Shown here piece by piece: positions 1 through 64,000 of a DNA stretch of 64,000 nucleotides (its first letter is position 1; the number at the start of each line of letters is the position of its first letter). This stretch comes from Mycobacterium sp. 3519A (GTDB lineage Bacteria; Actinomycetota; Actinomycetes; Mycobacteriales; Mycobacteriaceae): the NCBI RefSeq assembly GCF_900240945.1, contig NZ_OESG01000013.1:310001-374000 (forward strand), written 5' to 3'. The translations under genes and the position numbers were made by a program. The notes beneath the pieces are model-generated. The model ran no database searches. It saw nothing but the letters and a program-made list of their open reading frames with translations, and was not told the DNA's origin.

Positions 1-91
1 CCGCAGCGCTTCGGGTAGCGGCAGTCGTAGCGGTTTCCCGATTCGCCAGCGTGGGTAGCCTCGCGCCCTGTGCCAGGGTGGTCGTTCATCG

Positions 92-492
92 ATGTCCGAG
101 TACGAGTGGAAGGCGTGGGACGCCCTCGTCTCAGACGTAACGAGGAGATCGGCGGAGAACGGCCGATTGGGCAAATTCACCGAAGAGGGACGACCGAGCT
201 ACGCAACGAAGCACCGTCGGTAATGTGGTTGTGCCACTTGACAAGGCACGGGAATGGATTCGTGACTACACCGATACCACAGCGCCGTCGCCGCGGCCCG
301 GACGCCTACCCCGCGTCCGACAGGTACGGACAGAATCCGCAATGACCCACGAGTGCTCTCAGATGCCGACTTGCTCGCGCCGGGACTTCTGAATGTTCCC
401 GTAAAGATCCGGTCCTACTACGATCTGCAGCGGATCCGCCCTCAGCTGGAATCCGCTCTGGCCACTAGCGACCTGCAGTTTGCATCGGCCTG
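92..492 (+). pseudogene. Decayed coding remnants, unknown family
   Basis: Three coding-like stretches follow one another in different frames. A 43-codon frame opens at ATG 92 and stops at 221-223. A second runs about 215-330 and includes VPLDKAREWIRDYT. A third runs about 320-492 and includes SDADLLAPGLLNVPVKIRSY before a stop. Each has mycobacterial-looking composition but none is long enough to stand alone. I read this as one gene broken by frameshifts; the family is not recognised. Independent small ORFs remain possible. Confidence 0.3.
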
Positions 493-878
493 AAGTCGGA
501 CGACTCAGTCCGTATTGCGGCAATGGTTCAGCCCCTGTACACGGTTCTTGGCGACTCACCTCAAGCCGCGGAATGTCAACGCCACGACGCTGATCAAAAT
601 CTTGCCGCGTAAGCGCCCGCAATCCCTAGTCCTACACGATAGGTGGGTTAATGAGTGCAGCGTACATGCGGATGGTCCGATTCATCCTGCCAAGATCGGT
701 CATGGGCGGACTACATGACTGCTATCACCGTTGCGATTGGCAACGACATTCGGAGTCAACGTTTCGCGTTCGACGCGCTCGATGAAGCCACAAGCGCACC
801 TGGGTCTCTGTCCCACGTTCGACTACTTGACATCGTTGCGTGGACTTCCCGAGGCGGAGCGCGAAGTGCCAAAACCGG
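493..878. other. No intact gene; scattered coding-like fragments
   Basis: This stretch between the broken region and the first intact gene holds only short overlapping frames on the plus strand, for example one around 700-885 containing FAFDALDEATSAPGSL. No convincing start, ribosome site or family motif is visible. It is probably further decay debris at the edge of the accessory island. Confidence 0.3.
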
Positions 879-1286
879 CTATTGAGACCGTTTTCGAGGG
901 CGGGCGTAGAGATCGTGAATCTTTGCGACTTGGCTCGACCAGAACATCAGCTTGTCGTCGGATGTAGCGACATTTGAGAGTAGCCCGAGCTGAACCGCCA
1001 GGTTATAGAAGCCGGGTCCGGCATCGTTCCTGTCGATATACGCCACTATGGCTGAAAGCATGATGCCGGTGTCACCGATGGTGCGCTCCACAACATCGCC
1101 GAGCACTGCGCCAACAGCGTTGCGGTCGCTAGGCATCGAGAAATCGAAGGGCCGATGGCCGGCTTCAGCCAATGCATTGCTGACCTCGGAGTAGCTCGTA
1201 ATCAGACGCGCACGGGACTTCTCCTCTAAGAAAGCTTGGGTGGTAACGACGATGGCGTCCCACTCGTCGTCGCTTCGATCAAACAT
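879..1286 (-). CDS. Hypothetical protein (135 aa)
   Basis: The family is not recognised. The protein is mixed helical, without signal peptide, membrane segment or cysteine motif, and opens MFDRSDDEWDAIVVTTQAFL. It lies 57 bp downstream of, and on the same strand as, the 429-aa Gly/Ala-rich protein, so the two probably form an operon read away from the divergent helicase. A role as partner or regulator of that membrane protein is inference from position only. Confidence 0.6.
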   Translation of the reverse strand: MFDRSDDEWDAIVVTTQAFLEEKSRARLITSYSEVSNALAEAGHRPFDFSMPSDRNAVGAVLGDVVERTIGDTGIMLSAIVAYIDRNDAGPGFYNLAVQLGLLSNVATSDDKLMFWSSQVAKIHDLYARPRKRSQ

Positions 1287-1343
1287 GTTTCAGATCCTCA
1301 CGATCAAAGGGTCTGGGCACGCCGAGCGGGCTAATCCGGAAGT

Positions 1344-2633
1344 TCACGCCGTTATCGGTTCTGCCGGGAAGACTAGAACTGAACCGTTCGCGTTTTTCTC
1401 GATTTCGATCGCCACGTCAGGTTGATAGCCAGAATCGTTGACCTCGTCGCCCAGCGCACGAAGCCGGTAGGACGCGCGCAACAGATCGTCAACTTCGCCT
1501 TGCGTAAACATGACGCTTCGAATTCCGCCGTATCGCTTCAACTCCAGCGTTGATAGATGCCGGAGGACCGTTGTGATCCCGGATTCGAGCTCGTTTACTC
1601 GCTTCTCGTCTTCCTTCAAGGTCTCAATGAACCTCTTAAAGGGGTGGTTGGCTCCCTCAAGCTGTGCATGTTCCACGGCCTGCAATACGAGTACCCGCCT
1701 CTTAAGCGCAATCGCGAGCTTCGCGAGCTCAAGATGCGCTCGAAACTCTCCGCCAGTCTCCTCTGTAACACCGGGGAATGACTTCAGAACTGTCGCGAGT
1801 TCGGCTCGTGCGGGCATCTCAGACAAGCCTTGCTGCCACTTCCCAAGTCGGCGGATCGCCCGCTCGACGGCAACGTTGATCGCGTAGACAGTCGCATCGA
1901 GGCCGAGTGATGCGCCGACGCGTCCTTGGTCGAGGAGAATCGCTGTCGCCTTGGTAATTGCATCGCGGCACCCATCGAGCTGACTGCGCTCCTCGTCGAG
2001 CTTGTCCTCGTGCAGCTTCTCGAGTAATCCCGTGATGCGTTCAAGAGCTTGCTCGCGTCTATGATCGGCATACGCACTGGCGCCCGCCGCGACGGCCATT
2101 AACATTAGCGGCGCGGCAATGGTTAAGGCTCCGGCGCCGACTGCTGCGGCACCAGCGCTCGTCGCTGACCCAGCAACCGGCACGAACGTCGCCTGGGCAG
2201 CAATCCGGCCCCAGTTAACGAGCGCCCCGTGTACGCCACCGGCCGCGGCTTTCGACAACATAGGCTGCATCAGCCCCTTACCGACCTGAGCGGCGACCTT
2301 CGCGGGGACCACCATGCGATACAGCACTTCACCGGAAGCAGCGACATTCGCCACTGCAGACGATGACTTCGCTGACTGAGACATCAGCAGCGATAGGTTT
2401 TGGGCAAGGGGACTGGCTGCATCCAGCGGAATGCCGCCTGCCCGATTGCGTTTGGTGGATAGCGGGTGCGCTTCTAGAGTCGCAATGGGAGTGTCCGCGA
2501 GGGTAGCTAGAACCGTCCTAAGCTCGGCCAAGCGTTCCGGTGTCATGTTGGCCCCACAGGTGACGTCGGGCAGGTCCACTTGCTCGGTGGCCAGGGTCCA
2601 GACGGGCACTATGGGTGCGTCTTCAGCGGTCAT
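1344..2633 (-). CDS. Large protein with Gly/Ala-zipper hydrophobic core
   Basis: No known family is recognised. Residues about 155-189 form a Gly/Ala-rich hydrophobic stretch (SAGAAAVGAGAL, APLMLMAVAAGASAYA), the kind of glycine-zipper segment seen in membrane-inserting or pore-forming proteins. It is followed by a charged, probably coiled-coil helical region at about 190-380. There is no N-terminal signal peptide, so membrane insertion would be internal. The gene is divergent from the PLD-helicase with a 111-bp intergenic region and precedes a 135-aa gene. Its place at the front of a nuclease/helicase cluster suggests an effector or a conflict-system component. That is inference; a structural membrane role is equally possible. 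Confidence 0.6.
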   Translation of the reverse strand: MTAEDAPIVPVWTLATEQVDLPDVTCGANMTPERLAELRTVLATLADTPIATLEAHPLSTKRNRAGGIPLDAASPLAQNLSLLMSQSAKSSSAVANVAASGEVLYRMVVPAKVAAQVGKGLMQPMLSKAAAGGVHGALVNWGRIAAQATFVPVAGSATSAGAAAVGAGALTIAAPLMLMAVAAGASAYADHRREQALERITGLLEKLHEDKLDEERSQLDGCRDAITKATAILLDQGRVGASLGLDATVYAINVAVERAIRRLGKWQQGLSEMPARAELATVLKSFPGVTEETGGEFRAHLELAKLAIALKRRVLVLQAVEHAQLEGANHPFKRFIETLKEDEKRVNELESGITTVLRHLSTLELKRYGGIRSVMFTQGEVDDLLRASYRLRALGDEVNDSGYQPDVAIEIEKNANGSVLVFPAEPITA

Positions 2634-2731
2634 GATTCAGGATTTTCCCCTCCGTTGCACTCACCATAGGCGGCCCCAGGGACACGCGCCAGCAACTTCT
2701 ATTAGGAACTACTTTCGTCGCCTGCGTCGGC

Positions 2732-2737
2732 TATCGT
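2732..2737 (+). promoter_or_regulatory. -10 element TATCGT for the PLD-helicase (leaderless start)
   Basis: TATCGT lies seven bases before ATG 2745, so transcription would begin at or next to the start codon. No Shine-Dalgarno sequence precedes this ATG, which supports a leaderless mRNA. No clear -35 element is seen. Confidence 0.4.
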
Positions 2738-2744
2738 CCGCCCC

Positions 2745-5700
2745 ATGGAGTTAGGGGTGTACGAGTCGCTGTTGACCCAGAAGCTTTCTAGGACTCTGAC
2801 CGAAGTCGGTGGAATCCATCCGGAGTACCAGAGCGTCGACGATGCCGAGCAGCCGATCGCAGTCGCGCGGCATCTCGCTCCGATCATCGAACGCTCGATG
2901 CGGCTGGCGCGAACCGCTGATGACAGAGCAGAGCTGACCCGGCGGATTCTCGCCGTCCTGCCAGACATCGACAACGACGACGAGGCACTGGACTCGTACG
3001 AACCGGGCAAGATGACTCGCCTCGAGGAAGTACGGAGGGCCGGGGAGCTCGGCACGTCCCGGCTGCCTCGGCCGGCCACGCCCTTCTCTGATGCGGCGCT
3101 GATGACGAACGCCCGCAATGAGCCGACTCTGGCAGCCGAGCTGCGCGCCGAGATGGGCAGTGCCGACGAAGTGGATCTCCTCTGCGCTTTCGTTAAGTGG
3201 CAAGGACTTCGCCTCCTCGAAGGCCAACTCGAGGAGTTACATCGACGCGGCATCCCGCTGCGTGTGATTACAACCCACTATCTAGGTGCTACAGACGCAC
3301 GTGCTCTTGACGCTTTTGTTAATGAGTTCGGTGCCGACGTCAGGGTCAACTATGAGACCGATCGCACGCGTCTACACGCCAAAGCATGGCTTCTGCGCCG
3401 CAAGACCGGTTTTCACACTGCATACGTAGGTTCCAGCAACCTCTCCCACGCCGCGCTCGTAGACGGCCTTGAATGGAACGTGCGCCTCTCGGCAATCTCC
3501 ACTCCGCATTTACTCGAGAAGTTCCGCGCGACGTTCGATTCCTATTGGGAGAATCGCGAATTCGAGCCCTACGATCCCAGCCGAGATGGCGAGCGGCTGC
3601 GTGCGGCGCTTCAAACTGCCTCGGGCAATCGCACCAGCGACTGCGTGACGATCACACTCTCTGGCTTGGAGGTACATCCAAAGCCGTACCAGGCAGAGAT
3701 GCTTGAACAGCTCGATGCCGAGCGCACGATCCATGATCGGCATCGAAACCTTGTTGTCGCTGCGACGGGAACGGGTAAGACGGTGGTCGCGGCGCTCGAC
3801 TACCGAAGTCTTACGCGGGATGTGCACAACCGCGACCTCAAGTTGCTATTTGTCGCTCACCGCAAGGAGATACTTCAACAATCGCGGCGTATGTATCAAG
3901 AGGTGCTCACCGACGCGACTTTCGGTGAGATGTTGATCGACGGACGGGAACCAGTCCACTGGCGCCACGTCTTCGCCAGTATTCAGTCCTTGTCCGCACG
4001 CCGACTCGCAGAGATTGAGCCGAAGCACTTCGATGTCGTCGTGATCGACGAATTTCATCACGCGGAGGCAGCGTCGTATCGGCGACTGCTCGATCACGTG
4101 CAGCCCGTCGAACTCCTCGGGCTGACCGCAACACCCGAACGTGCTGACGGCGTTGATGTTCGAGAGTTCTTTGGCGGGCGTGTCGCCGCAGAGCTGCGCC
4201 TGTGGGAGGCACTGGAGCAGAATTTACTCTGCCCATTTCACTACTTCGGCATTCACGATGGCACAGATCTCGAGTCGGTTCAGTGGAGGCGCGGTGGGTA
4301 CGATCTCTCAGCGCTCAGCCAGGTCTACACCGGAAACGATGCGCGCACGCGGATAGTGCTGAAGAGCCTGAGGGACAAGTTGTCTGACGTCGAACAGATG
4401 CGAGCCTTTGGCTTCTGCGTAAGCGTCGAACACGCAAGGTATATGGCGCACCGGTTCGAAGAGGCCGGTATTCGCGCTCGCGCGGTCTCAGCCGAGACGT
4501 CGGCCCCCGACCGTCGCGACGCTTTGAACGCCTTGAGAAATCGTGAGATCAATGTTCTATTCGCTGTCGATCTCTTCAATGAAGGCCTCGATATCCCGGA
4601 GGTGGACACAGTTCTGTTTCTGCGTCCAACCGAAAGCGCGACCGTATTCCTCCAACAGTTGGGTCGCGGACTTCGACTCACCACAGGCAAGACTGTGTTA
4701 ACGGCCCTCGATTTCGTCGGCCATCAGCGCCGCGAGTTCCGCTTCGATCAGCGATTTCGCGCGATGACCGGTGTAGGCGGAAAGGCGTTGCAGCACCAAG
4801 TTGAAGAAGGCTTTCCGTTCCTGCCCTCGGGCAGCCAGATTGTCCTCGACCGGGTTGCGCAAGATCTGGTGCTGCAGAACATTCGACAACAAGTTGCACC
4901 GAGGTGGGCGGCGCTCATATCAGAGGTCCGTGCGCATCCGGACGACCAACTGGCGTCCTACCTCGAGACCTCCGGGCGCAACCTAGAGGACATCCTGCGC
5001 AATAACCGATCGTGGACGACGTTGTGTCGCGAAGCGGGGAAACCCCGCAGCGAACCTGGACCGCGTGAAAACGCATTGGCGAAGCGGGTTCGTGCGTTGG
5101 CACACGTCGATGATCCAACGCGTTGGAGGGCTTACCGCGCGCTCCTGGACGGCGATCTAGACCCCCGCACTGAGGCCGAGAAGAGGCTGGCGAGGATGCT
5201 GTTTTACTCGATCTTTCCTGACGCAGGTGGATTCGACGATCTCTATGACGGATTGGAAGCCATCCGACATGAAGCGGTCGCTGAAGAAATGCGTCAGGTG
5301 ATGGATATTGCGTTCGATAGCGCGAGGCGCACAACGTTCGGCTTGGGACAGTACGTCCCGGCACTTGCAGATGTGCCGCTGGAGCTCCACGCGAGTTACT
5401 CCCGCGAGGAGCTGCTTTCGGCACTTGACTTCGTCTCCTTGAGGCGCACGCCGAGCACTATGCGAGAGGGTGTCGCGTGGTGTGACGACGTTCAAGCTGA
5501 TGCCTTCCTCATCACATTGAAGAAGTCCGATCGTGACTACTCACCCACCACGATGTACCGCGACTTCGCGATAAGTCCCGAACTGTTTCATTGGGAATCG
5601 CAGTCAACCACGTCGTCAGCGTCACCTACCGGGCAGCGTTACATCAATCATCGTCAGAACGGTTCGCACATACTGCTTTTCGTACGGGCCGCGAAGACGA

Positions 5701-5846
5701 ATGCACTTGGCACGTGTCCGTACGTGTTTCTTGGACCCGCCTCCTATGTTTCACACGAAGGTGAGAAGCCGATGGCAGTTACATGGCGGCTGCACAAGCC
5801 CATGCCAACAGAGGTGTACCAGGCATCGACGGTGGCGGTTGCGTGA
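2745..5846 (+). CDS. PLD-nuclease / SF2 DEAD-like helicase / DUF3427 protein
   Basis: A 1033-aa multidomain enzyme. A phospholipase-D-like nuclease domain sits near residues 140-290, with HxK in LHAKAWLL at about 209 and VGSSNLS following. The SF2 helicase core has Walker A ATGTGKT near 340, a DEAH-like DEFHH box near 433, LTATPER, and motif VI GRGLR near 645. The C-terminal DUF3427 region has FHWESQSTTS and PYVFLGPASYVSH. Such PLD-helicase-DUF3427 proteins are common in defence islands and are thought to translocate on and cut foreign DNA. The next gene starts inside its stop codon (GTGA), so the two products are probably made together. The assignment of domains is secure; the defence role is inferred from family and context. 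Confidence 0.9.
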   Translation: MELGVYESLLTQKLSRTLTEVGGIHPEYQSVDDAEQPIAVARHLAPIIERSMRLARTADDRAELTRRILAVLPDIDNDDEALDSYEPGKMTRLEEVRRAGELGTSRLPRPATPFSDAALMTNARNEPTLAAELRAEMGSADEVDLLCAFVKWQGLRLLEGQLEELHRRGIPLRVITTHYLGATDARALDAFVNEFGADVRVNYETDRTRLHAKAWLLRRKTGFHTAYVGSSNLSHAALVDGLEWNVRLSAISTPHLLEKFRATFDSYWENREFEPYDPSRDGERLRAALQTASGNRTSDCVTITLSGLEVHPKPYQAEMLEQLDAERTIHDRHRNLVVAATGTGKTVVAALDYRSLTRDVHNRDLKLLFVAHRKEILQQSRRMYQEVLTDATFGEMLIDGREPVHWRHVFASIQSLSARRLAEIEPKHFDVVVIDEFHHAEAASYRRLLDHVQPVELLGLTATPERADGVDVREFFGGRVAAELRLWEALEQNLLCPFHYFGIHDGTDLESVQWRRGGYDLSALSQVYTGNDARTRIVLKSLRDKLSDVEQMRAFGFCVSVEHARYMAHRFEEAGIRARAVSAETSAPDRRDALNALRNREINVLFAVDLFNEGLDIPEVDTVLFLRPTESATVFLQQLGRGLRLTTGKTVLTALDFVGHQRREFRFDQRFRAMTGVGGKALQHQVEEGFPFLPSGSQIVLDRVAQDLVLQNIRQQVAPRWAALISEVRAHPDDQLASYLETSGRNLEDILRNNRSWTTLCREAGKPRSEPGPRENALAKRVRALAHVDDPTRWRAYRALLDGDLDPRTEAEKRLARMLFYSIFPDAGGFDDLYDGLEAIRHEAVAEEMRQVMDIAFDSARRTTFGLGQYVPALADVPLELHASYSREELLSALDFVSLRRTPSTMREGVAWCDDVQADAFLITLKKSDRDYSPTTMYRDFAISPELFHWESQSTTSSASPTGQRYINHRQNGSHILLFVRAAKTNALGTCPYVFLGPASYVSHEGEKPMAVTWRLHKPMPTEVYQASTVAVA

Positions 5847-6841
5847 GCGAAGACGCCAATGCGGACATCCTCTTGATCACCTGCGTCAAGTCGAAGGGAG
5901 CTCGACCATGCGCGGCGAAGGATCTCTACACGTCGGCACTCTTCAAAAAGCAGCGCGCGTACGCGGAGAAGGCCGGCGTTCCGTGGTTCATCCTTTCGGC
6001 AGAGCACGGTCTAGTCGCGCCGGACGAATGGCTGGCGCCCTACGAGCGCTACCTAGCCGATACTCCGGCTTCGTACCGAGCAGCATGGGGTTCCTGGATC
6101 GCTGCCAGGCTGGAGTTGCTTGCTGGTCCCTTGCAAGACAAGGTCGTTGAGATCCACGCCGGGGCAACGTATATCGATGCGGTTCGGCCTGAACTGGAGA
6201 AATTAGGAGCCCGGCTGGTCGATCCATTACGAGGCCTGCAGATGGGACATCGCCTGGCCTGGTACGGCGACATCGCTATCGAACCAGCTTCGCAAGTCGA
6301 CGCGGTTGATACGTGCGTGCAGGTGCTGCGTGACCCGTCCAAGGCCCTTTCACCAGAGGAGTTCACTGCCGCTGGCCGACCTGCATCTGATAAGCCCGGC
6401 TTATACAGCTGGTGGGTTGATCACAGCGGTGCGGACGCTCTGACTCGTGGCCTTGGATTAGAGGTCCAGCCCGGTCTGATCTACGCGGGTCTAGCTGGTG
6501 CCACGCGCTGGCCGAGCGGCATGCGATCAAACAACACGCTGTGGTTGCGCGTCATGACTATGCACCTCGGTGGGAATCACGAATTCTCAACGTTCCGTCG
6601 AACGCTCGGCGCAATCCTGGCCCACGCTCAAGGCTCGACGCATGTCGATGAGGATGCGCTTACGCAGTGGATGCACGCCCATCTACGGCTCGTAATTGTC
6701 CCTTACGACGACAGAGATGTGCTGGGGCGGCTCGAGCGCGATGTGCTGCTCGAACTTGACCCGCCACTGAATCTCCAGGGGATGCCTTCGACGCCTGTAC
6801 GCCTGCGACTCAAGGAACTACGGCGAGCCATCACAACTTAG
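5843..6841 (+). CDS. DUF6884 domain fused to GIY-YIG nuclease domain
   Basis: The N-terminal half (about residues 5-120) is a DUF6884 domain, with LLITCVKSKG, YTSALFKKQRAYAE and SAEHGLVAPD. DpdC, in the 7-deazaguanine DNA-modification cluster, carries this domain and acts on the preQ0 base. The C-terminal half is GIY-YIG-like: GLYSWWVD near 187, LIYAGLAG near 212, a conserved Arg in STFRRTL, and a Glu and Asn in LERDVLLELDPPLN. The GTG start at 5843 overlaps the helicase stop, giving translational coupling. The 3' end overlaps the convergent HNH gene by 4 bp. A modified-base sensor or editor tied to strand cleavage is inference; the nuclease fold could be degenerate. Confidence 0.8.
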   Translation: MSEDANADILLITCVKSKGARPCAAKDLYTSALFKKQRAYAEKAGVPWFILSAEHGLVAPDEWLAPYERYLADTPASYRAAWGSWIAARLELLAGPLQDKVVEIHAGATYIDAVRPELEKLGARLVDPLRGLQMGHRLAWYGDIAIEPASQVDAVDTCVQVLRDPSKALSPEEFTAAGRPASDKPGLYSWWVDHSGADALTRGLGLEVQPGLIYAGLAGATRWPSGMRSNNTLWLRVMTMHLGGNHEFSTFRRTLGAILAHAQGSTHVDEDALTQWMHAHLRLVIVPYDDRDVLGRLERDVLLELDPPLNLQGMPSTPVRLRLKELRRAITT

Positions 6842-7908
6842 AACCAGGACGGCGGAAAGCTGACGTCGAGACGCTCGGTCTGCCTATAGCCTGACCACGT
6901 CGGCACGCCGGCCGGCTGACCGCGGTAGATACCGCGTGCGGCTGCGGCTACCCGGTCGTGCTGCGTCGGCCACTGCAAGGACGATGCCAGCTGCTCCAAG
7001 GCTTCTTGATCACGGTGCAGCACTTGATCAACGAATCGCACCGCAGGCAATGCGCCGCTCTTGTCGCCGTTGCACCGTGCGCATGCGAGCACCAGATTCG
7101 ACAGTCCGTCGATGCCCACCAGCGACCACGGCAGCACGTGATCGATCGGGTTGTTCGCCGGCAGATGAGTACCGCAGTAAAAGCAATACGGCCCAAATTC
7201 TTCCTTGAACGGCTCGCGTACTGCCGTCAGCGCCGTGCGCTCCCGACCGAACAGGTGCCCAGCCACATCGGGTACCTCGGCATCGAGGAACTTGTTCATG
7301 CGGCGAACGTCTTCGACCCACATGATCTCCAGCGCAGGCTTCAGGAGACCGGCGAGGCGTGCCAGACCATGGGCGACTCCAGGCTTGAGTTCGATGGCAT
7401 CTCCGTGCGCACGAAGTGTTGATTGCGAAACATGGTCGTGGAGAAACGAGTCGTCGTACAAGAACGAATCGCTGGTCGAGGAGCCGGGCAGCTTTTGCAG
7501 CCGATACAACGGTTGTTGGGCCAGGCAAAGTACCACCTCGTCGACCGCGCTCAGATATGCCGCAGGTGCACGCACCTGCGCGGAATCGACGGATCTGGCG
7601 GCTCGGCCCGAGGCCACTCGCAATGCGTTCGTGGCGATGAGGATTCGTGCCCGCGGCTGCGTCGATTGCCGTAGCTCGTGGCCATCGAAGGGGCGAACTT
7701 GGCGCCAATAGACCTCCAGCACCCGATGCGCGAGCTCGGGCAGGAGCACCGGCAGCGGGTCCTCGGGTCGCTGGGGGAGGTGCTCGATGCAGTGCTCGAT
7801 GAGAGCCATCAGAGTCGCCAGCTTGTACGTCGCCGTCCGAAGGCCGGTCTCGAGAATCGCTACGACTCGCTGCCCGAGCAGTAGAGGGTCGAGGGCTTCA
7901 CTGCCCAT
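6838..7908 (-). CDS. HNH endonuclease family protein
   Basis: The C-terminal third contains an HNH/treble-clef nuclease: C242-x2-C245, the D256-H257 pair in PIDHVLPW, the N in GLSNLVLAC at 271, and C276/C279 followed by NGDKSG. The first 230 residues are helical and not recognised; they may bind DNA or a partner. The gene is divergent from the Rad50-like ATPase gene (149-bp gap), which recalls Septu, where an ATPase is paired with an HNH nuclease, although there the genes are co-directional. A GATAAT-like -10 lies in the shared intergenic region. The nuclease call is strong; linkage to either neighbour is inferred. Confidence 0.85.
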   Translation of the reverse strand: MGSEALDPLLLGQRVVAILETGLRTATYKLATLMALIEHCIEHLPQRPEDPLPVLLPELAHRVLEVYWRQVRPFDGHELRQSTQPRARILIATNALRVASGRAARSVDSAQVRAPAAYLSAVDEVVLCLAQQPLYRLQKLPGSSTSDSFLYDDSFLHDHVSQSTLRAHGDAIELKPGVAHGLARLAGLLKPALEIMWVEDVRRMNKFLDAEVPDVAGHLFGRERTALTAVREPFKEEFGPYCFYCGTHLPANNPIDHVLPWSLVGIDGLSNLVLACARCNGDKSGALPAVRFVDQVLHRDQEALEQLASSLQWPTQHDRVAAAARGIYRGQPAGVPTWSGYRQTERLDVSFPPSWF

Positions 7909-8057
7909 CGCAGACCTTGGGCCTCAGCGCTGACTGCACGATCGTATTATCGCGACTGATCGTCGTCGCCGGTAGCAATCTTGTGCGCGGTACTTGCCTG
8001 AGGAGCAAACTTCCAATCCGGGTGCCCGATGTCCGCCCGACGTTGTTCAATCGACAT

Positions 8058-10487
8058 ATGGCAGTCACAGATGAGTCCCTGTCGACGGGCGCCGATTCAA
8101 CAGAAACATCCGTGCATGACGTCATCCTGGAGATGCTCGAGAACGATGCAGGGCTGAACGCCGAGGTCAAGGAAGCCGTGCTCGAGGCGCTCGCCGAGGT
8201 CGTCGGTGAGACGCAGGACGACACAGGCGCGCAGACTGCATCGACCTTTCTGACAAAGATCTCGGTCGTCGGATTCCGCGGTATCGGGCCCCAGGCCGAG
8301 CTTGATCTCTATCCCGCTCCGGGACTCATGGTCATCAGCGGACGCAATGGATCGGGCAAATCGAGTTTCGCCGAGGCGCTGGAGCTCGCCCTGACTGGAA
8401 CCAGCTACCGTTGGCACGAGAAGAAGTCGACGCTTTGGACCGAATCCTGGCGGAACCTGCACCACACCAATCCGTGTGCCATTCGCGTCGGTTTCACCGC
8501 TGAGGGCCTCGGGTCTTTTACGGTCGGCGTGAACTGGGCAGACGAGGCCGAGCTCACTCACCGGACGACCTGGACGCAGACTGGTACTGACAAGCATGTC
8601 GACGGAACCGGCCATCTGGGGTGGTCACGGCCCCTCGAATTGTGGCGACCTGTGCTTTCCTACGACGAGCTGGGCCGGCTCTTTGACGGCGGTCCTTCGG
8701 CGCTGTATGACGCACTCGCGAAGCTACTTGGACTCGATTCCTTGGCTGAGGCCGAGAAAGGGCTTGCCACGCAACTGAAGTCAACCAAGCTCGCCCGCGA
8801 GAAAGCCGACGACGAACGCAAACGCCTCCTCGACGTGCTGTCCGATTCCGCCGATGAGCGTGCCCAGCAGGCCATCGTGCTGCTTCGTAAGAGGGGCGGC
8901 GCGTCGATGGACGACCTGCTGGCGCTCGCCACTGGGTCAGACGAGACCGGACTGCGGGTGACCGCGACGCTGCGAGCACTGACCCAGCTCGAGACTCCGA
9001 CGATTGGCGCGATCGAAGCAGCCGCCTCGCGGTTACGCACTGCAATCCAAACCGTGGTCGAACGGGGCGGCGAACTCGTTGACGGCAGCCGTCAGCGCGT
9101 CGATCTCCTACAGGCCGCCCTTCGGTTCCACGAGCATGCTGGCGACCGCGACTGCCCTGTGTGCGGACAGGGCAGTCTGGACGACGACTGGGCCGCGCGC
9201 ACCCGCGATGCCGTCGCTGCTTCTGAAGAGTCGCTTATGGAGTTCCGCACTGCGACAGGCGAACTCGACCAGGCGCGGTCCGCGGCCGTTGCTCTGATTG
9301 CCGCTCTCAAGACTGCAGATTGCATATCGGAAGTAGAGCTGTCCGGACTTGCGGGTTATAACGACGCCGTCGCTACGGCGCGACAGACTCCGGAGGATGA
9401 CACGGCCCTGGCCGCTCACGTGGAGTCGACGCTCGTCGCGGCCGCCGTGTCAGCCGACACACTGCGCGCTCAAGCCGCCGAAGCCCTGACGTCGCGAGAG
9501 AGTGCTTGGGCGCCGCTCGCCGCCCAGCTCGGCGGCTGGGTGCCTATGGAGGAAGAAGCTCGAGTGCTCGACGCGACGGTGAAAACAATGACGGCGGCCA
9601 AGAAGTGGATGTCCGACCATGCCGGTCAGTTCCGAAATCTGCGGTTGGAACCCATTGCAGTACAAGCGCGAGAGATCTGGAGCCAGCTGCGTCAGGAGAG
9701 CAATGTCGATCTTGGGGAGATCACCCTGGAGGGCACGGCAACCCGTCGGCGAGCGACCCTGGGGGGATCGGTGGACGGGCAGCCCACCAAGGCGTTGTCG
9801 GTGATGAGCCAAGGGGAGAAGCATGCACTCGCGCTCGCGCTGTTTCTACCGCGTGCCACGGCTCCGGCCAGTCCGTTCCGATTCGTCGTTCTCGACGATC
9901 CGATTCAGGCAATGGACCCCGCCAAGATCGACGGGTTCGTCCAGGTGCTTTCCGGGATCGCCCGCACCCACCAGGTCATCGTGTTCTCTCACGATGATCG
10001 GTTGGCTTCAGTGATCAGGGAGACCGGTACGGACGCCAGACTCATCGAAGTGGTGCGGGAGTCAGGGTCCAAGGTGACGATCCGCGACAACGTCAACCCC
10101 GCGTTGCGGGCCGTGAATGACATCTTCGCGCTGATCAAGGACGACCGCCTGCCCGACGACATCAGAGCGAGGGTACTGCCGGGCCTGTGTCGCGTGGCAG
10201 TGGAATCGGCTGCGAAGCAAGCGTTTTACACGAAGCAGTCCATAGCAGGGCGACCTCGTGCGGATTCTGAGAACGCTTGGATGTCGGCTAAGAAGACGTT
10301 GTCGCGGCTGGCGCTTGCGGTACATGGCGACCCGAGTGCAGACCTCAAGGGCTGGCTCGACGGCAGACCTGAACGCCGGCCGACTCTGCGCCTGTGCAAC
10401 GCGGTCCACGACGAAGCCCGCGGCGTCTCGATGAGGGAGGCGCGAGAGCTCGAGCGGACGGTGCAAGCGGTGTTGGCGTTGCGATGA
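8058..10487 (+). CDS. Rad50/SMC-like AAA ATPase with zinc-hook motif
   Basis: An 809-aa ATPase. Walker A GRNGSGKS is at residues 95-102. A long helical region follows, interrupted by CPVCGQG near 365, a CxxC like the Rad50 zinc hook. A signature-like VMSQGEKHALALAL, Walker B FVVLDDP near 610 and a switch histidine in VIVFSHDDRL near 640 complete the ABC-type head. An extra helical domain of about 130 residues follows the head. I start at ATG 8058; GTG 8022 in frame is an alternative and neither has a good ribosome site. The stop overlaps the next gene's start (ATGA), implying a coupled partner. ATP-driven DNA sensing that controls an effector is the usual role of such proteins in defence systems; here it is inferred. 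Confidence 0.85.
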   Translation: MAVTDESLSTGADSTETSVHDVILEMLENDAGLNAEVKEAVLEALAEVVGETQDDTGAQTASTFLTKISVVGFRGIGPQAELDLYPAPGLMVISGRNGSGKSSFAEALELALTGTSYRWHEKKSTLWTESWRNLHHTNPCAIRVGFTAEGLGSFTVGVNWADEAELTHRTTWTQTGTDKHVDGTGHLGWSRPLELWRPVLSYDELGRLFDGGPSALYDALAKLLGLDSLAEAEKGLATQLKSTKLAREKADDERKRLLDVLSDSADERAQQAIVLLRKRGGASMDDLLALATGSDETGLRVTATLRALTQLETPTIGAIEAAASRLRTAIQTVVERGGELVDGSRQRVDLLQAALRFHEHAGDRDCPVCGQGSLDDDWAARTRDAVAASEESLMEFRTATGELDQARSAAVALIAALKTADCISEVELSGLAGYNDAVATARQTPEDDTALAAHVESTLVAAAVSADTLRAQAAEALTSRESAWAPLAAQLGGWVPMEEEARVLDATVKTMTAAKKWMSDHAGQFRNLRLEPIAVQAREIWSQLRQESNVDLGEITLEGTATRRRATLGGSVDGQPTKALSVMSQGEKHALALALFLPRATAPASPFRFVVLDDPIQAMDPAKIDGFVQVLSGIARTHQVIVFSHDDRLASVIRETGTDARLIEVVRESGSKVTIRDNVNPALRAVNDIFALIKDDRLPDDIRARVLPGLCRVAVESAAKQAFYTKQSIAGRPRADSENAWMSAKKTLSRLALAVHGDPSADLKGWLDGRPERRPTLRLCNAVHDEARGVSMREARELERTVQAVLALR

Positions 10488-10831
10488 GTGCTATCGAACT
10501 CCTGAGTCAGGCCCAGCGGATCCTGACTGCTCGCGGCACCGGCGGATCGTCGTCCCGTATGGCGGCGTTTCTCGCACGCCGCGCGCTGGAGGAGATCGTC
10601 GAGCAACGCTGCGTCAGCCTCGGAGCGTCGGCACCTCGGGCCACGACGCGCAGCAAGCTGTTGATTCTGCGGGCACTCGACACTGCGGGCGCAGCCAACC
10701 GCGCCGCCTTCGCGTGGAACCGGCTGAGCAATGCCTGCCATCTGCATGCATTCGAAATGCAGCCCTCAACAGCGGAAGTCGAGCAGTTGTGCGGTGTGGT
10801 TGCTGGACTACTGCCGTCTACAGGGATTTAG
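10484..10831 (+). CDS. Small helical HEPN-like protein (115 aa)
   Basis: ATG 10484 lies inside the stop of the ATPase gene (ATGA), so the two are translationally coupled. The protein is all-helical. It carries an R80-x5-H86 motif in WNRLSNACH, which fits the R-x4-6-H signature of HEPN ribonucleases, within a pattern resembling HEPN-like domains appended to defence ATPases. It has no membrane segment. I propose it as the effector or toxin partner of the Rad50-like ATPase. The motif is short and the fold is not proven, so a purely structural helper remains possible. Confidence 0.65.
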   Translation: MSAIELLSQAQRILTARGTGGSSSRMAAFLARRALEEIVEQRCVSLGASAPRATTRSKLLILRALDTAGAANRAAFAWNRLSNACHLHAFEMQPSTAEVEQLCGVVAGLLPSTGI

Positions 10832-10845
10832 CCAACAATCAATCT

Positions 10846-11769
10846 ATGACCGCTACGCCGTTGGAAGACATACATCTGCCGCCACAGGCCGTCGCCCAGC
10901 TGAGGGATACCGAAGCTGCGGAGTGGATCGATAATCACACCATCGAGGTCCGTCGCAGTTGGTGGACAACGACCCTTGAGGAGCATGGTTTCGATGACAC
11001 CCTGGTCGGCGACACCATCAGCCGCGCGGAAATCTTTGCGCTTTCCGGGCCTGCTGCCGAGAGTCCCGATGCAGCCTTGACCCTGTTATGGAACTCGCTC
11101 GCGTGGGGTAGCGGCAGTAAGCGGCGAAAGAACCGTGCCCGAATCGCATCTGTCGCCCGAAATCGCGAAACCGCCACGGCATTACTGCAACAAGCAGCTC
11201 GTTGTAGCCGTCGCGACCCCGGCGAGGCATACAGTTTGTTGTATCCGGACAACCGCACAGCGATACGTCAACTGGGTCCAGCCTTCTTCACCAAGTACCT
11301 CTACTTCGCTGGTGGTGGTTCCTCCGACCACCAATGTTGCATCCTCGACGAGAACGTCGCCCTAGCGCTACAGAAGACATGCGGATGGCATTCGCTCCCT
11401 AGTCGGAGTTGGTTGGCGACCGCCTACGCGCGCTATGCGGTGCTCTTGGGGCGCTGGGTCAACGAGCACGAATTGGATCGGCCAGATGTCATCGAGCGAT
11501 GGCTCTTCGAAGAGGGTAAGCGCTTGCGAATGACCGCATCCACGGTCAGCCCCAAGCCAGCCAGAATTGCTGACGCAGTTCCAGCGGTTGAGCCCGCAGA
11601 GCCTGACGGGACATGCTTCTGCGGTTGCGGTGAGGCGACAAGTGACGGCAAGTTCTTCGTGACGTCGCACGATCGCCGGGCCGAGTCTCGCGCAATCCGC
11701 GAGAGATTCGGCGACATTGCGACGTTCGTTGCTTGGTCGGAGAAGCACCTACCAAGGATCGGTGGTTAA
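10846..11769 (+). CDS. 8-oxoguanine glycosylase (OGG)-fold protein with Cys/His tail
   Basis: 307 residues from ATG 10846, 14 bp after the previous gene. The central region fits the actinobacterial OGG-fold family: LLWNSLAWGSG near 80-90, then LGPAFFTKYLYFAG at 143-156, where K150 lies where a bifunctional glycosylase has its catalytic lysine, and D168 in CILDENVAL as the candidate catalytic aspartate. A C-terminal cluster, CFCGCGE at 257-263 followed by SHDRR, looks metal-binding. Members of the wider class remove damaged or modified bases. With nucleases and a DUF6884 protein close by, excision of modified phage bases is plausible but inferred. Co-direction with the ATPase/HEPN pair suggests one operon. 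Confidence 0.7.
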   Translation: MTATPLEDIHLPPQAVAQLRDTEAAEWIDNHTIEVRRSWWTTTLEEHGFDDTLVGDTISRAEIFALSGPAAESPDAALTLLWNSLAWGSGSKRRKNRARIASVARNRETATALLQQAARCSRRDPGEAYSLLYPDNRTAIRQLGPAFFTKYLYFAGGGSSDHQCCILDENVALALQKTCGWHSLPSRSWLATAYARYAVLLGRWVNEHELDRPDVIERWLFEEGKRLRMTASTVSPKPARIADAVPAVEPAEPDGTCFCGCGEATSDGKFFVTSHDRRAESRAIRERFGDIATFVAWSEKHLPRIGG

Positions 11770-11810
11770 GTGTTCATCAAGCGTGCAATCGCATGTCGAG
11801 GGAGTCTGGG

Positions 11811-12263
11811 CTACAGGCACTCGCCGTTGTGGACCATGAAGCACTTTTCGCACCGCTGCTCAGGCTTCTCCTGGCGCGGGTGGTCGTTTGCACCGAGGCG
11901 GACATTGCCTAGCGGGGTCAACTTGACGGACGGATCGAGCTGCTGCAGTTGAGTCAATCGGGTGATGGTGTGCTGACGAAGCTCAGGCGACCGCGGGTAG
12001 TTCAGTAGCTCCCGGTACAGCCCAGCCTGCATCTCGGCTTCCGATGGTGTCGCGAGCTCTCCAGCGAGCGAAAGACGCACGATTCTGCGCACTTCGGCGA
12101 TCCTCTCGAGGTTCACTGGCTCACCGTCTGCCGCTGCTGCCGCGACCATCTCGGCGTCGGTGAGGTTCCTCTTCATACCGTTGAGGACCTTGGCGTAGCG
12201 GGTGCGCTGGTGACTAAGGAGAATCTGCTCGATCTCTGTACGGAATGGATACTGGTCGGCCAT
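11811..12263 (-). CDS. Hypothetical protein with C-terminal Cys motif
   Basis: 150 residues from ATG 12263; an in-frame GTG at 12314 would add 17 residues. The body is helical and charged. It ends CEKCFMVHNGEC, a compact Cys-x2-Cys...Cys arrangement that may bind zinc. The family is not recognised. It converges on the OGG-fold gene (42-bp gap) and is divergent from the DUF6998 gene, still inside the defence-like island. Confidence 0.6.
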   Translation of the reverse strand: MADQYPFRTEIEQILLSHQRTRYAKVLNGMKRNLTDAEMVAAAAADGEPVNLERIAEVRRIVRLSLAGELATPSEAEMQAGLYRELLNYPRSPELRQHTITRLTQLQQLDPSVKLTPLGNVRLGANDHPRQEKPEQRCEKCFMVHNGECL

Positions 12264-12583
12264 CACGTCCAGTATGCGGGCGCGGGCCTGGTCCCGGGGT
12301 CGAAGCAACGACACTATTGAACCGATTCTTCGTGCGCGTCAGTTTACGGTTCGCGTTGACTCCAGCTCGACTCCTTCGACCGCGGGCCCTCGCGAACAGC
12401 CTTGTCGCCACGCTTCTGGATCAAACAGTTCCGCAGACTAACCACACTGCACGGCAAGCGGGTTCGCAAGAACTGCGAGGCGTCCCCACACACGCCCGGT
12501 TTGCCACTTAACCGCGGTTAACTCCGGTACCGAACTTGACTGTAAAGGGGTCGTCGAATCACCTTCTGTGCAACGGTCGTGCT

Positions 12584-13135
12584 GTGGACGAACAAGACGA
12601 CACAGAACTCAAAGAACTCGGCGCGTTGCTTCGAGAACGAAACGCTCTTGACGCCCGCATCGGCCGCCTGCTGGACCGCCCGGTGAACACCGGAAGCATT
12701 GGCGAATGGATCGCAGCACGGATCTTCGAAATCGAGCTGGAAACCGCCGCGAACACCGCCGGTTACGACGGACGCTTTACCACGGGTGAGCTTGCCGGTC
12801 GAACGGTCAACGTCAAAGCGTATACGAAACACGAAAGCGTTCTGGACATCAATCCGAGTGCTCCACTGGACTATTACCTCGTTCTCACCGGTGCACCATC
12901 AGCCCTCGCGTCGTCGCGGGGTACCTTGCGCCCGTTCTGTATTCAGACCGTATTCCTACTGGACGCGCACCGATTGCATGCCGAGCTGAAGGACCGAGGC
13001 GTGAAGATCGGCATAGCGACGAGCGTGCTTAAGACTCAGTGGGAGGCAGCCGAAGTGTTTCCGCGTTCCACCAATCCACTCCTTGTTCTCACAGAGGCGC
13101 AACGTCGTCAGCTTGAGATATTCGCCTGCGACTGA
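12584..13135 (+). CDS. DUF6998-type protein
   Basis: 183 residues from GTG 12584; the frame stays open upstream to a TTG at 12536. It matches what I know of DUF6998: an N-terminal helix with NTGSIGEWIAARIF, a central GRTVNVKAYTK strand-helix, LDYYLVLTG, and the C-terminal RGVKIGIATSV and QRRQLEIF. Proteins of this type occur beside restriction-like genes, and the VNVKAY segment resembles the core of a PD-(D/E)XK fold, but I see no complete catalytic set. It closes the island; 13136-13309 downstream contains no gene I can support. Confidence 0.6.
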   Translation: MDEQDDTELKELGALLRERNALDARIGRLLDRPVNTGSIGEWIAARIFEIELETAANTAGYDGRFTTGELAGRTVNVKAYTKHESVLDINPSAPLDYYLVLTGAPSALASSRGTLRPFCIQTVFLLDAHRLHAELKDRGVKIGIATSVLKTQWEAAEVFPRSTNPLLVLTEAQRRQLEIFACD

Positions 13136-13309
13136 AGTCCGAGTTCTAGCTGGAACCGCTTCAAAAACGTGTTCATTAGCTAGGAGACCGTCCACTGCCG
13201 TCATCAAAAGGTATCGAGTAACCGCCAAAATCTTGCGCAGCAGGGATACCCAACGCAACGTCGTCGCCCGCGTTCTGGCCAACGAAAGCCGCTGCCAACG
13301 CGCTGAGCC

Positions 13310-13951
13310 CTAGCCGTCCGCGACGTCGGCGCGTTGCTCGCCGGAGTAACCGTCCATGACGGCGTCAGGGTTCTCGATCCTGGCGGCGCGGTGCCGGCTG
13401 ATGTTGGCCGATGTCATGGCCATGACGTCGCGGGCTTTCCCCCTGCCGAAGGTCACCGACTTGTCGTGCTGCACTCCGAGGCGGACCCCGACTTCGACGG
13501 CGTCCTGGTCGGCGCCCATGTAGAGAAACTCCCAGCCGTTTTTGGTCTGCTGCTGGACGAGACTCTTGACGGCCGGGTGCGTCCACTCTTGACTCGAATT
13601 CTCATAGCCGTCGGTCATGATCGCGACAATCACCGTGCCCGGGCGCTCGGCCTCCGGCGCCGCGTCAAGCTGTGCCGCCGTATCGGTGATCAGCTTGCCC
13701 ATCGCGTCCAGCAGCGCCGTGCCACCGCGCGGCTGCAGGTTCAGCGCAGGAACCTCCCCGACCGGGATCTGGTGATAGACGACCTCGTACTGGGTATCAA
13801 ACTGGGCCAGCGTCGCGGCGCACTCACCGGGCGCCTGGCGTTGTTCATCGATGAACGCGGCGAATCCACCTTCGACGTCAGACTTGATGGACTGCATCGA
13901 CCCCGAACGGTCGAGCAGAAACACGAGCAGGGTGCGATCGGAGTTCGACAT
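13310..13951 (-). CDS. von Willebrand factor A domain protein
   Basis: 213 residues, a single vWA domain. The MIDAS metal site begins D14-x-S16-x-S18 (LLDRSGSM), with a Thr in GGTALLDAM and an Asp in IMTDGYEN as the remaining ligands. There is no signal peptide, so it acts in the cytoplasm, probably as an adaptor. It lies 16 bp downstream of the small HTH-like gene in one operon. Small bacterial vWA proteins of this sort are found in tellurium-resistance-like and stress operons; its partner here is unknown. Confidence 0.85.
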   Translation of the reverse strand: MSNSDRTLLVFLLDRSGSMQSIKSDVEGGFAAFIDEQRQAPGECAATLAQFDTQYEVVYHQIPVGEVPALNLQPRGGTALLDAMGKLITDTAAQLDAAPEAERPGTVIVAIMTDGYENSSQEWTHPAVKSLVQQQTKNGWEFLYMGADQDAVEVGVRLGVQHDKSVTFGRGKARDVMAMTSANISRHRAARIENPDAVMDGYSGEQRADVADG

Positions 13952-13967
13952 GGTTTGGCCCTTTCGG

Positions 13968-14342
13968 TCAGGCGGTAGGTCGGCGGCGTTTGAACTGCAT
14001 GGGCTTGGCGTCGGGCGGCGGCGCGGGCGGTGGTGCGATCCCGGTCTCCTTGTCGTACCGGGCGCGCGTCACACCTTTGGCGTTGACCCGACCGTCGGCG
14101 GCGTAGCCACCCAGCTTCGCCGTGGTGGCCAGGCGCGGGCCAATCGCGTTCTCGGTCAGCCCAACCTTCTCCGCCGCTGCGCGAAGCGACAGCTCCGCGT
14201 CGACGACGGCGTCGGCCAGTGTCTCGTCGATCAGCCCGCCAACGTCGTCGAGCACCGCGCGAAGGTGCGTGAGTGCCGTTGCCGGGTCAGCCTTTTCGGC
14301 CCTGGCAAGCTCGGATCGGATGCGTGTGTAGCGATTGGACAC
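13968..14342 (-). CDS. Small HTH-like protein, candidate autoregulator
   Basis: 124 residues from GTG 14342. The middle contains SLRAAAEKVGLTENAIGPRL, which has the spacing of a helix-turn-helix (alanine in helix 1, glycine in the turn). The tail is Pro-rich and then basic (MQFKRRRPTA). The GTG is preceded by TATGGT five bases upstream, consistent with a leaderless transcript. Three palindromes sit immediately upstream, between this gene and the divergent zinc-ribbon/serpin-like gene, so this protein may bind them. That link is inference. The vWA gene follows in the same operon. Confidence 0.65.
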   Translation of the reverse strand: MSNRYTRIRSELARAEKADPATALTHLRAVLDDVGGLIDETLADAVVDAELSLRAAAEKVGLTENAIGPRLATTAKLGGYAADGRVNAKGVTRARYDKETGIAPPPAPPPDAKPMQFKRRRPTA

Positions 14343-14346
14343 ACCG

Positions 14347-14352
14347 CACCAT
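14347..14352 (-). promoter_or_regulatory. -10 element TATGGT for the HTH-vWA operon
   Basis: On the minus strand TATGGT is followed by five bases and then the GTG at 14342, as expected of a leaderless start. It abuts the first of the three palindromes (14355-14367), so a bound repressor would block it. Confidence 0.4.
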
Positions 14353-14354
14353 AC

Positions 14355-14401
14355 CGCAGAAACTGCGGATACGCAATACATGCGGGTTCGCACGATATGC
14401 G
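14355..14401. promoter_or_regulatory. Three CGCA-N5-TGCG palindromes spaced 17 bp apart
   Basis: CGCAGAAACTGCG (14355-14367), CGCAATACATGCG (14372-14384) and CGCACGATATGCG (14389-14401) all match CGCA-N5-TGCG. Their starts are exactly 17 bp apart. They fill the space between two divergent leaderless promoters (-10 elements at 14347-14352 and 14425-14430). The conserved arms with variable centres indicate a dimeric DNA-binding protein occupying tandem sites. The HTH-like product of the adjacent gene is the obvious candidate. Confidence 0.75.
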
Positions 14402-14424
14402 GCCCGCTTGTCGGTGGGGCGAGG

Positions 14425-14430
14425 TATCTT
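14425..14430 (+). promoter_or_regulatory. -10 element TATCTT for the zinc-ribbon/serpin-like gene
   Basis: TATCTT lies seven bases before ATG 14438 and no ribosome site precedes that ATG, so the mRNA is probably leaderless. The expected -35 region falls just at the end of the third palindrome (14389-14401). Confidence 0.45.
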
Positions 14431-14437
14431 GCCGGCC

Positions 14438-15757
14438 ATGACCAACACGAGTCCCGCCTGCGGCCGATGCGGATCGACCGCGCTGCACCACCAGGTCCAC
14501 GGCATGCCCACCCCAGAGTTGTTCGACGAGGCAGCGCACCGCGCGGATCTCGCCCTGGCCGGGTGCTGCGTGATGGAGGGCGACTGGACCACTGAATGCG
14601 TGACGTGCGGTCAACGCGAAACCATTGGCTCCTACAACGATTCGTCATGGACAACGGCGCCACGCCCGGATACCGCAGGCCTCATCACCGCGTACGCGGC
14701 ATTGACGCGGCAGACGCTGGACACGGCGCAGACACCGGCCATTTCCTACCTTGGGTTGTGGCTGTTGCTCGCCCGCTTCGCGCCGATCGCCGCCGGTGCA
14801 CACCGCGCCCGACTGTCCGAGGTGCTCGGCGTGCCCTGCGAGGACGCCGCCGCGCTGGCGGCCGGCCTGCTCGACTCGCCGCACCCGACCATCGCTGCGG
14901 CGCTCGGAGCGTGGTCGCGCGTCTCGCTGACGGCGACGCTGCCCGTCGCACTCGACGAGCTGCCCGACCAGGCCGCACTGGACCGCTGGGCCGTCGAGCA
15001 CACCCGCGGCCTCATCGAGCGGTTCCCGGTACAGATCGACCCGTTGACCCAGCTCGTCCTGGCTACCGCGCTGGTCATGCAGCCGCGGTGGACCACGGAA
15101 CTGGGCACCGACGAGAACGGGATGCTCGTCCTCGACGATGGGCTGCAGACGATCGTCGACACCAGTGCCGCAGGACTAGTCGCCGTCGCCAAGCCGTTCA
15201 GCGAGGATGGCATCGACGTGGTCAGTGTCATTGCTGCACCGGATGTTTCGCCGACCGATGTGTGGCGATCTGTCGACGAGGTCGTCTCCAAGCTCAACGA
15301 GGGTGCACTGTGGCACGGGGAAGCGCCCGGCAGGAATCCGGCCGACGGCCATGCTTGGACCGTCCGCGAAACAACCGAGACGTTCACCGACTGGGACGCA
15401 CCTGGCGGCGGCGACTATCTCTGGCGCAGTCATCTGCCGCGTTGGGACGCCGCCGTGGACAGCACACTCATCGCCGCGCCCGGGGTGGCAGAACTCGCCG
15501 CATCACTGAGAGAGGCCGCACCAGAACTCAAGGGCCCGACTGAGTGCGTGCAGGCGGCCACGGCCGCCTACGACGAGAACGGGTTCGAGGCCGCCGCCGT
15601 CACCGCTATGGCAATGGCGATGGGGGCCCCGCAGTTCGTCGAACGCACCATCCACCGCGTCGAGATCACCTTCGACCGCCCGCACGCCGTCGTCGCAGTC
15701 GCCCGCGGCGGTGCCTGGGAGGGCGTGCCGCTGTTCCACTGCTGGGTCACGCCTTAA
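14438..15757 (+). CDS. Zinc-ribbon plus serpin-like protein
   Basis: 439 residues. The N-terminal ~65 residues are a zinc ribbon: CGRCGST, a HGMP motif, then GCCV and ECVTCG. The rest resembles a prokaryotic serpin-type fold: LGLWLLLARFAP near 105, repeated LLDSPHPTIAAALGAWSR, and near residue 380 DENGFEAAAVTAMAM, which fits the serpin reactive-loop hinge (E-x-G-x-E-A-A-A). A final PLFHCWVTP takes the place of the usual closing strand. The same zinc ribbon is the C-terminal module of the proteins at 28773 and 43626. No signal peptide is present, so it is cytoplasmic. The inhibitor function is inferred from fold resemblance only. Confidence 0.65.
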   Translation: MTNTSPACGRCGSTALHHQVHGMPTPELFDEAAHRADLALAGCCVMEGDWTTECVTCGQRETIGSYNDSSWTTAPRPDTAGLITAYAALTRQTLDTAQTPAISYLGLWLLLARFAPIAAGAHRARLSEVLGVPCEDAAALAAGLLDSPHPTIAAALGAWSRVSLTATLPVALDELPDQAALDRWAVEHTRGLIERFPVQIDPLTQLVLATALVMQPRWTTELGTDENGMLVLDDGLQTIVDTSAAGLVAVAKPFSEDGIDVVSVIAAPDVSPTDVWRSVDEVVSKLNEGALWHGEAPGRNPADGHAWTVRETTETFTDWDAPGGGDYLWRSHLPRWDAAVDSTLIAAPGVAELAASLREAAPELKGPTECVQAATAAYDENGFEAAAVTAMAMAMGAPQFVERTIHRVEITFDRPHAVVAVARGGAWEGVPLFHCWVTP

Positions 15758-15797
15758 GGCAGTGCCGGCGAGGCGCCTAGAACGCACGAATTCAACT

Positions 15798-15821
15798 GCG
15801 GTGCAGATGGCTTCGCACCGC
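15798..15821. terminator. Hairpin between convergent genes
   Basis: GCGGTGC (15798-15804) and GCACCGC (15815-15821) form a perfect 7-bp stem with a 10-base loop between the ends of the convergent genes at 15757 and 15841. No U-tract follows, as is usual for mycobacterial hairpins. Confidence 0.4.
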
Positions 15822-15840
15822 TAACGCCGCTTCGGATTGA

Positions 15841-16227
15841 TTACGGCTGGCCTGCCTCGCGGCGAGAATCCTTCGCGCGCAGCTCGGTTGCAACTTTTCG
15901 GCCTGCTTCAGTCAGGCCCAGCCATATGGAATAGTCCCACGATGCCGGATCGTCATAGTGGCTGACGAAGCGTTCATGTAGGCGGTTCATGGCCACGTCG
16001 ATCGGTTCCCACGCGGGAAATGTCTCTTCCGGTCCGGGTAACTCGCCGATCTGCATCAGGCCGTCCTCGAGTAATGAGCGGATGGTCCTGACGGTTAGTT
16101 CCGTGCGCGCTTCATCGCTCTCGGCGAGCTGGAAGTGCGAAATAATCTGCTGCGTCTCGGCGAGTGAGACCCAATCAGATAATCCGCTGGTCAGTAGCTC
16201 TGTGCGGAGCCGCCCGTCCTTTGTCAT
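15841..16227 (-). CDS. Hypothetical protein, GLTE-motif family
   Basis: 128 residues, helical, beginning MTKDGRLRTELLTSGL. Near the C-terminus it has SWDYSIWLGLTEAGRK, preceded by HERFVSHYDD. The tail of a decayed relative lies directly upstream (16231-16420), so this is one of a local gene family. No catalytic residues are evident. Small proteins of this kind often sit next to polymorphic toxins as immunity proteins, which is a guess here. Confidence 0.6.
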   Translation of the reverse strand: MTKDGRLRTELLTSGLSDWVSLAETQQIISHFQLAESDEARTELTVRTIRSLLEDGLMQIGELPGPEETFPAWEPIDVAMNRLHERFVSHYDDPASWDYSIWLGLTEAGRKVATELRAKDSRREAGQP

Positions 16228-16230
16228 CGT

Positions 16231-16420
16231 TTAAGCCTCTGCGACATCGGGTTTGCCGTCGCCGAACACTGGCAGGTCGGGGCCACTCGCATCGGGCCTG
16301 GGAAGCTCGACCAGGTGAGGCCTTGCCATACGGAGTAGTCGCGCGAAGCTGGCTCCTTTGTACCGGCCGACGAAGCGCTCAAGTCACTCCTCGACAGCCG
16401 GGAGAGGCCCTCGGTGCTGG
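16231..16420 (-). pseudogene. Frameshifted remnant of a GLTE-family gene
   Basis: Minus-strand reading gives LERFVGRYKGASFAR in one frame. The matching DYSVWQGLT lies in the next frame, so together they mirror HERFVSHYDD...DYSIWLGLTE of the adjacent 128-aa protein. An in-frame stop lies just before the LERFV segment. This is a partial, frameshifted paralogue wedged between the intact copy and the ESX-linked block. Confidence 0.5.
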
Positions 16421-16423
16421 CTC

Positions 16424-17128
16424 TCAATCCGACTTCTGGTGCCGTGGATGGGCGCGGAACTCCATGGACCGTTTGCGTCGCAGTGGCGAATGCCTTCCGA
16501 TTTGATACGCGGCCAGGTACAACGCAGCGAACACGCCGACAGTCACGATCGCTGCGATGACGAACTGCACGCGTTGGCCACGGGCGATCCCGTAGCCCCA
16601 ACTCGCGTCGCCGAATCCCATTGCGATAGAGAGAAATACGATGAAGACCAAGCCCATTGCGGCAACCCACCATTCACCTTTCCCGGAGGCAAATGCGTAT
16701 ATATTGCCGGTCGAGATGATCATCATCAGTATCAGTAACCACCACATCTTGGTGGCCGTGAGTAATCCGCTGTATGCGTCGGGAGCAGGGTCGCGGTCTT
16801 GGTCAGTCAAAGCTGAGCCAGGACGCTCCGCGGAGTTTTCGTCTGGGGCAGGTCGGCTGTCCTGCACCGTGAGTGCGTAAACCTTGCCACCGATCTTGAT
16901 ATACGGCGTGTATGCGTACGCCGCGGCAATCATGACACCCACGAAGAACAGGGCTATGCCAATCCCTTTTCGGGAATCCGGATAGAAGGCGAAATACGCC
17001 GCCACTGCCCCCAAACATGCACAGCCCCAATAGATGCGCCTTTGCAAGCTCCTGCTGTACTTGACGTACTGCTGCGCGAGGGCACCGACGGCGCACACGA
17101 CGAGGATGACGAAGAATACGTTCGCCAC
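16424..17128 (-). CDS. Polytopic membrane protein, ESX-linked block copy A
   Basis: 234 residues with about five to six hydrophobic segments (around 3-20, 33-50, 58-75, 128-145, 150-170 and 190-208). An acidic loop at 90-120 sits in the middle. It starts 4 bp after the 509-aa effector-like gene, so expression is coupled. A copy of the same length lies at 44423-45127. A membrane protein paired this tightly with a protein ending in a Gly-rich hydrophobic tail looks like an immunity or anchoring partner. This is inference; the family has no function known to me. Confidence 0.8.
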   Translation of the reverse strand: MANVFFVILVVCAVGALAQQYVKYSRSLQRRIYWGCACLGAVAAYFAFYPDSRKGIGIALFFVGVMIAAAYAYTPYIKIGGKVYALTVQDSRPAPDENSAERPGSALTDQDRDPAPDAYSGLLTATKMWWLLILMMIISTGNIYAFASGKGEWWVAAMGLVFIVFLSIAMGFGDASWGYGIARGQRVQFVIAAIVTVGVFAALYLAAYQIGRHSPLRRKRSMEFRAHPRHQKSD

Positions 17129-17132
17129 CGTG

Positions 17133-18662
17133 CTATTTGCCCATCATCCAGTCCACGAACTTTTCTCCTCCTATGCCGCCGCCCAGCGCACCGAGGAAGC
17201 CGACAACAAGTGTGCCTTCCGGTCCGACCAATGAGCCCCACGCCGCACCTGCGAGCCAACCGCCGCCCATCGCCCCAAGCGTACGGCCGCCAAACTGCGC
17301 GCCCTCTTCGAATGCCGGTGCGCCATGCAGCACATCGTTGATCGTCAACAGCCCATCGACAACCGTGCCAGCCGTACCGAGTTTCGAGCCAAACCCTTTT
17401 AGCGCTTCCGCATCGGCGTTCGACCAGACCGGCGCATTACCCCAATGCCCTCCGCCAGGTAATGCTTCTGCGTGCGCTTTTGCGCCCTCACCAAGGTTGG
17501 TGGCCTGCGTTGCAAGACCTGCCGTCGCTTCCTTGATCACCTCACCGGGCGACGCGCCATTCTGGATTTCGTTGACGGCCTGTTGAGTTCCCTGTGCCGA
17601 TACACCAGCTTGTTGCAATTGCGTCGCAAACTGGTGTAGGACCATCCCGCGGCCGTTGGCTTCCCACTGGTTCAGCAGCTGGGTGGCCTGGTCGGGTGTC
17701 AATGGCGGCTTGCCGGGCAAGGCGTAGGGCGACTCCAGCCGCTGCTGCATCTGCAGCCTTGCCTGAGCCCGGGTCCGCGCATCGCCGCCCATCACTGTGT
17801 CGGTCGGCAACGGCCCAGAGAACTGAGACATGCGGTAATCGTTGAGGCGTTCACCGGCATAACGGACTTCGTCGACACCGGCCGTCGGATTGTTGATCGT
17901 CGCGAAATCACGCAGACGACCTGCGGCGGCCTGCTTTTCCGGCGTCCACGGCCCCGGCGAGTGCACAAGCGATTCATCGGCTGCGCGCTGCGTCTCTCCG
18001 TACTTGCCGGCCTCGGCGTGAGCTTCTTCATTTGTCGATACGTCAGCTTCGCCATCGACGGCCGTTGTCGCCTCGGGTGTGTAGCCTTCGGCCGCCATCT
18101 CGCCTCGTGACGCATCGAGTTGTTTCGAATACGCGTCACGGATTGCATGAATCTCGTGCAGTCCTTGTGTTGTCGCGTCGATGGCGGCCTGCTTCAGATC
18201 AGACCAGTCGACGTCTTGACCGTTGGCAGCCGCCGTCGCGATCTCGCGGTCGATCTGGTCGTCGATCGCTTGGAGCCGGGTCTCTAGATTGCTGATCGAG
18301 ATGCCTCCGCTGCGCTGTGCTTCAGCCAGTGACGCCGAAACGTTCTGCAGGTCCACGCCGACTCGGGTCATCTGCTGCCTGGTGAGATGCAGCGACTCGG
18401 TAGCCCTTCGAACTTCATCAGAATCGTTGATCGGATGATCGCCGCCGTCCTGACGGTCCCAAGCGGACGCGAAGCGCTGCCTGGCGGCGTTGAACTCCTC
18501 ATCCGTCTCCTGCGCGCACACACCGGCCTCGTAAAACGCGGTCGCCAGCTCGCTGATCGCACCCGGCGAACCGCTTTGCATCGTCTTGTTTAGCTGCCAG
18601 GGATCACCGCCCGCGGCTCCAGTCAGCTCACCGATGTCGAGATGCCTGAGCAGGACTGACAT
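17133..18662 (-). CDS. ESX-associated effector-like protein, copy A
   Basis: 509 residues, a mycobacterial family often labelled TPR-repeat-region or putative alpha/beta-hydrolase protein near type VII substrates. The N-terminal ~150 residues form a helical module with GDPWQLNKTMQSG, HPINDSDEV and EAQRSG. The middle has SPGPWTPEKQAAAGRLRDF, LNDYRMSQFSGPLPTD and GGDARTRAQARLQMQQRLES. The C-terminus (about 465-505) is Gly/Ala-rich and hydrophobic (LGAMGGGWLAGAAWGSL, FLGALGGGIGGE). It follows the DUF2563 gene by 6 bp and precedes the membrane protein by 4 bp. Membrane insertion or export is plausible, not shown. Confidence 0.8.
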   Translation of the reverse strand: MSVLLRHLDIGELTGAAGGDPWQLNKTMQSGSPGAISELATAFYEAGVCAQETDEEFNAARQRFASAWDRQDGGDHPINDSDEVRRATESLHLTRQQMTRVGVDLQNVSASLAEAQRSGGISISNLETRLQAIDDQIDREIATAAANGQDVDWSDLKQAAIDATTQGLHEIHAIRDAYSKQLDASRGEMAAEGYTPEATTAVDGEADVSTNEEAHAEAGKYGETQRAADESLVHSPGPWTPEKQAAAGRLRDFATINNPTAGVDEVRYAGERLNDYRMSQFSGPLPTDTVMGGDARTRAQARLQMQQRLESPYALPGKPPLTPDQATQLLNQWEANGRGMVLHQFATQLQQAGVSAQGTQQAVNEIQNGASPGEVIKEATAGLATQATNLGEGAKAHAEALPGGGHWGNAPVWSNADAEALKGFGSKLGTAGTVVDGLLTINDVLHGAPAFEEGAQFGGRTLGAMGGGWLAGAAWGSLVGPEGTLVVGFLGALGGGIGGEKFVDWMMGK

Positions 18663-18668
18663 TGGATG

Positions 18669-18980
18669 TCAGCTGACGTCGCGTCCGGCTGAACGCAGCG
18701 CCGAACCGCTTGTCTCGTCCTGCTTGGTGAACACGGCGGCAGCGGAGGTGGCCTTTTGGGCTAGTGAGTCGAAGTCCGCGCGATGGCCCTGCAAAGTGGT
18801 GACGTGGTGATCGTGCGCTTGGGATAAGGCGTGGTGAAACGCGTGGGCAGTTTCAAAATCGCCGAAAATGCCTGCTGACGGCTGCGTCGACGCGAGCCTG
18901 TCGGCCCCGCGTTGGGCGATAGCGCCCGCACTCTGTGAAAAATCTGCTCCCATACGCAGCAAATCGGTATCGACGAACAT
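18669..18980 (-). CDS. DUF2563 family protein, copy A
   Basis: 103 residues beginning MFVDTDLLRMGADF, the typical DUF2563 opening, and containing SAGIFGDFETAHAFHHAL and a C-terminal ETSGSALR. DUF2563 proteins are small helical mycobacterial proteins of WXG100-like size encoded beside ESX-type effectors, probably as partners or chaperones. ATG 18980 is preceded by AAGGGGT as ribosome site and a TATAAT -10. It leads the three-gene block. Confidence 0.85.
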   Translation of the reverse strand: MFVDTDLLRMGADFSQSAGAIAQRGADRLASTQPSAGIFGDFETAHAFHHALSQAHDHHVTTLQGHRADFDSLAQKATSAAAVFTKQDETSGSALRSAGRDVS

Positions 18981-19005
18981 CAGACCCCTTGAATCGTTGA
19001 TGACA

Positions 19006-19011
19006 ATTATA
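19006..19011 (-). promoter_or_regulatory. -10 element TATAAT upstream of DUF2563 copy A
   Basis: A consensus TATAAT on the minus strand about 26 bases before ATG 18980. The corresponding position in copy B reads TATAGT, so the promoter was duplicated with the genes. Confidence 0.55.
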
Positions 19012-19110
19012 TGGAGGGTCGTCGGTCGCACGACGCACGAACTTGGGCCGTCGTCGCCGAGGAGATATGGACCGGCTCGAAACGCCTGCATTCATGGTGA
19101 CGCCGTACCG

Positions 19111-19165
19111 TCAGGCTGCGCGTCGATCCATCAACCGCGTCGGCTCACTGCCGGGGACCGCGACG
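19111..19165 (-). pseudogene. 3' remnant of a third two-TM membrane gene
   Basis: Minus-strand translation ends VPGSEPTRLMDRRAA and a stop, nearly identical to the ends of the two-TM proteins at 25605 (VPSSEPTRLMDRRAA) and 34682 (SGSEPTQLMHRRAA). Nothing upstream in this frame resembles the rest of that protein. It marks a breakpoint right behind the ESX-linked copy A. Confidence 0.65.
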
Positions 19166-19405
19166 TCCTGCGTGCGGCTCAGAAGGTTCGCACCGTTAAT
19201 CACAACTGTCGTATATTCGCTGAAAGGTTCAATGAAGCGAACTCCTGAGATTTCGGAATTCGCGTATAAGCCCCCCGAAACCGCTTGGTGGACTGCGGCT
19301 GACACCCGGTCTGACTTGTCAGTCGCTCCCGATACCTTCGGATCGACTCAGAGATGCCGCCGCGACGGTGCGGCGGGAAATCTCGTGTGCCGAGGGGGGC
19401 TTGCC

Positions 19406-20131
19406 ATGATTCGACGCGACAATGTCACCGCAACAGCGGTTGTGTTGCTTGGCGACGACGAAACCGTCCGTCGCTGTGAGCAACTGGCGGCCCGCGCGGC
19501 GCTACGCTCGGCGACCGTCACCGCAATGTTCGCGTTCACCCATGGGGAGCCCGCTTCGCACGACGATTTGGCAGATGTCGATGCGGTCGTGGCGGCGATG
19601 GCCCGCGCCATCTCGGTCCGGCTGCCGATCTGGATGCCTAGTGCGCTAGCGGATCTGGGGCGCGAGCAGCACTACCGTCGGCTGACTCTGGTACTGCATC
19701 GACACGGCCTCGACCTGCTGGTGGGCGACGATCTGTGGCCCGTCCCTGACGTCGGCGGCATGAACGAAATCGACCATGCGCTGCGGCGTGAGGTGCAGGC
19801 CGTCGACGTACTCGACCACGCTGCCTTGGCCGCCGCCGGCATAGAAAGTCTCGAGAGAGTGGTCGAACAGGCGGCGCATGCTGCGCCGGCGGCTCCACAC
19901 GAAAGTGATTGGCCACCAAGGCTTCCTCAGCCAGCCACACCGTGGTCGGAGCATTGTCCGGCGATCACGAGTTATGTGCGCTGGCTGGTCGAGGGCTGTG
20001 GGGTGACCCGCGCAGCGGCCGCGCGGGTGCTGAACTCGTCGGGTCAACGCACCCCCGACGGCCGGGCATGGCAATCGAGAAACGTCTCGGCGTTGCTCGA
20101 CGGCTATTACGACCGCGAAGCAGCTGCATGA
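19406..20131 (+). CDS. Recombinase-like protein
   Basis: 241 residues from ATG 19406; the open frame upstream is not convincing. The N-terminal half is an alpha/beta domain (TATAVVLLGDDETVRRCEQL) loosely like the catalytic domain of serine recombinases but without a clear active-site serine. The C-terminal RWLVEGCGVTRAAAARVLNS, followed by RTPDGRAWQSRNVSALLDGY, resembles the recombinase HTH-linker. It sits between a decayed gene end and a VapBC locus, as expected in a region of rearrangement. A degenerate resolvase is the best guess. Confidence 0.5.
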   Translation: MIRRDNVTATAVVLLGDDETVRRCEQLAARAALRSATVTAMFAFTHGEPASHDDLADVDAVVAAMARAISVRLPIWMPSALADLGREQHYRRLTLVLHRHGLDLLVGDDLWPVPDVGGMNEIDHALRREVQAVDVLDHAALAAAGIESLERVVEQAAHAAPAAPHESDWPPRLPQPATPWSEHCPAITSYVRWLVEGCGVTRAAAARVLNSSGQRTPDGRAWQSRNVSALLDGYYDREAAA

Positions 20132-20183
20132 CCTACCGATCGGCGCCACTGACCGCGGTCCGGAGGCCGATGTGCTACAACAA

Positions 20184-20199
20184 TGCTACAGTCGTAGCA
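20184..20199. promoter_or_regulatory. VapB operator palindrome
   Basis: TGCTACAGTCGTAGCA has arms TGCTAC and GTAGCA with a 4-base centre and overlaps the ATG of vapB. A further TGCTACAA half-site begins at 20172. A TACAGT -10 (20187-20192) lies inside the palindrome, six bases before the ATG, so binding by the antitoxin complex would autorepress a leaderless transcript. Confidence 0.6.
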
Positions 20200-20456
20200 T
20201 GTCTACGGTCGCGTCCCGCGAATTGCGAAACGACACGGCAGGCGTGCTTCGTCGGGTTCAAGCGGGCGAAGAGGTGACGGTCACGGTGAATGGGCGAGCC
20301 GTCGCGGTGATCACCGCTGTGGCGCCGAAGCGTCGGCGGTGGATATCGAAGGCAGAGTTGATCAATCGGCTCGAGACCAGCCAGGCGGACCCCGGTTTGC
20401 GTGACGACCTCGCGGAGCTCGCCGGCGAAACCACCGACGAACTCGACGACTTGTGA
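20199..20456 (+). CDS. vapB: VapB antitoxin, Phd/YefM type
   Basis: 85 residues. The N-terminal Phd/YefM DNA-binding fold is clear: STVASRELRNDTAGVL, EEVTVTVNGRAVAVI. The acidic C-terminus (ELAGETTDELDDL) is the toxin-neutralising tail. ATG 20199 is chosen because it lies at the -10/palindrome and matches the family's start. The stop overlaps the toxin start by four bases, the usual coupling. Confidence 0.9.
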   Translation: MSTVASRELRNDTAGVLRRVQAGEEVTVTVNGRAVAVITAVAPKRRRWISKAELINRLETSQADPGLRDDLAELAGETTDELDDL

Positions 20457-20863
20457 CGACCGATCGAGCGGCGGCCGGCATCCTCGACACGTCGATCTTC
20501 ATCGCCAACGAGAGTGGGCGCCAACTGGAGGCGACGCTGATTCCGGAGGAAGTAGCCACGACTGTGGTGACCCTCGCCGAACTGAACGCGGGTGTGCTCG
20601 CGGCGCAGACCTCCGAGATCCGGGCGCGTCGACTTCGCACGTTGGATGCAGTCGCTGATATGACCGCCTTACCGGTCGACGAAGACGCGGCTCAACTCTG
20701 GGCACTGCTCCGCGTCCACCTGGCCGAGGCCGGGCGACGGGTCCGAGTCAATGACCTATGGATCGCTGCAATCGCAGCCGCCAAGCAGCTGCCCGTCGTC
20801 ACGCAGGATGCGGACTTCGATGTATTAGAGGGTGTCGCGGGTCTCGCGATAATCCACGTCTGA
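20453..20863 (+). CDS. vapC: VapC toxin, PIN-domain ribonuclease
   Basis: 136 residues, one PIN domain with all four acidic residues visible: D12 (ILDTSIF), E43 (TLAELNAG), D101 (VNDLWIAA) and D119/D121 (TQDADFD). Such toxins cut RNA, typically tRNA or rRNA, when freed from VapB. It is coupled to the upstream antitoxin. The substrate cannot be read from sequence. Confidence 0.93.
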   Translation: MTTDRAAAGILDTSIFIANESGRQLEATLIPEEVATTVVTLAELNAGVLAAQTSEIRARRLRTLDAVADMTALPVDEDAAQLWALLRVHLAEAGRRVRVNDLWIAAIAAAKQLPVVTQDADFDVLEGVAGLAIIHV

Positions 20864-20989
20864 CACGAGCATCGTCATCCTTTGTCTAGCCCACAGCGAG
20901 TGTGCCGCCGGCGGCACCGGTGTCCACCGTCATCCGCAGCCGCACGCTGTCCACGCCCGCGGCTGCGCCGGGGCAGAGGTCGTCGCTTG

Positions 20990-21775
20990 TTATCTCCGGC
21001 CACTGCGATGGGCTCGCGGCCACACCGCCGCCGCGGTAATCGCCACGACCAAAGCGGCCACAGCCGCCGTCACCGCCAACGCTGTACTGCCCCGCCCCGC
21101 GGCGCCGACCGCGATCGCCACCAGCGCCCACAACGCGCCCGCCACATACCCGGGAGTGCCGCGCAACATCGTCGTCATCCCCAAAGCGAACATTGCGGCC
21201 ACGACCAACACCACGAACTGCCATCCCGTCGACGACGCCGAGACGCCCGAACTGATCAACGCCGCAGCCACATTCGCGAACACCGCGATGCTGCTCCACC
21301 CCAGATACAAGCCGAACGTCACCGTCGCCAACACCGCCAGCCACCCCGGACACGTCATGTCGTGCCGCCGTCGCACCAGCAGTCGCATGACGTGAATCAG
21401 CGCCGACACCATCACCGCGAACACCACTACGCTCAGCCACAGCCAGTCCTGGGCGGCCACCACCAGCCACACGCTGAACCCGGCGAACACCACGCTCGCG
21501 TCGATGAGCAGGCTCGTCTCCCACCACGCGCCCAACCCGTAACGCAGCACCGACACCGCCGTCACTGCGCTCAGTGCCGTGATCAATCCCCACAGACTGA
21601 AGGCGTACCCGGCCGGCGTGATCAGCGCCTCGTTCGTCGCGCCCGACTCGAGAAAGTTCCCCGCGACCGCGTCCGCGACGAACGGCGCGGCCAACTGGCT
21701 CAGCGCCAACACGGTGGCGATCCACCGCCACGCCCTAACTGCCCTCGGCGCTGCGCGCGTCGTCGTGGTCTCCAC
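20990..21775 (-). CDS. TspO/MBR-like polytopic membrane protein
   Basis: 261 residues with about eight hydrophobic helices. Near the N-terminus NEALITPAGYAFSLWGLI matches the tryptophan-rich TspO/MBR-related family, with GLYLGWSSIAVFANVAAAL further on. GTG 21775 is the most likely start; no good ribosome site is seen. It is divergent from the winged-helix gene, with an 84-bp gap. The substrate is unknown; relatives are linked to tetrapyrrole or stress sensing. Confidence 0.75.
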   Translation of the reverse strand: METTTTRAAPRAVRAWRWIATVLALSQLAAPFVADAVAGNFLESGATNEALITPAGYAFSLWGLITALSAVTAVSVLRYGLGAWWETSLLIDASVVFAGFSVWLVVAAQDWLWLSVVVFAVMVSALIHVMRLLVRRRHDMTCPGWLAVLATVTFGLYLGWSSIAVFANVAAALISSGVSASSTGWQFVVLVVAAMFALGMTTMLRGTPGYVAGALWALVAIAVGAAGRGSTALAVTAAVAALVVAITAAAVWPRAHRSGRR

Positions 21776-21859
21776 ACCAAGTGATTCGGAGCAGCGCCGC
21801 CGCCGGATTGGCCGCCGCCCCCGACCCCTGTCTTCCGAGAAGTCGATAAGTTTGCAAAC

Positions 21860-22483
21860 GTGACTGTCACACCGGCGGGTCTGACCGGAACCGAACGCGC
21901 CGTACTTCTGGTCTTGATGGCCGAGGCGCGGCCCGTTCCCAACCCTGACCTGGTAGCTCTCGGGCCCAAACTCGACAAACCTGGACGCGACAAACTCAAC
22001 GCCCTCGGTCTGATCGAGTCGGATCGCAGCACCGGCCGCTTCGTCCACGAGCTCACCGACCGCGGCTGGCGGTTGTGCCACGACATCCTGGCTGCCGGCC
22101 CGCCGCCGCGATCGACCGGTCCCGCGAAGACGCTCTACACCGTGCTCGGCTCCCTCAACCGCTACCTGCGCCGCGCCGACCTCAGCCTGGCCGACGTCTT
22201 CGGCTCCGACGGCCAAGCTCCCGCGACCGCCGAGGAGCGCATCCGTCGTGCCTATGCCGACCTCGCCCCGCGGCCAGGCGGCTGGGTCAGCCTCACCCAG
22301 CTTCGTACCGAGCTCGCCGACACGCCGCGCGCCGAAGTCGACGCTGCCCTCCACAGCCTATTTCGGGCGCCTGACGTGAGCCTGATCCCCGAGGAGAACC
22401 AGAAAGTCCTCACCGCCGCGGATCGAGGCGCCGCCGTCGTCATCGGCGACGAGAGCAAGCACCTCATCGCGATCGGGCCGTGA
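21860..22483 (+). CDS. Winged-helix protein, partner of dual ATPase
   Basis: 207 residues. The N-terminal ~75 residues (LTGTERAVLLVLMAEARPVP, KLNALGLIES, HELTDRGWRL) form a MarR-like winged helix. The C-terminal half has a second wHTH-like segment (GGWVSLTQLRTELADTPRAE) ending in a predicted beta-wing. Its stop overlaps the start of the ATPase gene by four bases, so the two are coupled. It probably acts as a DNA-binding or adaptor subunit rather than a free regulator; that is inference. Confidence 0.75.
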   Translation: MTVTPAGLTGTERAVLLVLMAEARPVPNPDLVALGPKLDKPGRDKLNALGLIESDRSTGRFVHELTDRGWRLCHDILAAGPPPRSTGPAKTLYTVLGSLNRYLRRADLSLADVFGSDGQAPATAEERIRRAYADLAPRPGGWVSLTQLRTELADTPRAEVDAALHSLFRAPDVSLIPEENQKVLTAADRGAAVVIGDESKHLIAIGP

Positions 22484-25400
22484 TGCAGGAAGCACAACGT
22501 GAAGCGCTCGCGTCGCTTCGGCTGACGTGGGCCCCAACCGCCGACGACCTCTGGCGACCGCAGGCCGCCACCCACGTCGCCGGCCTCAACGAGTTCGCCG
22601 TCGACGACGTCATGGACGCGTTCGGCGACGCCACCCGTGACCCCATGTCCTCGCCGCTCGGCGTCGTCGTGCAGGGTCGCGCGGGGTCCGGCAAGACACA
22701 CCTGCTCGGACAGGTTCGCGAACGCATCCAAGCCGCAGGCGGCTACTTCTTGCTCGTGGAACTGCTTGACGCAGCGACCTTTTGGGAGTCGGTGCGCAAC
22801 GGCATCGTCGACAGCCTCGGCCGTCCCGGCGCCACGCGCGAGACGCAACTCAAGGACCTGCTCTGGGAACTGTCGTCGATCGCGCACGTGTCCCGCGCCG
22901 ACCGCCGCGCCATCATCGGCGACGACGACCTCGAACCCGAGACGCTTGACCGCTTCATCAACGCCCTCGCCAAAGCACACCGCGACCCCGTTCGGGACTG
23001 CCATCAGACCTTGCGCGCGCTCGTACTCCTCGGTGCGACAGACCTCGTCGCGCACGACGTCGGCGAGGCCTACCTGCAGGCCAGCGACGAATTCGGTGAC
23101 GACGAGCGCGCGCAATGGCGCCTGCGCACCTCACCCGCCTCGGCCCAGCAGTGCGTTCAAGAGATCTCTCGGCTCGTCGCCCTCGCCGGCCCGGCGGTGT
23201 TGGCGCTGGACCAGATCGACACGCTCTTGGCGCAATCCTTGACGCGCACCGACGACGCCCGCACCGACGGCGACGACGTCCTGCATCAAGTCGCCGACGG
23301 ACTGATGGCTGTCCGCCAGAAGATGCGGCGCACTGTCGCTGTGGTCGCCTGCCTGCCGGCGGTATGGGAAGGCATTCGGAGCCGTGCGACCGCGACGGTG
23401 GCTGACCGGTTTCGGGTCACCGCACCGCTGAAACCGCTGCCCACACCGGACATCGGCCGCGCCATCCTCGAACGCCGCTTCGTCGCAAGCTACGCCGAGA
23501 CGGGGTTCCGGCCGCCGTACCCCAGCTGGCCCATCCTGCCCGCAGCCTTCACCGAAGCTCCCGACTACACACCGCGCCAACTGTTGATGCGCGCCGACAC
23601 TCATGTCCGAGAGTGCCTCAAGCACAACAAGATCGTCGAACTCGACCACCTCCATGCCGACCAGAAGCCGATCTGGGAGTCCGACGACGAGACTGAAGAG
23701 AATGTCTCTTCCGAACTCGATCGACGGTTCGCAGAGTACCGGCGGCGCGCAGTACCGTCCGCCGCGTTGGACCACGAAGGCGAAGACACCACCATGCCGG
23801 AGCTGCTGGGCGCTGCGCTCACGGCCTGGGTCGCTGAACGCGACGGAGATCAGACCTTCGCTCTCGATCCGCCGCCCGGCCGCCACGTCGCCCTGCATGC
23901 GCGCCTGCGTCAGAGCCTCGACCGCGCCACCGAGGACGAACGGCATTGGGCGTTTCGCGCCGTCGCCGCAACCAACGCCGTCGCCGCCCAGAATCGAATC
24001 AAGAAGGCTTGGAGCTCAACGGGACTCGGCATGGGCTCCGACCGGCGACAGCTGTTCCTGCTGCGCAACTCGCCGTGGCCCGCCGGCCCGAAGACGGCGC
24101 AACTGGTCGACGACTTCCATCGCGCCGGTGGCCGCACGCTTGCGATCTCCGACGACGACGTTCGGACCATGGTCGCGCTTCGTGACCTGATCGCCGACGA
24201 CCCCGCGGACCTCGCAAGTTGGTTACGCGTCCGGCGGCCCGCCCACGGGCTGGTCATGCTGCAGGATGCGCTCGGCTTCGAACCCGATGACGGTGTGGTT
24301 CCGCCGAAGGATGAAGAAGAGCCGGTTGTTGTCGAGGTCGAGTATGAAGTGCCGGATTCTGCGATACCGCTGGGCGTCGATAGTCGAAGTGACACAACAG
24401 TTTCCGTTGACCTAGTCGCGCTGCGCAAGCACGTCGCGATATTCGCCGGTACCGGGTCGGGCAAGACGGTGTTGCTTCGCCGTCTGATCGAAGAGTGTGC
24501 GCTACAGGGCGTGTCGTCGATCGTGCTCGATCCCAACAACGACTTGGCCCGGCTTGGCACCAGGTGGCCGCAACGGTCGGACGGCTGGCGGAAGTCTGAC
24601 GATCGTCGTGCCGCCGAGTACCTGGAGAACACTGAAGTCGTGATCTGGACGCCGCGGAAGGCGGCGGGACGTCCTCTGGTGTTTCAGCCGTTGCCCGACT
24701 TCCCGAGTGTTGTCGACGACGATGACGAATTCACCGAAGCCGTCGAGTCGGCCGCCGCAGCGCTCGAGCCGCGGGCGTCGATATCGGGTCAGACGCAGAA
24801 GGCGAATCGCGAGCGGGCTGTGCTGCGAAATGCGTTGGAGCTGTATGGCCGAAAGCCGGATCCCTCGCTCGGCGGGTTCGTGGACATGCTCAGCGATTTA
24901 CCCGACGACGCAAGCGATTTGGCCGGTGCGCACAAGATCGCGGCGAATTTGGCGGAGAACCTGCGCGCGGCGATGGTCAACGACAAGATGTTCGGCGGGG
25001 CGGGCACGGCGCTGGATCCTGGTGTACTGCTGACGCCGTCGTCCGGGCGCCGCGCTCGGGTGTCGGTGATCAGCATGATCGGACTGTCCTCCGACGAACA
25101 ACGGCAGAGCTTCGTCAACCAGTTGCAGATGGCGCTGTTCGCCTGGATCAAGCGGAACCCTGCTGACGACCGTCCGCTGCGCGGGTTGTTGGTGATGGAC
25201 GAAGCCCAAACACTAGCGCCATCAAGAGGATTCACGGCGTGTACTCGTAGCACGCTGGCGTTGTCATCGCAGGCGCGCAAGTACGGCCTGGGGTTGGTCT
25301 TCGCGACGCAGGCGCCCAAGGGTCTGCACAACCAGATACCCGGCAATGCGGTCACGCAGTTCTACGGCCTGCTCAGCGCCCCTGCCCAGATCGCGTCTGC

Positions 25401-25581
25401 CCAGGAGATGGCACGGGCGAAGGGCGGACTCATGCCCGACATCAGCAGACTGCGCACCGGCGACTTCTATGTCGCGATCGAAGGAGAGGCGTTCCGCCGC
25501 ATGGTCGCGCCGTGGTGCCTGTCCTACCACCCACCGAATCCGCTGTCGCCCGAAGAAGTGGTGGCGCTGGCGAAAGGGTAA
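22480..25581 (+). CDS. Dual-ATPase protein: AAA domain plus HerA/FtsK-like domain
   Basis: 1033 residues with two complete nucleotide-binding sites. The N-terminal AAA module has GRAGSGKT at 66-73 and Walker B VLALDQIDTL near 240. After a charged linker, the C-terminal HerA-like module has AGTGSGKTVLL near 656, VLDPNNDL, Walker B LLVMDEAQTL near 903, and FATQAPKGLHNQI, characteristic of HerA translocases. No nuclease motif is seen. HerA-type ATPases pump DNA and usually work with a nuclease or effector; here the only coupled partner is the winged-helix protein. This is a good candidate for an uncharacterised DNA-conflict or segregation system. Confidence 0.85.
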   Translation: MMQEAQREALASLRLTWAPTADDLWRPQAATHVAGLNEFAVDDVMDAFGDATRDPMSSPLGVVVQGRAGSGKTHLLGQVRERIQAAGGYFLLVELLDAATFWESVRNGIVDSLGRPGATRETQLKDLLWELSSIAHVSRADRRAIIGDDDLEPETLDRFINALAKAHRDPVRDCHQTLRALVLLGATDLVAHDVGEAYLQASDEFGDDERAQWRLRTSPASAQQCVQEISRLVALAGPAVLALDQIDTLLAQSLTRTDDARTDGDDVLHQVADGLMAVRQKMRRTVAVVACLPAVWEGIRSRATATVADRFRVTAPLKPLPTPDIGRAILERRFVASYAETGFRPPYPSWPILPAAFTEAPDYTPRQLLMRADTHVRECLKHNKIVELDHLHADQKPIWESDDETEENVSSELDRRFAEYRRRAVPSAALDHEGEDTTMPELLGAALTAWVAERDGDQTFALDPPPGRHVALHARLRQSLDRATEDERHWAFRAVAATNAVAAQNRIKKAWSSTGLGMGSDRRQLFLLRNSPWPAGPKTAQLVDDFHRAGGRTLAISDDDVRTMVALRDLIADDPADLASWLRVRRPAHGLVMLQDALGFEPDDGVVPPKDEEEPVVVEVEYEVPDSAIPLGVDSRSDTTVSVDLVALRKHVAIFAGTGSGKTVLLRRLIEECALQGVSSIVLDPNNDLARLGTRWPQRSDGWRKSDDRRAAEYLENTEVVIWTPRKAAGRPLVFQPLPDFPSVVDDDDEFTEAVESAAAALEPRASISGQTQKANRERAVLRNALELYGRKPDPSLGGFVDMLSDLPDDASDLAGAHKIAANLAENLRAAMVNDKMFGGAGTALDPGVLLTPSSGRRARVSVISMIGLSSDEQRQSFVNQLQMALFAWIKRNPADDRPLRGLLVMDEAQTLAPSRGFTACTRSTLALSSQARKYGLGLVFATQAPKGLHNQIPGNAVTQFYGLLSAPAQIASAQEMARAKGGLMPDISRLRTGDFYVAIEGEAFRRMVAPWCLSYHPPNPLSPEEVVALAKG

Positions 25582-25604
25582 CGTCGCGTCGTTGACCGCG
25601 GCAG

Positions 25605-26004
25605 TCAAGCCGCGCGCCTATCCATCAACCTCGTCGGTTCGCTGCTGGGGACTGCTGCGGGGTGCAGTAGTGGCTCATGGTTGTCGCGCACACCACGGTA
25701 GCTCTGCAGATACCGATCAATCTGTTCGCGGCGCAGCGGTCGGGCCCAGATGTTCTCACCGGGGATGTCGATGCCGCTGTCGTTGGACTCCGTCCGCATG
25801 CGTGCGCCGACCCGGAAACCCACCACCGACGCGACCATCAACACGACCATGCTGGCGGCGAGGATGCCCGCCAACGCGCCTCCCGTCGCCGACGCGTAGA
25901 CAAAACAATCCCAGCGCCACGAACACCAGCAGCAACAGCACGTATGCCACATTCGTCATCGAAACTTGGCGCAAAGCCTTCAACACCTCGATCACCTCTC
26001 CCAC
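25605..26004 (-). pseudogene. Two-TM membrane gene with a frameshift (TetR module, copy 1)
   Basis: The start and first ~34 residues (EVIEVLKALRQVSMTNVAYV) are in one frame and the remainder (ALAGILAASMVVLMVASVVG to EPTRLMDRRAA) in another. Aligned with the intact copy at 34682-35071, this copy has one extra base near 25900-25908 (an A-rich GACAAAACAATCCC against GACGAACATCCCC). The break may be real or a sequencing error. It is divergent from the TetR gene. Confidence 0.75.
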
Positions 26005-26012
26005 TCCGATAC

Positions 26013-26056
26013 AAAACGCTACGCGTAGCGTAGCGCTACGCCTAGTGTAGCGTTTT
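26013..26056. promoter_or_regulatory. Four-half-site operator, TetR module copy 1
   Basis: The region begins AAAACGCTAC (26013-26022) and ends GTAGCGTTTT (26047-26056), exact inverted complements. Between them are GTAGCG at 26025 and CGCTAC at 26034, with an extra overlapping GTAGCG at 26030. The first two half-sites form a 16-bp palindrome. Half-site starts lie at offsets 0, 8, 17 and 30, the same as in copy 2. The position between divergent genes marks it as the TetR operator. Confidence 0.8.
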
Positions 26057-26097
26057 TCTCGGCATGGTTATTCCGCCGTCGGCCGAGGAGGATCACA

Positions 26098-26643
26098 ATG
26101 GCGCCGCGACAAGACGTCGACGACTCGATCGCCGACGCCACGCTTGCCCTCCTGCGCACCAAAGGCCCTCGGTCGGTGACCGTCGAGGCGGTGGCAGCGC
26201 GCTCGGGCATCGCCAAGACCACCATTTACCGCCGCTTCAGCGACCGCCGCGACATGCTCTCCGCTGCACTGTCGCAGGTCACCACTCCGGAACCGCTCCC
26301 CGAGCGGGCCGACCCGCCCGAGCGGCTGCGGTGGCTGATCAGACAAGCTGTCAAGACCGTCGAGGTCGGCATCGGCTACGGCGGGCTGGCCGCCTTGCTC
26401 ACCGACGAGGATCCCGCGTTCACCAAGCTCTTCCGCCGCATCCTGGCCAAGCAACGCGCCGAACTGGAATCAGTGATAGATGCGGGGAAAGCCGACGGGT
26501 CGTTCCGCGCCGATGTCGACGCCGCCACCCTCGTCGACGCAGTCGTTGGCGCGCACATCGCCGAGCGCACCCGCACCGGACGAGTGACGACCGGATGGGA
26601 AAAGCGCTTGTTCGATCTCTTCTGGCCGACCGTGCGGACCTGA
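26098..26643 (+). CDS. TetR-family regulator, copy 1
   Basis: 181 residues. The N-terminal TetR HTH is plain: VTVEAVAARSGIAKTTIYRR followed by FSDRRDML. The ligand-binding C-terminal half has GYGGLAALLTDEDPAFTKLF. GAGGAGG precedes ATG 26098. The protein is close to the copy at 35176 along its whole length without gaps. It is divergent from the two-TM gene across a shared operator, so it most likely represses itself and that gene. The inducer is unknown. Confidence 0.9.
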   Translation: MAPRQDVDDSIADATLALLRTKGPRSVTVEAVAARSGIAKTTIYRRFSDRRDMLSAALSQVTTPEPLPERADPPERLRWLIRQAVKTVEVGIGYGGLAALLTDEDPAFTKLFRRILAKQRAELESVIDAGKADGSFRADVDAATLVDAVVGAHIAERTRTGRVTTGWEKRLFDLFWPTVRT

Positions 26644-26698
26644 CCCGTGGTCATGCCGTCGATCCCTCTGGGTCACATCGCGATTGGAGGTACTCGTT

Positions 26699-27946
26699 TC
26701 AGGACGACACGGCACAGCTACCGCGATCAGCGCGCACCGGGCCAGTCGCGCTTGGCCGGATGTCGAAATCGAAGATGGCAGTTGGCAAATACAACGAGCA
26801 GCATGCGTTCGGGATGTCAACAACGCCACTGACTCGGCCCTCGATCGGTGCCGCACCGAGCAGCAAGTACGCCTGCGCGCCGGAGTAGCCGAACTTCTCC
26901 AGGTATGCGACCGCATTCAGGCACGCGTTGCGATACGCCACCGTCGCGTCGTTGTACAACTGAGTATCGGTGCCGTGGTCAACGCCGATGCCGATGAACG
27001 TCAGGAACTCCGAATAGCGCGGTTCGACGTTGCCCGGCATCAAGATCGGATTCGTCGTGACCCCATACGTTTCCATTCCACCCTTGATCAAGTCGATGTG
27101 GAAGTCGATGAAGCCGCCCATCTCGATGGCGCCGCAGAAGGTGATCTCGCCATCGCCCTGGCTGAAGTGCAGGTCGCCGCCGGAGAACAAGGCACCCGGC
27201 ACGTGGACTGGGTAGAACACCCGCGAGCCGCGAGTGAAGTTCTTGATGTCGTGATTGCCGCCGTTCTCCCGGGCGGGCACGGTGCGTGCGCCATCACGGG
27301 CGATCGCGGCCAGCGCTTCGCCAGTTGCGGTGCCGCCCAAGGTGTTTTCGTCCAAGGGCGGCAGCGCCAGCGGCGGCACCCGGGTCGGATCGGTGTCGAT
27401 CAGCGCCTGCTCGCGGGCGTTCCACCTACCCAGCAGCTCAGGCGACGGCGCCGTGCCGAACAGCCCCGGGTGAGTGATGCCCGTGAGCTCCACTCCGGGG
27501 ATGTGCCGCGAGGTGCACTTCTGGCCCGCGAAATCCCAAATAGCTTTGTACGCATCGGGGAAGTGGTCGGTGAGGAAGCCGCCTCCGTTGGCCTTCGCGA
27601 AGATGCCGGTGTAGCCCCAGCCCTGACCGGGCACGTCGCCGATCTCCTGCGGCACTGGACCAAGGTCGAGGATGTCGACGACCAGCAGATCACCCGGTTC
27701 GGCCCCCTCGACGTAGAGCGGCCCGGACAGCATGTGCGCATGCGTCAGGTCGACGTCGCGTACATCATTCGCGGAGTCGTTGTTGCCGATCTGGCCGTCG
27801 GTCCATTCGCGGCATTCGATTCGAACATGTTGTCCGGGACGGACATTGGCCGCTGGCGGAATGTCGGGGTGCCATCGGTTGTGACCGGGTACTGCCTGGT
27901 CGCGCATCGAGCGTGCCTGGTCAACCGAGAAGACGACGTCGGGCAT
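26699..27946 (-). CDS. fmdA: Formamidase (acetamidase/formamidase family)
   Basis: 415 residues, the family's usual length. It begins MPDVVFSVDQARSMRDQ and has HNRWHPDIPPAANVRPG, GDLLVVDILDLGPVP, PGVELTGITHPGLFGTAPS, NGGNHDIKNFTRGSRVFYPV, and GALFSGGDLHFSQGDGEITF, the FmdA core. It hydrolyses formamide (or short amides) to formate and ammonia in the cytoplasm and serves nitrogen supply. It follows the FmdB-type gene by 14 bp. The long plus-strand frame across it is a shadow. Confidence 0.95.
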   Translation of the reverse strand: MPDVVFSVDQARSMRDQAVPGHNRWHPDIPPAANVRPGQHVRIECREWTDGQIGNNDSANDVRDVDLTHAHMLSGPLYVEGAEPGDLLVVDILDLGPVPQEIGDVPGQGWGYTGIFAKANGGGFLTDHFPDAYKAIWDFAGQKCTSRHIPGVELTGITHPGLFGTAPSPELLGRWNAREQALIDTDPTRVPPLALPPLDENTLGGTATGEALAAIARDGARTVPARENGGNHDIKNFTRGSRVFYPVHVPGALFSGGDLHFSQGDGEITFCGAIEMGGFIDFHIDLIKGGMETYGVTTNPILMPGNVEPRYSEFLTFIGIGVDHGTDTQLYNDATVAYRNACLNAVAYLEKFGYSGAQAYLLLGAAPIEGRVSGVVDIPNACCSLYLPTAIFDFDIRPSATGPVRADRGSCAVSS

Positions 27947-27960
27947 GGCAACCTCCAGAG

Positions 27961-28245
27961 TCAGGGACGGGGCAGACGGGCGTGTCGAGGGTCGGACGTG
28001 ATAGGGGTGGCCCGCCGCGAACGCCCAGGCACCGACGACACGACCTGCGGGGCGTCGGCGCTTCTCTCGCCGGCATCGTGTGCCCGGCGGACGTCCGTGT
28101 CGAGCGCACGCAACGCTGGCAACCCGAACACCCGGCGGGCGTCGTCGCCGCAACCGGGGCAGTCCGCCAGCGACCGTGCCTCGGCCATCGGTCTCACAAG
28201 GGTGAACGGGCCGCAGTCGCCGCATTGAAAGCTGTACGTCGGCAA
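27961..28245 (-). CDS. fmdB: FmdB-type zinc-ribbon protein
   Basis: 94 residues from a TTG at 28245, chosen because GGAGG lies eight bases upstream and the family's PTYSFQCGDCG opening follows directly. Two CxxC knuckles (CGDC and CPGC) form the FmdB zinc ribbon. FmdB-like proteins accompany formamidase genes as presumed regulators. The C-terminal half is Arg/Pro-rich and unstructured. Confidence 0.8.
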   Translation of the reverse strand: MPTYSFQCGDCGPFTLVRPMAEARSLADCPGCGDDARRVFGLPALRALDTDVRRAHDAGERSADAPQVVSSVPGRSRRATPITSDPRHARLPRP

Positions 28246-28451
28246 CGCCCACCTCCGGAGACGATTATGAAAGACCGGTGGCAGCGCTGCGGGCACCAGT
28301 CGTGATCGTAGCGACGCAACCTGAATGCTGCTTGGCAGCTGCTGTTGACTCACCTTGCGACGAGTCGGCGATATGACAGACACCGGCTGGGCGGCGGTGA
28401 AACGATTACTGACGTCGAGGGGCCAGTCCTATCGGCAGAGGGGAATCGGCA

Positions 28452-28700
28452 ATGGTCACGACGCGCGCCGCAGCAGGGCAGTACCTCAAGGACGCCGGCG
28501 GCTTGAAGCTTGTCGTTTACGGAGCGGACGGGCACGAGGTCGCAGCGATGTTCGTACGCGGATCGGTGTCATACGACGAGGAGGAGTTCACCTTCATTGC
28601 GGTCTCTGAGGACGGCCTCCCGGCGGGAGAGCTATTCGTCGATGACACGGTCGCTTATGACGAGAACATAGACGCCTTCGTCATTCGCACCGCGCAATAG
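28452..28700 (+). CDS. Small hypothetical protein (82 aa)
   Basis: A compact beta-rich protein (GLKLVVYGADGHEVAAMF, VAYDENIDAFVIR) with a GAGGGG sequence before ATG 28452. The family is not recognised. Codon use fits the neighbours. It may be a small immunity-type protein, but nothing in the sequence proves this. Confidence 0.55.
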   Translation: MVTTRAAAGQYLKDAGGLKLVVYGADGHEVAAMFVRGSVSYDEEEFTFIAVSEDGLPAGELFVDDTVAYDENIDAFVIRTAQ

Positions 28701-28760
28701 CAGCGGTCTGCGTCGGCTCGCAGCAAAGGCTTGTGCAACCGAATTGTCGTACCCCTCTGG

Positions 28761-28766
28761 GATAAT
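28761..28766 (+). promoter_or_regulatory. -10 element GATAAT (leaderless GTG start)
   Basis: GATAAT is followed by six bases and then GTG 28773, the start that aligns with the paralogue at 43626. This supports a leaderless mRNA. Confidence 0.45.
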
Positions 28767-28772
28767 GGTTCA

Positions 28773-29639
28773 GTGACGCAAACAATCACTGAACGCCTTC
28801 ACATCGTCGAGGGGAGCGACTGGAAGGACGCGATAATCGCGCTCCTCGAGCCCGAGTCCCCGTACCGTCCCTGGCGCCATGGCTTCGGGGAAGCCCATGC
28901 CGGTGATCCCGTGGCAGTGCTGCTGAACACCGATCCCGTCTCGGTCCTGACCAGACTTGCGTACGTGGACGACGACGGCGACCCGGGCTGCGCGGTGGTT
29001 GATTCGCCGTCGCGGGCCGGCCTCGTCGACTTGACCACACTGGCAATGGTGCTCGGCTTGCAACACTTCCTGACGGATGTGTGGAAGTTGGAGGGGGACG
29101 CCGCGATCAAGATGGAACTCGCTTTGAACGAATGCATTTGTCGCGATAGCCCCAGAGACAGATTCGGCCACAGCTCGCTAGCCGCCGCTCGTACGTTGTT
29201 GAAGTCCGGGGGAGGCTGCGATGGATGCAACAGCGATATCGACCTGACCGGCCCAGGTGCGCGGGACAACGTCCATATCCGCACCGTCGATCCACATCGT
29301 CGACCGGACCCGACGCCACCGATCGTGACGCGGACAGATGATTCTCAGTCTCTATCGTCCATCCGCTATCGACCGTCGTTGCGAGTCCAGGCCACCGACT
29401 GGCCGGCTGTCCTGTGCCGCGAATGCCACGAACGTATGCGGGCTGGCGAGTATCGAAGCTTCCTCGACTTTCGGTTCGAACAGCATCCGGCATGCCCGCA
29501 ATGCGGTGCCGGCCGTACCCGCAGCACGTTCTATGGAATGCCTTCCGCGCCTTGGAATATCCCGCCGTGGCTGAATGCGGCTGGGTGTTGCGTGTCCGAC
29601 GAGTCGTGGTATTGCGACGCCTGCCACCACAAGTGGTGA
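28773..29639 (+). CDS. Zinc-ribbon family protein, paralogue 1
   Basis: 288 residues from GTG 28773, aligned with the paralogue at 43626 (ERLHIVEGSDWKDAIIALLE against ETVHIVEGRPWKDALISVLE). After a beta-rich N-terminal half it has a treble-clef-like segment: CDGCNSDIDLTG, HIRTVDPHR, then CRECHERM. It ends in the zinc ribbon CPQCGAGRTRSTFYGMPSAP, GCCV, YCDACHHKW. This C-terminal module also forms the N-terminus of the serpin-like protein at 14438. The treble clef resembles an HNH core without the catalytic His-His pair. Function unknown. Confidence 0.75.
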   Translation: MTQTITERLHIVEGSDWKDAIIALLEPESPYRPWRHGFGEAHAGDPVAVLLNTDPVSVLTRLAYVDDDGDPGCAVVDSPSRAGLVDLTTLAMVLGLQHFLTDVWKLEGDAAIKMELALNECICRDSPRDRFGHSSLAAARTLLKSGGGCDGCNSDIDLTGPGARDNVHIRTVDPHRRPDPTPPIVTRTDDSQSLSSIRYRPSLRVQATDWPAVLCRECHERMRAGEYRSFLDFRFEQHPACPQCGAGRTRSTFYGMPSAPWNIPPWLNAAGCCVSDESWYCDACHHKW

Positions 29640-29640
29640 T

Positions 29641-29662
29641 CTACAGACGTTCAGGTCTGTAG
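29641..29662. terminator. Perfect 8-bp hairpin between convergent genes
   Basis: CTACAGAC and GTCTGTAG form a perfect stem around a 6-base loop, right after the zinc-ribbon gene and overlapping the last codons of the convergent phosphatase gene. It could terminate both transcripts. Confidence 0.5.
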
Positions 29663-30205
29663 GCCCAGGCGCCGCGTGGCACGCTCCCGAAGTGCCCGAC
29701 GCTGCGATTCGGATTCCGGGCAGCGCTCGTGAGCCTTGCGCGTCCCGGCGCGCAACTCGGCGATTCGACCGATCGTGGTGTCGTAGTCCAATCCGCCGTC
29801 GATCAACAGACAGCCGACGACGGTAGTGGTTCGGCCTTTCCCGCCCCAGCAATGGAGGTAAACGGTTCTGCCGTCGTCGATTTCGCTTCTGATGAAGCCA
29901 ACGATGCCGTCGTAGCCGGCCTGGTCGAGGACCCCCATGTCGGGAATCGGATGAGCGTAATGACGTAATTCGCGCCCGATCGATTCGCGCACCGCCGGCA
30001 GTGCCTCTTGATACGGCTCGAGGCCATCCTCGGGTCTCGTCAGGTCGATGATCGTGTCGATGCCGGCATCGGCGAGTAGCCGCAGCTTCTTCGCAGTCTG
30101 CTCAGGCGTCCGCGCGCCGGGGTATTCGCCTGCAAGCAGACGCCGTGGTTCGACCCACCACGCGTGCAGGACGTCGTCGTGTGGCCATGATGCGGTCTTA
30201 TCCAT
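29651..30205 (-). CDS. Dual-specificity-type protein phosphatase
   Basis: 184 residues. The cysteine-phosphatase loop HCWGGKGRT gives nucleophile C119 and phosphate-binding R125; D89 in IPDMG is the likely general acid. The protein tyrosine/dual-specificity fold is otherwise short and has no signal or membrane segment. It overlaps the end of the upstream macrodomain-like gene by 8 bp, so both are in one operon. The substrate could be a phosphoprotein or a phosphorylated nucleotide. Confidence 0.85.
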   Translation of the reverse strand: MDKTASWPHDDVLHAWWVEPRRLLAGEYPGARTPEQTAKKLRLLADAGIDTIIDLTRPEDGLEPYQEALPAVRESIGRELRHYAHPIPDMGVLDQAGYDGIVGFIRSEIDDGRTVYLHCWGGKGRTTTVVGCLLIDGGLDYDTTIGRIAELRAGTRKAHERCPESESQRRALRERATRRLGLQT

Positions 30206-31223
30206 TGAATCGCTCGGCGATCATGCGGTTGGAGTCGTGAATGCGACCATGGCTCACCAGGCGGACGTCTAACCCTGCATGGTCGACGGACTCCAGCGCG
30301 CGCACAATCGCGTCGTCAATCCACTTGTCCGCGTTGCCGAATGCTCCACCGCCGACGCGCGTCAGCAGCACGATGTTCGACCCGCCCGCTGACGACTGCT
30401 CGACCGCCGTAAGCAGGGTCGCCTCGTATGCGGCTTCCAGTACCAGCCGGGCGAACGCCTCCCATGCCGTCGACGGACCACTCCCGTACGCGACCGGCAA
30501 CGCCGAGCAGAACGCCTGTGACACAAGGCGTCGCGCGTCCACGCGAACATCAGTCACTTCGACGTCGCGGTGCAACCCGACCGCAAGCCGCGCTCGCAGC
30601 TGGTCGCGCAGGCCATCGTCCGCGTCTGCGAGCAGGCGGGTGATCGCATCCAAACCGTGTGCCGTGCACAACGCGTAGCCGTTGCGCATCTGCCACAGCT
30701 CCGACACCGGCAGTCCCAGCTCAGCAGACAACGCCTCGCCCACGCCAGCCAAGGCGTTGATCTGGCGCTGCCGTGTCTGGCCGATTTCACCGTCGACGGG
30801 CGCGAAGTAATTGCGGTAGATCGTCGCGGCGCCCGCCGCGATGGCGCACGCCGGACCCTGCGTGTGGTCCTCGCTATACCGCGTCACGCCGTCCTCCGGA
30901 GCGACGCTCGGTCCTGTCATCTCCAGCAGATTGAATTGGGACGCGACCTGGAACAGCGCCCCCACGAGCCCGGGGTCGGCGTGCATGGCCCGCGCTTCGC
31001 CGGTGACGCACCGGACAGTCGTGCGTCCATCGGTCGGAACGTCGACGCGGCCACGCAAATCGTTCAACGTTGGCACTTCAAGCGTGCCGATGCCATACCG
31101 TTTCCCGTTCACCGTGGAGACCAGCTCGTCGCCCTCGACGAGAAGCTGCTCGCGAGTGGCGTCGTAGCTGGTTTCCCGGAACCCCGTGAGCTCGGTGAAC
31201 CAATCAGACTGCATGGCAGCCAT
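30198..31223 (-). CDS. Macrodomain-like protein
   Basis: 341 residues from ATG 31223 (31214 is possible). It has LYGV-type landmarks rather than a classic signature: GALFQVASQFNLLEMTGPS, TQGPACAIAAGAATIYRNYF, and near the C-terminus NIVLLTRVGGGAFGNADKWI followed by DDAIVRALE, which resembles the end of macro/PARG-like ADP-ribose-binding domains. Coupled to a phosphatase gene, it may process ADP-ribosyl or nucleotide derivatives. That is inference. A truncated copy of its 5' part lies at 40820-40970. Confidence 0.55.
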   Translation of the reverse strand: MAAMQSDWFTELTGFRETSYDATREQLLVEGDELVSTVNGKRYGIGTLEVPTLNDLRGRVDVPTDGRTTVRCVTGEARAMHADPGLVGALFQVASQFNLLEMTGPSVAPEDGVTRYSEDHTQGPACAIAAGAATIYRNYFAPVDGEIGQTRQRQINALAGVGEALSAELGLPVSELWQMRNGYALCTAHGLDAITRLLADADDGLRDQLRARLAVGLHRDVEVTDVRVDARRLVSQAFCSALPVAYGSGPSTAWEAFARLVLEAAYEATLLTAVEQSSAGGSNIVLLTRVGGGAFGNADKWIDDAIVRALESVDHAGLDVRLVSHGRIHDSNRMIAERFNG

Positions 31224-31324
31224 GTTCGCATGGGCCACCGACACCGAAGGCGTTAACCGGCGTCGACAGAAGTTGTCGGACCGCTGGCGCACAATCACTG
31301 CACCAGGGACGGGAAGTGGGGGCC

Positions 31325-31660
31325 ATGAGCAGGCGGCGATACAGGTCGGGAAGCAGCGGCGGTGGGTTCGCCGGCGTGATCGGTGTGCTGTTCATCGTCG
31401 GCCTGATCATCAAGTTCATCTGGTGGATCCTCGGCGCGGCAGCCCTCGTCGGCCTGTTCTTCCTCGTGCGCGCAATGGTTCGTGCGCACGCCCGCCAGCA
31501 CGCCGCCCTGGCCCAACGCATGAACGAACTGGCCGCGCGCGCCGACCAGCAGCACAACTGGGTGATGCAAGGCGATGACCGTGGGATCTACGGTCCGCAG
31601 GGCGCGGATTTGATGCACTACATCCGGCAACCTGACCAGTTCCCGATGCAACCGCACTAG
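31325..31660 (+). CDS. Small membrane protein, paralogue 1
   Basis: 111 residues from ATG 31325 (GTG 31316 is the alternative). A basic start (SRRRYRSGSSGG) leads into two adjacent hydrophobic segments (GVIGVLFIVGLIIKFIWWIL, GAAALVGLFFLVRAMV). A charged helix and QQHNWVMQGDDRGIYGP follow. The same protein is encoded at 47149-47496. The conserved cytoplasmic tail suggests a binding role; function unknown. 31661-31820 downstream has no gene. Confidence 0.7.
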   Translation: MSRRRYRSGSSGGGFAGVIGVLFIVGLIIKFIWWILGAAALVGLFFLVRAMVRAHARQHAALAQRMNELAARADQQHNWVMQGDDRGIYGPQGADLMHYIRQPDQFPMQPH

Positions 31661-31819
31661 CGCATCGGCAACATCGCGTGCTACCGGCCGACGCGGCCGC
31701 CGCGTTCACCGAGGCATTGGGCCGTTAGCTTCCAAAGGCCTTGCCGGTCGGGGATCCGGACGATCACCGAACTGCTCCAAAGATCCTTTTTCGATGTCTC
31801 AGGAGTTCGCTTGGAGCAC

Positions 31820-32145
31820 ACCTCCATCTCGTCCGCTCGCGGCCAGCTGGTGGGGCATTAGTTATCCACGAATACTCGAGCCCAGAAAGGTGCCCATCAG
31901 TGAGCCACATGATCACTTCGCCTTGGTATTCCGCACTATTGGGTACGAAGGCTTGTGCTGGAAACGGCCCTTCGGTAGATCAGTGCCGTCCTTTTTGTTC
32001 GACACTTTTACCGCCACCATGGCGTCGCGCCCTCGAGGTCGGCAACCTGTACGCCACTGCGACGAACGTCCGCGCGCGAGAGAATTGAACGGATAACGTC
32101 GGCCTCTTCGGACGACATTGCCCGCCAGCTTGTTTGGTCCTTCAT
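31820..32145 (-). pseudogene. Broken gene, small hypothetical immunity-like family
   Basis: From ATG 32145 a frame reads MKDQTSWRAMSSEEADVIRS and stops near 32010. The expected C-terminal half (QAFVPNSAEYQGEVIMWLTD, then GHLSGLEYSWITNAPP) continues in another frame at about 31850-31960. The WLTDGHLSGLEYSW motif is typical of a widespread small protein family in toxin/immunity regions. At least one frameshift and a stop disable it. Confidence 0.5.
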
Positions 32146-32196
32146 AGGATGAAACGCCGTACCAATCTTGATCAAGCCGTCGCAGTCAACGAATCC

Positions 32197-32589
32197 TCAT
32201 TGGTCGTCCGAATTCGACTGCGGCTTCCAGATGGCTAGCTTGCCGCCCGGTGCGCTAACGACCAGCGCACCGCCCGGGCCCGAAACGCTCCACGCCTCAT
32301 AGTCTGGGTCAGGCTCGACCGTGAGACGCGCGCCGCCCTCGAAGGTCAAGTGCAGAGCTCCCACGTCGTCGGCCGTCGCGTCTTCGATCGTGCGATCAAC
32401 CAGCTGGCGCAACACCCGCAGGGCTTCGTCGCGATCTTCTTCTGGTGACAGCGAGAAGCTGTCTCCATCGATGTCCAACCTGAACGGCGATTCGATCACG
32501 ATGAAATACACATCAGAAAGGTCCATTCTGACGGTGTACTCAATCAGCACCGACTGCAGACTCTTCCCGCGTATTCCTAAATCCATCAC
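32197..32589 (-). CDS. DUF6188-type immunity protein
   Basis: 130 residues; the ATG overlaps the stop of the toxin gene (32586-32589). The pattern fits DUF6188: QSVLIEYTVRMDLSDVYFIV, a central DVGALHLTFEGGARLTVEP, then YEAWSVSGPGGALVV and the closing PGGKLAIWKP. Such proteins sit directly behind polymorphic toxins and are presumed to neutralise them in the cytoplasm. Confidence 0.75.
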   Translation of the reverse strand: MMDLGIRGKSLQSVLIEYTVRMDLSDVYFIVIESPFRLDIDGDSFSLSPEEDRDEALRVLRQLVDRTIEDATADDVGALHLTFEGGARLTVEPDPDYEAWSVSGPGGALVVSAPGGKLAIWKPQSNSDDQ

Positions 32590-33806
32590 GGCCAGCCTCT
32601 CGGTATCGGGAACGAACCGTCGGGGTTACGAGGTATGTGCGTCTCCGCGCGTGTGCCGGGCTTCCCATCGAGGTTGATGGGTTGATTGTGTTCGTTCGTG
32701 AACCTTACGTATCCGTAGGGGGAGCGCGGGTCTGCACCTGGCTCCATGATTCGTATCGAATTGCTATTTCCGACCGCCCCCGGCTGCTGGTACACCGTTC
32801 CCATGCCGTTGTCGGCTGGTCGGGCTATCCAACCGGGAGGGACGCCAGGCGGCGGTAGTGCGGATCCCGCCGCCAGCGGCGCCGGGATGTCGGCCCTGCT
32901 GGCGATCGGCGGGCAGGGGACCATCGGATTGCCGAGCGCTGTCAGTGCGTCGCCGACGGATGTGTGGTACTGCTTGGCCGTCTCTTCGGCCTTCGCGACC
33001 AGCTCGGCATAACGAGACGTCGCCTGTCGGTACTCGATCATGCCGATGGCCGGTGACACAGCCACCAGCGCCGCCGCCTCCATCACGTCTGATTCGGCGT
33101 CGCTGAACTCATCCGGAGTGGGGCAGTCCTGCTTCGCGGTGTCGAAAGCGCGCGCCACCGCCTCCGCTGCAACCGAAAGCCGCTCCGCCCACGCTGCCGC
33201 CGAGTCCAGATACTTCGCGTGGTCCATGATGTTGTTCTCGGCTTTGTCGCCGCTGGACCAATGTTCATTGACCTTCGCGCCCACCGACCGCGTGTCATCC
33301 GCGGTGCGGGTGATGTCTTGGCTGTTGTGGTGCCACGCCCGCGAGAAGTCGCGCAGGTCAGATGGACCCGGACCTGAATGCAAATCGGCGGAGAACTGCT
33401 CGCCTCCGATCGACGGCAGCGCAGGCAGCTCCGGAATGCTCGCGATCGGCGGTTGATGCGGCACCGGCGGCAGCGCCGGCATCTGCGGCGGGCCCGACGA
33501 GCTGATCGGCGGCGCACTGGTCTTGTCGACCCGATGGATCGACGTCGCGCCTGCCTCGTCCGTGAGCTCGAATACCACTGCCGCCGACTTGATGACCCCG
33601 CCGCCGTACTCTCGGACTCGGGTCGCGTACTCCAGGATGTCAATCAGTGCTAGCTCGTGCTCGTTCAGCGCCCTCGCCGCGCCAAGCGACGTCGAATCAG
33701 CACCTGGCGGAGCGCAGTTCGACTTCTTGACTGGCTTTCCCAGCGACTCCAGGCGTCCGCCGTCGGCGTTGAGCGCATCGATGTCGACCTCGAGGACCGG
33801 CGCCAT
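32586..33806 (-). CDS. ESX-type polymorphic toxin
   Basis: 406 residues. The N-terminal ~110 residues form a WXG100-like helical module (LEVDIDALNADGGRLESLG ... VVFELTDEAG), followed by a Pro-rich linker, then a helical region with DISRTADDTRS-like spacing to about 290. The C-terminal ~75 residues are a separate domain: GTVYQQPGAVGNSNSIRIM, SPYGYVRFTNEHNQPINL, ETHIPRNPDGSFPIPRG. This tail resembles C-terminal nuclease domains of polymorphic toxins. It would leave the cell by type VII secretion; the next gene is its presumed immunity partner. The toxic activity is not identified. Confidence 0.7.
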   Translation of the reverse strand: MAPVLEVDIDALNADGGRLESLGKPVKKSNCAPPGADSTSLGAARALNEHELALIDILEYATRVREYGGGVIKSAAVVFELTDEAGATSIHRVDKTSAPPISSSGPPQMPALPPVPHQPPIASIPELPALPSIGGEQFSADLHSGPGPSDLRDFSRAWHHNSQDITRTADDTRSVGAKVNEHWSSGDKAENNIMDHAKYLDSAAAWAERLSVAAEAVARAFDTAKQDCPTPDEFSDAESDVMEAAALVAVSPAIGMIEYRQATSRYAELVAKAEETAKQYHTSVGDALTALGNPMVPCPPIASRADIPAPLAAGSALPPPGVPPGWIARPADNGMGTVYQQPGAVGNSNSIRIMEPGADPRSPYGYVRFTNEHNQPINLDGKPGTRAETHIPRNPDGSFPIPRGWP

Positions 33807-33961
33807 ATCGTCGGATCCCTCCGAAACGTCGACGGCGCAGCACGCCGGTTACTCGCCAAGGACTAGCCAGAAATCACGTTAGTGCCCGCTACGGGTAGCC
33901 CGGCGCACCAAATCTGACGCCTCCAAGAAATCGCCAAGCGCTCCGCCGCACGCTTGCCGGC

Positions 33962-34546
33962 ATGAAGCTGATCGCGCTGTCCCTGCTGGCGGTTCCCGTG
34001 CTCGCGGGCTGTTCGGCCACGCGGACGACCCCCGCTGCACCGGCTCCGACTGTCACCGTCACGGCCGTCGCCCCTTCGGCGTCGTCGCCTGCGCCGGCCG
34101 TACCCGCCGCCCCGGTGACCGTCACCGTCACTACGCCCGCCCCTGCGCCGCTGAGCGCCCCCGGCCAGTGCACCGACGACGACCTCGTCGTCACCAACGG
34201 ACCGCTGGAGTCTGCCAACACCCAGCGTCACGTGGTCCTGTCCTTCACGAACACGTCGCCACATTCCTGCACCCTCGTCGGCTATCCGGGCGCGGACCTC
34301 GTCACCCCCGCCGGAGGTGTCCTGATCAATGTGCCGCGACGCCAGGCCAACGCTGCGCACCACCTCACACTCAACACAGGTGACGTCGCTACCGCGGACA
34401 TCACCGCCTACGCGGTCGACACCTCGACCGGAAACGACTGCCCGCGCTGGGGCAACTTGGTCGTCACTCCGCCCAACGGATTCGTCTCACACCCGATGAG
34501 CGTCGACGTACCCATCTGCAACGCCAGCATCAGCACGGTGGACTGA
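33962..34546 (+). CDS. DUF4232 lipoprotein
   Basis: 194 residues. The signal peptide ends in a lipobox, VLAGC, with C17 as the lipid-attachment residue. A Thr/Pro/Ala-rich linker (about 20-65) follows. The C-terminal DUF4232 domain has CTDDDLVVTNGPLESANTQR, VVLSFTNTSPHSCTLVGYPG and a closing Cys pair likely to form disulfides. It is anchored to the outer face of the plasma membrane. Ligand unknown. Confidence 0.85.
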   Translation: MKLIALSLLAVPVLAGCSATRTTPAAPAPTVTVTAVAPSASSPAPAVPAAPVTVTVTTPAPAPLSAPGQCTDDDLVVTNGPLESANTQRHVVLSFTNTSPHSCTLVGYPGADLVTPAGGVLINVPRRQANAAHHLTLNTGDVATADITAYAVDTSTGNDCPRWGNLVVTPPNGFVSHPMSVDVPICNASISTVD

Positions 34547-34681
34547 TCCCCCGAAAGTTGCTGCGGCAGCGACAAAGTCGCCCAGAGGTGGGCACTTGGT
34601 GTAGTGGTCCGCCGCTCACCTTATCGAGAACAGGGTCAGCTTCGGCGGCGTCGTGACGGTGGCTTCTGCTGGTCGCAGCGA

Positions 34682-35071
34682 TCAGGCCGCGCGTCGATGC
34701 ATCAGCTGCGTCGGTTCGCTGCCGGAGGCTGCGACGGCCTGCAGCAGTTGTTCATGGTTGTCCCGGGCACCGCGGTAGCTCTGCATATAGCGGTCGATCT
34801 GCTCACGCCGCAGCGGTTGTGCCCAGATGTTCTCGCCGGGGATCGCGATGCCGCTGTCGTTGGATTCCGCCCGCTTGCGCGCGCCGATGCGGAAGCCCGC
34901 GACCGACGCGACCATCAACACCACCATGCCAGCCGCGATGATGCCGGCCGGCGCGCCTCCGGTCGCCAGCGCGTAGACGAACATCCCCAACGCCACGAAC
35001 ACCAGCAGAAGCAGCACGTACGCCACATACGTCATCGAAACCCGTCGCAATGCCTTCAACACCTCGATCAC
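34682..35071 (-). CDS. Two-TM membrane protein, TetR module copy 2
   Basis: 129 residues from GTG 35071, intact relative of the frameshifted gene at 25605. Two hydrophobic helices (MTYVAYVLLLLVFVALGMFV and GIIAAGMVVLMVASVAGF) are followed by a conserved cytoplasmic tail (IPGENIWAQPLRREQIDRYM, EPTQLMHRRAA). It is divergent from the TetR gene across the shared operator and is therefore its likely regulated target. Function unknown. Confidence 0.75.
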   Translation of the reverse strand: MIEVLKALRRVSMTYVAYVLLLLVFVALGMFVYALATGGAPAGIIAAGMVVLMVASVAGFRIGARKRAESNDSGIAIPGENIWAQPLRREQIDRYMQSYRGARDNHEQLLQAVAASGSEPTQLMHRRAA

Positions 35072-35086
35072 CTCTCCATCCTAAAT

Positions 35087-35130
35087 AAAACGCTACGTGT
35101 AGCGTATCGCTACGTCTAGTGTAGCGTTTC
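35087..35130. promoter_or_regulatory. Four-half-site operator, TetR module copy 2
   Basis: AAAACGCTAC at 35087, GTAGCG at 35099, CGCTAC at 35108 and GTAGCGTTT at 35121 reproduce the copy 1 operator with the same spacing (offsets 0, 8, 17, 30 between hexamer starts), although bases between them differ. Preservation of hexamers and spacing shows these are the contacted positions. Confidence 0.8.
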
Positions 35131-35175
35131 TGCGGCCGCGGTTATTCCGCCGTCAGCCGGTCGAGGAGGATCAAC

Positions 35176-35721
35176 ATGGCGCAGCGCCCAGACGTCGACG
35201 ACGCCATCGCCGACGCCACCCTGGAGCTCCTGCGCACCAAAGGGCCCCGCGCGGTGACCGTCGAAGCCGTCACCGCGCGCTCGGGCATCGCCAAGACCAC
35301 GATCTACCGCCGGCACAGCGACCGCCGCGACATGCTGGCCGCCGCGCTGTCCCGGGTCACCACCCCCGACCCGCTCCCTGCAGACGCCGACCCGCCCGAG
35401 CGGCTGCGCTGGCTGATCAAAGAAGCCATCAAGACCATCGAGGTCGGCATCGGCTACGGCGGCCTTGCCGCCCTGCTCACCGACGAGGACCCCGCCTTCA
35501 CCAAACTCTTCCGCCGCATCCTCGCCAAACAGCGCACCGAACTGGAATCAGTGATCAACACCGGCAAGGCCGACGGAACCTTCCGCGCCGACGTCGACGC
35601 CGCCACCCTCGTCGACGCCGTGGTCGGCGCACACATCGCCGAACGCACCCGCACCGGCAAGGTCGCGACCGGAGGGGAGAAGCGCCTCTTCGATCTCTTC
35701 TGGCCGATCGTGCGGACCTGA
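35176..35721 (+). CDS. TetR-family regulator, copy 2
   Basis: 181 residues, HTH VTVEAVTARSGIAKTTIYRR, same layout as copy 1 with scattered substitutions and no gaps. GAGGAGG precedes ATG 35176. It is divergent from the intact two-TM gene. Because both operators keep the same hexamers, the two regulators probably cross-bind. Confidence 0.9.
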   Translation: MAQRPDVDDAIADATLELLRTKGPRAVTVEAVTARSGIAKTTIYRRHSDRRDMLAAALSRVTTPDPLPADADPPERLRWLIKEAIKTIEVGIGYGGLAALLTDEDPAFTKLFRRILAKQRTELESVINTGKADGTFRADVDAATLVDAVVGAHIAERTRTGKVATGGEKRLFDLFWPIVRT

Positions 35722-35793
35722 GCCGCGACTGCTGCTCCGCACACCGCATTCCGAGACGAGATCGCCTCCGCCTGTACGTGCTTCAGATACCGA

Positions 35794-35812
35794 TGACCAC
35801 GCAAAATGGTCA
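35794..35812. promoter_or_regulatory. Inverted repeat upstream of norB
   Basis: TGACCA and TGGTCA flank a 7-base spacer about 140 bp before norB. It could be an operator for the nitric oxide reductase operon or part of the end of the TetR transcript. No known NO-regulator consensus is matched. Confidence 0.3.
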
Positions 35813-35948
35813 CGCAACCATAGCCCTGGCATCCGGACAGCTGTCAAGGCTCGATGTTGCAAAACCCTGCCACTTTGTCGCGGGCTTTTCGTTAACTTGA
35901 CCGAAGAAGCTGCGAAGGTGACTCATTTCGCCCCCGGGGGGAGTGGCA

Positions 35949-38360
35949 ATGACAGAGCAGTCCGCGAAGCCGCGTGCGACACGAGCCGAGCTTGCGATTT
36001 CCAAAGGGTGGGTGCAGGGCGTGGCCCTGGTCATGGTCTTCGGGTTCCTGATCATGGGCGTGCTGGCCGCGCGAACCTATACAGCGTCGATGCCGCTGCC
36101 ACAGCGGGTGGTCGGCCCGGACGGCCAGACGCTGTTCACCGAACAGCAGATCACTGCGGGACAGCAGATCTTCCTGCGTCGCGGCCTGCAGGAATACGGC
36201 TCGGTGATGGGGCACGGCGGCTACCTCGGGCCGGACTACACCGCCGAGTACCTTCGATTGTCGGCCGACAGCGTCGGTCAGCAGCTGCGCGACTCCGGAT
36301 CGCAGGACCCGACGGCCGCCGTCGTGCAGATGATGCGCACCAACCGCTACGACAAGGCCACCGGGACCCTGCAGTTCACCGCCGAGCAAGTCGCCGCGTT
36401 CGACAAGATCCGCGCGTACTACGCCGACTACTTCGGCACGAACTCGACCGAACACGGGCTGATCCCGCAAGTCATCACCGATCCGCAGGAAATCCGTGAC
36501 CTCACCGCGTTTTTCAGCTGGACCGCCTGGGCCAGCGCAGCGCAGCGCGAGGGCCACCGGTACTCCTACACCAACAACTGGCCGCCGGAACAACGCGTCA
36601 ACAACGCGCCGACCGCCGACATCCTGGTCTGGTCGGCGATGTCGCTCATCGCGCTGCTGGCCGGGTTGGGCGCACTCTTCGCCCTCTACGGTCGGTGGAG
36701 CCGCAAAATCGGTTGGCACGCAACGGAAACCCCGACGCTGGCCTTCCGTCAACCGGGCGAGGTGGAGATCACCCCCTCCCAGAAGGCGACCGCGTGGTTC
36801 TTCCTCATCGTCGCCGTGCTCTTCCTCGGTCAGACGGTGCTGGGCGGCCTCATCGAGCACTACCGCGCCGAGCTGAGCAACTTTTTCGGATTCGACATGG
36901 CGCAGGTCCTCCCGTTCAACCTGGCGCGCACCTGGCACGTGCAGCTGTCACTGCTGTGGACGGCCGCGTCCTTCCTCGCCGCAGGGATCTTCCTCGCGCC
37001 CATCATCTCCGGCCGCGAACCGCGGCGGCAGTCCTGGCTTACCTACGGCCTGCTCGGCGCGCTGTTCGTCGTCGTCGCCGGCACCTTGACGGGAACGGCG
37101 TTGAGCACCTTCGGTGTCAGCTGGGCGAAGGGCTCCATCTTCTTCGACCAGCAGTGGGAATACCTCGACCTGCCGAGGTTCTGGCAGATCCTGCTCGTCA
37201 TCGGGCTGTTCCTGTGGATCGCGATCATCTACCGGGCGATCCGCTCCCGGCTGAAAACCGAGAGCAAGCTGAACATGCCGTGGCTGTTCTTCTACGCCGG
37301 ACTGGCCATCCCGGCGTTCTACGCCGTCGGCATGCTCGCCGGCACCCAGACCCATCTGACTGTCGCCGAGTTCTGGCGCTTCTGGGTGGTGCACCTGTGG
37401 GTCGAGGACTTCCTCGAGTTGTTCACGACCGTGATGGTCGCCTACATCTTCGTGATGCTCGGTGTGGTGCGCCGCAGGATCGCCATCCAACTGATCTTCC
37501 TCGACGTCATCTTGTACTCGGCCGGCGGCGTGATCGGCACGATGCACCATCTCTACTTTTCCGGCACACCGGTGGAACACATGGCGTTGGGCGCGTTCTT
37601 CTCGGCGATGGAAGTCATCCCGCTGACCTTCCTCACCGTCGAGGCGTGGACGTTCCTGCAACTGGGCTCGCGGCAGCAGTCGCGCAGCAGCGCACCGTTC
37701 CCGCATCGGTGGGCGGTGATGTTCCTTGTCGCCGTTGGCTTCTGGAACTTCGTCGGCGCAGGCATCTTCGGCTTCCTGATCAACCTGCCGATCGTGTCCT
37801 ACTACCAGATCGGCACGGCGCTCACCGCCAACCACGCACACGGCGCGATGATGGGTGTCTACGGCATGCTCGCCGTCGGTCTGGCGATGTTCGCGCTGCG
37901 CTACATCATTCCGCCGCAACGCTGGCCGGAGAAACTGGCCAAGCTGTCCTTCTGGTCGCTCAACATCGGCCTGGCGTGGATGGTCTTCGCCACCCTGCTG
38001 CCACTGGGCGTCCTGCAGTTGTGGCACTCCGTCAACGACGGCTACTACGAAGCCCGCACGCTGGGCTATATCACCCAGCGCGGCAACGTCGTACTGGAGT
38101 GGCTGCGCATGCCCGGCGACTTCCTGATGATCCTCGGCGGCGTGCTGCCGTTCCTCTGGATCGCTTGGCTGGGTGTGCGATACGGAATCAAGGCGACCAC
38201 CCACACGATGCCTGCCGAGACACTGTTCGTCGAGGAACACGCCCACGCGGAGGAAGACCGGACCGGACTCGCGGTGACGGGCGGCGGCGGGTCATCTCGC
38301 TACGCCTCGGACCGCCGGACACTGGTCGACGACGGCGACACACCGGAGCGCAGTCCGTGA
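35949..38360 (+). CDS. norB: Quinol-dependent nitric oxide reductase (qNor)
   Basis: 803 residues from ATG 35949, preceded by GGGGGAG; GTG 35943 is an alternative. The N-terminal extension with ITAGQQIFLRRGLQEYGSVM and GHGGYLGPDYTAEYLR is typical of single-subunit qNor. The heme-copper core with about 13 helices follows, with histidines in ARTWHVQLSLLWTA, RFWVVHLWVEDFLE, IGTMHHLYFSG and NHAHGAMMGVYG as heme and FeB ligands. It reduces NO to N2O in the membrane using quinol. It heads a four-gene overlapping operon. The enzyme gives NO tolerance or partial denitrification. The large minus-strand frame here is a shadow. Confidence 0.95.
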   Translation: MTEQSAKPRATRAELAISKGWVQGVALVMVFGFLIMGVLAARTYTASMPLPQRVVGPDGQTLFTEQQITAGQQIFLRRGLQEYGSVMGHGGYLGPDYTAEYLRLSADSVGQQLRDSGSQDPTAAVVQMMRTNRYDKATGTLQFTAEQVAAFDKIRAYYADYFGTNSTEHGLIPQVITDPQEIRDLTAFFSWTAWASAAQREGHRYSYTNNWPPEQRVNNAPTADILVWSAMSLIALLAGLGALFALYGRWSRKIGWHATETPTLAFRQPGEVEITPSQKATAWFFLIVAVLFLGQTVLGGLIEHYRAELSNFFGFDMAQVLPFNLARTWHVQLSLLWTAASFLAAGIFLAPIISGREPRRQSWLTYGLLGALFVVVAGTLTGTALSTFGVSWAKGSIFFDQQWEYLDLPRFWQILLVIGLFLWIAIIYRAIRSRLKTESKLNMPWLFFYAGLAIPAFYAVGMLAGTQTHLTVAEFWRFWVVHLWVEDFLELFTTVMVAYIFVMLGVVRRRIAIQLIFLDVILYSAGGVIGTMHHLYFSGTPVEHMALGAFFSAMEVIPLTFLTVEAWTFLQLGSRQQSRSSAPFPHRWAVMFLVAVGFWNFVGAGIFGFLINLPIVSYYQIGTALTANHAHGAMMGVYGMLAVGLAMFALRYIIPPQRWPEKLAKLSFWSLNIGLAWMVFATLLPLGVLQLWHSVNDGYYEARTLGYITQRGNVVLEWLRMPGDFLMILGGVLPFLWIAWLGVRYGIKATTHTMPAETLFVEEHAHAEEDRTGLAVTGGGGSSRYASDRRTLVDDGDTPERSP

Positions 38361-38989
38361 CCGCGGGCATCGCGATCGACACCTGGCTGACGATCGGATA
38401 CGCCGCCTTGCTCGTGGCGATCGCGTACGGCATCGACACGTTCGCCCGCCGCGCCGCGGCGAAGGTGGAGCAACATCGGGCGGGCGGGTTCGTCTACCAC
38501 GAGGACCACGACGCGTGGCGGTGCCCGCAGGATCAGTGGTTGTGGCCCAAGTCTTTTGATCCCGATAACCGGGTCATGCGCTACCGCGGCAGCCCGACGG
38601 TCTGCAACGCCTGCCCGGTCAAGCAGACGTGCACCACCTCCAATGACGGCCGCGAGGTGAGCCGGGCGATCGACAGCTGGCCCGCATCGGAGGCGGCCCG
38701 CTTCCACCGCGGTATCGCCTGCGTCGTCAGCGCCATCGCCGTCATCTGGCCGCTGGCCATGTCACTCGCCGCCGATACCGTGCCGGAGACGCTCCTACTG
38801 CTGGGATGCGCCGCCGCGGTCGGTGTGGTTTCGCTGCCGCTCTGGTCGCACCTGCGCCGCACCCCCGCGGTACCGCCCGGGGTGGTGTTTCAGTCGCTCG
38901 ACGAGAACATCGAGGAGCGAAAGCGGTTGGCTGAAGCGGAAGTCCGTCGTCGTTCTTCGTATGCGTCCGATCGACGGGAGGCGCGCTGA
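38357..38989 (+). CDS. norB-linked membrane protein with Cys cluster
   Basis: 210 residues; GTG 38357 overlaps the norB stop (GTGA). A first TM (WLTIGYAALLVAIAYGID) is followed by a soluble segment with WRCPQDQWLW and VCNACPVKQTC, four cysteines in the arrangement seen in the zinc segment of some DDE transposases. Two further hydrophobic helices follow (VVSAIAVIWPLAMSLA; LLLLGCAAAVGVVSL). It may hold an iron-sulphur or zinc site serving the NO reductase. That role is inferred from the operon alone. Confidence 0.75.
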   Translation: MTAGIAIDTWLTIGYAALLVAIAYGIDTFARRAAAKVEQHRAGGFVYHEDHDAWRCPQDQWLWPKSFDPDNRVMRYRGSPTVCNACPVKQTCTTSNDGREVSRAIDSWPASEAARFHRGIACVVSAIAVIWPLAMSLAADTVPETLLLLGCAAAVGVVSLPLWSHLRRTPAVPPGVVFQSLDENIEERKRLAEAEVRRRSSYASDRREAR

Positions 38990-39816
38990 TGGGTCCGTTC
39001 ACGGTAGTCGTTGTTCTTCTCGTCGCACTGGTCGTCGCCTTGGTGATCGCTTCGATGCGCATCATCAAGGAATACGAACGCGGTGTCGCGTTCCGCCTCG
39101 GTCGACTGCGCGGGCCGTTGGGCCCGGGCATCGTCGTCGTGCTGCCGGGCATCGACAAGCTCGTGCGTGTCGACCTGCGCACGGTGACATTGACCATTCC
39201 GCCGCAGGAGGTCATCACCCGCGACAACGTGACCGCGCGGGTCAACGCCGTCGTGCTGTTCCGGGTGACCGACCCGACGAAATCAGTGATGGCGGTGGAG
39301 AATTTCGCGGTCGCCACGTCTCAGATCGCGCAGACCACGCTGCGTTCGGTGGTCGGGCGCGCGGACTTGGACACCTTGCTCGCGCACCGCGCCGATCTCA
39401 ACGAGGACCTGGCCGCATCGATCGCGAGCCAGACGGAACCGTGGGGGATCAAGGTCGAGGTCGTCGAGATCAAGGATGTCGAGATTCCGGAGATGATGCA
39501 GCGGGCGATGGCCCGAGAGGCCGAGGCGGAGCGGGAGCGACGCGCCAAGGTGATCAGCGCCCGTGGCGAGTTGCAGGCGTCAGCGGAATTGCGCGACGCC
39601 GCAATGACACTCAGCGAGAGTCCGGCGTCGCTGCAACTGCGTTATCTGCAAACCCTGCTCGAACTTGGCGCCGACCAGAACTCGACCGTCGTTTTCCCGC
39701 TTCCAATGGACATCGTGGGCCCGTTCCTCGAGGGCTTGCGGGCCAACTCGACAGACGGCCCGGACAGCGGCGGCGACGCCGTCCCCCACATCAGGAGTGT
39801 GAAATCCGATGACTAG
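38989..39816 (+). CDS. SPFH/stomatin-like protein (slipin)
   Basis: 275 residues, start overlapping the previous stop (TGATG) with GGGAGG upstream. One N-terminal membrane helix is followed by the SPFH/band-7 domain: IIKEYERGVAFRLGRLRG, GLPGIDKL-like VVVLPGIDKLVRVDLR, QEVITRDNVTARVNAVVLFR. The helical tail (MMQRAMAREAEAERERRAKV) forms the oligomerisation coil. It organises membrane microdomains or proteases; here it probably scaffolds the NO reductase. Confidence 0.93.
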   Translation: MGPFTVVVVLLVALVVALVIASMRIIKEYERGVAFRLGRLRGPLGPGIVVVLPGIDKLVRVDLRTVTLTIPPQEVITRDNVTARVNAVVLFRVTDPTKSVMAVENFAVATSQIAQTTLRSVVGRADLDTLLAHRADLNEDLAASIASQTEPWGIKVEVVEIKDVEIPEMMQRAMAREAEAERERRAKVISARGELQASAELRDAAMTLSESPASLQLRYLQTLLELGADQNSTVVFPLPMDIVGPFLEGLRANSTDGPDSGGDAVPHIRSVKSDD

Positions 39817-40123
39817 CGCAGCATCCGATCCGGTCCCCGTCGATGATGACGCCCCTGGAGTCGGTCGCCCCGTCGTCCTCGAGCCGACCCCGCCGGGGAT
39901 GTGGCGGGCGCTGCTGGGGTTGGCGGTCGCTGTGTTAGCGCCGTTGGGGGGCTTCCTCGTTGGCGGTGCCTTCGGCGCCGGAACGATCGGCGAATCGATC
40001 GACCCGATGTTCATCTCGCTGTTCGTCGGCATTCTGATCGGCGGCGTGGGCGTGCTCGTCGCGCTGTCCGGCGGAGCCCGGCTGTGGCGGCACTTCCATC
40101 GGAGGGATGGGGTCGAGTACTAA
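39809..40123 (+). CDS. Small two-TM protein, end of norB operon
   Basis: 104 residues overlapping the slipin gene by 8 bp. An acidic N-terminus leads into two hydrophobic helices (ALLGLAVAVLAPLGGFLVGG; SLFVGILIGGVGVLVALSGG) and a basic end. Its operon position suggests a minor subunit or assembly factor of the NO-reductase complex; family not recognised. Confidence 0.7.
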   Translation: MTSAASDPVPVDDDAPGVGRPVVLEPTPPGMWRALLGLAVAVLAPLGGFLVGGAFGAGTIGESIDPMFISLFVGILIGGVGVLVALSGGARLWRHFHRRDGVEY

Positions 40124-40281
40124 TCCGGTATGGCCATCAAGACCACTGAGACGCCGCGCCTTGCCAACCGTGCCGAACGCCGCGTGCCGGCGGGGTCATC
40201 GGTGATTTCGGCAGCCAAACTGGCGCACGTAGCAGCTAGCCACTCCAGGCCGACGGGATCAAACCTGACCGATGACTCCAC
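40120..40281 (-). pseudogene. Truncated ESX-target-like gene start
   Basis: From GTG 40281 the product starts VESSVRFDPVGLEWLAATC and continues ASLAAEITDDPAG, like the N-terminus of small type VII-secreted proteins, then degenerates and stops. It abuts the end of the norB operon. I treat it as a 5' fragment. Confidence 0.35.
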
Positions 40282-40406
40282 CCTGGTAAGTGTAGGTCGA
40301 CGCCGCTGGTGCCCTGACGGCAATTTTGTGAGGAGTGTTCTCTTCGGCTGTTGATAGGGTTCGCTTATAGCTTTTGGACCGTCGCCACAGGTTTGTATGG
40401 AGTCGC

Positions 40407-40790
40407 ATGACCATAATCCGGGCCGAGCTCGCTTCGGAGTTCAGGGGCGAAGCTGTGGTGTTGTTGGCCATGGATGGGACCGGGGTATCTACTTTTCTCA
40501 CTGCATTGAAGACGGCCGAACAGCAAGGAGCATTTGAGCTGGAGCACGGCGGAATAACGCACCAATTCGTCATACAAGACGATTCAGCTGATGTTGAGTT
40601 GCGCGATGAGCGCATGGTGTGGCGCCTCAACCAGATCAAAGCAGCCGAAATCATCGATGATCTGACAGTGCTGAACAACAATGATGGCCCCTGCCACGAC
40701 TACGTCGACATCTCGTCGCCAACGGATACGCTTGTTCTTTCCCGCGACGAGTATGTTCACGGCGTTCAGCCGCCACGATCGCGTCCGTAG
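40407..40790 (+). CDS. Hypothetical protein (127 aa)
   Basis: ATG 40407 opens MTIIRAELASEFRGEAVVLL. The protein is a compact alpha/beta domain of the size seen for immunity proteins (GVSTFLTALKTAEQQGAFEL, WRLNQIKAAEIIDDLTVLNN). The family is not recognised. It survives intact between decayed fragments. Confidence 0.55.
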   Translation: MTIIRAELASEFRGEAVVLLAMDGTGVSTFLTALKTAEQQGAFELEHGGITHQFVIQDDSADVELRDERMVWRLNQIKAAEIIDDLTVLNNNDGPCHDYVDISSPTDTLVLSRDEYVHGVQPPRSRP

Positions 40791-40819
40791 GCAACGTCTC
40801 CTCGGGCTCGCAATTCAGT

Positions 40820-40970
40820 TTACGTCGGCACTTCGAGAGTTCGGATGCCGTAGCGCATGCCGTTCACCGTGGAGCCTAGCTCCGCCTCCTCGACAACGAG
40901 ATTCTCGCGAGCAACTGCATAGCTTGCTTCTCGACAGTTCGAAGATTCAATCAGACTGATTGGCAAGCAT
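40820..40970 (-). pseudogene. 5' fragment of the macrodomain-like gene
   Basis: From ATG 40970 the reading begins M-L-A-N-Q-S-D then a stop, matching M-A-A-M-Q-S-D-W of the gene at 31223. In the next frame REASYAVARENLVVEEAEL and STVNGMRYGIRTLEVPT match its residues ~16-52. It ends abruptly at that point. This is a truncated, frameshifted duplicate. Confidence 0.7.
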
Positions 40971-41039
40971 ATTCGCATAGGCCACCAGTACGCGGAGTTC
41001 GTCGGCGAACGATCTTCGCGGCTCATCTAGCCGTAGTGA

Positions 41040-41174
41040 TCACTACTACTCGGTCTCGAGAAGCTTCTCGCCGTCGAGTTGCCGCGCTACACGGACACGA
41101 CGATCGCCGATCCCTACAAGCTGCGCGACGGGCTCGCCGATATCCGGCGACGGCTTCGCCGTCAATCGTGGTGA
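41040..41174 (+). pseudogene. C-terminal gene fragment, unknown family
   Basis: An open stretch without a start reads EKLLAVELPRYTDTTIADPY and KLRDGLADIRRRLRRQSW before TGA. Composition is clearly coding. It follows the truncated macrodomain-like fragment and has no upstream part, so it is a 3' remnant. Confidence 0.4.
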
Positions 41175-41218
41175 GTGGAGGCCCGACGTCGGCTGTGTCG
41201 CCGCCGCGGTGATGGCCG

Positions 41219-41428
41219 GTGACGGCTTTGAGTGTCAACATCCCGATCACCCGCCGGACCGACGAATCCGAGGCCGCGTTCGGCGCGTTCGGCGTCGCGG
41301 TGACTGAGGCGGCGGGCAGGCTCGGCTATCCGTTGCTGTGGGTACTTGCTGAACCGGCTCTGCAACCGAGCGCAGATGAGCCGGGAAGCGGCGATATGTC
41401 GTACCCGCATGCGATGATCGGGGCGTGA
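41219..41428 (+). pseudogene. Short coding-like fragment
   Basis: From GTG 41219 the frame reads LSVNIPITRRTDESEAAFGA and GYPLLWVLAEPALQPS, then runs into the phosphoesterase start. It looks coding but short and unrecognised. It may be another remnant or a small real gene. Confidence 0.3.
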
Positions 41429-42384
41429 ACGGATACGACATCATCGGCGATGTGCACGGTTGCGCGGCTCCCCTCGAGGATTTGCTGATTTACCTCGGGT
41501 ACCGGCCCGACGGTCGGACCGGCGCCTACCGGCATCCCACCCGTCGCGCGGTGTTCGTGGGCGACCTTGTCGACCGCGGCCTGGAGCAGCGTCGCGTGCT
41601 CGAACTCGTCAAGCCGATGGTGGACGGCGCAAGCGCCTACATCGTGATGGGCAATCACGAGTTCAACGCCATCGGCTATGCCACGGAGGATCCGCGCACG
41701 GCTGGTGACTACCTACGCAAGCACAGTGAGAAGAACACCAAGCAACATCGGGTATTCCTCGATCAGCTCGGCGACGCTGAACGGGCCCACTACGTCGAGT
41801 GGTTCAAGACGCTGCCGCTGTGGCTGGACCTGGGCGACCTTCGCGTGGTGCACGCGTGTTGGCATCCTCAGTCGATCGAAGTCGTTGAGCGCGAACTCGG
41901 TTCGAACCGGTTCAGCTCCGCGTCTCAGTTCGTCAGGGCATCGACAAAAGACAACCGGCTCCACGACGCCGTCGAAGTGCTTCTCAAGGGGCCCGAGATC
42001 GACCTGACTCAACATGGCCAGCCACCGTTCAGGGATTGGGGTGGCTTCCTGCGCAACGAGGCACGCGTGCGCTGGTGGGACGACGCCGCTGCGTCATTGC
42101 GTGACATCGCCGAGTTGGGCGGCGACTTCACCACGGAGCAGCCGTATCCGGCGCTGCCCGAAACGGCGGTGCCCGAGGACTATCGGTCCTTCGTGTACAC
42201 CGACGACGTACCGGTGTTCTACGGACATTACTGGCGCGACGGATCGCCGACGCACCGACAGGACTGGACGAGGCGCACCGCATGCGTCGATTTCAGCGTC
42301 GCCAAGCCAGGCGGGGTGTTGGTGGCTTACCGCTGGTCAGGCGAATCCGAGATACGTGCGGAGAACTACGTGCGAGCGCGATAG
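41425..42384 (+). CDS. Metallophosphoesterase, PPP-like
   Basis: 319 residues from GTG 41425. The calcineurin-type metal motifs are present in order: IIGDVHG (D9, H11), VFVGDLVDRG near 43-52, MGNHEFNAIGY near 75, HACWHPQ near 145 and FYGHYWRDG near 270. The layout matches bacterial PPP-family phosphatases, which include diadenosine tetraphosphate or RNA-end hydrolases. Substrate not determinable. The next gene begins 29 bp downstream. Confidence 0.9.
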   Translation: MNGYDIIGDVHGCAAPLEDLLIYLGYRPDGRTGAYRHPTRRAVFVGDLVDRGLEQRRVLELVKPMVDGASAYIVMGNHEFNAIGYATEDPRTAGDYLRKHSEKNTKQHRVFLDQLGDAERAHYVEWFKTLPLWLDLGDLRVVHACWHPQSIEVVERELGSNRFSSASQFVRASTKDNRLHDAVEVLLKGPEIDLTQHGQPPFRDWGGFLRNEARVRWWDDAAASLRDIAELGGDFTTEQPYPALPETAVPEDYRSFVYTDDVPVFYGHYWRDGSPTHRQDWTRRTACVDFSVAKPGGVLVAYRWSGESEIRAENYVRAR

Positions 42385-42413
42385 GGACTTGACAACTACA
42401 AGGGGGGTACTAG

Positions 42414-43610
42414 ATGAGTCATCGTTTTGCGGTGTTTCCCGCTGGTGCGGCCGACTCGATCGAAGCGGCGAACAATCTGGTGGCGGCGATGTGCGCCGAG
42501 AGCGTCGGTGAGCCACCGTCGACCGTCGCGGAGTTGGTGGAGGCACTGACCGAGTGCGGTGAAGAGGTCTGCTGGGTCGAGCGTCCGGCGGACTCCCGCG
42601 GCGTGTTCGTCGAAACAAGGCAGCCGGAAGACGGCTTGCTGAATTATCTGCTATTGGAAACCAAGGACCGTGGCCTCGCTGTCTACGACCTCGAACTGTT
42701 CCGTCTCTACGATCCCCGCGGACGCGTCGACATCGACGTCGTGCTTCAGGGTGACGTCGCATTGCCTTACCTGACACCAACGCTGTTGCGGGACCTCGTC
42801 CTGCGACCAACGTGGCCTCGGCCGGACGACTCGTTCTTCATCGTCGAGCGAGGCGAGGAGCAGTACGTCCAGGTCTATCGCGAAGCGGACGGGTCCTACA
42901 CACTCGAGCACCGCGACGGCGGGGCCGACGCCCACTTCAAGTACCGCTTGACCGACGTCTCGCTGGTCGCAGATGTGATGTGGGCGTGGGTAACTGACGA
43001 CTCGCGCTGGCGCACTGCCGTGGCGTGGACTCCGTTGCAGATCGCAGAAACGGATGACCAGGATTCGTGGCGGCCAGCCGCCGGGACCTTCCATATCGAC
43101 GAAAACTCCGACCGGGAGCTGACGTTCGATGACACCGACGGCGAACCATTCCTGGCCTACCATGCCGGCAACCCGGACAATGAGAAGGACGCCGATGGTC
43201 GACTGATTCCGCTCGGCTTCGACGATGTCGACGAAGCGGCGGCCAAAGCCAAGGACCACCTGGACCCGCCCGGCACGAAGGCGCCGCGTCATATCAACCT
43301 TCGCAGCGAGCATCGAGACGACGGCAGTTGGCTCAACCTCGACGCCACTCTGGGCGACGACGGGTCGCTTCATATCAACGGGCAAGACTTCGGCCCGGTG
43401 ACTCGGATGATCAGTTCGGACGGCGAGTACGAGTACTTCTACACGATCGCCGCCGCGAACGTGCCCGCACTGGTGGCCGCGCTCGGTGGAGAACCGGGGA
43501 CGGACGTCATCGACATGCTGGCACAGCGCTACAGCGGCGACGCATCGTACCAACTCGAGCGTGAAATTCGTTCCAGCGGTGTCGATTACCGGTTCACCAA
43601 CTATTGCTGA
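42414..43610 (+). CDS. Hypothetical protein (398 aa)
   Basis: A strong ribosome site (AAGGGGGG) precedes ATG 42414. The N-terminal part is helical; the middle has ERGEEQYVQVYREADGSYTL and a tract of Trp-rich DDSRWRTAVAW. The C-terminal ~100 residues (LNLDATLGDDGSLHINGQDF, YEYFYTIAAANVPALVAALG) resemble a stand-alone actinobacterial domain often found as a toxin-immunity-type protein. It is co-directional with the zinc-ribbon paralogue 15 bp downstream. Function unknown. Confidence 0.65.
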   Translation: MSHRFAVFPAGAADSIEAANNLVAAMCAESVGEPPSTVAELVEALTECGEEVCWVERPADSRGVFVETRQPEDGLLNYLLLETKDRGLAVYDLELFRLYDPRGRVDIDVVLQGDVALPYLTPTLLRDLVLRPTWPRPDDSFFIVERGEEQYVQVYREADGSYTLEHRDGGADAHFKYRLTDVSLVADVMWAWVTDDSRWRTAVAWTPLQIAETDDQDSWRPAAGTFHIDENSDRELTFDDTDGEPFLAYHAGNPDNEKDADGRLIPLGFDDVDEAAAKAKDHLDPPGTKAPRHINLRSEHRDDGSWLNLDATLGDDGSLHINGQDFGPVTRMISSDGEYEYFYTIAAANVPALVAALGGEPGTDVIDMLAQRYSGDASYQLEREIRSSGVDYRFTNYC

Positions 43611-43625
43611 GATCGGTAGGACACG

Positions 43626-44402
43626 ATGACGAGTATCGAGACGGTTCACATCGTCGAGGGTCGACCATGGAAGGATGCGTTGATCAGTGTCCTGGAGCCC
43701 CGGTCGCCTTACCGGGCCTGGCATGCCGCGACGGACATCTCGAGCGGCGAACCGGTCATCGGAGTTCTCGACACGGATCCGCCGGCGCTGCTCGCGTCGG
43801 TCGGCATCGTCGGACTGGACGGCGATGTAGGTCAAGCGTTCGGCAGGATTGACGATCTCGATCGCAGCGGTCTGCTCGAACTCGGCACCTTGAACTCGTT
43901 GGGGGACTGGACTGTCCGTCCAGGGGCCCACACGGTCTATTACCACGACTCGTATGAAGATTTCGTGGACACGATTGACGGCTACCGCTGGCGGGCGGAT
44001 GAGTCGCTATTCGGCGCGACGTCGCTCGCCGCGGCGCGCATCGTGCTCAATTCCGGCGGCAGCTGTGCGGGCTGCAGACGGCGAATCGATCTGACAGGAG
44101 AGGATGCGCGCGACCGTGTGCACCTACACACCGTGGCGCGTCGCCTGTCAGAGGCTCCCGCTGATTGGCCTGCTGCGCTGTGCGATTCCTGCCATGACCG
44201 CATGCGCCGAGACGGGTTGACCAGTTTCGTCGACTTGCGGTTCGCGCTGAACCCCCGCTGTCCTTCTTGTTCTGCTCAACGCTCGATGTCGACGATGTAC
44301 GGGATGCCGGCCGGACCGGTCGAACAACCATGGATCGCGGCGATGGGCTGCTGCGTTGAACCATGGGATTGGGTTTGCGCCGAATGCGGCCACCAATGGT
44401 GA
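43626..44402 (+). CDS. Zinc-ribbon family protein, paralogue 2
   Basis: 258 residues, related along its length to the protein at 28773: ETVHIVEGRPWKDALISVLE, CAGCRRRIDLTGEDARDRVH, CDSCHDRM, CPSCSAQRSMSTMYGMPAGP, GCCV, VCAECGHQW. Paired cysteines make at least two zinc sites. It is convergent with copy B of the ESX-linked block (20-bp gap). The treble-clef part lacks an obvious catalytic His, so a binding rather than nuclease role is favoured. Confidence 0.75.
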   Translation: MTSIETVHIVEGRPWKDALISVLEPRSPYRAWHAATDISSGEPVIGVLDTDPPALLASVGIVGLDGDVGQAFGRIDDLDRSGLLELGTLNSLGDWTVRPGAHTVYYHDSYEDFVDTIDGYRWRADESLFGATSLAAARIVLNSGGSCAGCRRRIDLTGEDARDRVHLHTVARRLSEAPADWPAALCDSCHDRMRRDGLTSFVDLRFALNPRCPSCSAQRSMSTMYGMPAGPVEQPWIAAMGCCVEPWDWVCAECGHQW

Positions 44403-44422
44403 CGTCGCGGCAATGAAGGTCT

Positions 44423-45127
44423 TTAGTCGCGTTTTTGGTGCCGTGGGTGGGCGCGGTACTCCATGGATTGTTCGCGCCGCAACGGCCAACGCTTTCCCGT
44501 CTGATAAGCCGCCAGGTAGAGGACTGCGAACACGCCGACGGTGACAACGGCCGCGGCGACGAACTGCACGCGTTGACCCCGGGCAATTCCATAGCCCCAA
44601 CTTGCGTCGCCGAACCCGGTTGTGACAGAGAAGAATACGATGAACACCACGCCTATGGCCGCGACCCACCACTCGCCTTCTCCGGACGCAAATGCGTATA
44701 TGTTGCCCGTCGAAATGACGAGCAGCATTATGAGCAACCACCACGCCTTCGTGGCTGTGAGCAATCCGCTGTAGGCGTCAGGAGCCGGGTCGTAGTCCCG
44801 TTCATCAGCGGCGGTTGCGGCAGCCTGCGCGGAGTTGTCGTCGGGGTCAGGTCTGCTGTCCTGCACGGTGAGCGCGTAGATCCTGCCACCAATCTTGATG
44901 TACGGAGTGTAGGCGTACGCAACCACGGCCATTACGGCTAAGAAGAACGCTCCCATCCCAGCCGCTTTTCCGGAGTCCGGGTAGAAGGCGAAAAACGCTG
45001 CGACAGCACCCAGACATGCACAGCCCCAATAGATGCGCCGCTGTAAGCTGCGGCCGTACTTGACGTATTGCTGAGCCACGGCACCTACTACGCAAGCGAC
45101 GAGGAGCACAAAGAAGACGTTCGACAC
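44423..45127 (-). CDS. Polytopic membrane protein, ESX-linked block copy B
   Basis: 234 residues, the same length as copy A at 16424 and similar throughout (VKYGRSLQRRIYWGCACLGA, STGNIYAFASGEGEWWVAAI, SWGYGIARGQRVQF). About five to six TM segments. Substitutions are concentrated in the acidic loop (about 90-115). It starts 4 bp after the effector-like gene. Confidence 0.8.
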   Translation of the reverse strand: MSNVFFVLLVACVVGAVAQQYVKYGRSLQRRIYWGCACLGAVAAFFAFYPDSGKAAGMGAFFLAVMAVVAYAYTPYIKIGGRIYALTVQDSRPDPDDNSAQAAATAADERDYDPAPDAYSGLLTATKAWWLLIMLLVISTGNIYAFASGEGEWWVAAIGVVFIVFFSVTTGFGDASWGYGIARGQRVQFVAAAVVTVGVFAVLYLAAYQTGKRWPLRREQSMEYRAHPRHQKRD

Positions 45128-45131
45128 GGTG

Positions 45132-46661
45132 TTACTTGCCCATCATCCAAGTCACAAGTTTGTCTCCTCCGAAACCACCACTAAGCGCGCCGAGGAAACC
45201 GAAGATGAGTGTGCCTTCGGGTCCAATCAAGGAACCCCAGGCCGCACCTGCCAGAAGCCCACCGCCCATCGCTCCTAACGTACGGCCGCCAAACTTCGCA
45301 CTCTCTTCGAGTGCTGGAGCGCCGTGGAGCACATCGTTGAGCGTGAGCAGTCCGTCCACAGCGGTGCCGGCTATGCTGAGTTTGGTGCCGAATCCCTTGA
45401 GCGCCTCGACATCAGCGTTCGACCATACGGGCGCCGTACCCCAATGGCGTCCGCCAGGCAGTGCGTCCGCGTGGGCTTTCACGCCTTCGCCCAGTGCGCT
45501 GGCCTGAGTAGCGAGACCTGCTGTCGCATCCCTGATCACCTGCCCAGGGGATCTGCCGTTTCGGATTTGATCGACCGCCTGCTGAGTCCCTTGCGCCGAC
45601 ACACCTGCGTTCTGCAGCTGGGCTGCGAATTGGCGTAACACCATGCCGCGCCCATCGGCTTCCCACTGGTTTAGTAGTTGGGTGGCCTGGTCAGGCGTCA
45701 ATGGTGGCTTGCCGGGCAAGGCGTTTGGCGACTCCAGCCGCTGTTGCATCTGCAGTCTCGCCTGGGCACGGGTGCGTGCGTCACCACCGAGAACGGTGTC
45801 GGTTGGCAATGGTCCCGAGAACTGCGACATTCGGTAATCATTCAGGCGTTCCCCGGCATAGCGGACTTTGTCGACATCGGCCGTGGGTTTGTTGATCGTC
45901 GCGAAATCGCGCAGGCGTCCGGCAGCGGCCTGCTTGTCTGGCGTCCGCGGGCCGGGCGAGTTGACCAACGATTCGTCGGTCGCGCGCTGCGCTGCCCCGT
46001 ATCTTTCGGCCTCGGCATGCGCCTGATCATTCGCCGATACGCCACCTTCGCCGTCGGCGGCTGCTGTTGCGTCGGGTGTGTAGCCTTCGGCGGCCATCAC
46101 AAGTCGTGACGCGTCGAGTTGTTGCGAATAGGCGTCACGGACTGCCTGCACCTCGTGCAGTCCGTGTGTGGTTGCGTCGATCGCAGCCCGTTTCAGATCA
46201 GACCAGTGCGCGTCCTCGCTGTTGGCAGCAGCAATAGCGATGGCGCGGTCGATTTGGTCGTCAAGCGCTTGCAGCTTGGTTTCTAGATTAGCGATCGAGA
46301 TGTCTCCGCTGCGCTGCGCTTCGGCCAGAGATGCCGAAATGTTCTGCAAGTCAACGCCGATTCGCGTCATCTGTTCCTTGGTGAGGTGCAGTGAATTCGT
46401 CGCCCTGCGTACTTCATCGGAATCGTTGATGGGATGATCTCCGCCGTCCTGGCGGTCCCAAGCCGTCTCGAAACGCTGCTTGGCGGCGTTGAATTCGTCG
46501 TCCGTCTCCTGCGCGCACACGCCAGCTTCGTAAAACGCGCTCGCAAGTTCACTGATCGCGCCGGGTGATCCGCTCTGGATCGCCTTGTTCAGCTGCCAGG
46601 GATCGCAGCCCGCAGCGCCAACGAGTTCACCAATATCGAGATGCCTCAGTAGGACTGACAT
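45132..46661 (-). CDS. ESX-associated effector-like protein, copy B
   Basis: 509 residues, gap-free match to copy A. It keeps GCDPWQLNKAIQSGSPGAIS, GGDARTRAQARLQMQQRLES and the Gly-rich hydrophobic C-terminus (TLGAMGGGLLAGAAWGSL, FLGALSGGFGGDK). Differences are spread as point substitutions, with the C-terminal 40 residues and the middle loop (180-230) the most changed. Same operon layout as copy A. Confidence 0.8.
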   Translation of the reverse strand: MSVLLRHLDIGELVGAAGCDPWQLNKAIQSGSPGAISELASAFYEAGVCAQETDDEFNAAKQRFETAWDRQDGGDHPINDSDEVRRATNSLHLTKEQMTRIGVDLQNISASLAEAQRSGDISIANLETKLQALDDQIDRAIAIAAANSEDAHWSDLKRAAIDATTHGLHEVQAVRDAYSQQLDASRLVMAAEGYTPDATAAADGEGGVSANDQAHAEAERYGAAQRATDESLVNSPGPRTPDKQAAAGRLRDFATINKPTADVDKVRYAGERLNDYRMSQFSGPLPTDTVLGGDARTRAQARLQMQQRLESPNALPGKPPLTPDQATQLLNQWEADGRGMVLRQFAAQLQNAGVSAQGTQQAVDQIRNGRSPGQVIRDATAGLATQASALGEGVKAHADALPGGRHWGTAPVWSNADVEALKGFGTKLSIAGTAVDGLLTLNDVLHGAPALEESAKFGGRTLGAMGGGLLAGAAWGSLIGPEGTLIFGFLGALSGGFGGDKLVTWMMGK

Positions 46662-46667
46662 ACGGGC

Positions 46668-46979
46668 TCAGCTGACGTCGCGGCGTGCCGACTCCACCGC
46701 CGAACCGCAAGATTCGTCCTGCTTCGTGAAGATCGCGGCAGCGCACGCAGCCTTGTCAGCCAATGACTCGAGCTCCGTGCGGTGGCCCTTCATCGTGGTG
46801 ATGTGGGTGTCGTGAGCCCGGCAGAGTGCTTGATGGAACGCGTGTGCGACTTCGAAGTCGCCAAAGATGCCGGCTGTCGGCTGTGTCGACGCGAGCTTCT
46901 CGGCCGCGCGTTGAGCGATGGTCCCCGCACTTTGGGAGAAGTCAGCTCCCATGCGAAGCAAATCGGTATCGACGAACAT
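46668..46979 (-). CDS. DUF2563 family protein, copy B
   Basis: 103 residues opening MFVDTDLLRMGADFSQSAGT like copy A, with TAGIFGDFEVAHAFHQALCR. It has a ribosome site (GAGGGGT) and a TATAGT -10 about 26 bases upstream, both conserved from copy A. It leads the three-gene block. Confidence 0.85.
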   Translation of the reverse strand: MFVDTDLLRMGADFSQSAGTIAQRAAEKLASTQPTAGIFGDFEVAHAFHQALCRAHDTHITTMKGHRTELESLADKAACAAAIFTKQDESCGSAVESARRDVS

Positions 46980-47148
46980 CAGACCCCTCGATTCATTGAT
47001 ATCGACTATATCGAGGGCCAGCAGCACTACGACGCACGAATTTCGGCTAGGCGCAGCATGGGTAGCACACCACCATGGAGAACTCAGCAAAGCGTGGACC
47101 TGCGTCGACGGTCGGTGTCATGGCCTCGGCACGACGGAAGTGGGGGCC

Positions 47149-47496
47149 ATGAGCAGGCGCAGATCCAGGTCAGGCGGCGACGGCAGTGGCATCCTCGGCG
47201 TGCTGTTCATCCTCGGGGTGATCATCAAGTTCATCTGGTGGATCATCGGCGCGGCAGCCCTCATCGGGTTGTTCTTCCTCATCCGCGCCTTGGTCCGCGC
47301 CGATGCCCGCCGACGCGCCGCGTTGGACCAACAGCGACGCGAACTCGCCGCACGTGCCGACCTACAGCACAACTGGGTGATGCAGGGCGATGATCGCGGA
47401 GTCTACGGTCCCGAAGGTGCAGAGCTGATGCGCTACATCGAACGTCCTGCGGGGCTGGGCCGGCCGGGTGCACGAAGCGCGCCAGGAGGCAGTTAA
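47149..47496 (+). CDS. Small membrane protein, paralogue 2
   Basis: 115 residues from ATG 47149, matching the protein at 31325: basic N-terminus, two hydrophobic segments (ILGVLFILGVIIKFIWWIIG, AAALIGLFFLIRALV) and the conserved LQHNWVMQGDDRGVYGPEGA tail. Its stop overlaps the convergent barstar-like gene by 4 bp. Linked to copy B in the way paralogue 1 lies near the zinc-ribbon gene at 28773. Confidence 0.7.
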   Translation: MSRRRSRSGGDGSGILGVLFILGVIIKFIWWIIGAAALIGLFFLIRALVRADARRRAALDQQRRELAARADLQHNWVMQGDDRGVYGPEGAELMRYIERPAGLGRPGARSAPGGS

Positions 47497-47780
47497 TGGC
47501 TTTTCAGCGTTACGCCGACGTCGGTAAACACGTCGCGAACCGAATCGACGAAAGACTTGTCGAGGTGGCGTCGCGACGTCGCCATGTGCCGCCAGACGAA
47601 CTCGAAGGGCTGGTCTTCGGGTGTGCCGAATCCGCCGCGCAGACAGTCGGCCAGTGCGTCGAGATTGCGCCCGAAATACCCGCCGGGGCCGTTGACAGCG
47701 CGCCCGATCTCGCGATAGAAGTCGTTGGCCGACTTGATCTTTCGGCCGTCGATCTCGTACACCACAGGCTTGTTCGTCAT
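47493..47780 (-). CDS. Barstar-family ribonuclease inhibitor
   Basis: 95 residues: VVYEIDGRKIKSANDFYREI, GPGGYFGRNLDALADCLRGG and FEFVWRHMATSRRHL are the barstar landmarks. ATG 47780 overlaps the stop of the ribonuclease gene (47777-47780). It binds and blocks the active site of the cognate ribonuclease in the cytoplasm. Confidence 0.93.
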   Translation of the reverse strand: MTNKPVVYEIDGRKIKSANDFYREIGRAVNGPGGYFGRNLDALADCLRGGFGTPEDQPFEFVWRHMATSRRHLDKSFVDSVRDVFTDVGVTLKSH

Positions 47781-48202
47781 CGTCCTCCTGCGTCGGTGAT
47801 CAGACAGAACGAGTCGTAGTGATCGCCGGTGTAGAAGTACTGCGAGGGACTGGTTAACGGAAGTCCGCCAGTGACAATGCGTTTCGTCGATCGGTTGTCC
47901 GCTCCCGGCGAGATGACGGTGTACTCGTGGTAGTAGCCCTTGGCACGGTCGGGCAGATGCCCTTCGCGGTTGCCGAACACGACGCCGTCGTTGCGTGGGA
48001 ACGGGAACGGACCACCAGAGTGAATCGCCCGCACCGTCTCGGCCGCTTCGCGAGGCAGCGTCGCAATCGGGCATGTCGGCACCCCGCCCGTCGACGTCGG
48101 CTGCGGGTCGGCTGAGTTCGTCCGCAGCAGCGCCCAACCGCCAACCGCGACGGCCAGCACGAGGAGCGCGATGATCGCGATCCTGCGACGACTTATCGTC
48201 AT
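47777..48202 (-). CDS. Secreted guanyl-specific ribonuclease (barnase/RNase Sa type)
   Basis: 141 residues. An N-terminal signal/anchor (residues 8-26) is followed by the microbial N1/T1 ribonuclease domain: TCPIATLPREAAETVRAIHS, GVVFGNREGHLPDRAKGYYH. Catalytic E93 (YHEYTV), R108 (KRIVTGG) and H128 (TGDHYDS) are all present. It cuts RNA after guanine and is exported, with immunity supplied by the coupled barstar gene. A role in competition or nutrient recovery is likely. Confidence 0.93.
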   Translation of the reverse strand: MTISRRRIAIIALLVLAVAVGGWALLRTNSADPQPTSTGGVPTCPIATLPREAAETVRAIHSGGPFPFPRNDGVVFGNREGHLPDRAKGYYHEYTVISPGADNRSTKRIVTGGLPLTSPSQYFYTGDHYDSFCLITDAGGR

Positions 48203-48253
48203 GTACTTACCCGGTCGCGACTGGCGTCGGGCCCAACTTGCACCCTCATAGGG

Positions 48254-48574
48254 TTACCGCTGGGGAACCTCCACGTCAGACATCAGCACCCGGACGCCGC
48301 CGGTGGCGAGCCGTCCCAACGCTTCGAAGAACGCGCCAGCTTCCGGGGTGCCGACGGCGGCGACCGCGGCGTCGTAGTCGGGGTAGTACAGGTCGATCAT
48401 GCGATACGCCGGCGTCGGGCTACCGTCCTCCTTGGGCCACACCTTCGACGCCTCGAAGCGGATATGCCCAGGGATGCGCTGGGCGGCCTCCAACTGCTCC
48501 GAACCGTAGGCGGCTTCGAACGCCTCGGGGTCGGTCGGGTTGTCGTAAATGACGGTGATCTTCGTTTCAGACAT
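48254..48574 (-). CDS. EthD-type dimeric alpha-beta barrel protein
   Basis: 106 residues from ATG 48574. ETKITVIYDNPTDPEAFEAA, IPGHIRFEASKVW and AYRMIDLYYPDYDAAVAAVG match the EthD/ferredoxin-like fold family, which acts in degradation or monooxygenase pathways. It is divergent from the MDR reductase (122-bp gap). Confidence 0.85.
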   Translation of the reverse strand: MSETKITVIYDNPTDPEAFEAAYGSEQLEAAQRIPGHIRFEASKVWPKEDGSPTPAYRMIDLYYPDYDAAVAAVGTPEAGAFFEALGRLATGGVRVLMSDVEVPQR

Positions 48575-48696
48575 GGCGTACCTCCGCTCACGCACCAATA
48601 CCCCCGGGCGAACTCGACAGTAACGTCTCGAAATAGACCCTGCACGAATCGAGTTCGTACAGTGGACCGAGCTCCCGCCGAAAAGAGGCATCCACC

Positions 48697-49842
48697 ATGA
48701 CCGCAGCCTTGCCTGAGACCTCGCTGGAACTGCGCTCGACGGTGACCTCGAAGGGCACAGTGGAACTCTCGCTGGTGGAGGTTCCTGTCCCCGTACCGGC
48801 CGCGAACGAGGTGCTGGTTCGCGTGGAGGCGTCCCCGGTCAACCCGTCGGACCTCGGCCTTCTCACCGCAGGAGCGGACATGTCGGCCGCCACGGTGACG
48901 GGAACAGCGGACCGTCCCATCGTCACCGCACCCTTGGGTGAGGGCGCTGTGGCGGGGCTGACGGCGCGATTCGACCAACCGCTGCCAGTCGGCAACGAAG
49001 GCGCGGGGACCGTCGTGGCGGCGGGCGAATCGCCGGCGGCGCAGGCGCTGCTCGGGAAGACAGTGGGAATCGCAGGCGGCGCCATGTACTCGCAGTACCG
49101 GGCGGTGGACGCCGGGGCTTGTCTGGTCCTGCCGCCGGGAGCGACGGCCAAGAATGGCGCATCGTCGTTCGTCAACCCGTTGACGGCGCTCGGAATGCTG
49201 GAAACCATGCGCCGCGAAGGACATTCGGCGTTGGTGCATACCGCGGCGGCGTCGAACCTGGGCCAAATGCTCGTCAAGCTGTGTCTCGCCGACGGCGTGC
49301 CGCTGGTCAACATCGTCCGCAAGCCCGAACAGGAAGAGCTGCTGCGTTCGCTGGGCGCTGTCCACGTCTGCAACACCGCCTCACCGACATTCGAGGCAGA
49401 CCTGGTGGACGCGCTCAAGGCGACGTCGGCGACCCTGGCGTTCGACGCGACAGGCGGCGGAACCCTGGTGAGCCAGATACTCAACGCGATGGAGGAGGCG
49501 GCCAGTGCTGACGCGGCCGCCTACTCCCGGTACGGCTCGACGGTGCACAAGCAGGCGTACATCTACGGCGGACTCGACACCGGACCGACGATTCTGACCA
49601 GAAACTTCGGCATGTCGTGGGGGCTGGGCGGGTGGCTGCTCACCTACTTCCTCATGAACGCCGGCGCCGAGACTGTCGGTCGGTTGCGCGCCCGGGTCGC
49701 CGCCGAGTTGACGACGACATTCGCGAGTACATACAACCGCGAGGTCTCTCTCGCAGGCATGCTGCGGCCGGATGCGTTCAATGCCTACGTCAAGCGCGCG
49801 ACGGGGGAGAAGTTCCTCGTCACCCCGCAGGCGCTGCCGTAG
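48697..49842 (+). CDS. MDR-family (zinc-type alcohol dehydrogenase-like) oxidoreductase
   Basis: 381 residues. N-terminal GroES-like domain (VEVPVPVPAANEVLVRVEAS, PVNPSDLG, GNEGAGTVVAAG) and a Rossmann NAD(P)-binding domain (ALVHTAAASNLGQMLVKLCL). The catalytic-zinc cysteine set is absent, as in quinone-oxidoreductase-type members. AGAGG lies upstream of ATG 48697. Substrate unknown; it probably reduces enones or quinones with NADPH. Confidence 0.88.
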   Translation: MTAALPETSLELRSTVTSKGTVELSLVEVPVPVPAANEVLVRVEASPVNPSDLGLLTAGADMSAATVTGTADRPIVTAPLGEGAVAGLTARFDQPLPVGNEGAGTVVAAGESPAAQALLGKTVGIAGGAMYSQYRAVDAGACLVLPPGATAKNGASSFVNPLTALGMLETMRREGHSALVHTAAASNLGQMLVKLCLADGVPLVNIVRKPEQEELLRSLGAVHVCNTASPTFEADLVDALKATSATLAFDATGGGTLVSQILNAMEEAASADAAAYSRYGSTVHKQAYIYGGLDTGPTILTRNFGMSWGLGGWLLTYFLMNAGAETVGRLRARVAAELTTTFASTYNREVSLAGMLRPDAFNAYVKRATGEKFLVTPQALP

Positions 49843-49857
49843 ATCGGTGGCCCCGCG

Positions 49858-50466
49858 GTGAAGGCGATGAGCGGCGAGGGCGTCCCCGCCACACGTTCGT
49901 TCACGGTGACCGGCACCGATGGCCTCGTGCGGTGCGGCTGGGTCACCGAGGTCGGCGACGATCTGACCGACTACCACGACCGGGAATGGGGCACGCCCGT
50001 CCACGACGAAGCGGCGTTGTTTCGGACGTTGGTGCTGACGTATTTCGAGAACGGGCTGTCCTGGGCGCTGGTCGTCCGCAAGCGCGAAGCGTTGCGTCGC
50101 GCGTTCGCCGACTTCGCCCCGGCCGCCGTGGCGGCGATGACGGATCGCGACGTCGACGTGTTGATGCGCGACGAGGGGATCATCCGCCATCGCGGAAAAA
50201 TCGAGGCGACCGTGCACAATGCGCGTCTGCTGAGCAGCTTCTCGCTCGCTGACGTCGCTTGGCGCTACCGGCCGAGTCGACGGTATCCGCTTCGGCGGTG
50301 GAGCGATGGCAGGTCGCAGACCGAGGAGTCCGAACAACTCGCAACTGACTTGCGGCGCAGAGGTTTCCGGTTCGTCGGGCCTCGGGTGGCCCATTCGTTC
50401 ATGCAGGCGGCAGGCATCGACAACGGCCACTTCGACGGCTGCTTCCGCGCCGTTGTTACGCCCTGA
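49858..50466 (+). CDS. tag: DNA-3-methyladenine glycosylase I
   Basis: 202 residues. VRCGWVTEVGDDLTDYHDRE with the following WG, FENGLSWALVVRKREALRRA, DEGIIRHRGKIEATVHNAR and the C-terminal HSFMQAAGIDNGHFDGC supply the Tag fold and its Cys/His zinc site. It removes 3-methyladenine from DNA. GTG 49858 starts 15 bp after the MDR gene. Confidence 0.93.
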   Translation: MKAMSGEGVPATRSFTVTGTDGLVRCGWVTEVGDDLTDYHDREWGTPVHDEAALFRTLVLTYFENGLSWALVVRKREALRRAFADFAPAAVAAMTDRDVDVLMRDEGIIRHRGKIEATVHNARLLSSFSLADVAWRYRPSRRYPLRRWSDGRSQTEESEQLATDLRRRGFRFVGPRVAHSFMQAAGIDNGHFDGCFRAVVTP

Positions 50467-51067
50467 CGGCTGACGGGTGCACTTCGACGGGGTAGCCGCG
50501 CCGCAACGCCTCCACCGACAACGTCGGCGTCACGACTTCCGCCGTATCGCTGCCCGCGTCGTCGGTCGCGACCGCATCGACATAGCCCGGTGGCGTCCAT
50601 CGGTGAAGAAACCCGTGCCAGACCAGTCGAAAGTCGTTGTCGCCGAACGTAACAAAGACGCCGTCAGGCAGATCAGCGATCACGGCCGAAGTCCTTGGCG
50701 CCCGCCGCGACCGGTTGAGCCGTCGGTCGAGATCCCTTGGGCCATCCAGCGGTTGCTCCCCGCCCGCGTCTACTGCCGCCATGTAGCTCCGGTACTGCGG
50801 GCGCCGACATTCCCCGCACGGGCGATGTCCGGCCGCGAGCGCGACGGCCTCGTCGAGAAAGAACAACTCGGTGTACGTGCCCGGGGTCATCACCGTGCGG
50901 CGGCGGCCTTTGAACTCGAGGAGGCAGATCAGCCACATCGCGTTGCGCGACGTCCGAACGATCTGCTTGTTCTCGTCGTGCAGGATGCCCCGATTGCCCA
51001 TGACCGTGCCGCGCGCTGGGGTCGCGATGATCTCGCCGGCCGGAGTCACCCGGTTCTGCAGAGGCAC
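50456..51067 (-). CDS. Conserved hypothetical protein (203 aa)
   Basis: I start at GTG 51067, giving MPLQNRVTPAGEIIATPARG; no start is available further upstream in this part of the frame. It has RGTVMGNRGILHDENKQIVR, AAGHRPCGECRRPQYRSYM (a Cys-x2-Cys that might bind metal) and VTFGDNDFRLVWHGFLHRWT. Such proteins are conserved in actinobacteria without assigned function. The end overlaps tag by 11 bp, convergent. Confidence 0.75.
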   Translation of the reverse strand: MPLQNRVTPAGEIIATPARGTVMGNRGILHDENKQIVRTSRNAMWLICLLEFKGRRRTVMTPGTYTELFFLDEAVALAAGHRPCGECRRPQYRSYMAAVDAGGEQPLDGPRDLDRRLNRSRRAPRTSAVIADLPDGVFVTFGDNDFRLVWHGFLHRWTPPGYVDAVATDDAGSDTAEVVTPTLSVEALRRGYPVEVHPSAVRA

Positions 51068-51096
51068 ACAGTCACGGTAATCCCCAAGCCCGACAC

Positions 51097-51294
51097 CTAA
51101 GCCTTCTGCAGGCCGCCTGGTGTGTTCTTGACCGCGTCGCCGATGGCCAACGCCTCCCACATGGTGCGGTCGACACGCACCTTGACGGTCTGCCCGCCGT
51201 CGACCTGCACGAGTACGCGCCGGTAAAGATTCGCTCCGTCGAGCAGCGCCCGGTATTTCTTGACCACCGTGCCCTCCCACTCAGCCGAGGACAT
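51097..51294 (-). CDS. Small hypothetical protein (65 aa)
   Basis: MSSAEWEGTVVKKYRALLDG followed by RRVLVQVDGGQTVKVRVDR, a small beta-barrel-like protein. The start overlaps the reductase stop (TGATG), so they are coupled; GTG 51297 is an alternative start. Function unknown. Confidence 0.7.
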   Translation of the reverse strand: MSSAEWEGTVVKKYRALLDGANLYRRVLVQVDGGQTVKVRVDRTMWEALAIGDAVKNTPGGLQKA

Positions 51295-51908
51295 CACCGC
51301 GCGACCCGGTAGCGGAGGTGAGCCACCCCGGGCGCCTCCAACACGCGCACCAATTCCATCTTCGGTACGCCGGGCTGGAAGCCGTCGAACAAGCGCTCAC
51401 CCGACCCCAGAATCACCGCCGACACCTGCAGGTCGATCTCGTCGACCAAGCCTGCCTGGATCGCCTGACGGGCGCACGACGCGCCGCCGGCGATCGAGAT
51501 GTCCTTCCCGCCGGCCGCCGCCTGAGCCTGTGCATAGGCGGATTCGATGCCATCAGTGACGAAGTGGAACGTCGTGCCGCCCTTCATCTCGATCGGATCG
51601 TGCGCGTAGTGGGTGAGCACGAAGACGGGGCAGTGATACGGCGGCGTGTCGCCCCACCACCCTCGCCAGTCGGAGTCGCCCCAGTCGCCCCGGATAGGGC
51701 CATACATGTTGCGCCCCATGATGGTTGCGCCCATGCCGTCCAACATGTCGGACACCACCTGCTGATTGACCGGGTGGTCCTTGTTGGGGCCGAGGTGCCA
51801 GCCGTGCACCGCGAGTCCGCCCACGCCGAGGGGATTCTGCTCGCTCTGGTTGGGACCCGCGACGTAGCCGTCCGCGGAGATCGACATCGAGAGGTTGGTT
51901 CGCGCCAT
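51294..51908 (-). CDS. DHFR/RibD C-terminal-like reductase
   Basis: 204 residues from ATG 51908. MARTNLSMSISADGYVAGPN, MLDGMGATIMGRNMYG, PPYHCPVFVLTHYAHDPIEM and DISIAGGASCARQAIQAGLV, LVDEIDLQVSAVILGSGERL are typical of the RibD_C/DHFR family. It binds NADPH; the substrate is probably a small heterocycle and not necessarily folate. Confidence 0.9.
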   Translation of the reverse strand: MARTNLSMSISADGYVAGPNQSEQNPLGVGGLAVHGWHLGPNKDHPVNQQVVSDMLDGMGATIMGRNMYGPIRGDWGDSDWRGWWGDTPPYHCPVFVLTHYAHDPIEMKGGTTFHFVTDGIESAYAQAQAAAGGKDISIAGGASCARQAIQAGLVDEIDLQVSAVILGSGERLFDGFQPGVPKMELVRVLEAPGVAHLRYRVAR

Positions 51909-51978
51909 GTTGATAAGACTGCTCCACTGCCCGAAAGTCATCGCGTCGGTGTCACCGCCCGCACGTAGCGTCCGTGAC

Positions 51979-53073
51979 ATGAACGACCGACGACGAGCAC
52001 GCAGGGCTAAACAGGCCCGACGCAACGGGCGGCGCGCGAAGAAACGCACCACTGAGTCTTCTGCCGACTGGACACTGAGAGACGCAATACGCAGCGTCCT
52101 GGGCGGGCATCCCCTCGGCCTGCTCAGCATGGCCTGCGTGATGGTCGATGCGGCGATACCGGAACGAGTCCTCGAGATGTTCGACGGTGTGCGGACGCGG
52201 GAAATGACGGCGCTGCTGGCAGTGACCGCCGAACTCCTCGTCGACGAACCCGCGACGCAGCTCGAATGCCGACGCGAGGTGGCTGAACGAAACGAGCACC
52301 TGCCTCGATGGATCGCCGCGCTACCGCGGGCCGACGCCTACCGCGCGGTGCGCATCACCGATGCCTACCGCGACTTCGACCAACTCGTGATCGGCATGCG
52401 AATCGGCCAGCACGAGTTGACCGTCGTCGTGACGCTTGATCACCTGTTGTGGTCAAGGATCACCGATACCGAGGCAGTGCACGAACCGATCGGCGAAGTT
52501 CTTGCCCACGTCATCGAATCCCGCACGGACATCGATGTTTTCGAAATGACGCTGGCCGACGCGCGCGCGTGGATAGCGGATGTGCTCGACAAGTCGACCT
52601 TCGCGCCGAAGTCCGAAACATGGCCGCTCTACAAACCACTCGTTCGGTGGGCGTTGGACCGGCTACCCGACGGTGGCGAACATCGGCCGCCCGTCACGGA
52701 CTGGGAGTCGAACGAAGAGCTGTGCGACAAGTTCTTCGCCACCAGTTCCGCAGCGCCATTCACCGAGTCCGAACATCGTGAACTGCTGCACGAATTTTTC
52801 GAGACCGGTTCAGTTGACCCCCTGCGGTGGAGCCCGGCGCGTGTCCATCAGGCGATTGGCGACACCCCGTACAGAGAGCACAGCATGCCGTTGGAGGTCG
52901 CGCTCGACGCGCCGGACCTGTTACGCGCCTACATCCCATACGCACACGCGCAATGCGGCATTCGAGACGAACTGACGTCACGGACCCTCGCGAGGGTCGA
53001 CGCTTTGCGGTTGCGCTACAAGCGGTTGCTCTTACGGGAGTACGAGGACGAGTATCTCGACGACGCGGTCTGA
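51979..53073 (+). CDS. Conserved mycobacterial hypothetical protein (364 aa)
   Basis: ATG 51979 opens with a very basic N-terminus (NDRRRARRAKQARRNGRRAK) that could bind nucleic acid. The rest is helical and acidic (VVTLDHLLWSRITDTEAVHE, DRLPDGGEHRPPVTDWES). No catalytic motif is recognised. Similar proteins are found across actinobacteria. Confidence 0.7.
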   Translation: MNDRRRARRAKQARRNGRRAKKRTTESSADWTLRDAIRSVLGGHPLGLLSMACVMVDAAIPERVLEMFDGVRTREMTALLAVTAELLVDEPATQLECRREVAERNEHLPRWIAALPRADAYRAVRITDAYRDFDQLVIGMRIGQHELTVVVTLDHLLWSRITDTEAVHEPIGEVLAHVIESRTDIDVFEMTLADARAWIADVLDKSTFAPKSETWPLYKPLVRWALDRLPDGGEHRPPVTDWESNEELCDKFFATSSAAPFTESEHRELLHEFFETGSVDPLRWSPARVHQAIGDTPYREHSMPLEVALDAPDLLRAYIPYAHAQCGIRDELTSRTLARVDALRLRYKRLLLREYEDEYLDDAV

Positions 53074-53233
53074 CGAATCAGTGGGATTTTCTTGGCTCGC
53101 GCCGTTCTTCCCGTATTTCCGGGGCGGCAAGGCGTAGCCTCCCGGTACCGGGTCGTGCGGACCACTTGGGGGGTGTCCGCGCGGGTGTCGACGCCGACAA
53201 GGACTCCCCGCCTGAGTGGTCATGGGGGATGAC

Positions 53234-54109
53234 ATGCCACGACAGATCCAGACCCTGCGGCCACACTTCGAGGACGTGCAGGCCCACTACGACCTGTCCG
53301 ACCAGTTCTTCGAGCTGTTCCTGGACCCGACGCGAACGTATAGCTGCGCTTACTTCGAGCGCGACGACATGACTCTTGAAGAGGCCCAGATCGCCAAGAT
53401 CGACCTGGCGCTGGGCAAGCTCGGGTTGCAGCCGGGCATGACGCTGCTCGAAGTCGGCTGCGGTTGGGGAGCGGCCATGCTGCGGGCGGTGGAGAAGTAC
53501 GACGTCAACGTCGTCGGCCTGACGCTGAGCAAGAACCAGGCTGCCTACGTCGAGCAACTGCTCGCCGCATCCCACAGCCCGCGCGCCAAGCGCGTGCTGC
53601 TCGACGGGTGGGAGCAGTTTGAGGAGCCCGTGGACCGGATCGTGGCGATCGGCCCGCTCGAGCATTTCGGCTACGAGCGCTACACCGCCTTCTTCGACAG
53701 GACCTATGACCTGCTGCCCGACGACGGCACGATGCTGCTTCACACGATTACGCAAATAAGCACCGAGGAGAACGCGGTGCGCAAACTGCCGGTGACGATG
53801 CGGCATCTCCGCTTCTTCAAATTCATCAGAGACGAGATCTTCCCCGGCGGGCGCCTGCCGACAGTGCCGATGATCGAAGAGCACGCCAACAAGGCCGGCT
53901 ACACGGTCAGCCGAATTCAACGGATAGGGCCGCATTACGCCAGGACGCTCGACATGTGGGCAGCGGCGCTGGCCGCGCGCAGAGACGAGGCCATCGCGAT
54001 TCAGTCCGAAGAGGTCTTCGACCGGTACATGAAGTATTTGACCGGTTGCGCTGAATTGTTCCGCGACGGCTACACCGATCTGTGCCAGTTCACACTGGAC
54101 AAGCGATAG
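53234..54109 (+). CDS. Mycolic acid cyclopropane/methyl transferase (CmaA/MmaA family)
   Basis: 291 residues from ATG 53234, with GGGGGAT upstream (53222 is possible). Motifs of the family: LRPHFEDVQAHYDLSDQFFE, TYSCAYFERDDMTLEEAQ, SAM-binding LLEVGCGWGA near 74, GLTLSKNQ and GPLEHFGYERY with the conserved Glu near 137. It transfers a methylene or methyl group from S-adenosylmethionine to a double bond in meromycolate. Which member (CmaA, PcaA, MmaA) cannot be told by eye. Confidence 0.93.
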   Translation: MPRQIQTLRPHFEDVQAHYDLSDQFFELFLDPTRTYSCAYFERDDMTLEEAQIAKIDLALGKLGLQPGMTLLEVGCGWGAAMLRAVEKYDVNVVGLTLSKNQAAYVEQLLAASHSPRAKRVLLDGWEQFEEPVDRIVAIGPLEHFGYERYTAFFDRTYDLLPDDGTMLLHTITQISTEENAVRKLPVTMRHLRFFKFIRDEIFPGGRLPTVPMIEEHANKAGYTVSRIQRIGPHYARTLDMWAAALAARRDEAIAIQSEEVFDRYMKYLTGCAELFRDGYTDLCQFTLDKR

Positions 54110-54255
54110 GTTCGCGCACCGCGGCACTACCACGCCGCTACGACAGTAAGGCGCTGCGCCACCGGGTTATCCCCAGGCCCGAATTCATCCACAGATCCGG
54201 CCGGTTCGGGCTTTTGGTCGCGTGCGGTGTCATTGCTCGTGGTGATGATGGGGTT

Positions 54256-55509
54256 ATGTTTCCGATTCCGTCTGCTGCTTCGTTTGACGGTCCTGCGGTG
54301 TCTCGCAGTGACCGTCTGGAGGTGCTGTTCGAGGAGTTGGCCGAATTGGCGGGGCAGCGCAACGCCATTGATGGGCGCATTGTGGAGATCGCCGCGCAGA
54401 TCGAGCGGGACAACCTGTGGGGGGCGACGGGGGCGCGGTCGGTGGCAGCGTTGATGGCCTGGCGACTCGGATTGTCGTCGACGACTGCGCACACGATCAC
54501 CACGATCGCCGACCGCAGTGAGGAGTTTCCCCAATGCACGGCGGCGATGCGTGAGGGCCGGTTGTCGTTGGATCAGGTCGGGGTGATCGCCGCCCGCGCC
54601 GGCGAGGGATCCGATGCCCATTACGCGGAGTTGGCGGCGGTGGCCACGGTGAGTCAGTTGCGCACGGCGGTGAAGTTGGAGCCGCGCCCGGATCCGGATC
54701 CCACGCCGGCGCCCGCGGCGTCGTTCAGCAAAACCGCGGACGAGACGTGCACGAAGTATCGGATCACCCTGCCCACCGATCAGGCCGCCACCTTTGATGC
54801 CGCGCTGGCCTCACACCGGGATGCGTTGGTCAACGAGTACAAACACGACCACAGCGACAGCACCCAGGAAGCGCGCCCGCCGCTGCCGACCAATGCGCAG
54901 GCCTTCATGAGCCTGGTGGAGGCCGGCTGGGATGCCGATGTGGCGGCCCGCCCGCACGGGCAGCGCACCACGGTGGTGGTGCATGTGGATGTCGAGCAGC
55001 GCATCGCCAACCTGCACCTGGGTCCGCTGCTCTCGGATGCCGACCGCCAATATTTGACCTGTGATGCCACCTGTGAGGCGTGGTTCGAACGCGGCGGACG
55101 GCTCGTCGGCACCGGACGCACCACCCGCACCATCAACCGGCGACTACGGCGGGCGTTGGAACACCGCCACCCCACCTGCGCGGTCCCCGGCTGCGGGGCC
55201 ACCCGGGGTTTGCATGCCCATCACATCATCCATTGGGAGGATGGCGGGTTGACCGAGTTGGACAACCTGGTGCTCGTTTGCCCGTACCACCACCGGATGC
55301 ATCACAAGGGCGAGATCACCATCACCGGGCCCGCCGAGCGGCTCGTCGTCACCGACAGTGACGGCACCCCACTGACCTCACGGTCGCTGGCCCGCCCACC
55401 CAACGGCCCACCACCCGACGTCGCCCCCTGGACCGGGCCGCTCGGCGAACGCGCCGACTGGTGGTGGTACAACCCCTACGAACCACAACCACCACCCAGC
55501 GACAACTAA
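54256..55509 (+). CDS. 13E12 repeat family protein (DUF222-HNH)
   Basis: 417 residues from ATG 54256. The N-terminal DUF222 domain (DRLEVLFEELAELAGQRNAI, LGLSSTTAHTITTIADR) is followed by an HNH endonuclease domain (CAVPGCGATRGLHAHHIIHW, NLVLVCPYHHRMHHKG). It belongs to the REP13E12 family scattered through mycobacterial genomes, thought to derive from mobile elements. It appears intact. Confidence 0.95.
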   Translation: MFPIPSAASFDGPAVSRSDRLEVLFEELAELAGQRNAIDGRIVEIAAQIERDNLWGATGARSVAALMAWRLGLSSTTAHTITTIADRSEEFPQCTAAMREGRLSLDQVGVIAARAGEGSDAHYAELAAVATVSQLRTAVKLEPRPDPDPTPAPAASFSKTADETCTKYRITLPTDQAATFDAALASHRDALVNEYKHDHSDSTQEARPPLPTNAQAFMSLVEAGWDADVAARPHGQRTTVVVHVDVEQRIANLHLGPLLSDADRQYLTCDATCEAWFERGGRLVGTGRTTRTINRRLRRALEHRHPTCAVPGCGATRGLHAHHIIHWEDGGLTELDNLVLVCPYHHRMHHKGEITITGPAERLVVTDSDGTPLTSRSLARPPNGPPPDVAPWTGPLGERADWWWYNPYEPQPPPSDN

Positions 55510-55554
55510 CTCAAAGTCGCTCACAGCCGGGCACTTTCGAAATGCAGGGATGGC

Positions 55555-57471
55555 TCACGCCATCGAGAACAGCTCCTGCATCACGACGACACTCGCGACG
55601 CGCTGCAGATTGCCTTCCACCACGATGCGCTTGTCGGCCGGCACGTCGAGCAGCCCATCGAGCGCCGTCGAGACCTTTGCCATGTCGTAGATCGGCTGGT
55701 CTTTCGCCGCCTGCGACGCGAAGGTATCGCGATAGAACTCCAGCATCGGGTCGTTCGGGTTCCGCGTCGGGGGAGTGGTGAACGGATGCTTCTGCCGGTC
55801 GTACACCTCGGGGATCAACACGTCCTTGGTCGCTTCGCGCAGAACATGCTTCTCGCGAATGCCTTTGACCTTCATGCGCACTGGCACGCGCGCCGCGGCT
55901 TCGGCGACCCGGTGATCCAGGAACGGCACCCGCCCCTCGATGGAATGCGCCATCTCCATCCGATCCGCCAGATAGTTCAGGATGAAATTCGGCAGCACGG
56001 TCCTGGCATTGACATAGAGCATCTGATTCAGCCGGTCGCGGCCCTCGACCCGTTGCGCCAGCGGCAGCCGATCCAGCGCGGCCACCAGCGGCTGAAACTC
56101 CCGGACCGAGGCCGGTAAGTCGTCGCGGAGCAACGGCACCACGTGATTGGCTTGGCCCGCAGCCATATTCAGCGTCGCCGGCAGCCAACCGAGCCTGCGC
56201 TCCACCGCCTGCAATTCCGGGCTGTCGATCTGCTCCGGCATCAGCATTGCGCGCGTCGCCGCATTCGCGCCGAACATCTCATCAAGCAGCGCTGTCTTCT
56301 GATCAGGAGTCAGCGTCGGATCGTTGTTCAGCGCGTCGATCCGGAAATACGGGTAACCGCCCAGCATTTCGTCGGCGCCTTCACCGGTGAACACCACCTT
56401 GATGCCCGCGCGGCTCACCGCGCGGCTGAGCAGATACTTGGCGACCCCGTGGCCGTTGAACATCTGCGTCTCGGAATGCCAGACCGCATCGGCGAACGAC
56501 TCGGCGATCTCGCGCCCGGTGATCGGAATCGGGTGATACGTCGCGCCCACATGCTTGGCCTGAGCCTCAGCGACGCTCGCCTCGTCATAGAGCGCGTTGT
56601 CGAAGGTGAGGGTGAACGCGCGGATAGGCCGGTCCATCTCCTGCTGCGCCAGGCCCAGCACCGCACACGAGTCGATGCCGCCACTCAGATACGACGCCAC
56701 CTCGACGTCGGCCACCAATCGTTCCCGCACCGCGTCGGCCAACGCCGCGCGGAAATCCGCGACGACCTCCGCCTCGCTTCGGGTGTCCGCTTGCATCTGC
56801 TCAGCCGTCGGGATCTCCCAATCCCAATACGGATAAATGCGCACAACCCCGTCGCGGGCGATCGCGTAGCACCCCGGCGGCACCGTGCTGATCCCGGCGA
56901 ACTCGGTCTTCTCGTGCGATCGGCCCATCCCGCCGGTGGCGCCCTCGAGGTCCCATGCGGCCGGCACGCCCAGCGCCAACAGCGCCTTGATCTCGGAGGC
57001 GAAGAACACCTCGCCGTTGACCACCGCGTAGTAGAGCGGCTTGACCCCGAAGCGGTCGCGGATGGCGTACATCGCGCGCTGCCGTTCGTCGGCGATGACC
57101 ACCGCGAACTCACCGCGTAACAGCGTCGCGGCCTGGATGCCGCGCTCCCGGTACAGGTGCAGCGCGACTTCGCTGTCGCTGTCGGTGGAGAACTGATAGC
57201 CCGCGGCGCGTAGACGTTCGCGCAGCTCGCGGTATCCGTAGAACTCGCCGTTGACCACCAGATGCACCGCGCCGTCCGGGCTGGTCATGGGCTGGCTGCC
57301 GTTCCGCAGACCGATGATCGACAACCGCGTGTGTCCGAGCGTCCACTGCCCGTCGCGGGAGGTCCACAGGCCGGCGCCATCCGGTCCCCGGTGCTCCATA
57401 CGTTTGAGCGCCTGATCGCATCGGTCGCTCGAAACGCCATGACGCGTCATTGCAGCGAAGATCCCGCACAT
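55555..57471 (-). CDS. asnB: Glutamine-hydrolysing asparagine synthase
   Basis: 638 residues from ATG 57471, chosen because Cys2 of MCGIFA must be the N-terminal nucleophile; GGAGGG lies upstream. N-terminal glutaminase domain (MEHRGPDGAGLW, VNGEFYG), then the ATP-pyrophosphatase synthase domain (ASYLSGGIDSCAVLGLA, VFTGEGADEMLGGYPYF, EGRVPFLDHRVAE). It makes asparagine, or amidates a cell-wall/secondary metabolite, from aspartate and glutamine. Divergent from the permease. Confidence 0.95.
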   Translation of the reverse strand: MCGIFAAMTRHGVSSDRCDQALKRMEHRGPDGAGLWTSRDGQWTLGHTRLSIIGLRNGSQPMTSPDGAVHLVVNGEFYGYRELRERLRAAGYQFSTDSDSEVALHLYRERGIQAATLLRGEFAVVIADERQRAMYAIRDRFGVKPLYYAVVNGEVFFASEIKALLALGVPAAWDLEGATGGMGRSHEKTEFAGISTVPPGCYAIARDGVVRIYPYWDWEIPTAEQMQADTRSEAEVVADFRAALADAVRERLVADVEVASYLSGGIDSCAVLGLAQQEMDRPIRAFTLTFDNALYDEASVAEAQAKHVGATYHPIPITGREIAESFADAVWHSETQMFNGHGVAKYLLSRAVSRAGIKVVFTGEGADEMLGGYPYFRIDALNNDPTLTPDQKTALLDEMFGANAATRAMLMPEQIDSPELQAVERRLGWLPATLNMAAGQANHVVPLLRDDLPASVREFQPLVAALDRLPLAQRVEGRDRLNQMLYVNARTVLPNFILNYLADRMEMAHSIEGRVPFLDHRVAEAAARVPVRMKVKGIREKHVLREATKDVLIPEVYDRQKHPFTTPPTRNPNDPMLEFYRDTFASQAAKDQPIYDMAKVSTALDGLLDVPADKRIVVEGNLQRVASVVVMQELFSMA

Positions 57472-57637
57472 CCTTGTGCCCTCCAGTGTGTCGGCGGTAG
57501 TCACGCGCCACCGGGCGGGCAGCGCTGCCTAATGGACCCTAACGACTGGGTATAGTTTTCTAATCCCAGGAGAGACCAAAATTTTCGGTCGTCCTGTCGA
57601 CGCAGCCGTCTTACGCTCGACGTACCGGAGGTGCGAT

Positions 57638-59179
57638 ATGGCGACGACGAGCCCCGAACCGCAAGAGTCGATTGCCGAACGCGTCGCGGGCGGAATGCTG
57701 CCGCGCGTGCTGAACACCTTCGACATGGTCGCGATCTTCGTCTCGATCGTTCTGTTCATCACCAACGCCGCGGTCATCCAGAGCGCGGGCCCGGCCGCCT
57801 TCGGCTGGTGGATCATCGGGTTCGTTGCCTTCCTCATTCCCGGTGCCATCGTCACCGGCCAACTCGGCCGGATGTTTCCCGGCGAAGGCTCGATCTACCT
57901 GTGGACGCAGAAGGCCTTCGGACCGTTCTGGGGATTCTTCGCCGGCTTCTGCGCGTGGTGGCCCGGTGTGCTGGTGATGGTCGCGACCGGCACCGTCGTC
58001 TTGAGCTATCTCGGCTACGTCTTCCCGACGACCATCGGCGCCGCCAGCGTGCAACTGCAAGGCGTGATCATCATCGCCTTCATCGTGCTCTCGGCAGTGC
58101 TTGCCACCCAACGCTTTCGGCTCACGCAGAACGTCGTCAATGTCGTCTGCGTCCTCTATGCCGTGGCGATCGCCCTGGTGGTGATCGCCGGCGTCGTGCA
58201 CCTTGCCGGTGGCGTCGCGCCCGAGACCAACCCGACCGACTGGTCGGCGTGGGCCCCGTCGTCGGAAACCGGTATCAATCTTGCCAATTGGAGCTTCTTC
58301 GGTGTCGTTGTGCTCGCGCTGCTCGGCGTCGAGGTGCCGCTCAACATGGGCGTCGAGATCAAAGAGGAGCGCTCTATCACCCGTTACCTGGTGTGGGGAT
58401 CGCTCGCAGTGATGGCCGCCTATGTGCTCGCCACGTGGGCGGTGATGGTGACCGTGCCCGCCGCCGACGGTGAGTCCGCTCAGGTGACCGCACTGGCGAC
58501 CGCTGTCGGCACCGCGCTGGCCGGGTGGGTCGGCAAGATCGTCGCGATCCTGTTCGCTGCCTTCTTCCTCTTCATCACCGTGGTCTACAACTTCTCTTTC
58601 GCACGACTGGTTTTCGTCTCGGGGCTCGACCAGAAGCTGCCATCGGCGATGGCGAAGGTGAACAAGCACAAGGTGCCGAGCAACGCGGTGTGGGCGCAGA
58701 CCGTGATCGCGTCGGTGTTCGCGTTGGTGGCCTTCGTGGTGCTGCCGTCGATCGGCTTCGGCGGCGGCAAGCCGATCGACATCCAGACCAAGGTCTACGA
58801 CGTGCTGCAGGCCGCCGTCACGGTCATCTGGTGTATCTCCATGGTGGTGTTGTTCGTCGACGTGGTGATCATCATCAGGCGCTTCCTGCCGCGGTACGAG
58901 AAGACCAAGCTGGCTCGTCCCGCGGTCTTCTACACCTGCGCGGTGATCGGCGGGCTGTCGGCGTTGGTGGCGGTGGTCGCCACACTGAGCGGATCGTGGA
59001 CCCCGTTGATTGCCAACGACTCTGGGAGCGTGTCGATCGGCGGCGCACATATCGCGTACGGCGTCTGGTTCTACCTCGTCGCGGGCATCGCCGCGCTCTC
59101 ACTGCTGGTGGCGGTCGGTATCTACTTTGTGGGTAGAGCGACTAGTCGAGCATCGCTACACCATCACGCCATGCATTGA
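57638..59179 (+). CDS. APC-superfamily amino-acid permease
   Basis: 513 residues with about 12 TM helices. GGAGGTG lies just before ATG 57638. LNTFDMVAIFVSIVLFITNA, GAIVTGQLGRMFPGEGSIYL and VEVPLNMGVEIKEERSITRY are typical of the amino acid-polyamine transporter family. It is divergent from asnB, so the pair may share regulation by amino-acid supply. Substrate unknown, perhaps glutamate or asparagine. The 3' end overlaps the convergent DUF2293 gene by 38 bp. Confidence 0.92.
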   Translation: MATTSPEPQESIAERVAGGMLPRVLNTFDMVAIFVSIVLFITNAAVIQSAGPAAFGWWIIGFVAFLIPGAIVTGQLGRMFPGEGSIYLWTQKAFGPFWGFFAGFCAWWPGVLVMVATGTVVLSYLGYVFPTTIGAASVQLQGVIIIAFIVLSAVLATQRFRLTQNVVNVVCVLYAVAIALVVIAGVVHLAGGVAPETNPTDWSAWAPSSETGINLANWSFFGVVVLALLGVEVPLNMGVEIKEERSITRYLVWGSLAVMAAYVLATWAVMVTVPAADGESAQVTALATAVGTALAGWVGKIVAILFAAFFLFITVVYNFSFARLVFVSGLDQKLPSAMAKVNKHKVPSNAVWAQTVIASVFALVAFVVLPSIGFGGGKPIDIQTKVYDVLQAAVTVIWCISMVVLFVDVVIIIRRFLPRYEKTKLARPAVFYTCAVIGGLSALVAVVATLSGSWTPLIANDSGSVSIGGAHIAYGVWFYLVAGIAALSLLVAVGIYFVGRATSRASLHHHAMH

Positions 59180-60149
59180 CGATGTCCTCGACGCGCTCCT
59201 GCACCTGTGCGCGCGCCGATTCGCGGTCGACGCCGAACATCAGCAACTCGTCGTAGTCAGTGTCGACATGGCGCACCGAGGCGACGACGGCAAGACGCAC
59301 CGCTTCACTGTCCAATGCTCGGCCGGCCGCACTTCGTCCCACCCGGCCGCTGCCGCGTGCCGCGGTGTGCAACGCGATCGCCTCGGCCCGATCGGCGGGG
59401 CAACCCGGGAACTGCTCACGGATAGCGGCGGCGAACTTTTCCTGGAACAGCACGTCCTGAGTCGCTCTGCGGCGGGCGCGTGCATCGGCGTCGTTGAGAC
59501 ATTCCTGCGCGGCTTGTTCGATTGCCGCCGGCTCCACCAAAATTCCTTGCCGCTCAGCGCGATGACGTCGACCATTCCAACGCATCACGACAGCGGACAT
59601 CCCGCTGGCCTTGGTGGCGCGCCGGGTGAGCGTCGCATCACCGGACGGCAAGAACTCGAGATGCCCGAGCCCCGCACAGTCCAGGCAGAGCGCGCCCGCC
59701 TCGCCCGCGCGCAGCAAGTCGCCGATGCCGCCGCACGACGTGCACGTCGCCGCCGTGTCCGCCAACATCACGGTCATCTTTCCGGGGCGGCGTGGTGGAA
59801 CCGGTGCTTTTGGTGCAGGAGCGCCGGCTGAGGCCCAATAGGTGCGGTAGGCGCGTTCGACGTCCGAGTCGCCGTCGGACGTGAAATGCAGATGCTGATA
59901 GTCGGCCTCGGACGCCGTGAGCCCGCGGCCTTGGGCCCAATGTCGCAGCGCGGCAAGGGCTGGTGGGACTTTGGCGGGTTCGACGCCGAGGCAGCGATCG
60001 AGCGCAGGGGCGCGACCCTTCATCCAGCGTTCGACGCTCGGCTCAGCGAGCCAGCCCAGACCGATGAGCACGTCGATGGCGCGGACGTATCGCTGGTCGG
60101 CCAACAACGCCTCAGCGATGCGCGCTACTCGGGTTTGCAGTGTTGCCAT
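59142..60149 (-). CDS. DUF2293 protein with zinc-ribbon insert
   Basis: 335 residues from ATG 60149 (MATLQTRVARIAEALLADQR). Helical N-terminus; a zinc ribbon in the middle (CTSCGGIGDLL, CLDCAGLG); RATKASGMSAVVMRWNGRRH; and the C-terminal DUF2293 domain (RATQDVLFQEKFAAAIREQF, VASVRHVDTDYDELLM). Conserved in actinobacteria; role unknown, likely nucleic-acid binding. Confidence 0.85.
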   Translation of the reverse strand: MATLQTRVARIAEALLADQRYVRAIDVLIGLGWLAEPSVERWMKGRAPALDRCLGVEPAKVPPALAALRHWAQGRGLTASEADYQHLHFTSDGDSDVERAYRTYWASAGAPAPKAPVPPRRPGKMTVMLADTAATCTSCGGIGDLLRAGEAGALCLDCAGLGHLEFLPSGDATLTRRATKASGMSAVVMRWNGRRHRAERQGILVEPAAIEQAAQECLNDADARARRRATQDVLFQEKFAAAIREQFPGCPADRAEAIALHTAARGSGRVGRSAAGRALDSEAVRLAVVASVRHVDTDYDELLMFGVDRESARAQVQERVEDIVNAWRDGVAMLD

Positions 60150-60275
60150 GCCGGGGCCGACATTACTGCTCGTCGACGGTGGGGCCCGACAGTTATCCAC
60201 AGTCGACCCCGTTCGTGCGTCGTCCTGTCGGACACCGGGGTGACACTCGACCCACGACGCTCGAAATGGGGGAAC

Positions 60276-60901
60276 ATGGGCAACAGGGCAAACTTCGTCG
60301 TCGTGAGGCTCGCCCGCGGCCGAAACCACATGTGCCACTTGATTTCCGTGGTCGACGCGGAAGGGCAGCTCCGGTTCTGGCCGCTGTGGTGGCACCTCAG
60401 TAAGGCCTGGCATGGGCCGCGTTGTTGGACAGGCTACCCGGCCCTGGCATCCGCCGGATCAAACTCGGCGCAATCCCAGAAGGCGGTGCGCATATCGACG
60501 TGCGCCGAAAAACGTTGGGGGCGTGGCAAACCGCCGACACGATGGGGTTCTTTCACGCGCTACCCGAGCTCTGGCGCGGCTGGCAGATCGAGGCCTGGGA
60601 GGACCGCTACGAGCAGCACGTCAACAGCTGCGCGGGGGCGCTACGCGTTCCCGAACTGGATGTCGTGGCCGGCATCGACACCGCGGAGTCGCGGATCCGT
60701 GGACGGGTGTTCGAGAGCTTCGAAGACAGCCCGGCCGGGGCCATCGCCAAGCTCGGGGGGATGTTGGCTCCCCTGGCGCCTGGGTTTGTGGTCAGCCCGG
60801 ACGCCCTCGGTGACTGCGGTGTCCGCCCCACGGATGCTGCGTGGTCCCGGTTCGTCAGCGCCTGCGAGCGGGCGCGCTCCACCCATGCGAAATCGGCGTG
60901 A
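60276..60901 (+). pseudogene. Frameshifted MGNRANF-family gene
   Basis: From ATG 60276 the first frame reads MGNRANFVVVRLARGRNHMC and FWPLWWHLSKAWHG. At about 60410-60425 the coding pattern moves to another frame (LLDRLPGPGIRRIKLGAIPE ... ARSTHAKSA, stop 60901). Intact relatives are single proteins opening MGNRA-F. A one-base change at this point breaks the gene, unless it is a sequencing error. Confidence 0.6.
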
Positions 60902-60944
60902 CCTGGGCGATCGTTGGTGCCATTCTGTGGGTAGGAAGGTACCA

Positions 60945-61184
60945 ATGGCGCTCAATATCAACGACGAAGCGGTCCACGCGGCAGTGAAGCGAATTGCCGC
61001 GATCACCGGAGAGTCGCAAGCTCAAGTAGTGGCCACAGCGGTGCGTGAGCGGCTGGCCAAGTTGGAGAAGGACGCGCTTGCGGCCCGGCTCCTGGACATC
61101 GGCCGCAAGACCGCCAGCCGGATGAGCGGCGATGCACTCGACCATGGCGCACTGCTCTACGACGACCGAGGGGTGCCATCGTGA
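60945..61184 (+). CDS. VapB-type antitoxin without intact toxin
   Basis: 79 residues, ALNINDEAVHAAVKRIAAIT, GESQAQVVATAVRERLAKLE, RKTASRMSGDALDHGALLYD. This is the ribbon-helix-helix VapB family of mycobacteria. GGAAGG precedes ATG 60945. The stop overlaps a GTG that begins a 16-residue stub of VapC. The antitoxin probably remains functional. Confidence 0.85.
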   Translation: MALNINDEAVHAAVKRIAAITGESQAQVVATAVRERLAKLEKDALAARLLDIGRKTASRMSGDALDHGALLYDDRGVPS

Positions 61185-61231
61185 TCGTTGTTTTTGGGTA
61201 TACCGGCATCGCGTCGGCGTTGGCGCGGTAG
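61181..61231 (+). pseudogene. VapC stub
   Basis: GTG 61181 overlaps the vapB stop as in vapBC operons. The product starts VIVVFGYTGIASALAR and ends at 61231; none of the PIN acidic residues remains. The gene has been deleted after its first codons, up to the convergent LLM gene end (61233). Confidence 0.6.
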
Positions 61232-61232
61232 G

Positions 61233-62162
61233 TCAGGCTGCGGTCCGTTCGCGGATCTCCACGGCCGTCTCGAGCATCTGCTGGGTGCTGGTGAACCAGT
61301 CTTGCAGATTCAGGTCGATGATGAGCTCGTCTGCGCCGGCGTCGGCGGCGGTGTGGATGTCGTCGATGATTTGGTCCAGAGTGCCGACGAACGCGGTGCG
61401 GTCCAGCCCTGCCGGGCGCTCGGTGAAGGTGACGTTCCCGACGATGATCATCTCCATGGTGCTTGGGTCACGTCCGTGCTCGCTCGCCAATTCCCTGATG
61501 CGGCTCCAGCTTTCGCGTAGTTCTGCGGCGCCGGCCGGTCCGGGTGTCAACATCACCGGTAACCAGCCGTCTGCACGTTTGGCGATGCGCTGCATGACTT
61601 TAGAACCGACGCCGCCCAGCATCACCGGTACTTTCGTAACCGGCTTCGGCAGGACTGAGGCGTTGTCGATGACGACACGGGGACTGCGGAACGTCACTGG
61701 GTCCGGTCCCCACACCGCACCGAAGACGTCGATTGTCTCGTCGAGGAGGCGGCCGCGATCGGCTCGGGTGGCGCCCGCCGCCCGGAATTCGTCGGTGGAC
61801 CATCCGGTGCCGAGTCCGGCGATCACGCGGCCGCCGCTGATCTGATCGACCGTCGCCAACGCCTTCGCCAACTGGATGGGTGTGTGCAGTGCCGCAACCA
61901 GAAGCGAAACACCGAGGCGCACCTTTTCGGTCGCCACCGCCGCTGCGGTGAGAACGGCCAGCGGGTCGACGGTCTGCCGCTGGCTCTCCGGCCACGCCAG
62001 GTCGGTCCCACCGTAGCCCTCGGCGGGATGCTTCGGGAACAGCAGCCGTTCGAATGTCCACAAGCTGGTGTAGCCCGCCGCTTCGGCCGTCTTAGCGGCT
62101 TCGACGAGGTCGTGTTGGAGGTCGACCCCGAGTCGCTGGGGCAGGCGCAGTCCGAGTTTCAT
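61233..62162 (-). CDS. LLM-class F420-dependent oxidoreductase
   Basis: 309 residues from ATG 62162 (MKLGLRLPQRLGVDLQHDLV). Luciferase-like TIM barrel with TERIRLGVS-type VATEKVRLGVSLLVAALHTP, ISGGRVIAGLGTGWSTDEFR and VPVMLGGVGSKVMQRIAKRA. Such mycobacterial enzymes use F420 (or FMN). Divergent from merR with a palindromic operator between, so it is probably the regulated target. Confidence 0.88.
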   Translation of the reverse strand: MKLGLRLPQRLGVDLQHDLVEAAKTAEAAGYTSLWTFERLLFPKHPAEGYGGTDLAWPESQRQTVDPLAVLTAAAVATEKVRLGVSLLVAALHTPIQLAKALATVDQISGGRVIAGLGTGWSTDEFRAAGATRADRGRLLDETIDVFGAVWGPDPVTFRSPRVVIDNASVLPKPVTKVPVMLGGVGSKVMQRIAKRADGWLPVMLTPGPAGAAELRESWSRIRELASEHGRDPSTMEMIIVGNVTFTERPAGLDRTAFVGTLDQIIDDIHTAADAGADELIIDLNLQDWFTSTQQMLETAVEIRERTAA

Positions 62163-62182
62163 GTCCACGCATCGAGTGTTCA

Positions 62183-62204
62183 ACCTTCACATTGATGTGA
62201 AGGT
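62183..62204. promoter_or_regulatory. MerR operator palindrome
   Basis: Perfect inverted repeat ACCTTCACAT-N2-ATGTGAAGGT between the divergent LLM and MerR genes. ACCTTnnn arms are typical of MerR-family operators. It lies 20 bp before the regulator's ATG and 20 bp from the reductase's. Confidence 0.8.
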
Positions 62205-62223
62205 CATATGTAACCTTGAGCAC

Positions 62224-62610
62224 ATGAGGATCGGCGAACTTGCGGAGCGCACCGGCGTCTCGCGCCGGCTGCTGCGCTACTACGAGGAGCAGGGGCTGCT
62301 CACGCCCAGCCGCGGTGACAACGGGTACCGGGAGTACAGCGAGCCGACGGTCGATGTGGTGCTGCAGATCAAGGGACTGCTCGATGCCGGGCTGCCGACC
62401 CGCATCATTCAGGAACTGCTGCCGTGCCTGGATCAGCCGCAGACCATCTACGTTCCGGACGTGACTCCCGACATGATCACCACGCTGCGACGCGAACAGG
62501 CCCGGCTGACCGAACGCATCGAGTTCCTGACCCGCAACCGGGACGCCGTCGCCGACTACCTGGACAAGGTCCTCAAAGTCAAGGCGGCCAACGCATCTCG
62601 CGCGGGTTGA
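62224..62610 (+). CDS. MerR-family transcriptional regulator
   Basis: 128 residues from ATG 62224. N-terminal MerR winged helix MRIGELAERTGVSRRLLRYY, EEQGLLTPSRGDNGYREYSE, then a coiled-coil dimerisation helix (ITTLRREQARLTERIEFLTR). The effector domain is short and lacks a metal-binding Cys set, so it senses an organic or stress signal. It probably acts at the palindrome next to its start. Confidence 0.93.
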   Translation: MRIGELAERTGVSRRLLRYYEEQGLLTPSRGDNGYREYSEPTVDVVLQIKGLLDAGLPTRIIQELLPCLDQPQTIYVPDVTPDMITTLRREQARLTERIEFLTRNRDAVADYLDKVLKVKAANASRAG

Positions 62611-62632
62611 AGGCCGGCCCGCTCAGGGCTCC

Positions 62633-62773
62633 CTACTCGTCGCGGTCAGGCTCGGTCAGTTCCGGCGCGTTCTCCCGGGTCGCCATCCCGCCCTCGCGGC
62701 CGTGATCGGCCGGGCCCGGCGGCGGGTCGACCTTCGCCGAGTCGTCGTTTTGCCTATCAGTTTCCTTGGTCAT
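62633..62773 (-). CDS. Small charged protein (46 aa), uncertain
   Basis: MTKETDRQNDDSAKVDPPPG to ELTEPDRDE, highly charged and disordered, 29 bp after the mmpL stop on the same strand. Codon use is acceptable but there is no family or ribosome-site support. It may be a short spacer ORF. Confidence 0.3.
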   Translation of the reverse strand: MTKETDRQNDDSAKVDPPPGPADHGREGGMATRENAPELTEPDRDE

Positions 62774-62802
62774 GACCGACCGAATACCCCGCGCCGCCGA
62801 AT

Positions 62803-64000
62803 CTAGAACAGCGCCAGCTGCCGGTCCTGCCCGAACTTCACCGGAACGGGCCGCTGCCGCACCCGCACCGGCCACCAGAACCACCGCCCCAGCAGTGCGG
62901 CGATCGACGGCGTCATGAACGACCGCACAATCAGCGTGTCGAACAGCAGACCCAACGCGATCGTCGTTCCGATCTGCCCCAGCACCCGCAGGTCGCTGAA
63001 GATGAACGACGCCATCGTGAACGCGAACACCAACCCCGCCGCCGTCACTACCGAACCACTGCCCGCCATCGACCGGATGATGCCCGTGTTGATCCCGGCG
63101 TGGATCTCCTCTTTGAACCTTGACACCAACAACAGGTTGTAATCCGAGCCCACCGCCAACAGCAGGATCACCGCCAACGGCAGGATCACCCAATACAAGT
63201 CGACACCCAACAGGTGCTGCCACACCAACACCGACACACCGAACGACGCACCCAGCGACAGCGCCACCGTGCCGACGATCACCAACGCCGCCACCAGGCT
63301 TCGGGTGATGAACAACATGATCAGCAGGATCAAACTCAGCGACGCGATGCCGGCGATCATCAGGTCGTAGTGCGCCATCTCGGCGATGTCCTTGTACGTC
63401 GAGGCCGTACCGCCGATATAGATCTTCGACCCCGCCAACGGCGTCCCCTTCACCGCCTCAGCCGCCGCATGTCGAATCCCATCGATATGCGAAATGCCTT
63501 CCGGCGTCGCCGGATCCACATCGTGAGTGATGATCATCCGCGCCGCCTTACCATCCGGCGACAAGAACAGCTTCAGCCCGCGCAGGAACTCCGGGTTACT
63601 GAACGCCTCTGGCGGCAGATAGAACGAATCATCGGTCTTCGACGCGTTGTACGCCGCCCCCAACTGCGTCGAGTTCTCCAGCGCCTTGGCCGTCTGGTCG
63701 TAGATTCCCGACGTCGTCGCATGATTCGTCATCGTCAGGTCGCGGTTGGTCTCCTGGTTGGCGATCTGCGGCGGAATCAACGCCAGCAACTTCGGCTGCA
63801 AGTCGTCGAGTTTGGCGATACTGCCCGAGACATTGGCCAGCTGATCGGTCAACTCGTTGATGCCGTCGAGCGCGTCGAACAACGACCGCAGCGCCCAACA
63901 CGCGGGGATGTCGAAACAGTGCGGCTCCCAATAGAAGTAGTTGCGCAGCGGCCGGAAGAAGTCGTCGAAGTTGGCGATCTTGTCGCGCAGATTTTGCGCA
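62803..64000 (-). CDS. MmpL-family transporter, C-terminal part (5' end beyond window)
   Basis: The reading frame continues through the window edge (partial at 64000). It has [20 protein letters not shown], the porter-domain region [20 protein letters not shown], and the MmpL C-terminal helices with [40 protein letters not shown] and [20 protein letters not shown]. It is an RND-type lipid or siderophore transporter in the plasma membrane. Which MmpL cannot be said. Confidence 0.93.

Follow-up and report, generated by a model that had tools for sequence, protein, structure and literature searches.

A SauUSI-type gene overlapping a DUF6884-GIY-YIG fusion in a mycobacterium: putative enzymes of defence against modified foreign DNA

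The stretch of Mycobacterium sp. 3519A DNA analysed here (64,000 nucleotides, hereafter the window) contains a compact gene set that resembles two kinds of defence enzyme directed against chemically altered foreign DNA, one well known and one a candidate in which a base-handling domain that has been little studied is joined to a nuclease. Gene 1 (positions 2745 to 5846, positive strand) encodes a SauUSI-type type IV restriction enzyme of 1033 aa, and gene 2 (5843 to 6841, positive strand) encodes a 332-aa fusion of a DUF6884 domain to a GIY-YIG nuclease; both open reading frames were confirmed where the first-pass annotation had placed them. On balance, we favour a reading in which gene 2 is a stand-alone modification- or lesion-dependent endonuclease and gene 1 an ordinary SauUSI-type enzyme, the two forming one moving restriction cassette with a convergent HNH endonuclease gene.

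Gene 1 was assigned by Pfam, PADLOC and comparison with the SauUSI structure (PDB 7clg). All on the positive strand, its Pfam domains are a PLD nuclease (PLDc_2, E 7.4e-8; residues 161-268, positions 3225 to 3548), an SF2 helicase-like ATPase (ResIII, E 9.1e-35, and Helicase_C, E 2.3e-14; residues 310-645, positions 3672 to 4679) and DUF3427, the putative target-recognition part (E 5.4e-21; residues 875-1026, positions 5367 to 5822), as had been proposed from the first reading. The PLD domain carries the HxK motif (HAK at residue 211) and the ATPase the Walker motifs (GTGKT at 342, DEFHH at 435) expected of SauUSI-type enzymes, and the DUF3427 match, at the place where such enzymes are expected to have an SRA-fold target-recognition domain, spans positions 123-277 of the 280 in the profile. 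The PADLOC model mREase_IV (PDLC03659) covers residues 109-1029 with 1126.6 bits, and the whole sequence matches 7clg with an E value of 8.7e-84, the best stretch being residues 119-665. By sequence, gene 1 is kin of SauUSI, a 5mC- and 5hmC-dependent type IV enzyme described as restricting modified DNA (PMC7913695), in which the same three parts, the last of them putative in gene 1, occur in identical order. It differs in having about 90 additional N-terminal residues (residue 119 stands opposite residue 31 of the 7clg chain) and in its putative target-recognition domain (TRD), which aligns to that of 7clg weakly and locally (residues 920-1004 to 7clg residues 839-919). In the mechanism we propose, the C-terminal domain would sense a modified cytosine, ATP-driven translocation would follow, and the PLD domain would cut.

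The domains of gene 2 are likewise as first annotated, with DUF6884 (Pfam E 1.5e-45; residues 9-141, positions 5867 to 6265, positive strand) followed by GIY_YIG_2 (E 1.7e-14; residues 186-328, positions 6398 to 6826, positive strand). The former has the features of the DUF6884/YaaA superfamily, namely a CxxxK motif (C14/K18), an LSAxxG motif (S52/G56) and a predicted YaaA fold, and the latter has the two Tyr, the Arg, the Glu and the Asn that are catalytic in the GIY-YIG fold (Y188, Y214, R236, E298 and N310) as well as H241. The AlphaFold2 model has a mean pLDDT of 92.8, and a Foldseek search of the PDB placed YaaA at the top with an E value of 1.1e-3, no match reaching 0.001 or below; the 50 matches listed included no GIY-YIG enzyme, the match to this fold coming from a second look by VIA-align. 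No solved relative was found by sequence at E ≤ 1. Homologues number 1376 at E ≤ 1e-3 among the 8000 candidates scored, and the top 120 of these include 119 with the nuclease fused to the DpdC-type fold. The PADLOC candidate PDC-M57A also matches gene 2 over its DUF6884 part (E 8.3e-29), but this model consists of that part alone (138 positions), without the nuclease. In the literature covered, which was a part of that on DUF6884, PDC-M57, DUF7662/DUF7669, YaaA/DUF328 and GIY-YIG modification-dependent restriction, no description of the fusion was found. We suggest that the DUF6884 domain acts as a sensor and not as an enzyme; it would bind DNA, pull an altered base from the helix and lodge it in its conserved Cys/Lys/Ser pocket, the GIY-YIG domain then cutting the DNA close by. 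Foreign modified DNA would be the target, and the earlier proposal that modified phage DNA is recognised is to be read in the same conditional sense.

Type IV enzymes are described for modified cytosine, 6mA or phosphorothioate (PMC3874153), and two groups of GIY-YIG enzymes invite comparison with gene 2. CMoRE (PD-T4-3), a type IV enzyme cutting 5hmC and 5ghmC DNA, is likewise a single chain joining a GIY-YIG nuclease to a separate second domain, however its nuclease comes first whereas that of gene 2 is C-terminal behind DUF6884, its sensor has no known relatives, and its GIYxY-YIG motif reads GLYSW in gene 2, with W190, two residues past Y188, replacing the extra Tyr. The 6mA-dependent wH-GIY-YIG endonucleases Ahi29725I and Apa233I share with gene 2 the order of N-terminal reader and C-terminal GIY-YIG, but their reader is a winged helix, whereas gene 2 has only seven residues ahead of DUF6884 and no extra N-terminal domain. 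Long relatives of the fusion do carry such a domain, DUF7662 or DUF7669, and in our reading the helices and strands predicted for it follow one another in a way that would be compatible with a winged helix.

DUF6884 had been linked from the outset to DpdC of the Dpd 7-deazaguanine system, and profile comparison agrees (hhalign probability 92.5, E 5e-7); both have the YaaA-type domain with CxxxK and SAxxGL, although DpdC-like proteins of about 310 residues lack the nuclease borne by gene 2. It is conceivable, if unlikely, that the fusion family is a restriction enzyme cutting 7-deazaguanine DNA (dPreQ0 and its kin), in which a DpdC-type, 7-cyano-handling fold is joined to a nuclease. Support for this reading comes from the DpdC homology and from two viruses: in Halorubrum tailed virus 29 (HRTV-29) a DUF6884-only gene overlaps a gene annotated as DpdA, an annotation that neither Pfam nor PHROGs confirmed, and in Fusobacterium phage phiFN37 a DUF6884-only gene is flanked by a TGT gene and one for a queosine precursor transporter. 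This TGT is matched by only 163 of 50,697 phage records and, among seven phage records searched, by its own record alone. A search of the phylum (396 genomes) with the DpdC model gave matches in 7 genomes, one of them strong (L113) and apparently, from our own reading of the open reading frames, within a dpd cluster; the set of 34 DpdC-like proteins consists of homologues of this single protein. The host genome (G000) has no match to the DpdC model, nor does it show the combination of DpdA, DpdB and preQ0 supply with DpdC that makes up a Dpd system, and no Dpd genes were found by Pfam and PADLOC among ten neighbouring proteins. One TGT is present in the host genome, on another contig, and no QueC match was found there by a search that succeeded in 12 of 14 control genomes, in keeping with the earlier view that the host need not make the modification. 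We know of no answer as to whether any bacterial enzyme attacks 7-deazaguanine DNA. A host enzyme acting against dG+ DNA is posed as an open question in PMC5567051, which reports a single extract, of 22 from E. coli, with stronger cutting of phage 9g DNA than of lambda DNA, the enzyme not being identified. About 28% of the G of phage Rosebush is reported as dPreQ0 (PMC6884629). If the 7-deazaguanine reading is true, the fusion would supply the host enzyme asked about in the case of dG+, a related base, and in mycobacteria it would be directed at Rosebush and similar phages, the present host having no QueC.

A role in DNA repair or base conversion, in which DUF6884 would process damaged or unusual bases enzymatically (as a glycosylase or DpdC-like hydrolase) and GIY-YIG would nick the product like UvrC in repair, is unlikely given where the fusion is found. 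The two domains together were found in 5 genomes each of the genus sample (316) and the order sample (298), and this patchy spread counts against repair, for which wider occurrence within a genus is to be expected. Three Rhodococcus plasmids bear the fusion, and among the genes next to it are ones for restriction, DISARM-type functions and relaxases, a setting that would have to be incidental. The neighbours were called by a simple gene-calling script (36 loci with an upstream and 37 with a downstream neighbour, including the GIY-only loci L096, L099 and L100; 70 of 73 proteins annotated, those of at least 60 aa), which did not call the fusion itself in the window, L073, L097 or L098. Relatives of the fusion do adjoin defence genes and keep their active-site residues, contrary to the outcome that the first-pass annotation had named beforehand as refuting it. 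A phage origin was also considered and rejected, as 15 pattern matches in viral_contigs yielded no confirmed relative; phage records likewise fail to reach 80% coverage of the fusion, and 16 match inside its DUF6884 part.

The two genes are coupled by a 4-bp overlap of the gene 2 start with the gene 1 stop (GTGA, positions 5843 to 5846, positive strand) that is kept in 4/4 cassettes, as ATGA at the equivalent site in L061, L064 and L136, upholding the earlier description of the pair as a unit. Because this overlap is kept, GTG at 5843, rather than the upstream in-frame ATG at 5783, is the likely start of gene 2. The third cassette gene, encoding the HNH endonuclease (6838 to 7908, negative strand; Pfam HNH E 1.6e-8), had been overlooked; it belongs to a conserved block of about 5.2 kb (2714 to 7890 by alignment to L064, 2726 to 7890 to L061) with nucleotide identities of 72.9% and 72.8%, respectively, whereas positions 1-16000 of the window outside this block do not align to either locus at E 1e-10. 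The three genes are under purifying selection, with dN/dS (NG86) of 0.04-0.14 in the 9 of 10 comparisons giving a ratio (0.06-0.09 for HNH), values that are rough since dS is at or near saturation (1.4-3.8) but that show the reading frames not to be chance. HNH relatives adjoin the fusion in L061, L062, L064 and L136, and SauUSI without the fusion in L101. The HNH family, present in 17 of 298 genomes (E ≤ 1e-15), holds only partly as a fixed SauUSI partner, lying within about 11 kb of a SauUSI-type gene in 5 of the 17 (G000, G195, G210, G148 and G089), and it also occurs convergent to other genes.

Such coupling could mean that the SauUSI-type enzyme has the fusion as a subunit, which would provide the translocating dimer with a second reader and nuclease. 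A similar overlap (-4 bp) joins the fusion to a NERD-UvrD nuclease-helicase in L087, L088 and L089, and in L090 and L093 the two genes are 8 and 10 bp apart; the SauUSI- and NERD-UvrD-coupled groups are far apart on the tree, which omits 11 of the 40 loci (L073, L084, L091, L092 and L094-L100), and SauUSI-coupled fusions lack the N-terminal domain of about 100 residues found in longer relatives. However, L062 and L063 have short forms of the fusion but no SauUSI, Mycobacterium xanthum Y57 (L062, L106) has the fusion and HNH while its draft genome (G172, taken as Y57 from an identical contig) has no SauUSI-type match (best E 1.1e-8), and G195 (L101) has SauUSI and HNH without the fusion. One SauUSI polypeptide, as a homodimer, is moreover described as sufficient for activity (PMC7913695, PMC3874153), and we consider the subunit hypothesis distinctly unlikely. 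The broader claim that the fusion is generally tied to a translocating PLD-helicase is not supported, as SauUSI-type matches occur in 73 of 298 order genomes with the fusion adjacent in G000 alone, and most fusion loci have another upstream partner or none close. The pairing was seen in a single mycobacterial lineage, a point absent from the first-pass annotation. This restriction, and the many different neighbours of fusion genes, would also fit chance neighbours in a defence island with the overlap as mere compaction, but conservation of both the overlap and the three-gene block amid unalignable surroundings makes this very unlikely.

Under the favoured reading of a stand-alone endonuclease beside an ordinary SauUSI-type enzyme, genes 1 and 2 and the convergent HNH gene would form, in this one lineage, a horizontally moving restriction cassette with overlapping frames, whose proteins may act side by side so that invading DNA is checked for at least two kinds of modification. 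The fusion would then show the stacking of stand-alone modification-dependent enzymes into one cassette, and it allows the function of DUF6884 to be tested, the attached nuclease serving as a built-in read-out.

The first gene of the pair (window 2745-5846, plus strand) carries PLDc_2, ResIII, Helicase_C and DUF3427 domains by Pfam. The PADLOC mREase_IV model PDLC03659 matches residues 109-1029 of its product with 1126.6 bits, and the SauUSI crystal structure 7clg matches at E 8.7e-84, with residues 119-665 as the best stretch; the target-recognition part gives a second, weak match. Gene 2 begins on the same strand at a GTG at 5843, in a four-base overlap with the gene 1 stop, and runs to 6841; its product joins DUF6884 (residues 9-141) to GIY_YIG_2 (186-328), both by Pfam, and is hereafter called the fusion. 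A convergent HNH gene, also assigned by Pfam, follows at 6838-7908. The first-pass annotation took the overlapping genes as a unit. SauUSI is described as a translocating homodimer of one kind of chain, whose SRA-fold domain recognises 5mC/5hmC (PMC7913695), and by analogy gene 1 need not have a partner.

The three genes form a cassette common to four genomes, with the 4-bp overlap in all four. The window shares 72.8-72.9% nucleotide identity with two related loci, L061 and L064, over a stretch that sets in shortly ahead of gene 1 and reaches the HNH gene's start, and the rest of window 1-16000 has no alignment to either at E 1e-10. Searching 316 genomes of the genus at E ≤ 1e-30 yielded ten matches, of which five have both domains: the window's own genome (G000; 7.3 Mb, 14 contigs), G926, G765, G172 and G696. 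G926 holds the same cassette in a short locus (L136) that ends inside gene 1, G765 carries a stretch identical to L064, G696 carries the L063 sequence and the L062 contig is part of G172. Because G765 and G172 belong to the same genus, these sequences place the window in one genus with Mycobacterium sp. 1164985.4 and M. xanthum Y57. Sub-cassettes also occur, with fusion and HNH without SauUSI in M. xanthum Y57, and SauUSI and HNH without the fusion in G195. GC content is 59-61% in both plus-strand cassette genes and in window 1-2700, against 63-65% in the measured downstream stretches, a difference that would fit transfer. Nine of ten comparisons gave dN/dS of 0.04-0.14 (dS 1.4-3.8); the fusion against L062 was the only one without a ratio.

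Beyond the HNH gene, the plus strand encodes an SMC-like ATPase followed by an overlapping small gene (7917-10831, ATPase start probably 8022), a pair also present near the fusion in Mycobacterium sp. ENV421 (L063) and Kineosporia (L086), and an OGG-like family gene (10714-11769; PF21790, E 2.9e-53) with a relative near the fusion in L094. Two diverged copies of a two-gene segment (16434-19048 and 44433-47047; 79% nucleotide identity over 2.6 kb, same orientation, 28 kb apart) are perhaps an insertion sequence, judged by their layout.

Across 298 genomes of the order, SauUSI-type matches at E ≤ 1e-180 occur in 73, a few of them split or partial, and the whole fusion in five (G000, G172, G085, G241 and G134). 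The two occur together in G000, G085 and G241, adjacent only in G000 and about 7 kb and 33 kb apart in the other two, respectively. A contig scan with two exact peptide patterns gave at least 40 loci; by our own HMMs, DUF6884 is present in 36 and GIY-YIG only in four (L096, L097, L099 and L100), and the gene seems interrupted in L073, L092 and L098. An upstream gene was called in 36 loci, 20 on the same strand and 16 divergent, and 13 of the 20 lie within 50 bp. These close partners are SauUSI-type genes (L061, L064), NERD-UvrD helicases (L087-L090, L093), a PDC-S53 protein (L075), a gene clustering with TrwC relaxases (L076), a DUF429-RusA gene (L086) and a gene without a Pfam match (L063), the remaining loci being L078 and L099. 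Helicase domains head the tallies among 70 immediate neighbours (ResIII, Helicase_C and AAA_19, seven each), followed by RTasNERD-Hel (5), TrwC (4), PDDEXK_13, HNH and the DrmD model PDLC02621 (3 each) and GmrSD_N (2). The fusion is therefore often found beside defence and mobile-element genes, without a fixed partner. In the tree, members of the NERD-helicase group cluster in a single clade (support 100/100), and the SauUSI-coupled window, L061 and L064 fall in a five-row set (100/100) with P0006 and P0016, rows without a locus in this set, that nests in a 12-row group (100/95) lacking the N-terminal domain of the longer relatives.

The L086 partner (8425-9696), 4 bp upstream of the fusion gene, combines DUF429 (PADLOC PDC-S44) with a weak RusA match at the family cut-off. 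A single open frame upstream of the DUF6884-GIY gene in L070 (6984-9476) encodes a PbeA-like SF2 helicase with sigma-70 regions 1.2, 2 and 4. In G292, a GIY_YIG_2 gene without DUF6884 (L108:9039-9677) lies directly upstream of a SauUSI-type gene, another pairing of both nuclease kinds.

DUF6884 is described by the Pfam authors as a distant relative of YaaA that carries the motifs CxxxK and LSAxxG; one member, YfjM, was identified among proteins interacting with abasic and ribonucleotide lesions, and an AlphaFold3 model has a base flipped into the pocket (PMC11701544). An alignment of the window domain with six viral proteins shows the motif residues C, K, S and G in every one of the seven sequences. 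Lesions, as for YfjM, or other modifications would fit as well as the target of the fusion as 7-deazaguanine. The latter reading is attractive because of the relation of DUF6884 to DpdC, the gene neighbourhoods in two viruses, the lack of a QueC match in the host genome (G000), the existence of a mycobacteriophage with abundant dPreQ0 (PMC6884629), and a search for enzymes attacking 7-deazaguanine DNA that, as described in PMC5567051, identified none. DpdC hydrolyzes dPreQ0 to dADG (PMC12839542), and dADG in S. Montevideo requires dpdC (PMC11888242); the fusion-family profile matches that of 34 DpdC-like proteins inside the DUF6884 part (probability 92.5, E 5e-7). The G000 genome has one TGT, a strong match at C14:1393166-1394329.

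Viral DUF6884 occurs without a nuclease. The window protein is matched by 16 of 50,697 phage records, none covering more than 80% of its length, and a second query added Listeria and Streptomyces phage records. Annotated neighbours were viewed in eight of nine lineages, all but the short Listeria records, and in two of them a 7-deazaguanine gene stands next to the DUF6884 gene. In Halorubrum tailed virus 29 (HRTV-29; L143:6995-8120) a solo DUF6884 gene overlaps a gene annotated as DpdA, an annotation for which Pfam and PHROGs gave no confirmation, and in Fusobacterium phage phiFN37 (L149:5188-7015) its two neighbours are a TGT, as PHROG 887 confirms, and a queosine precursor transporter. The other six have no 7-deazaguanine gene annotated near DUF6884, many genes there being unnamed. 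We consider it unlikely that the fusion reads 7-deazaguanine DNA.

Two kinds of single-chain GIY-YIG type IV enzyme are already known: CMoRE, which has a sensor domain and cuts 5hmC/5ghmC DNA (PMC12923530), and wH-GIY-YIG, which has a 6mA reader (PMC11037411). The window protein is neither, as it lacks the GIYxY-YIG motif of CMoRE and has the reverse domain order, and lacks the N-terminal domain of wH-GIY-YIG. Most simply read, the fusion would be a third kind of single-chain sensor-GIY-YIG type IV enzyme, with a YaaA fold as its reader.
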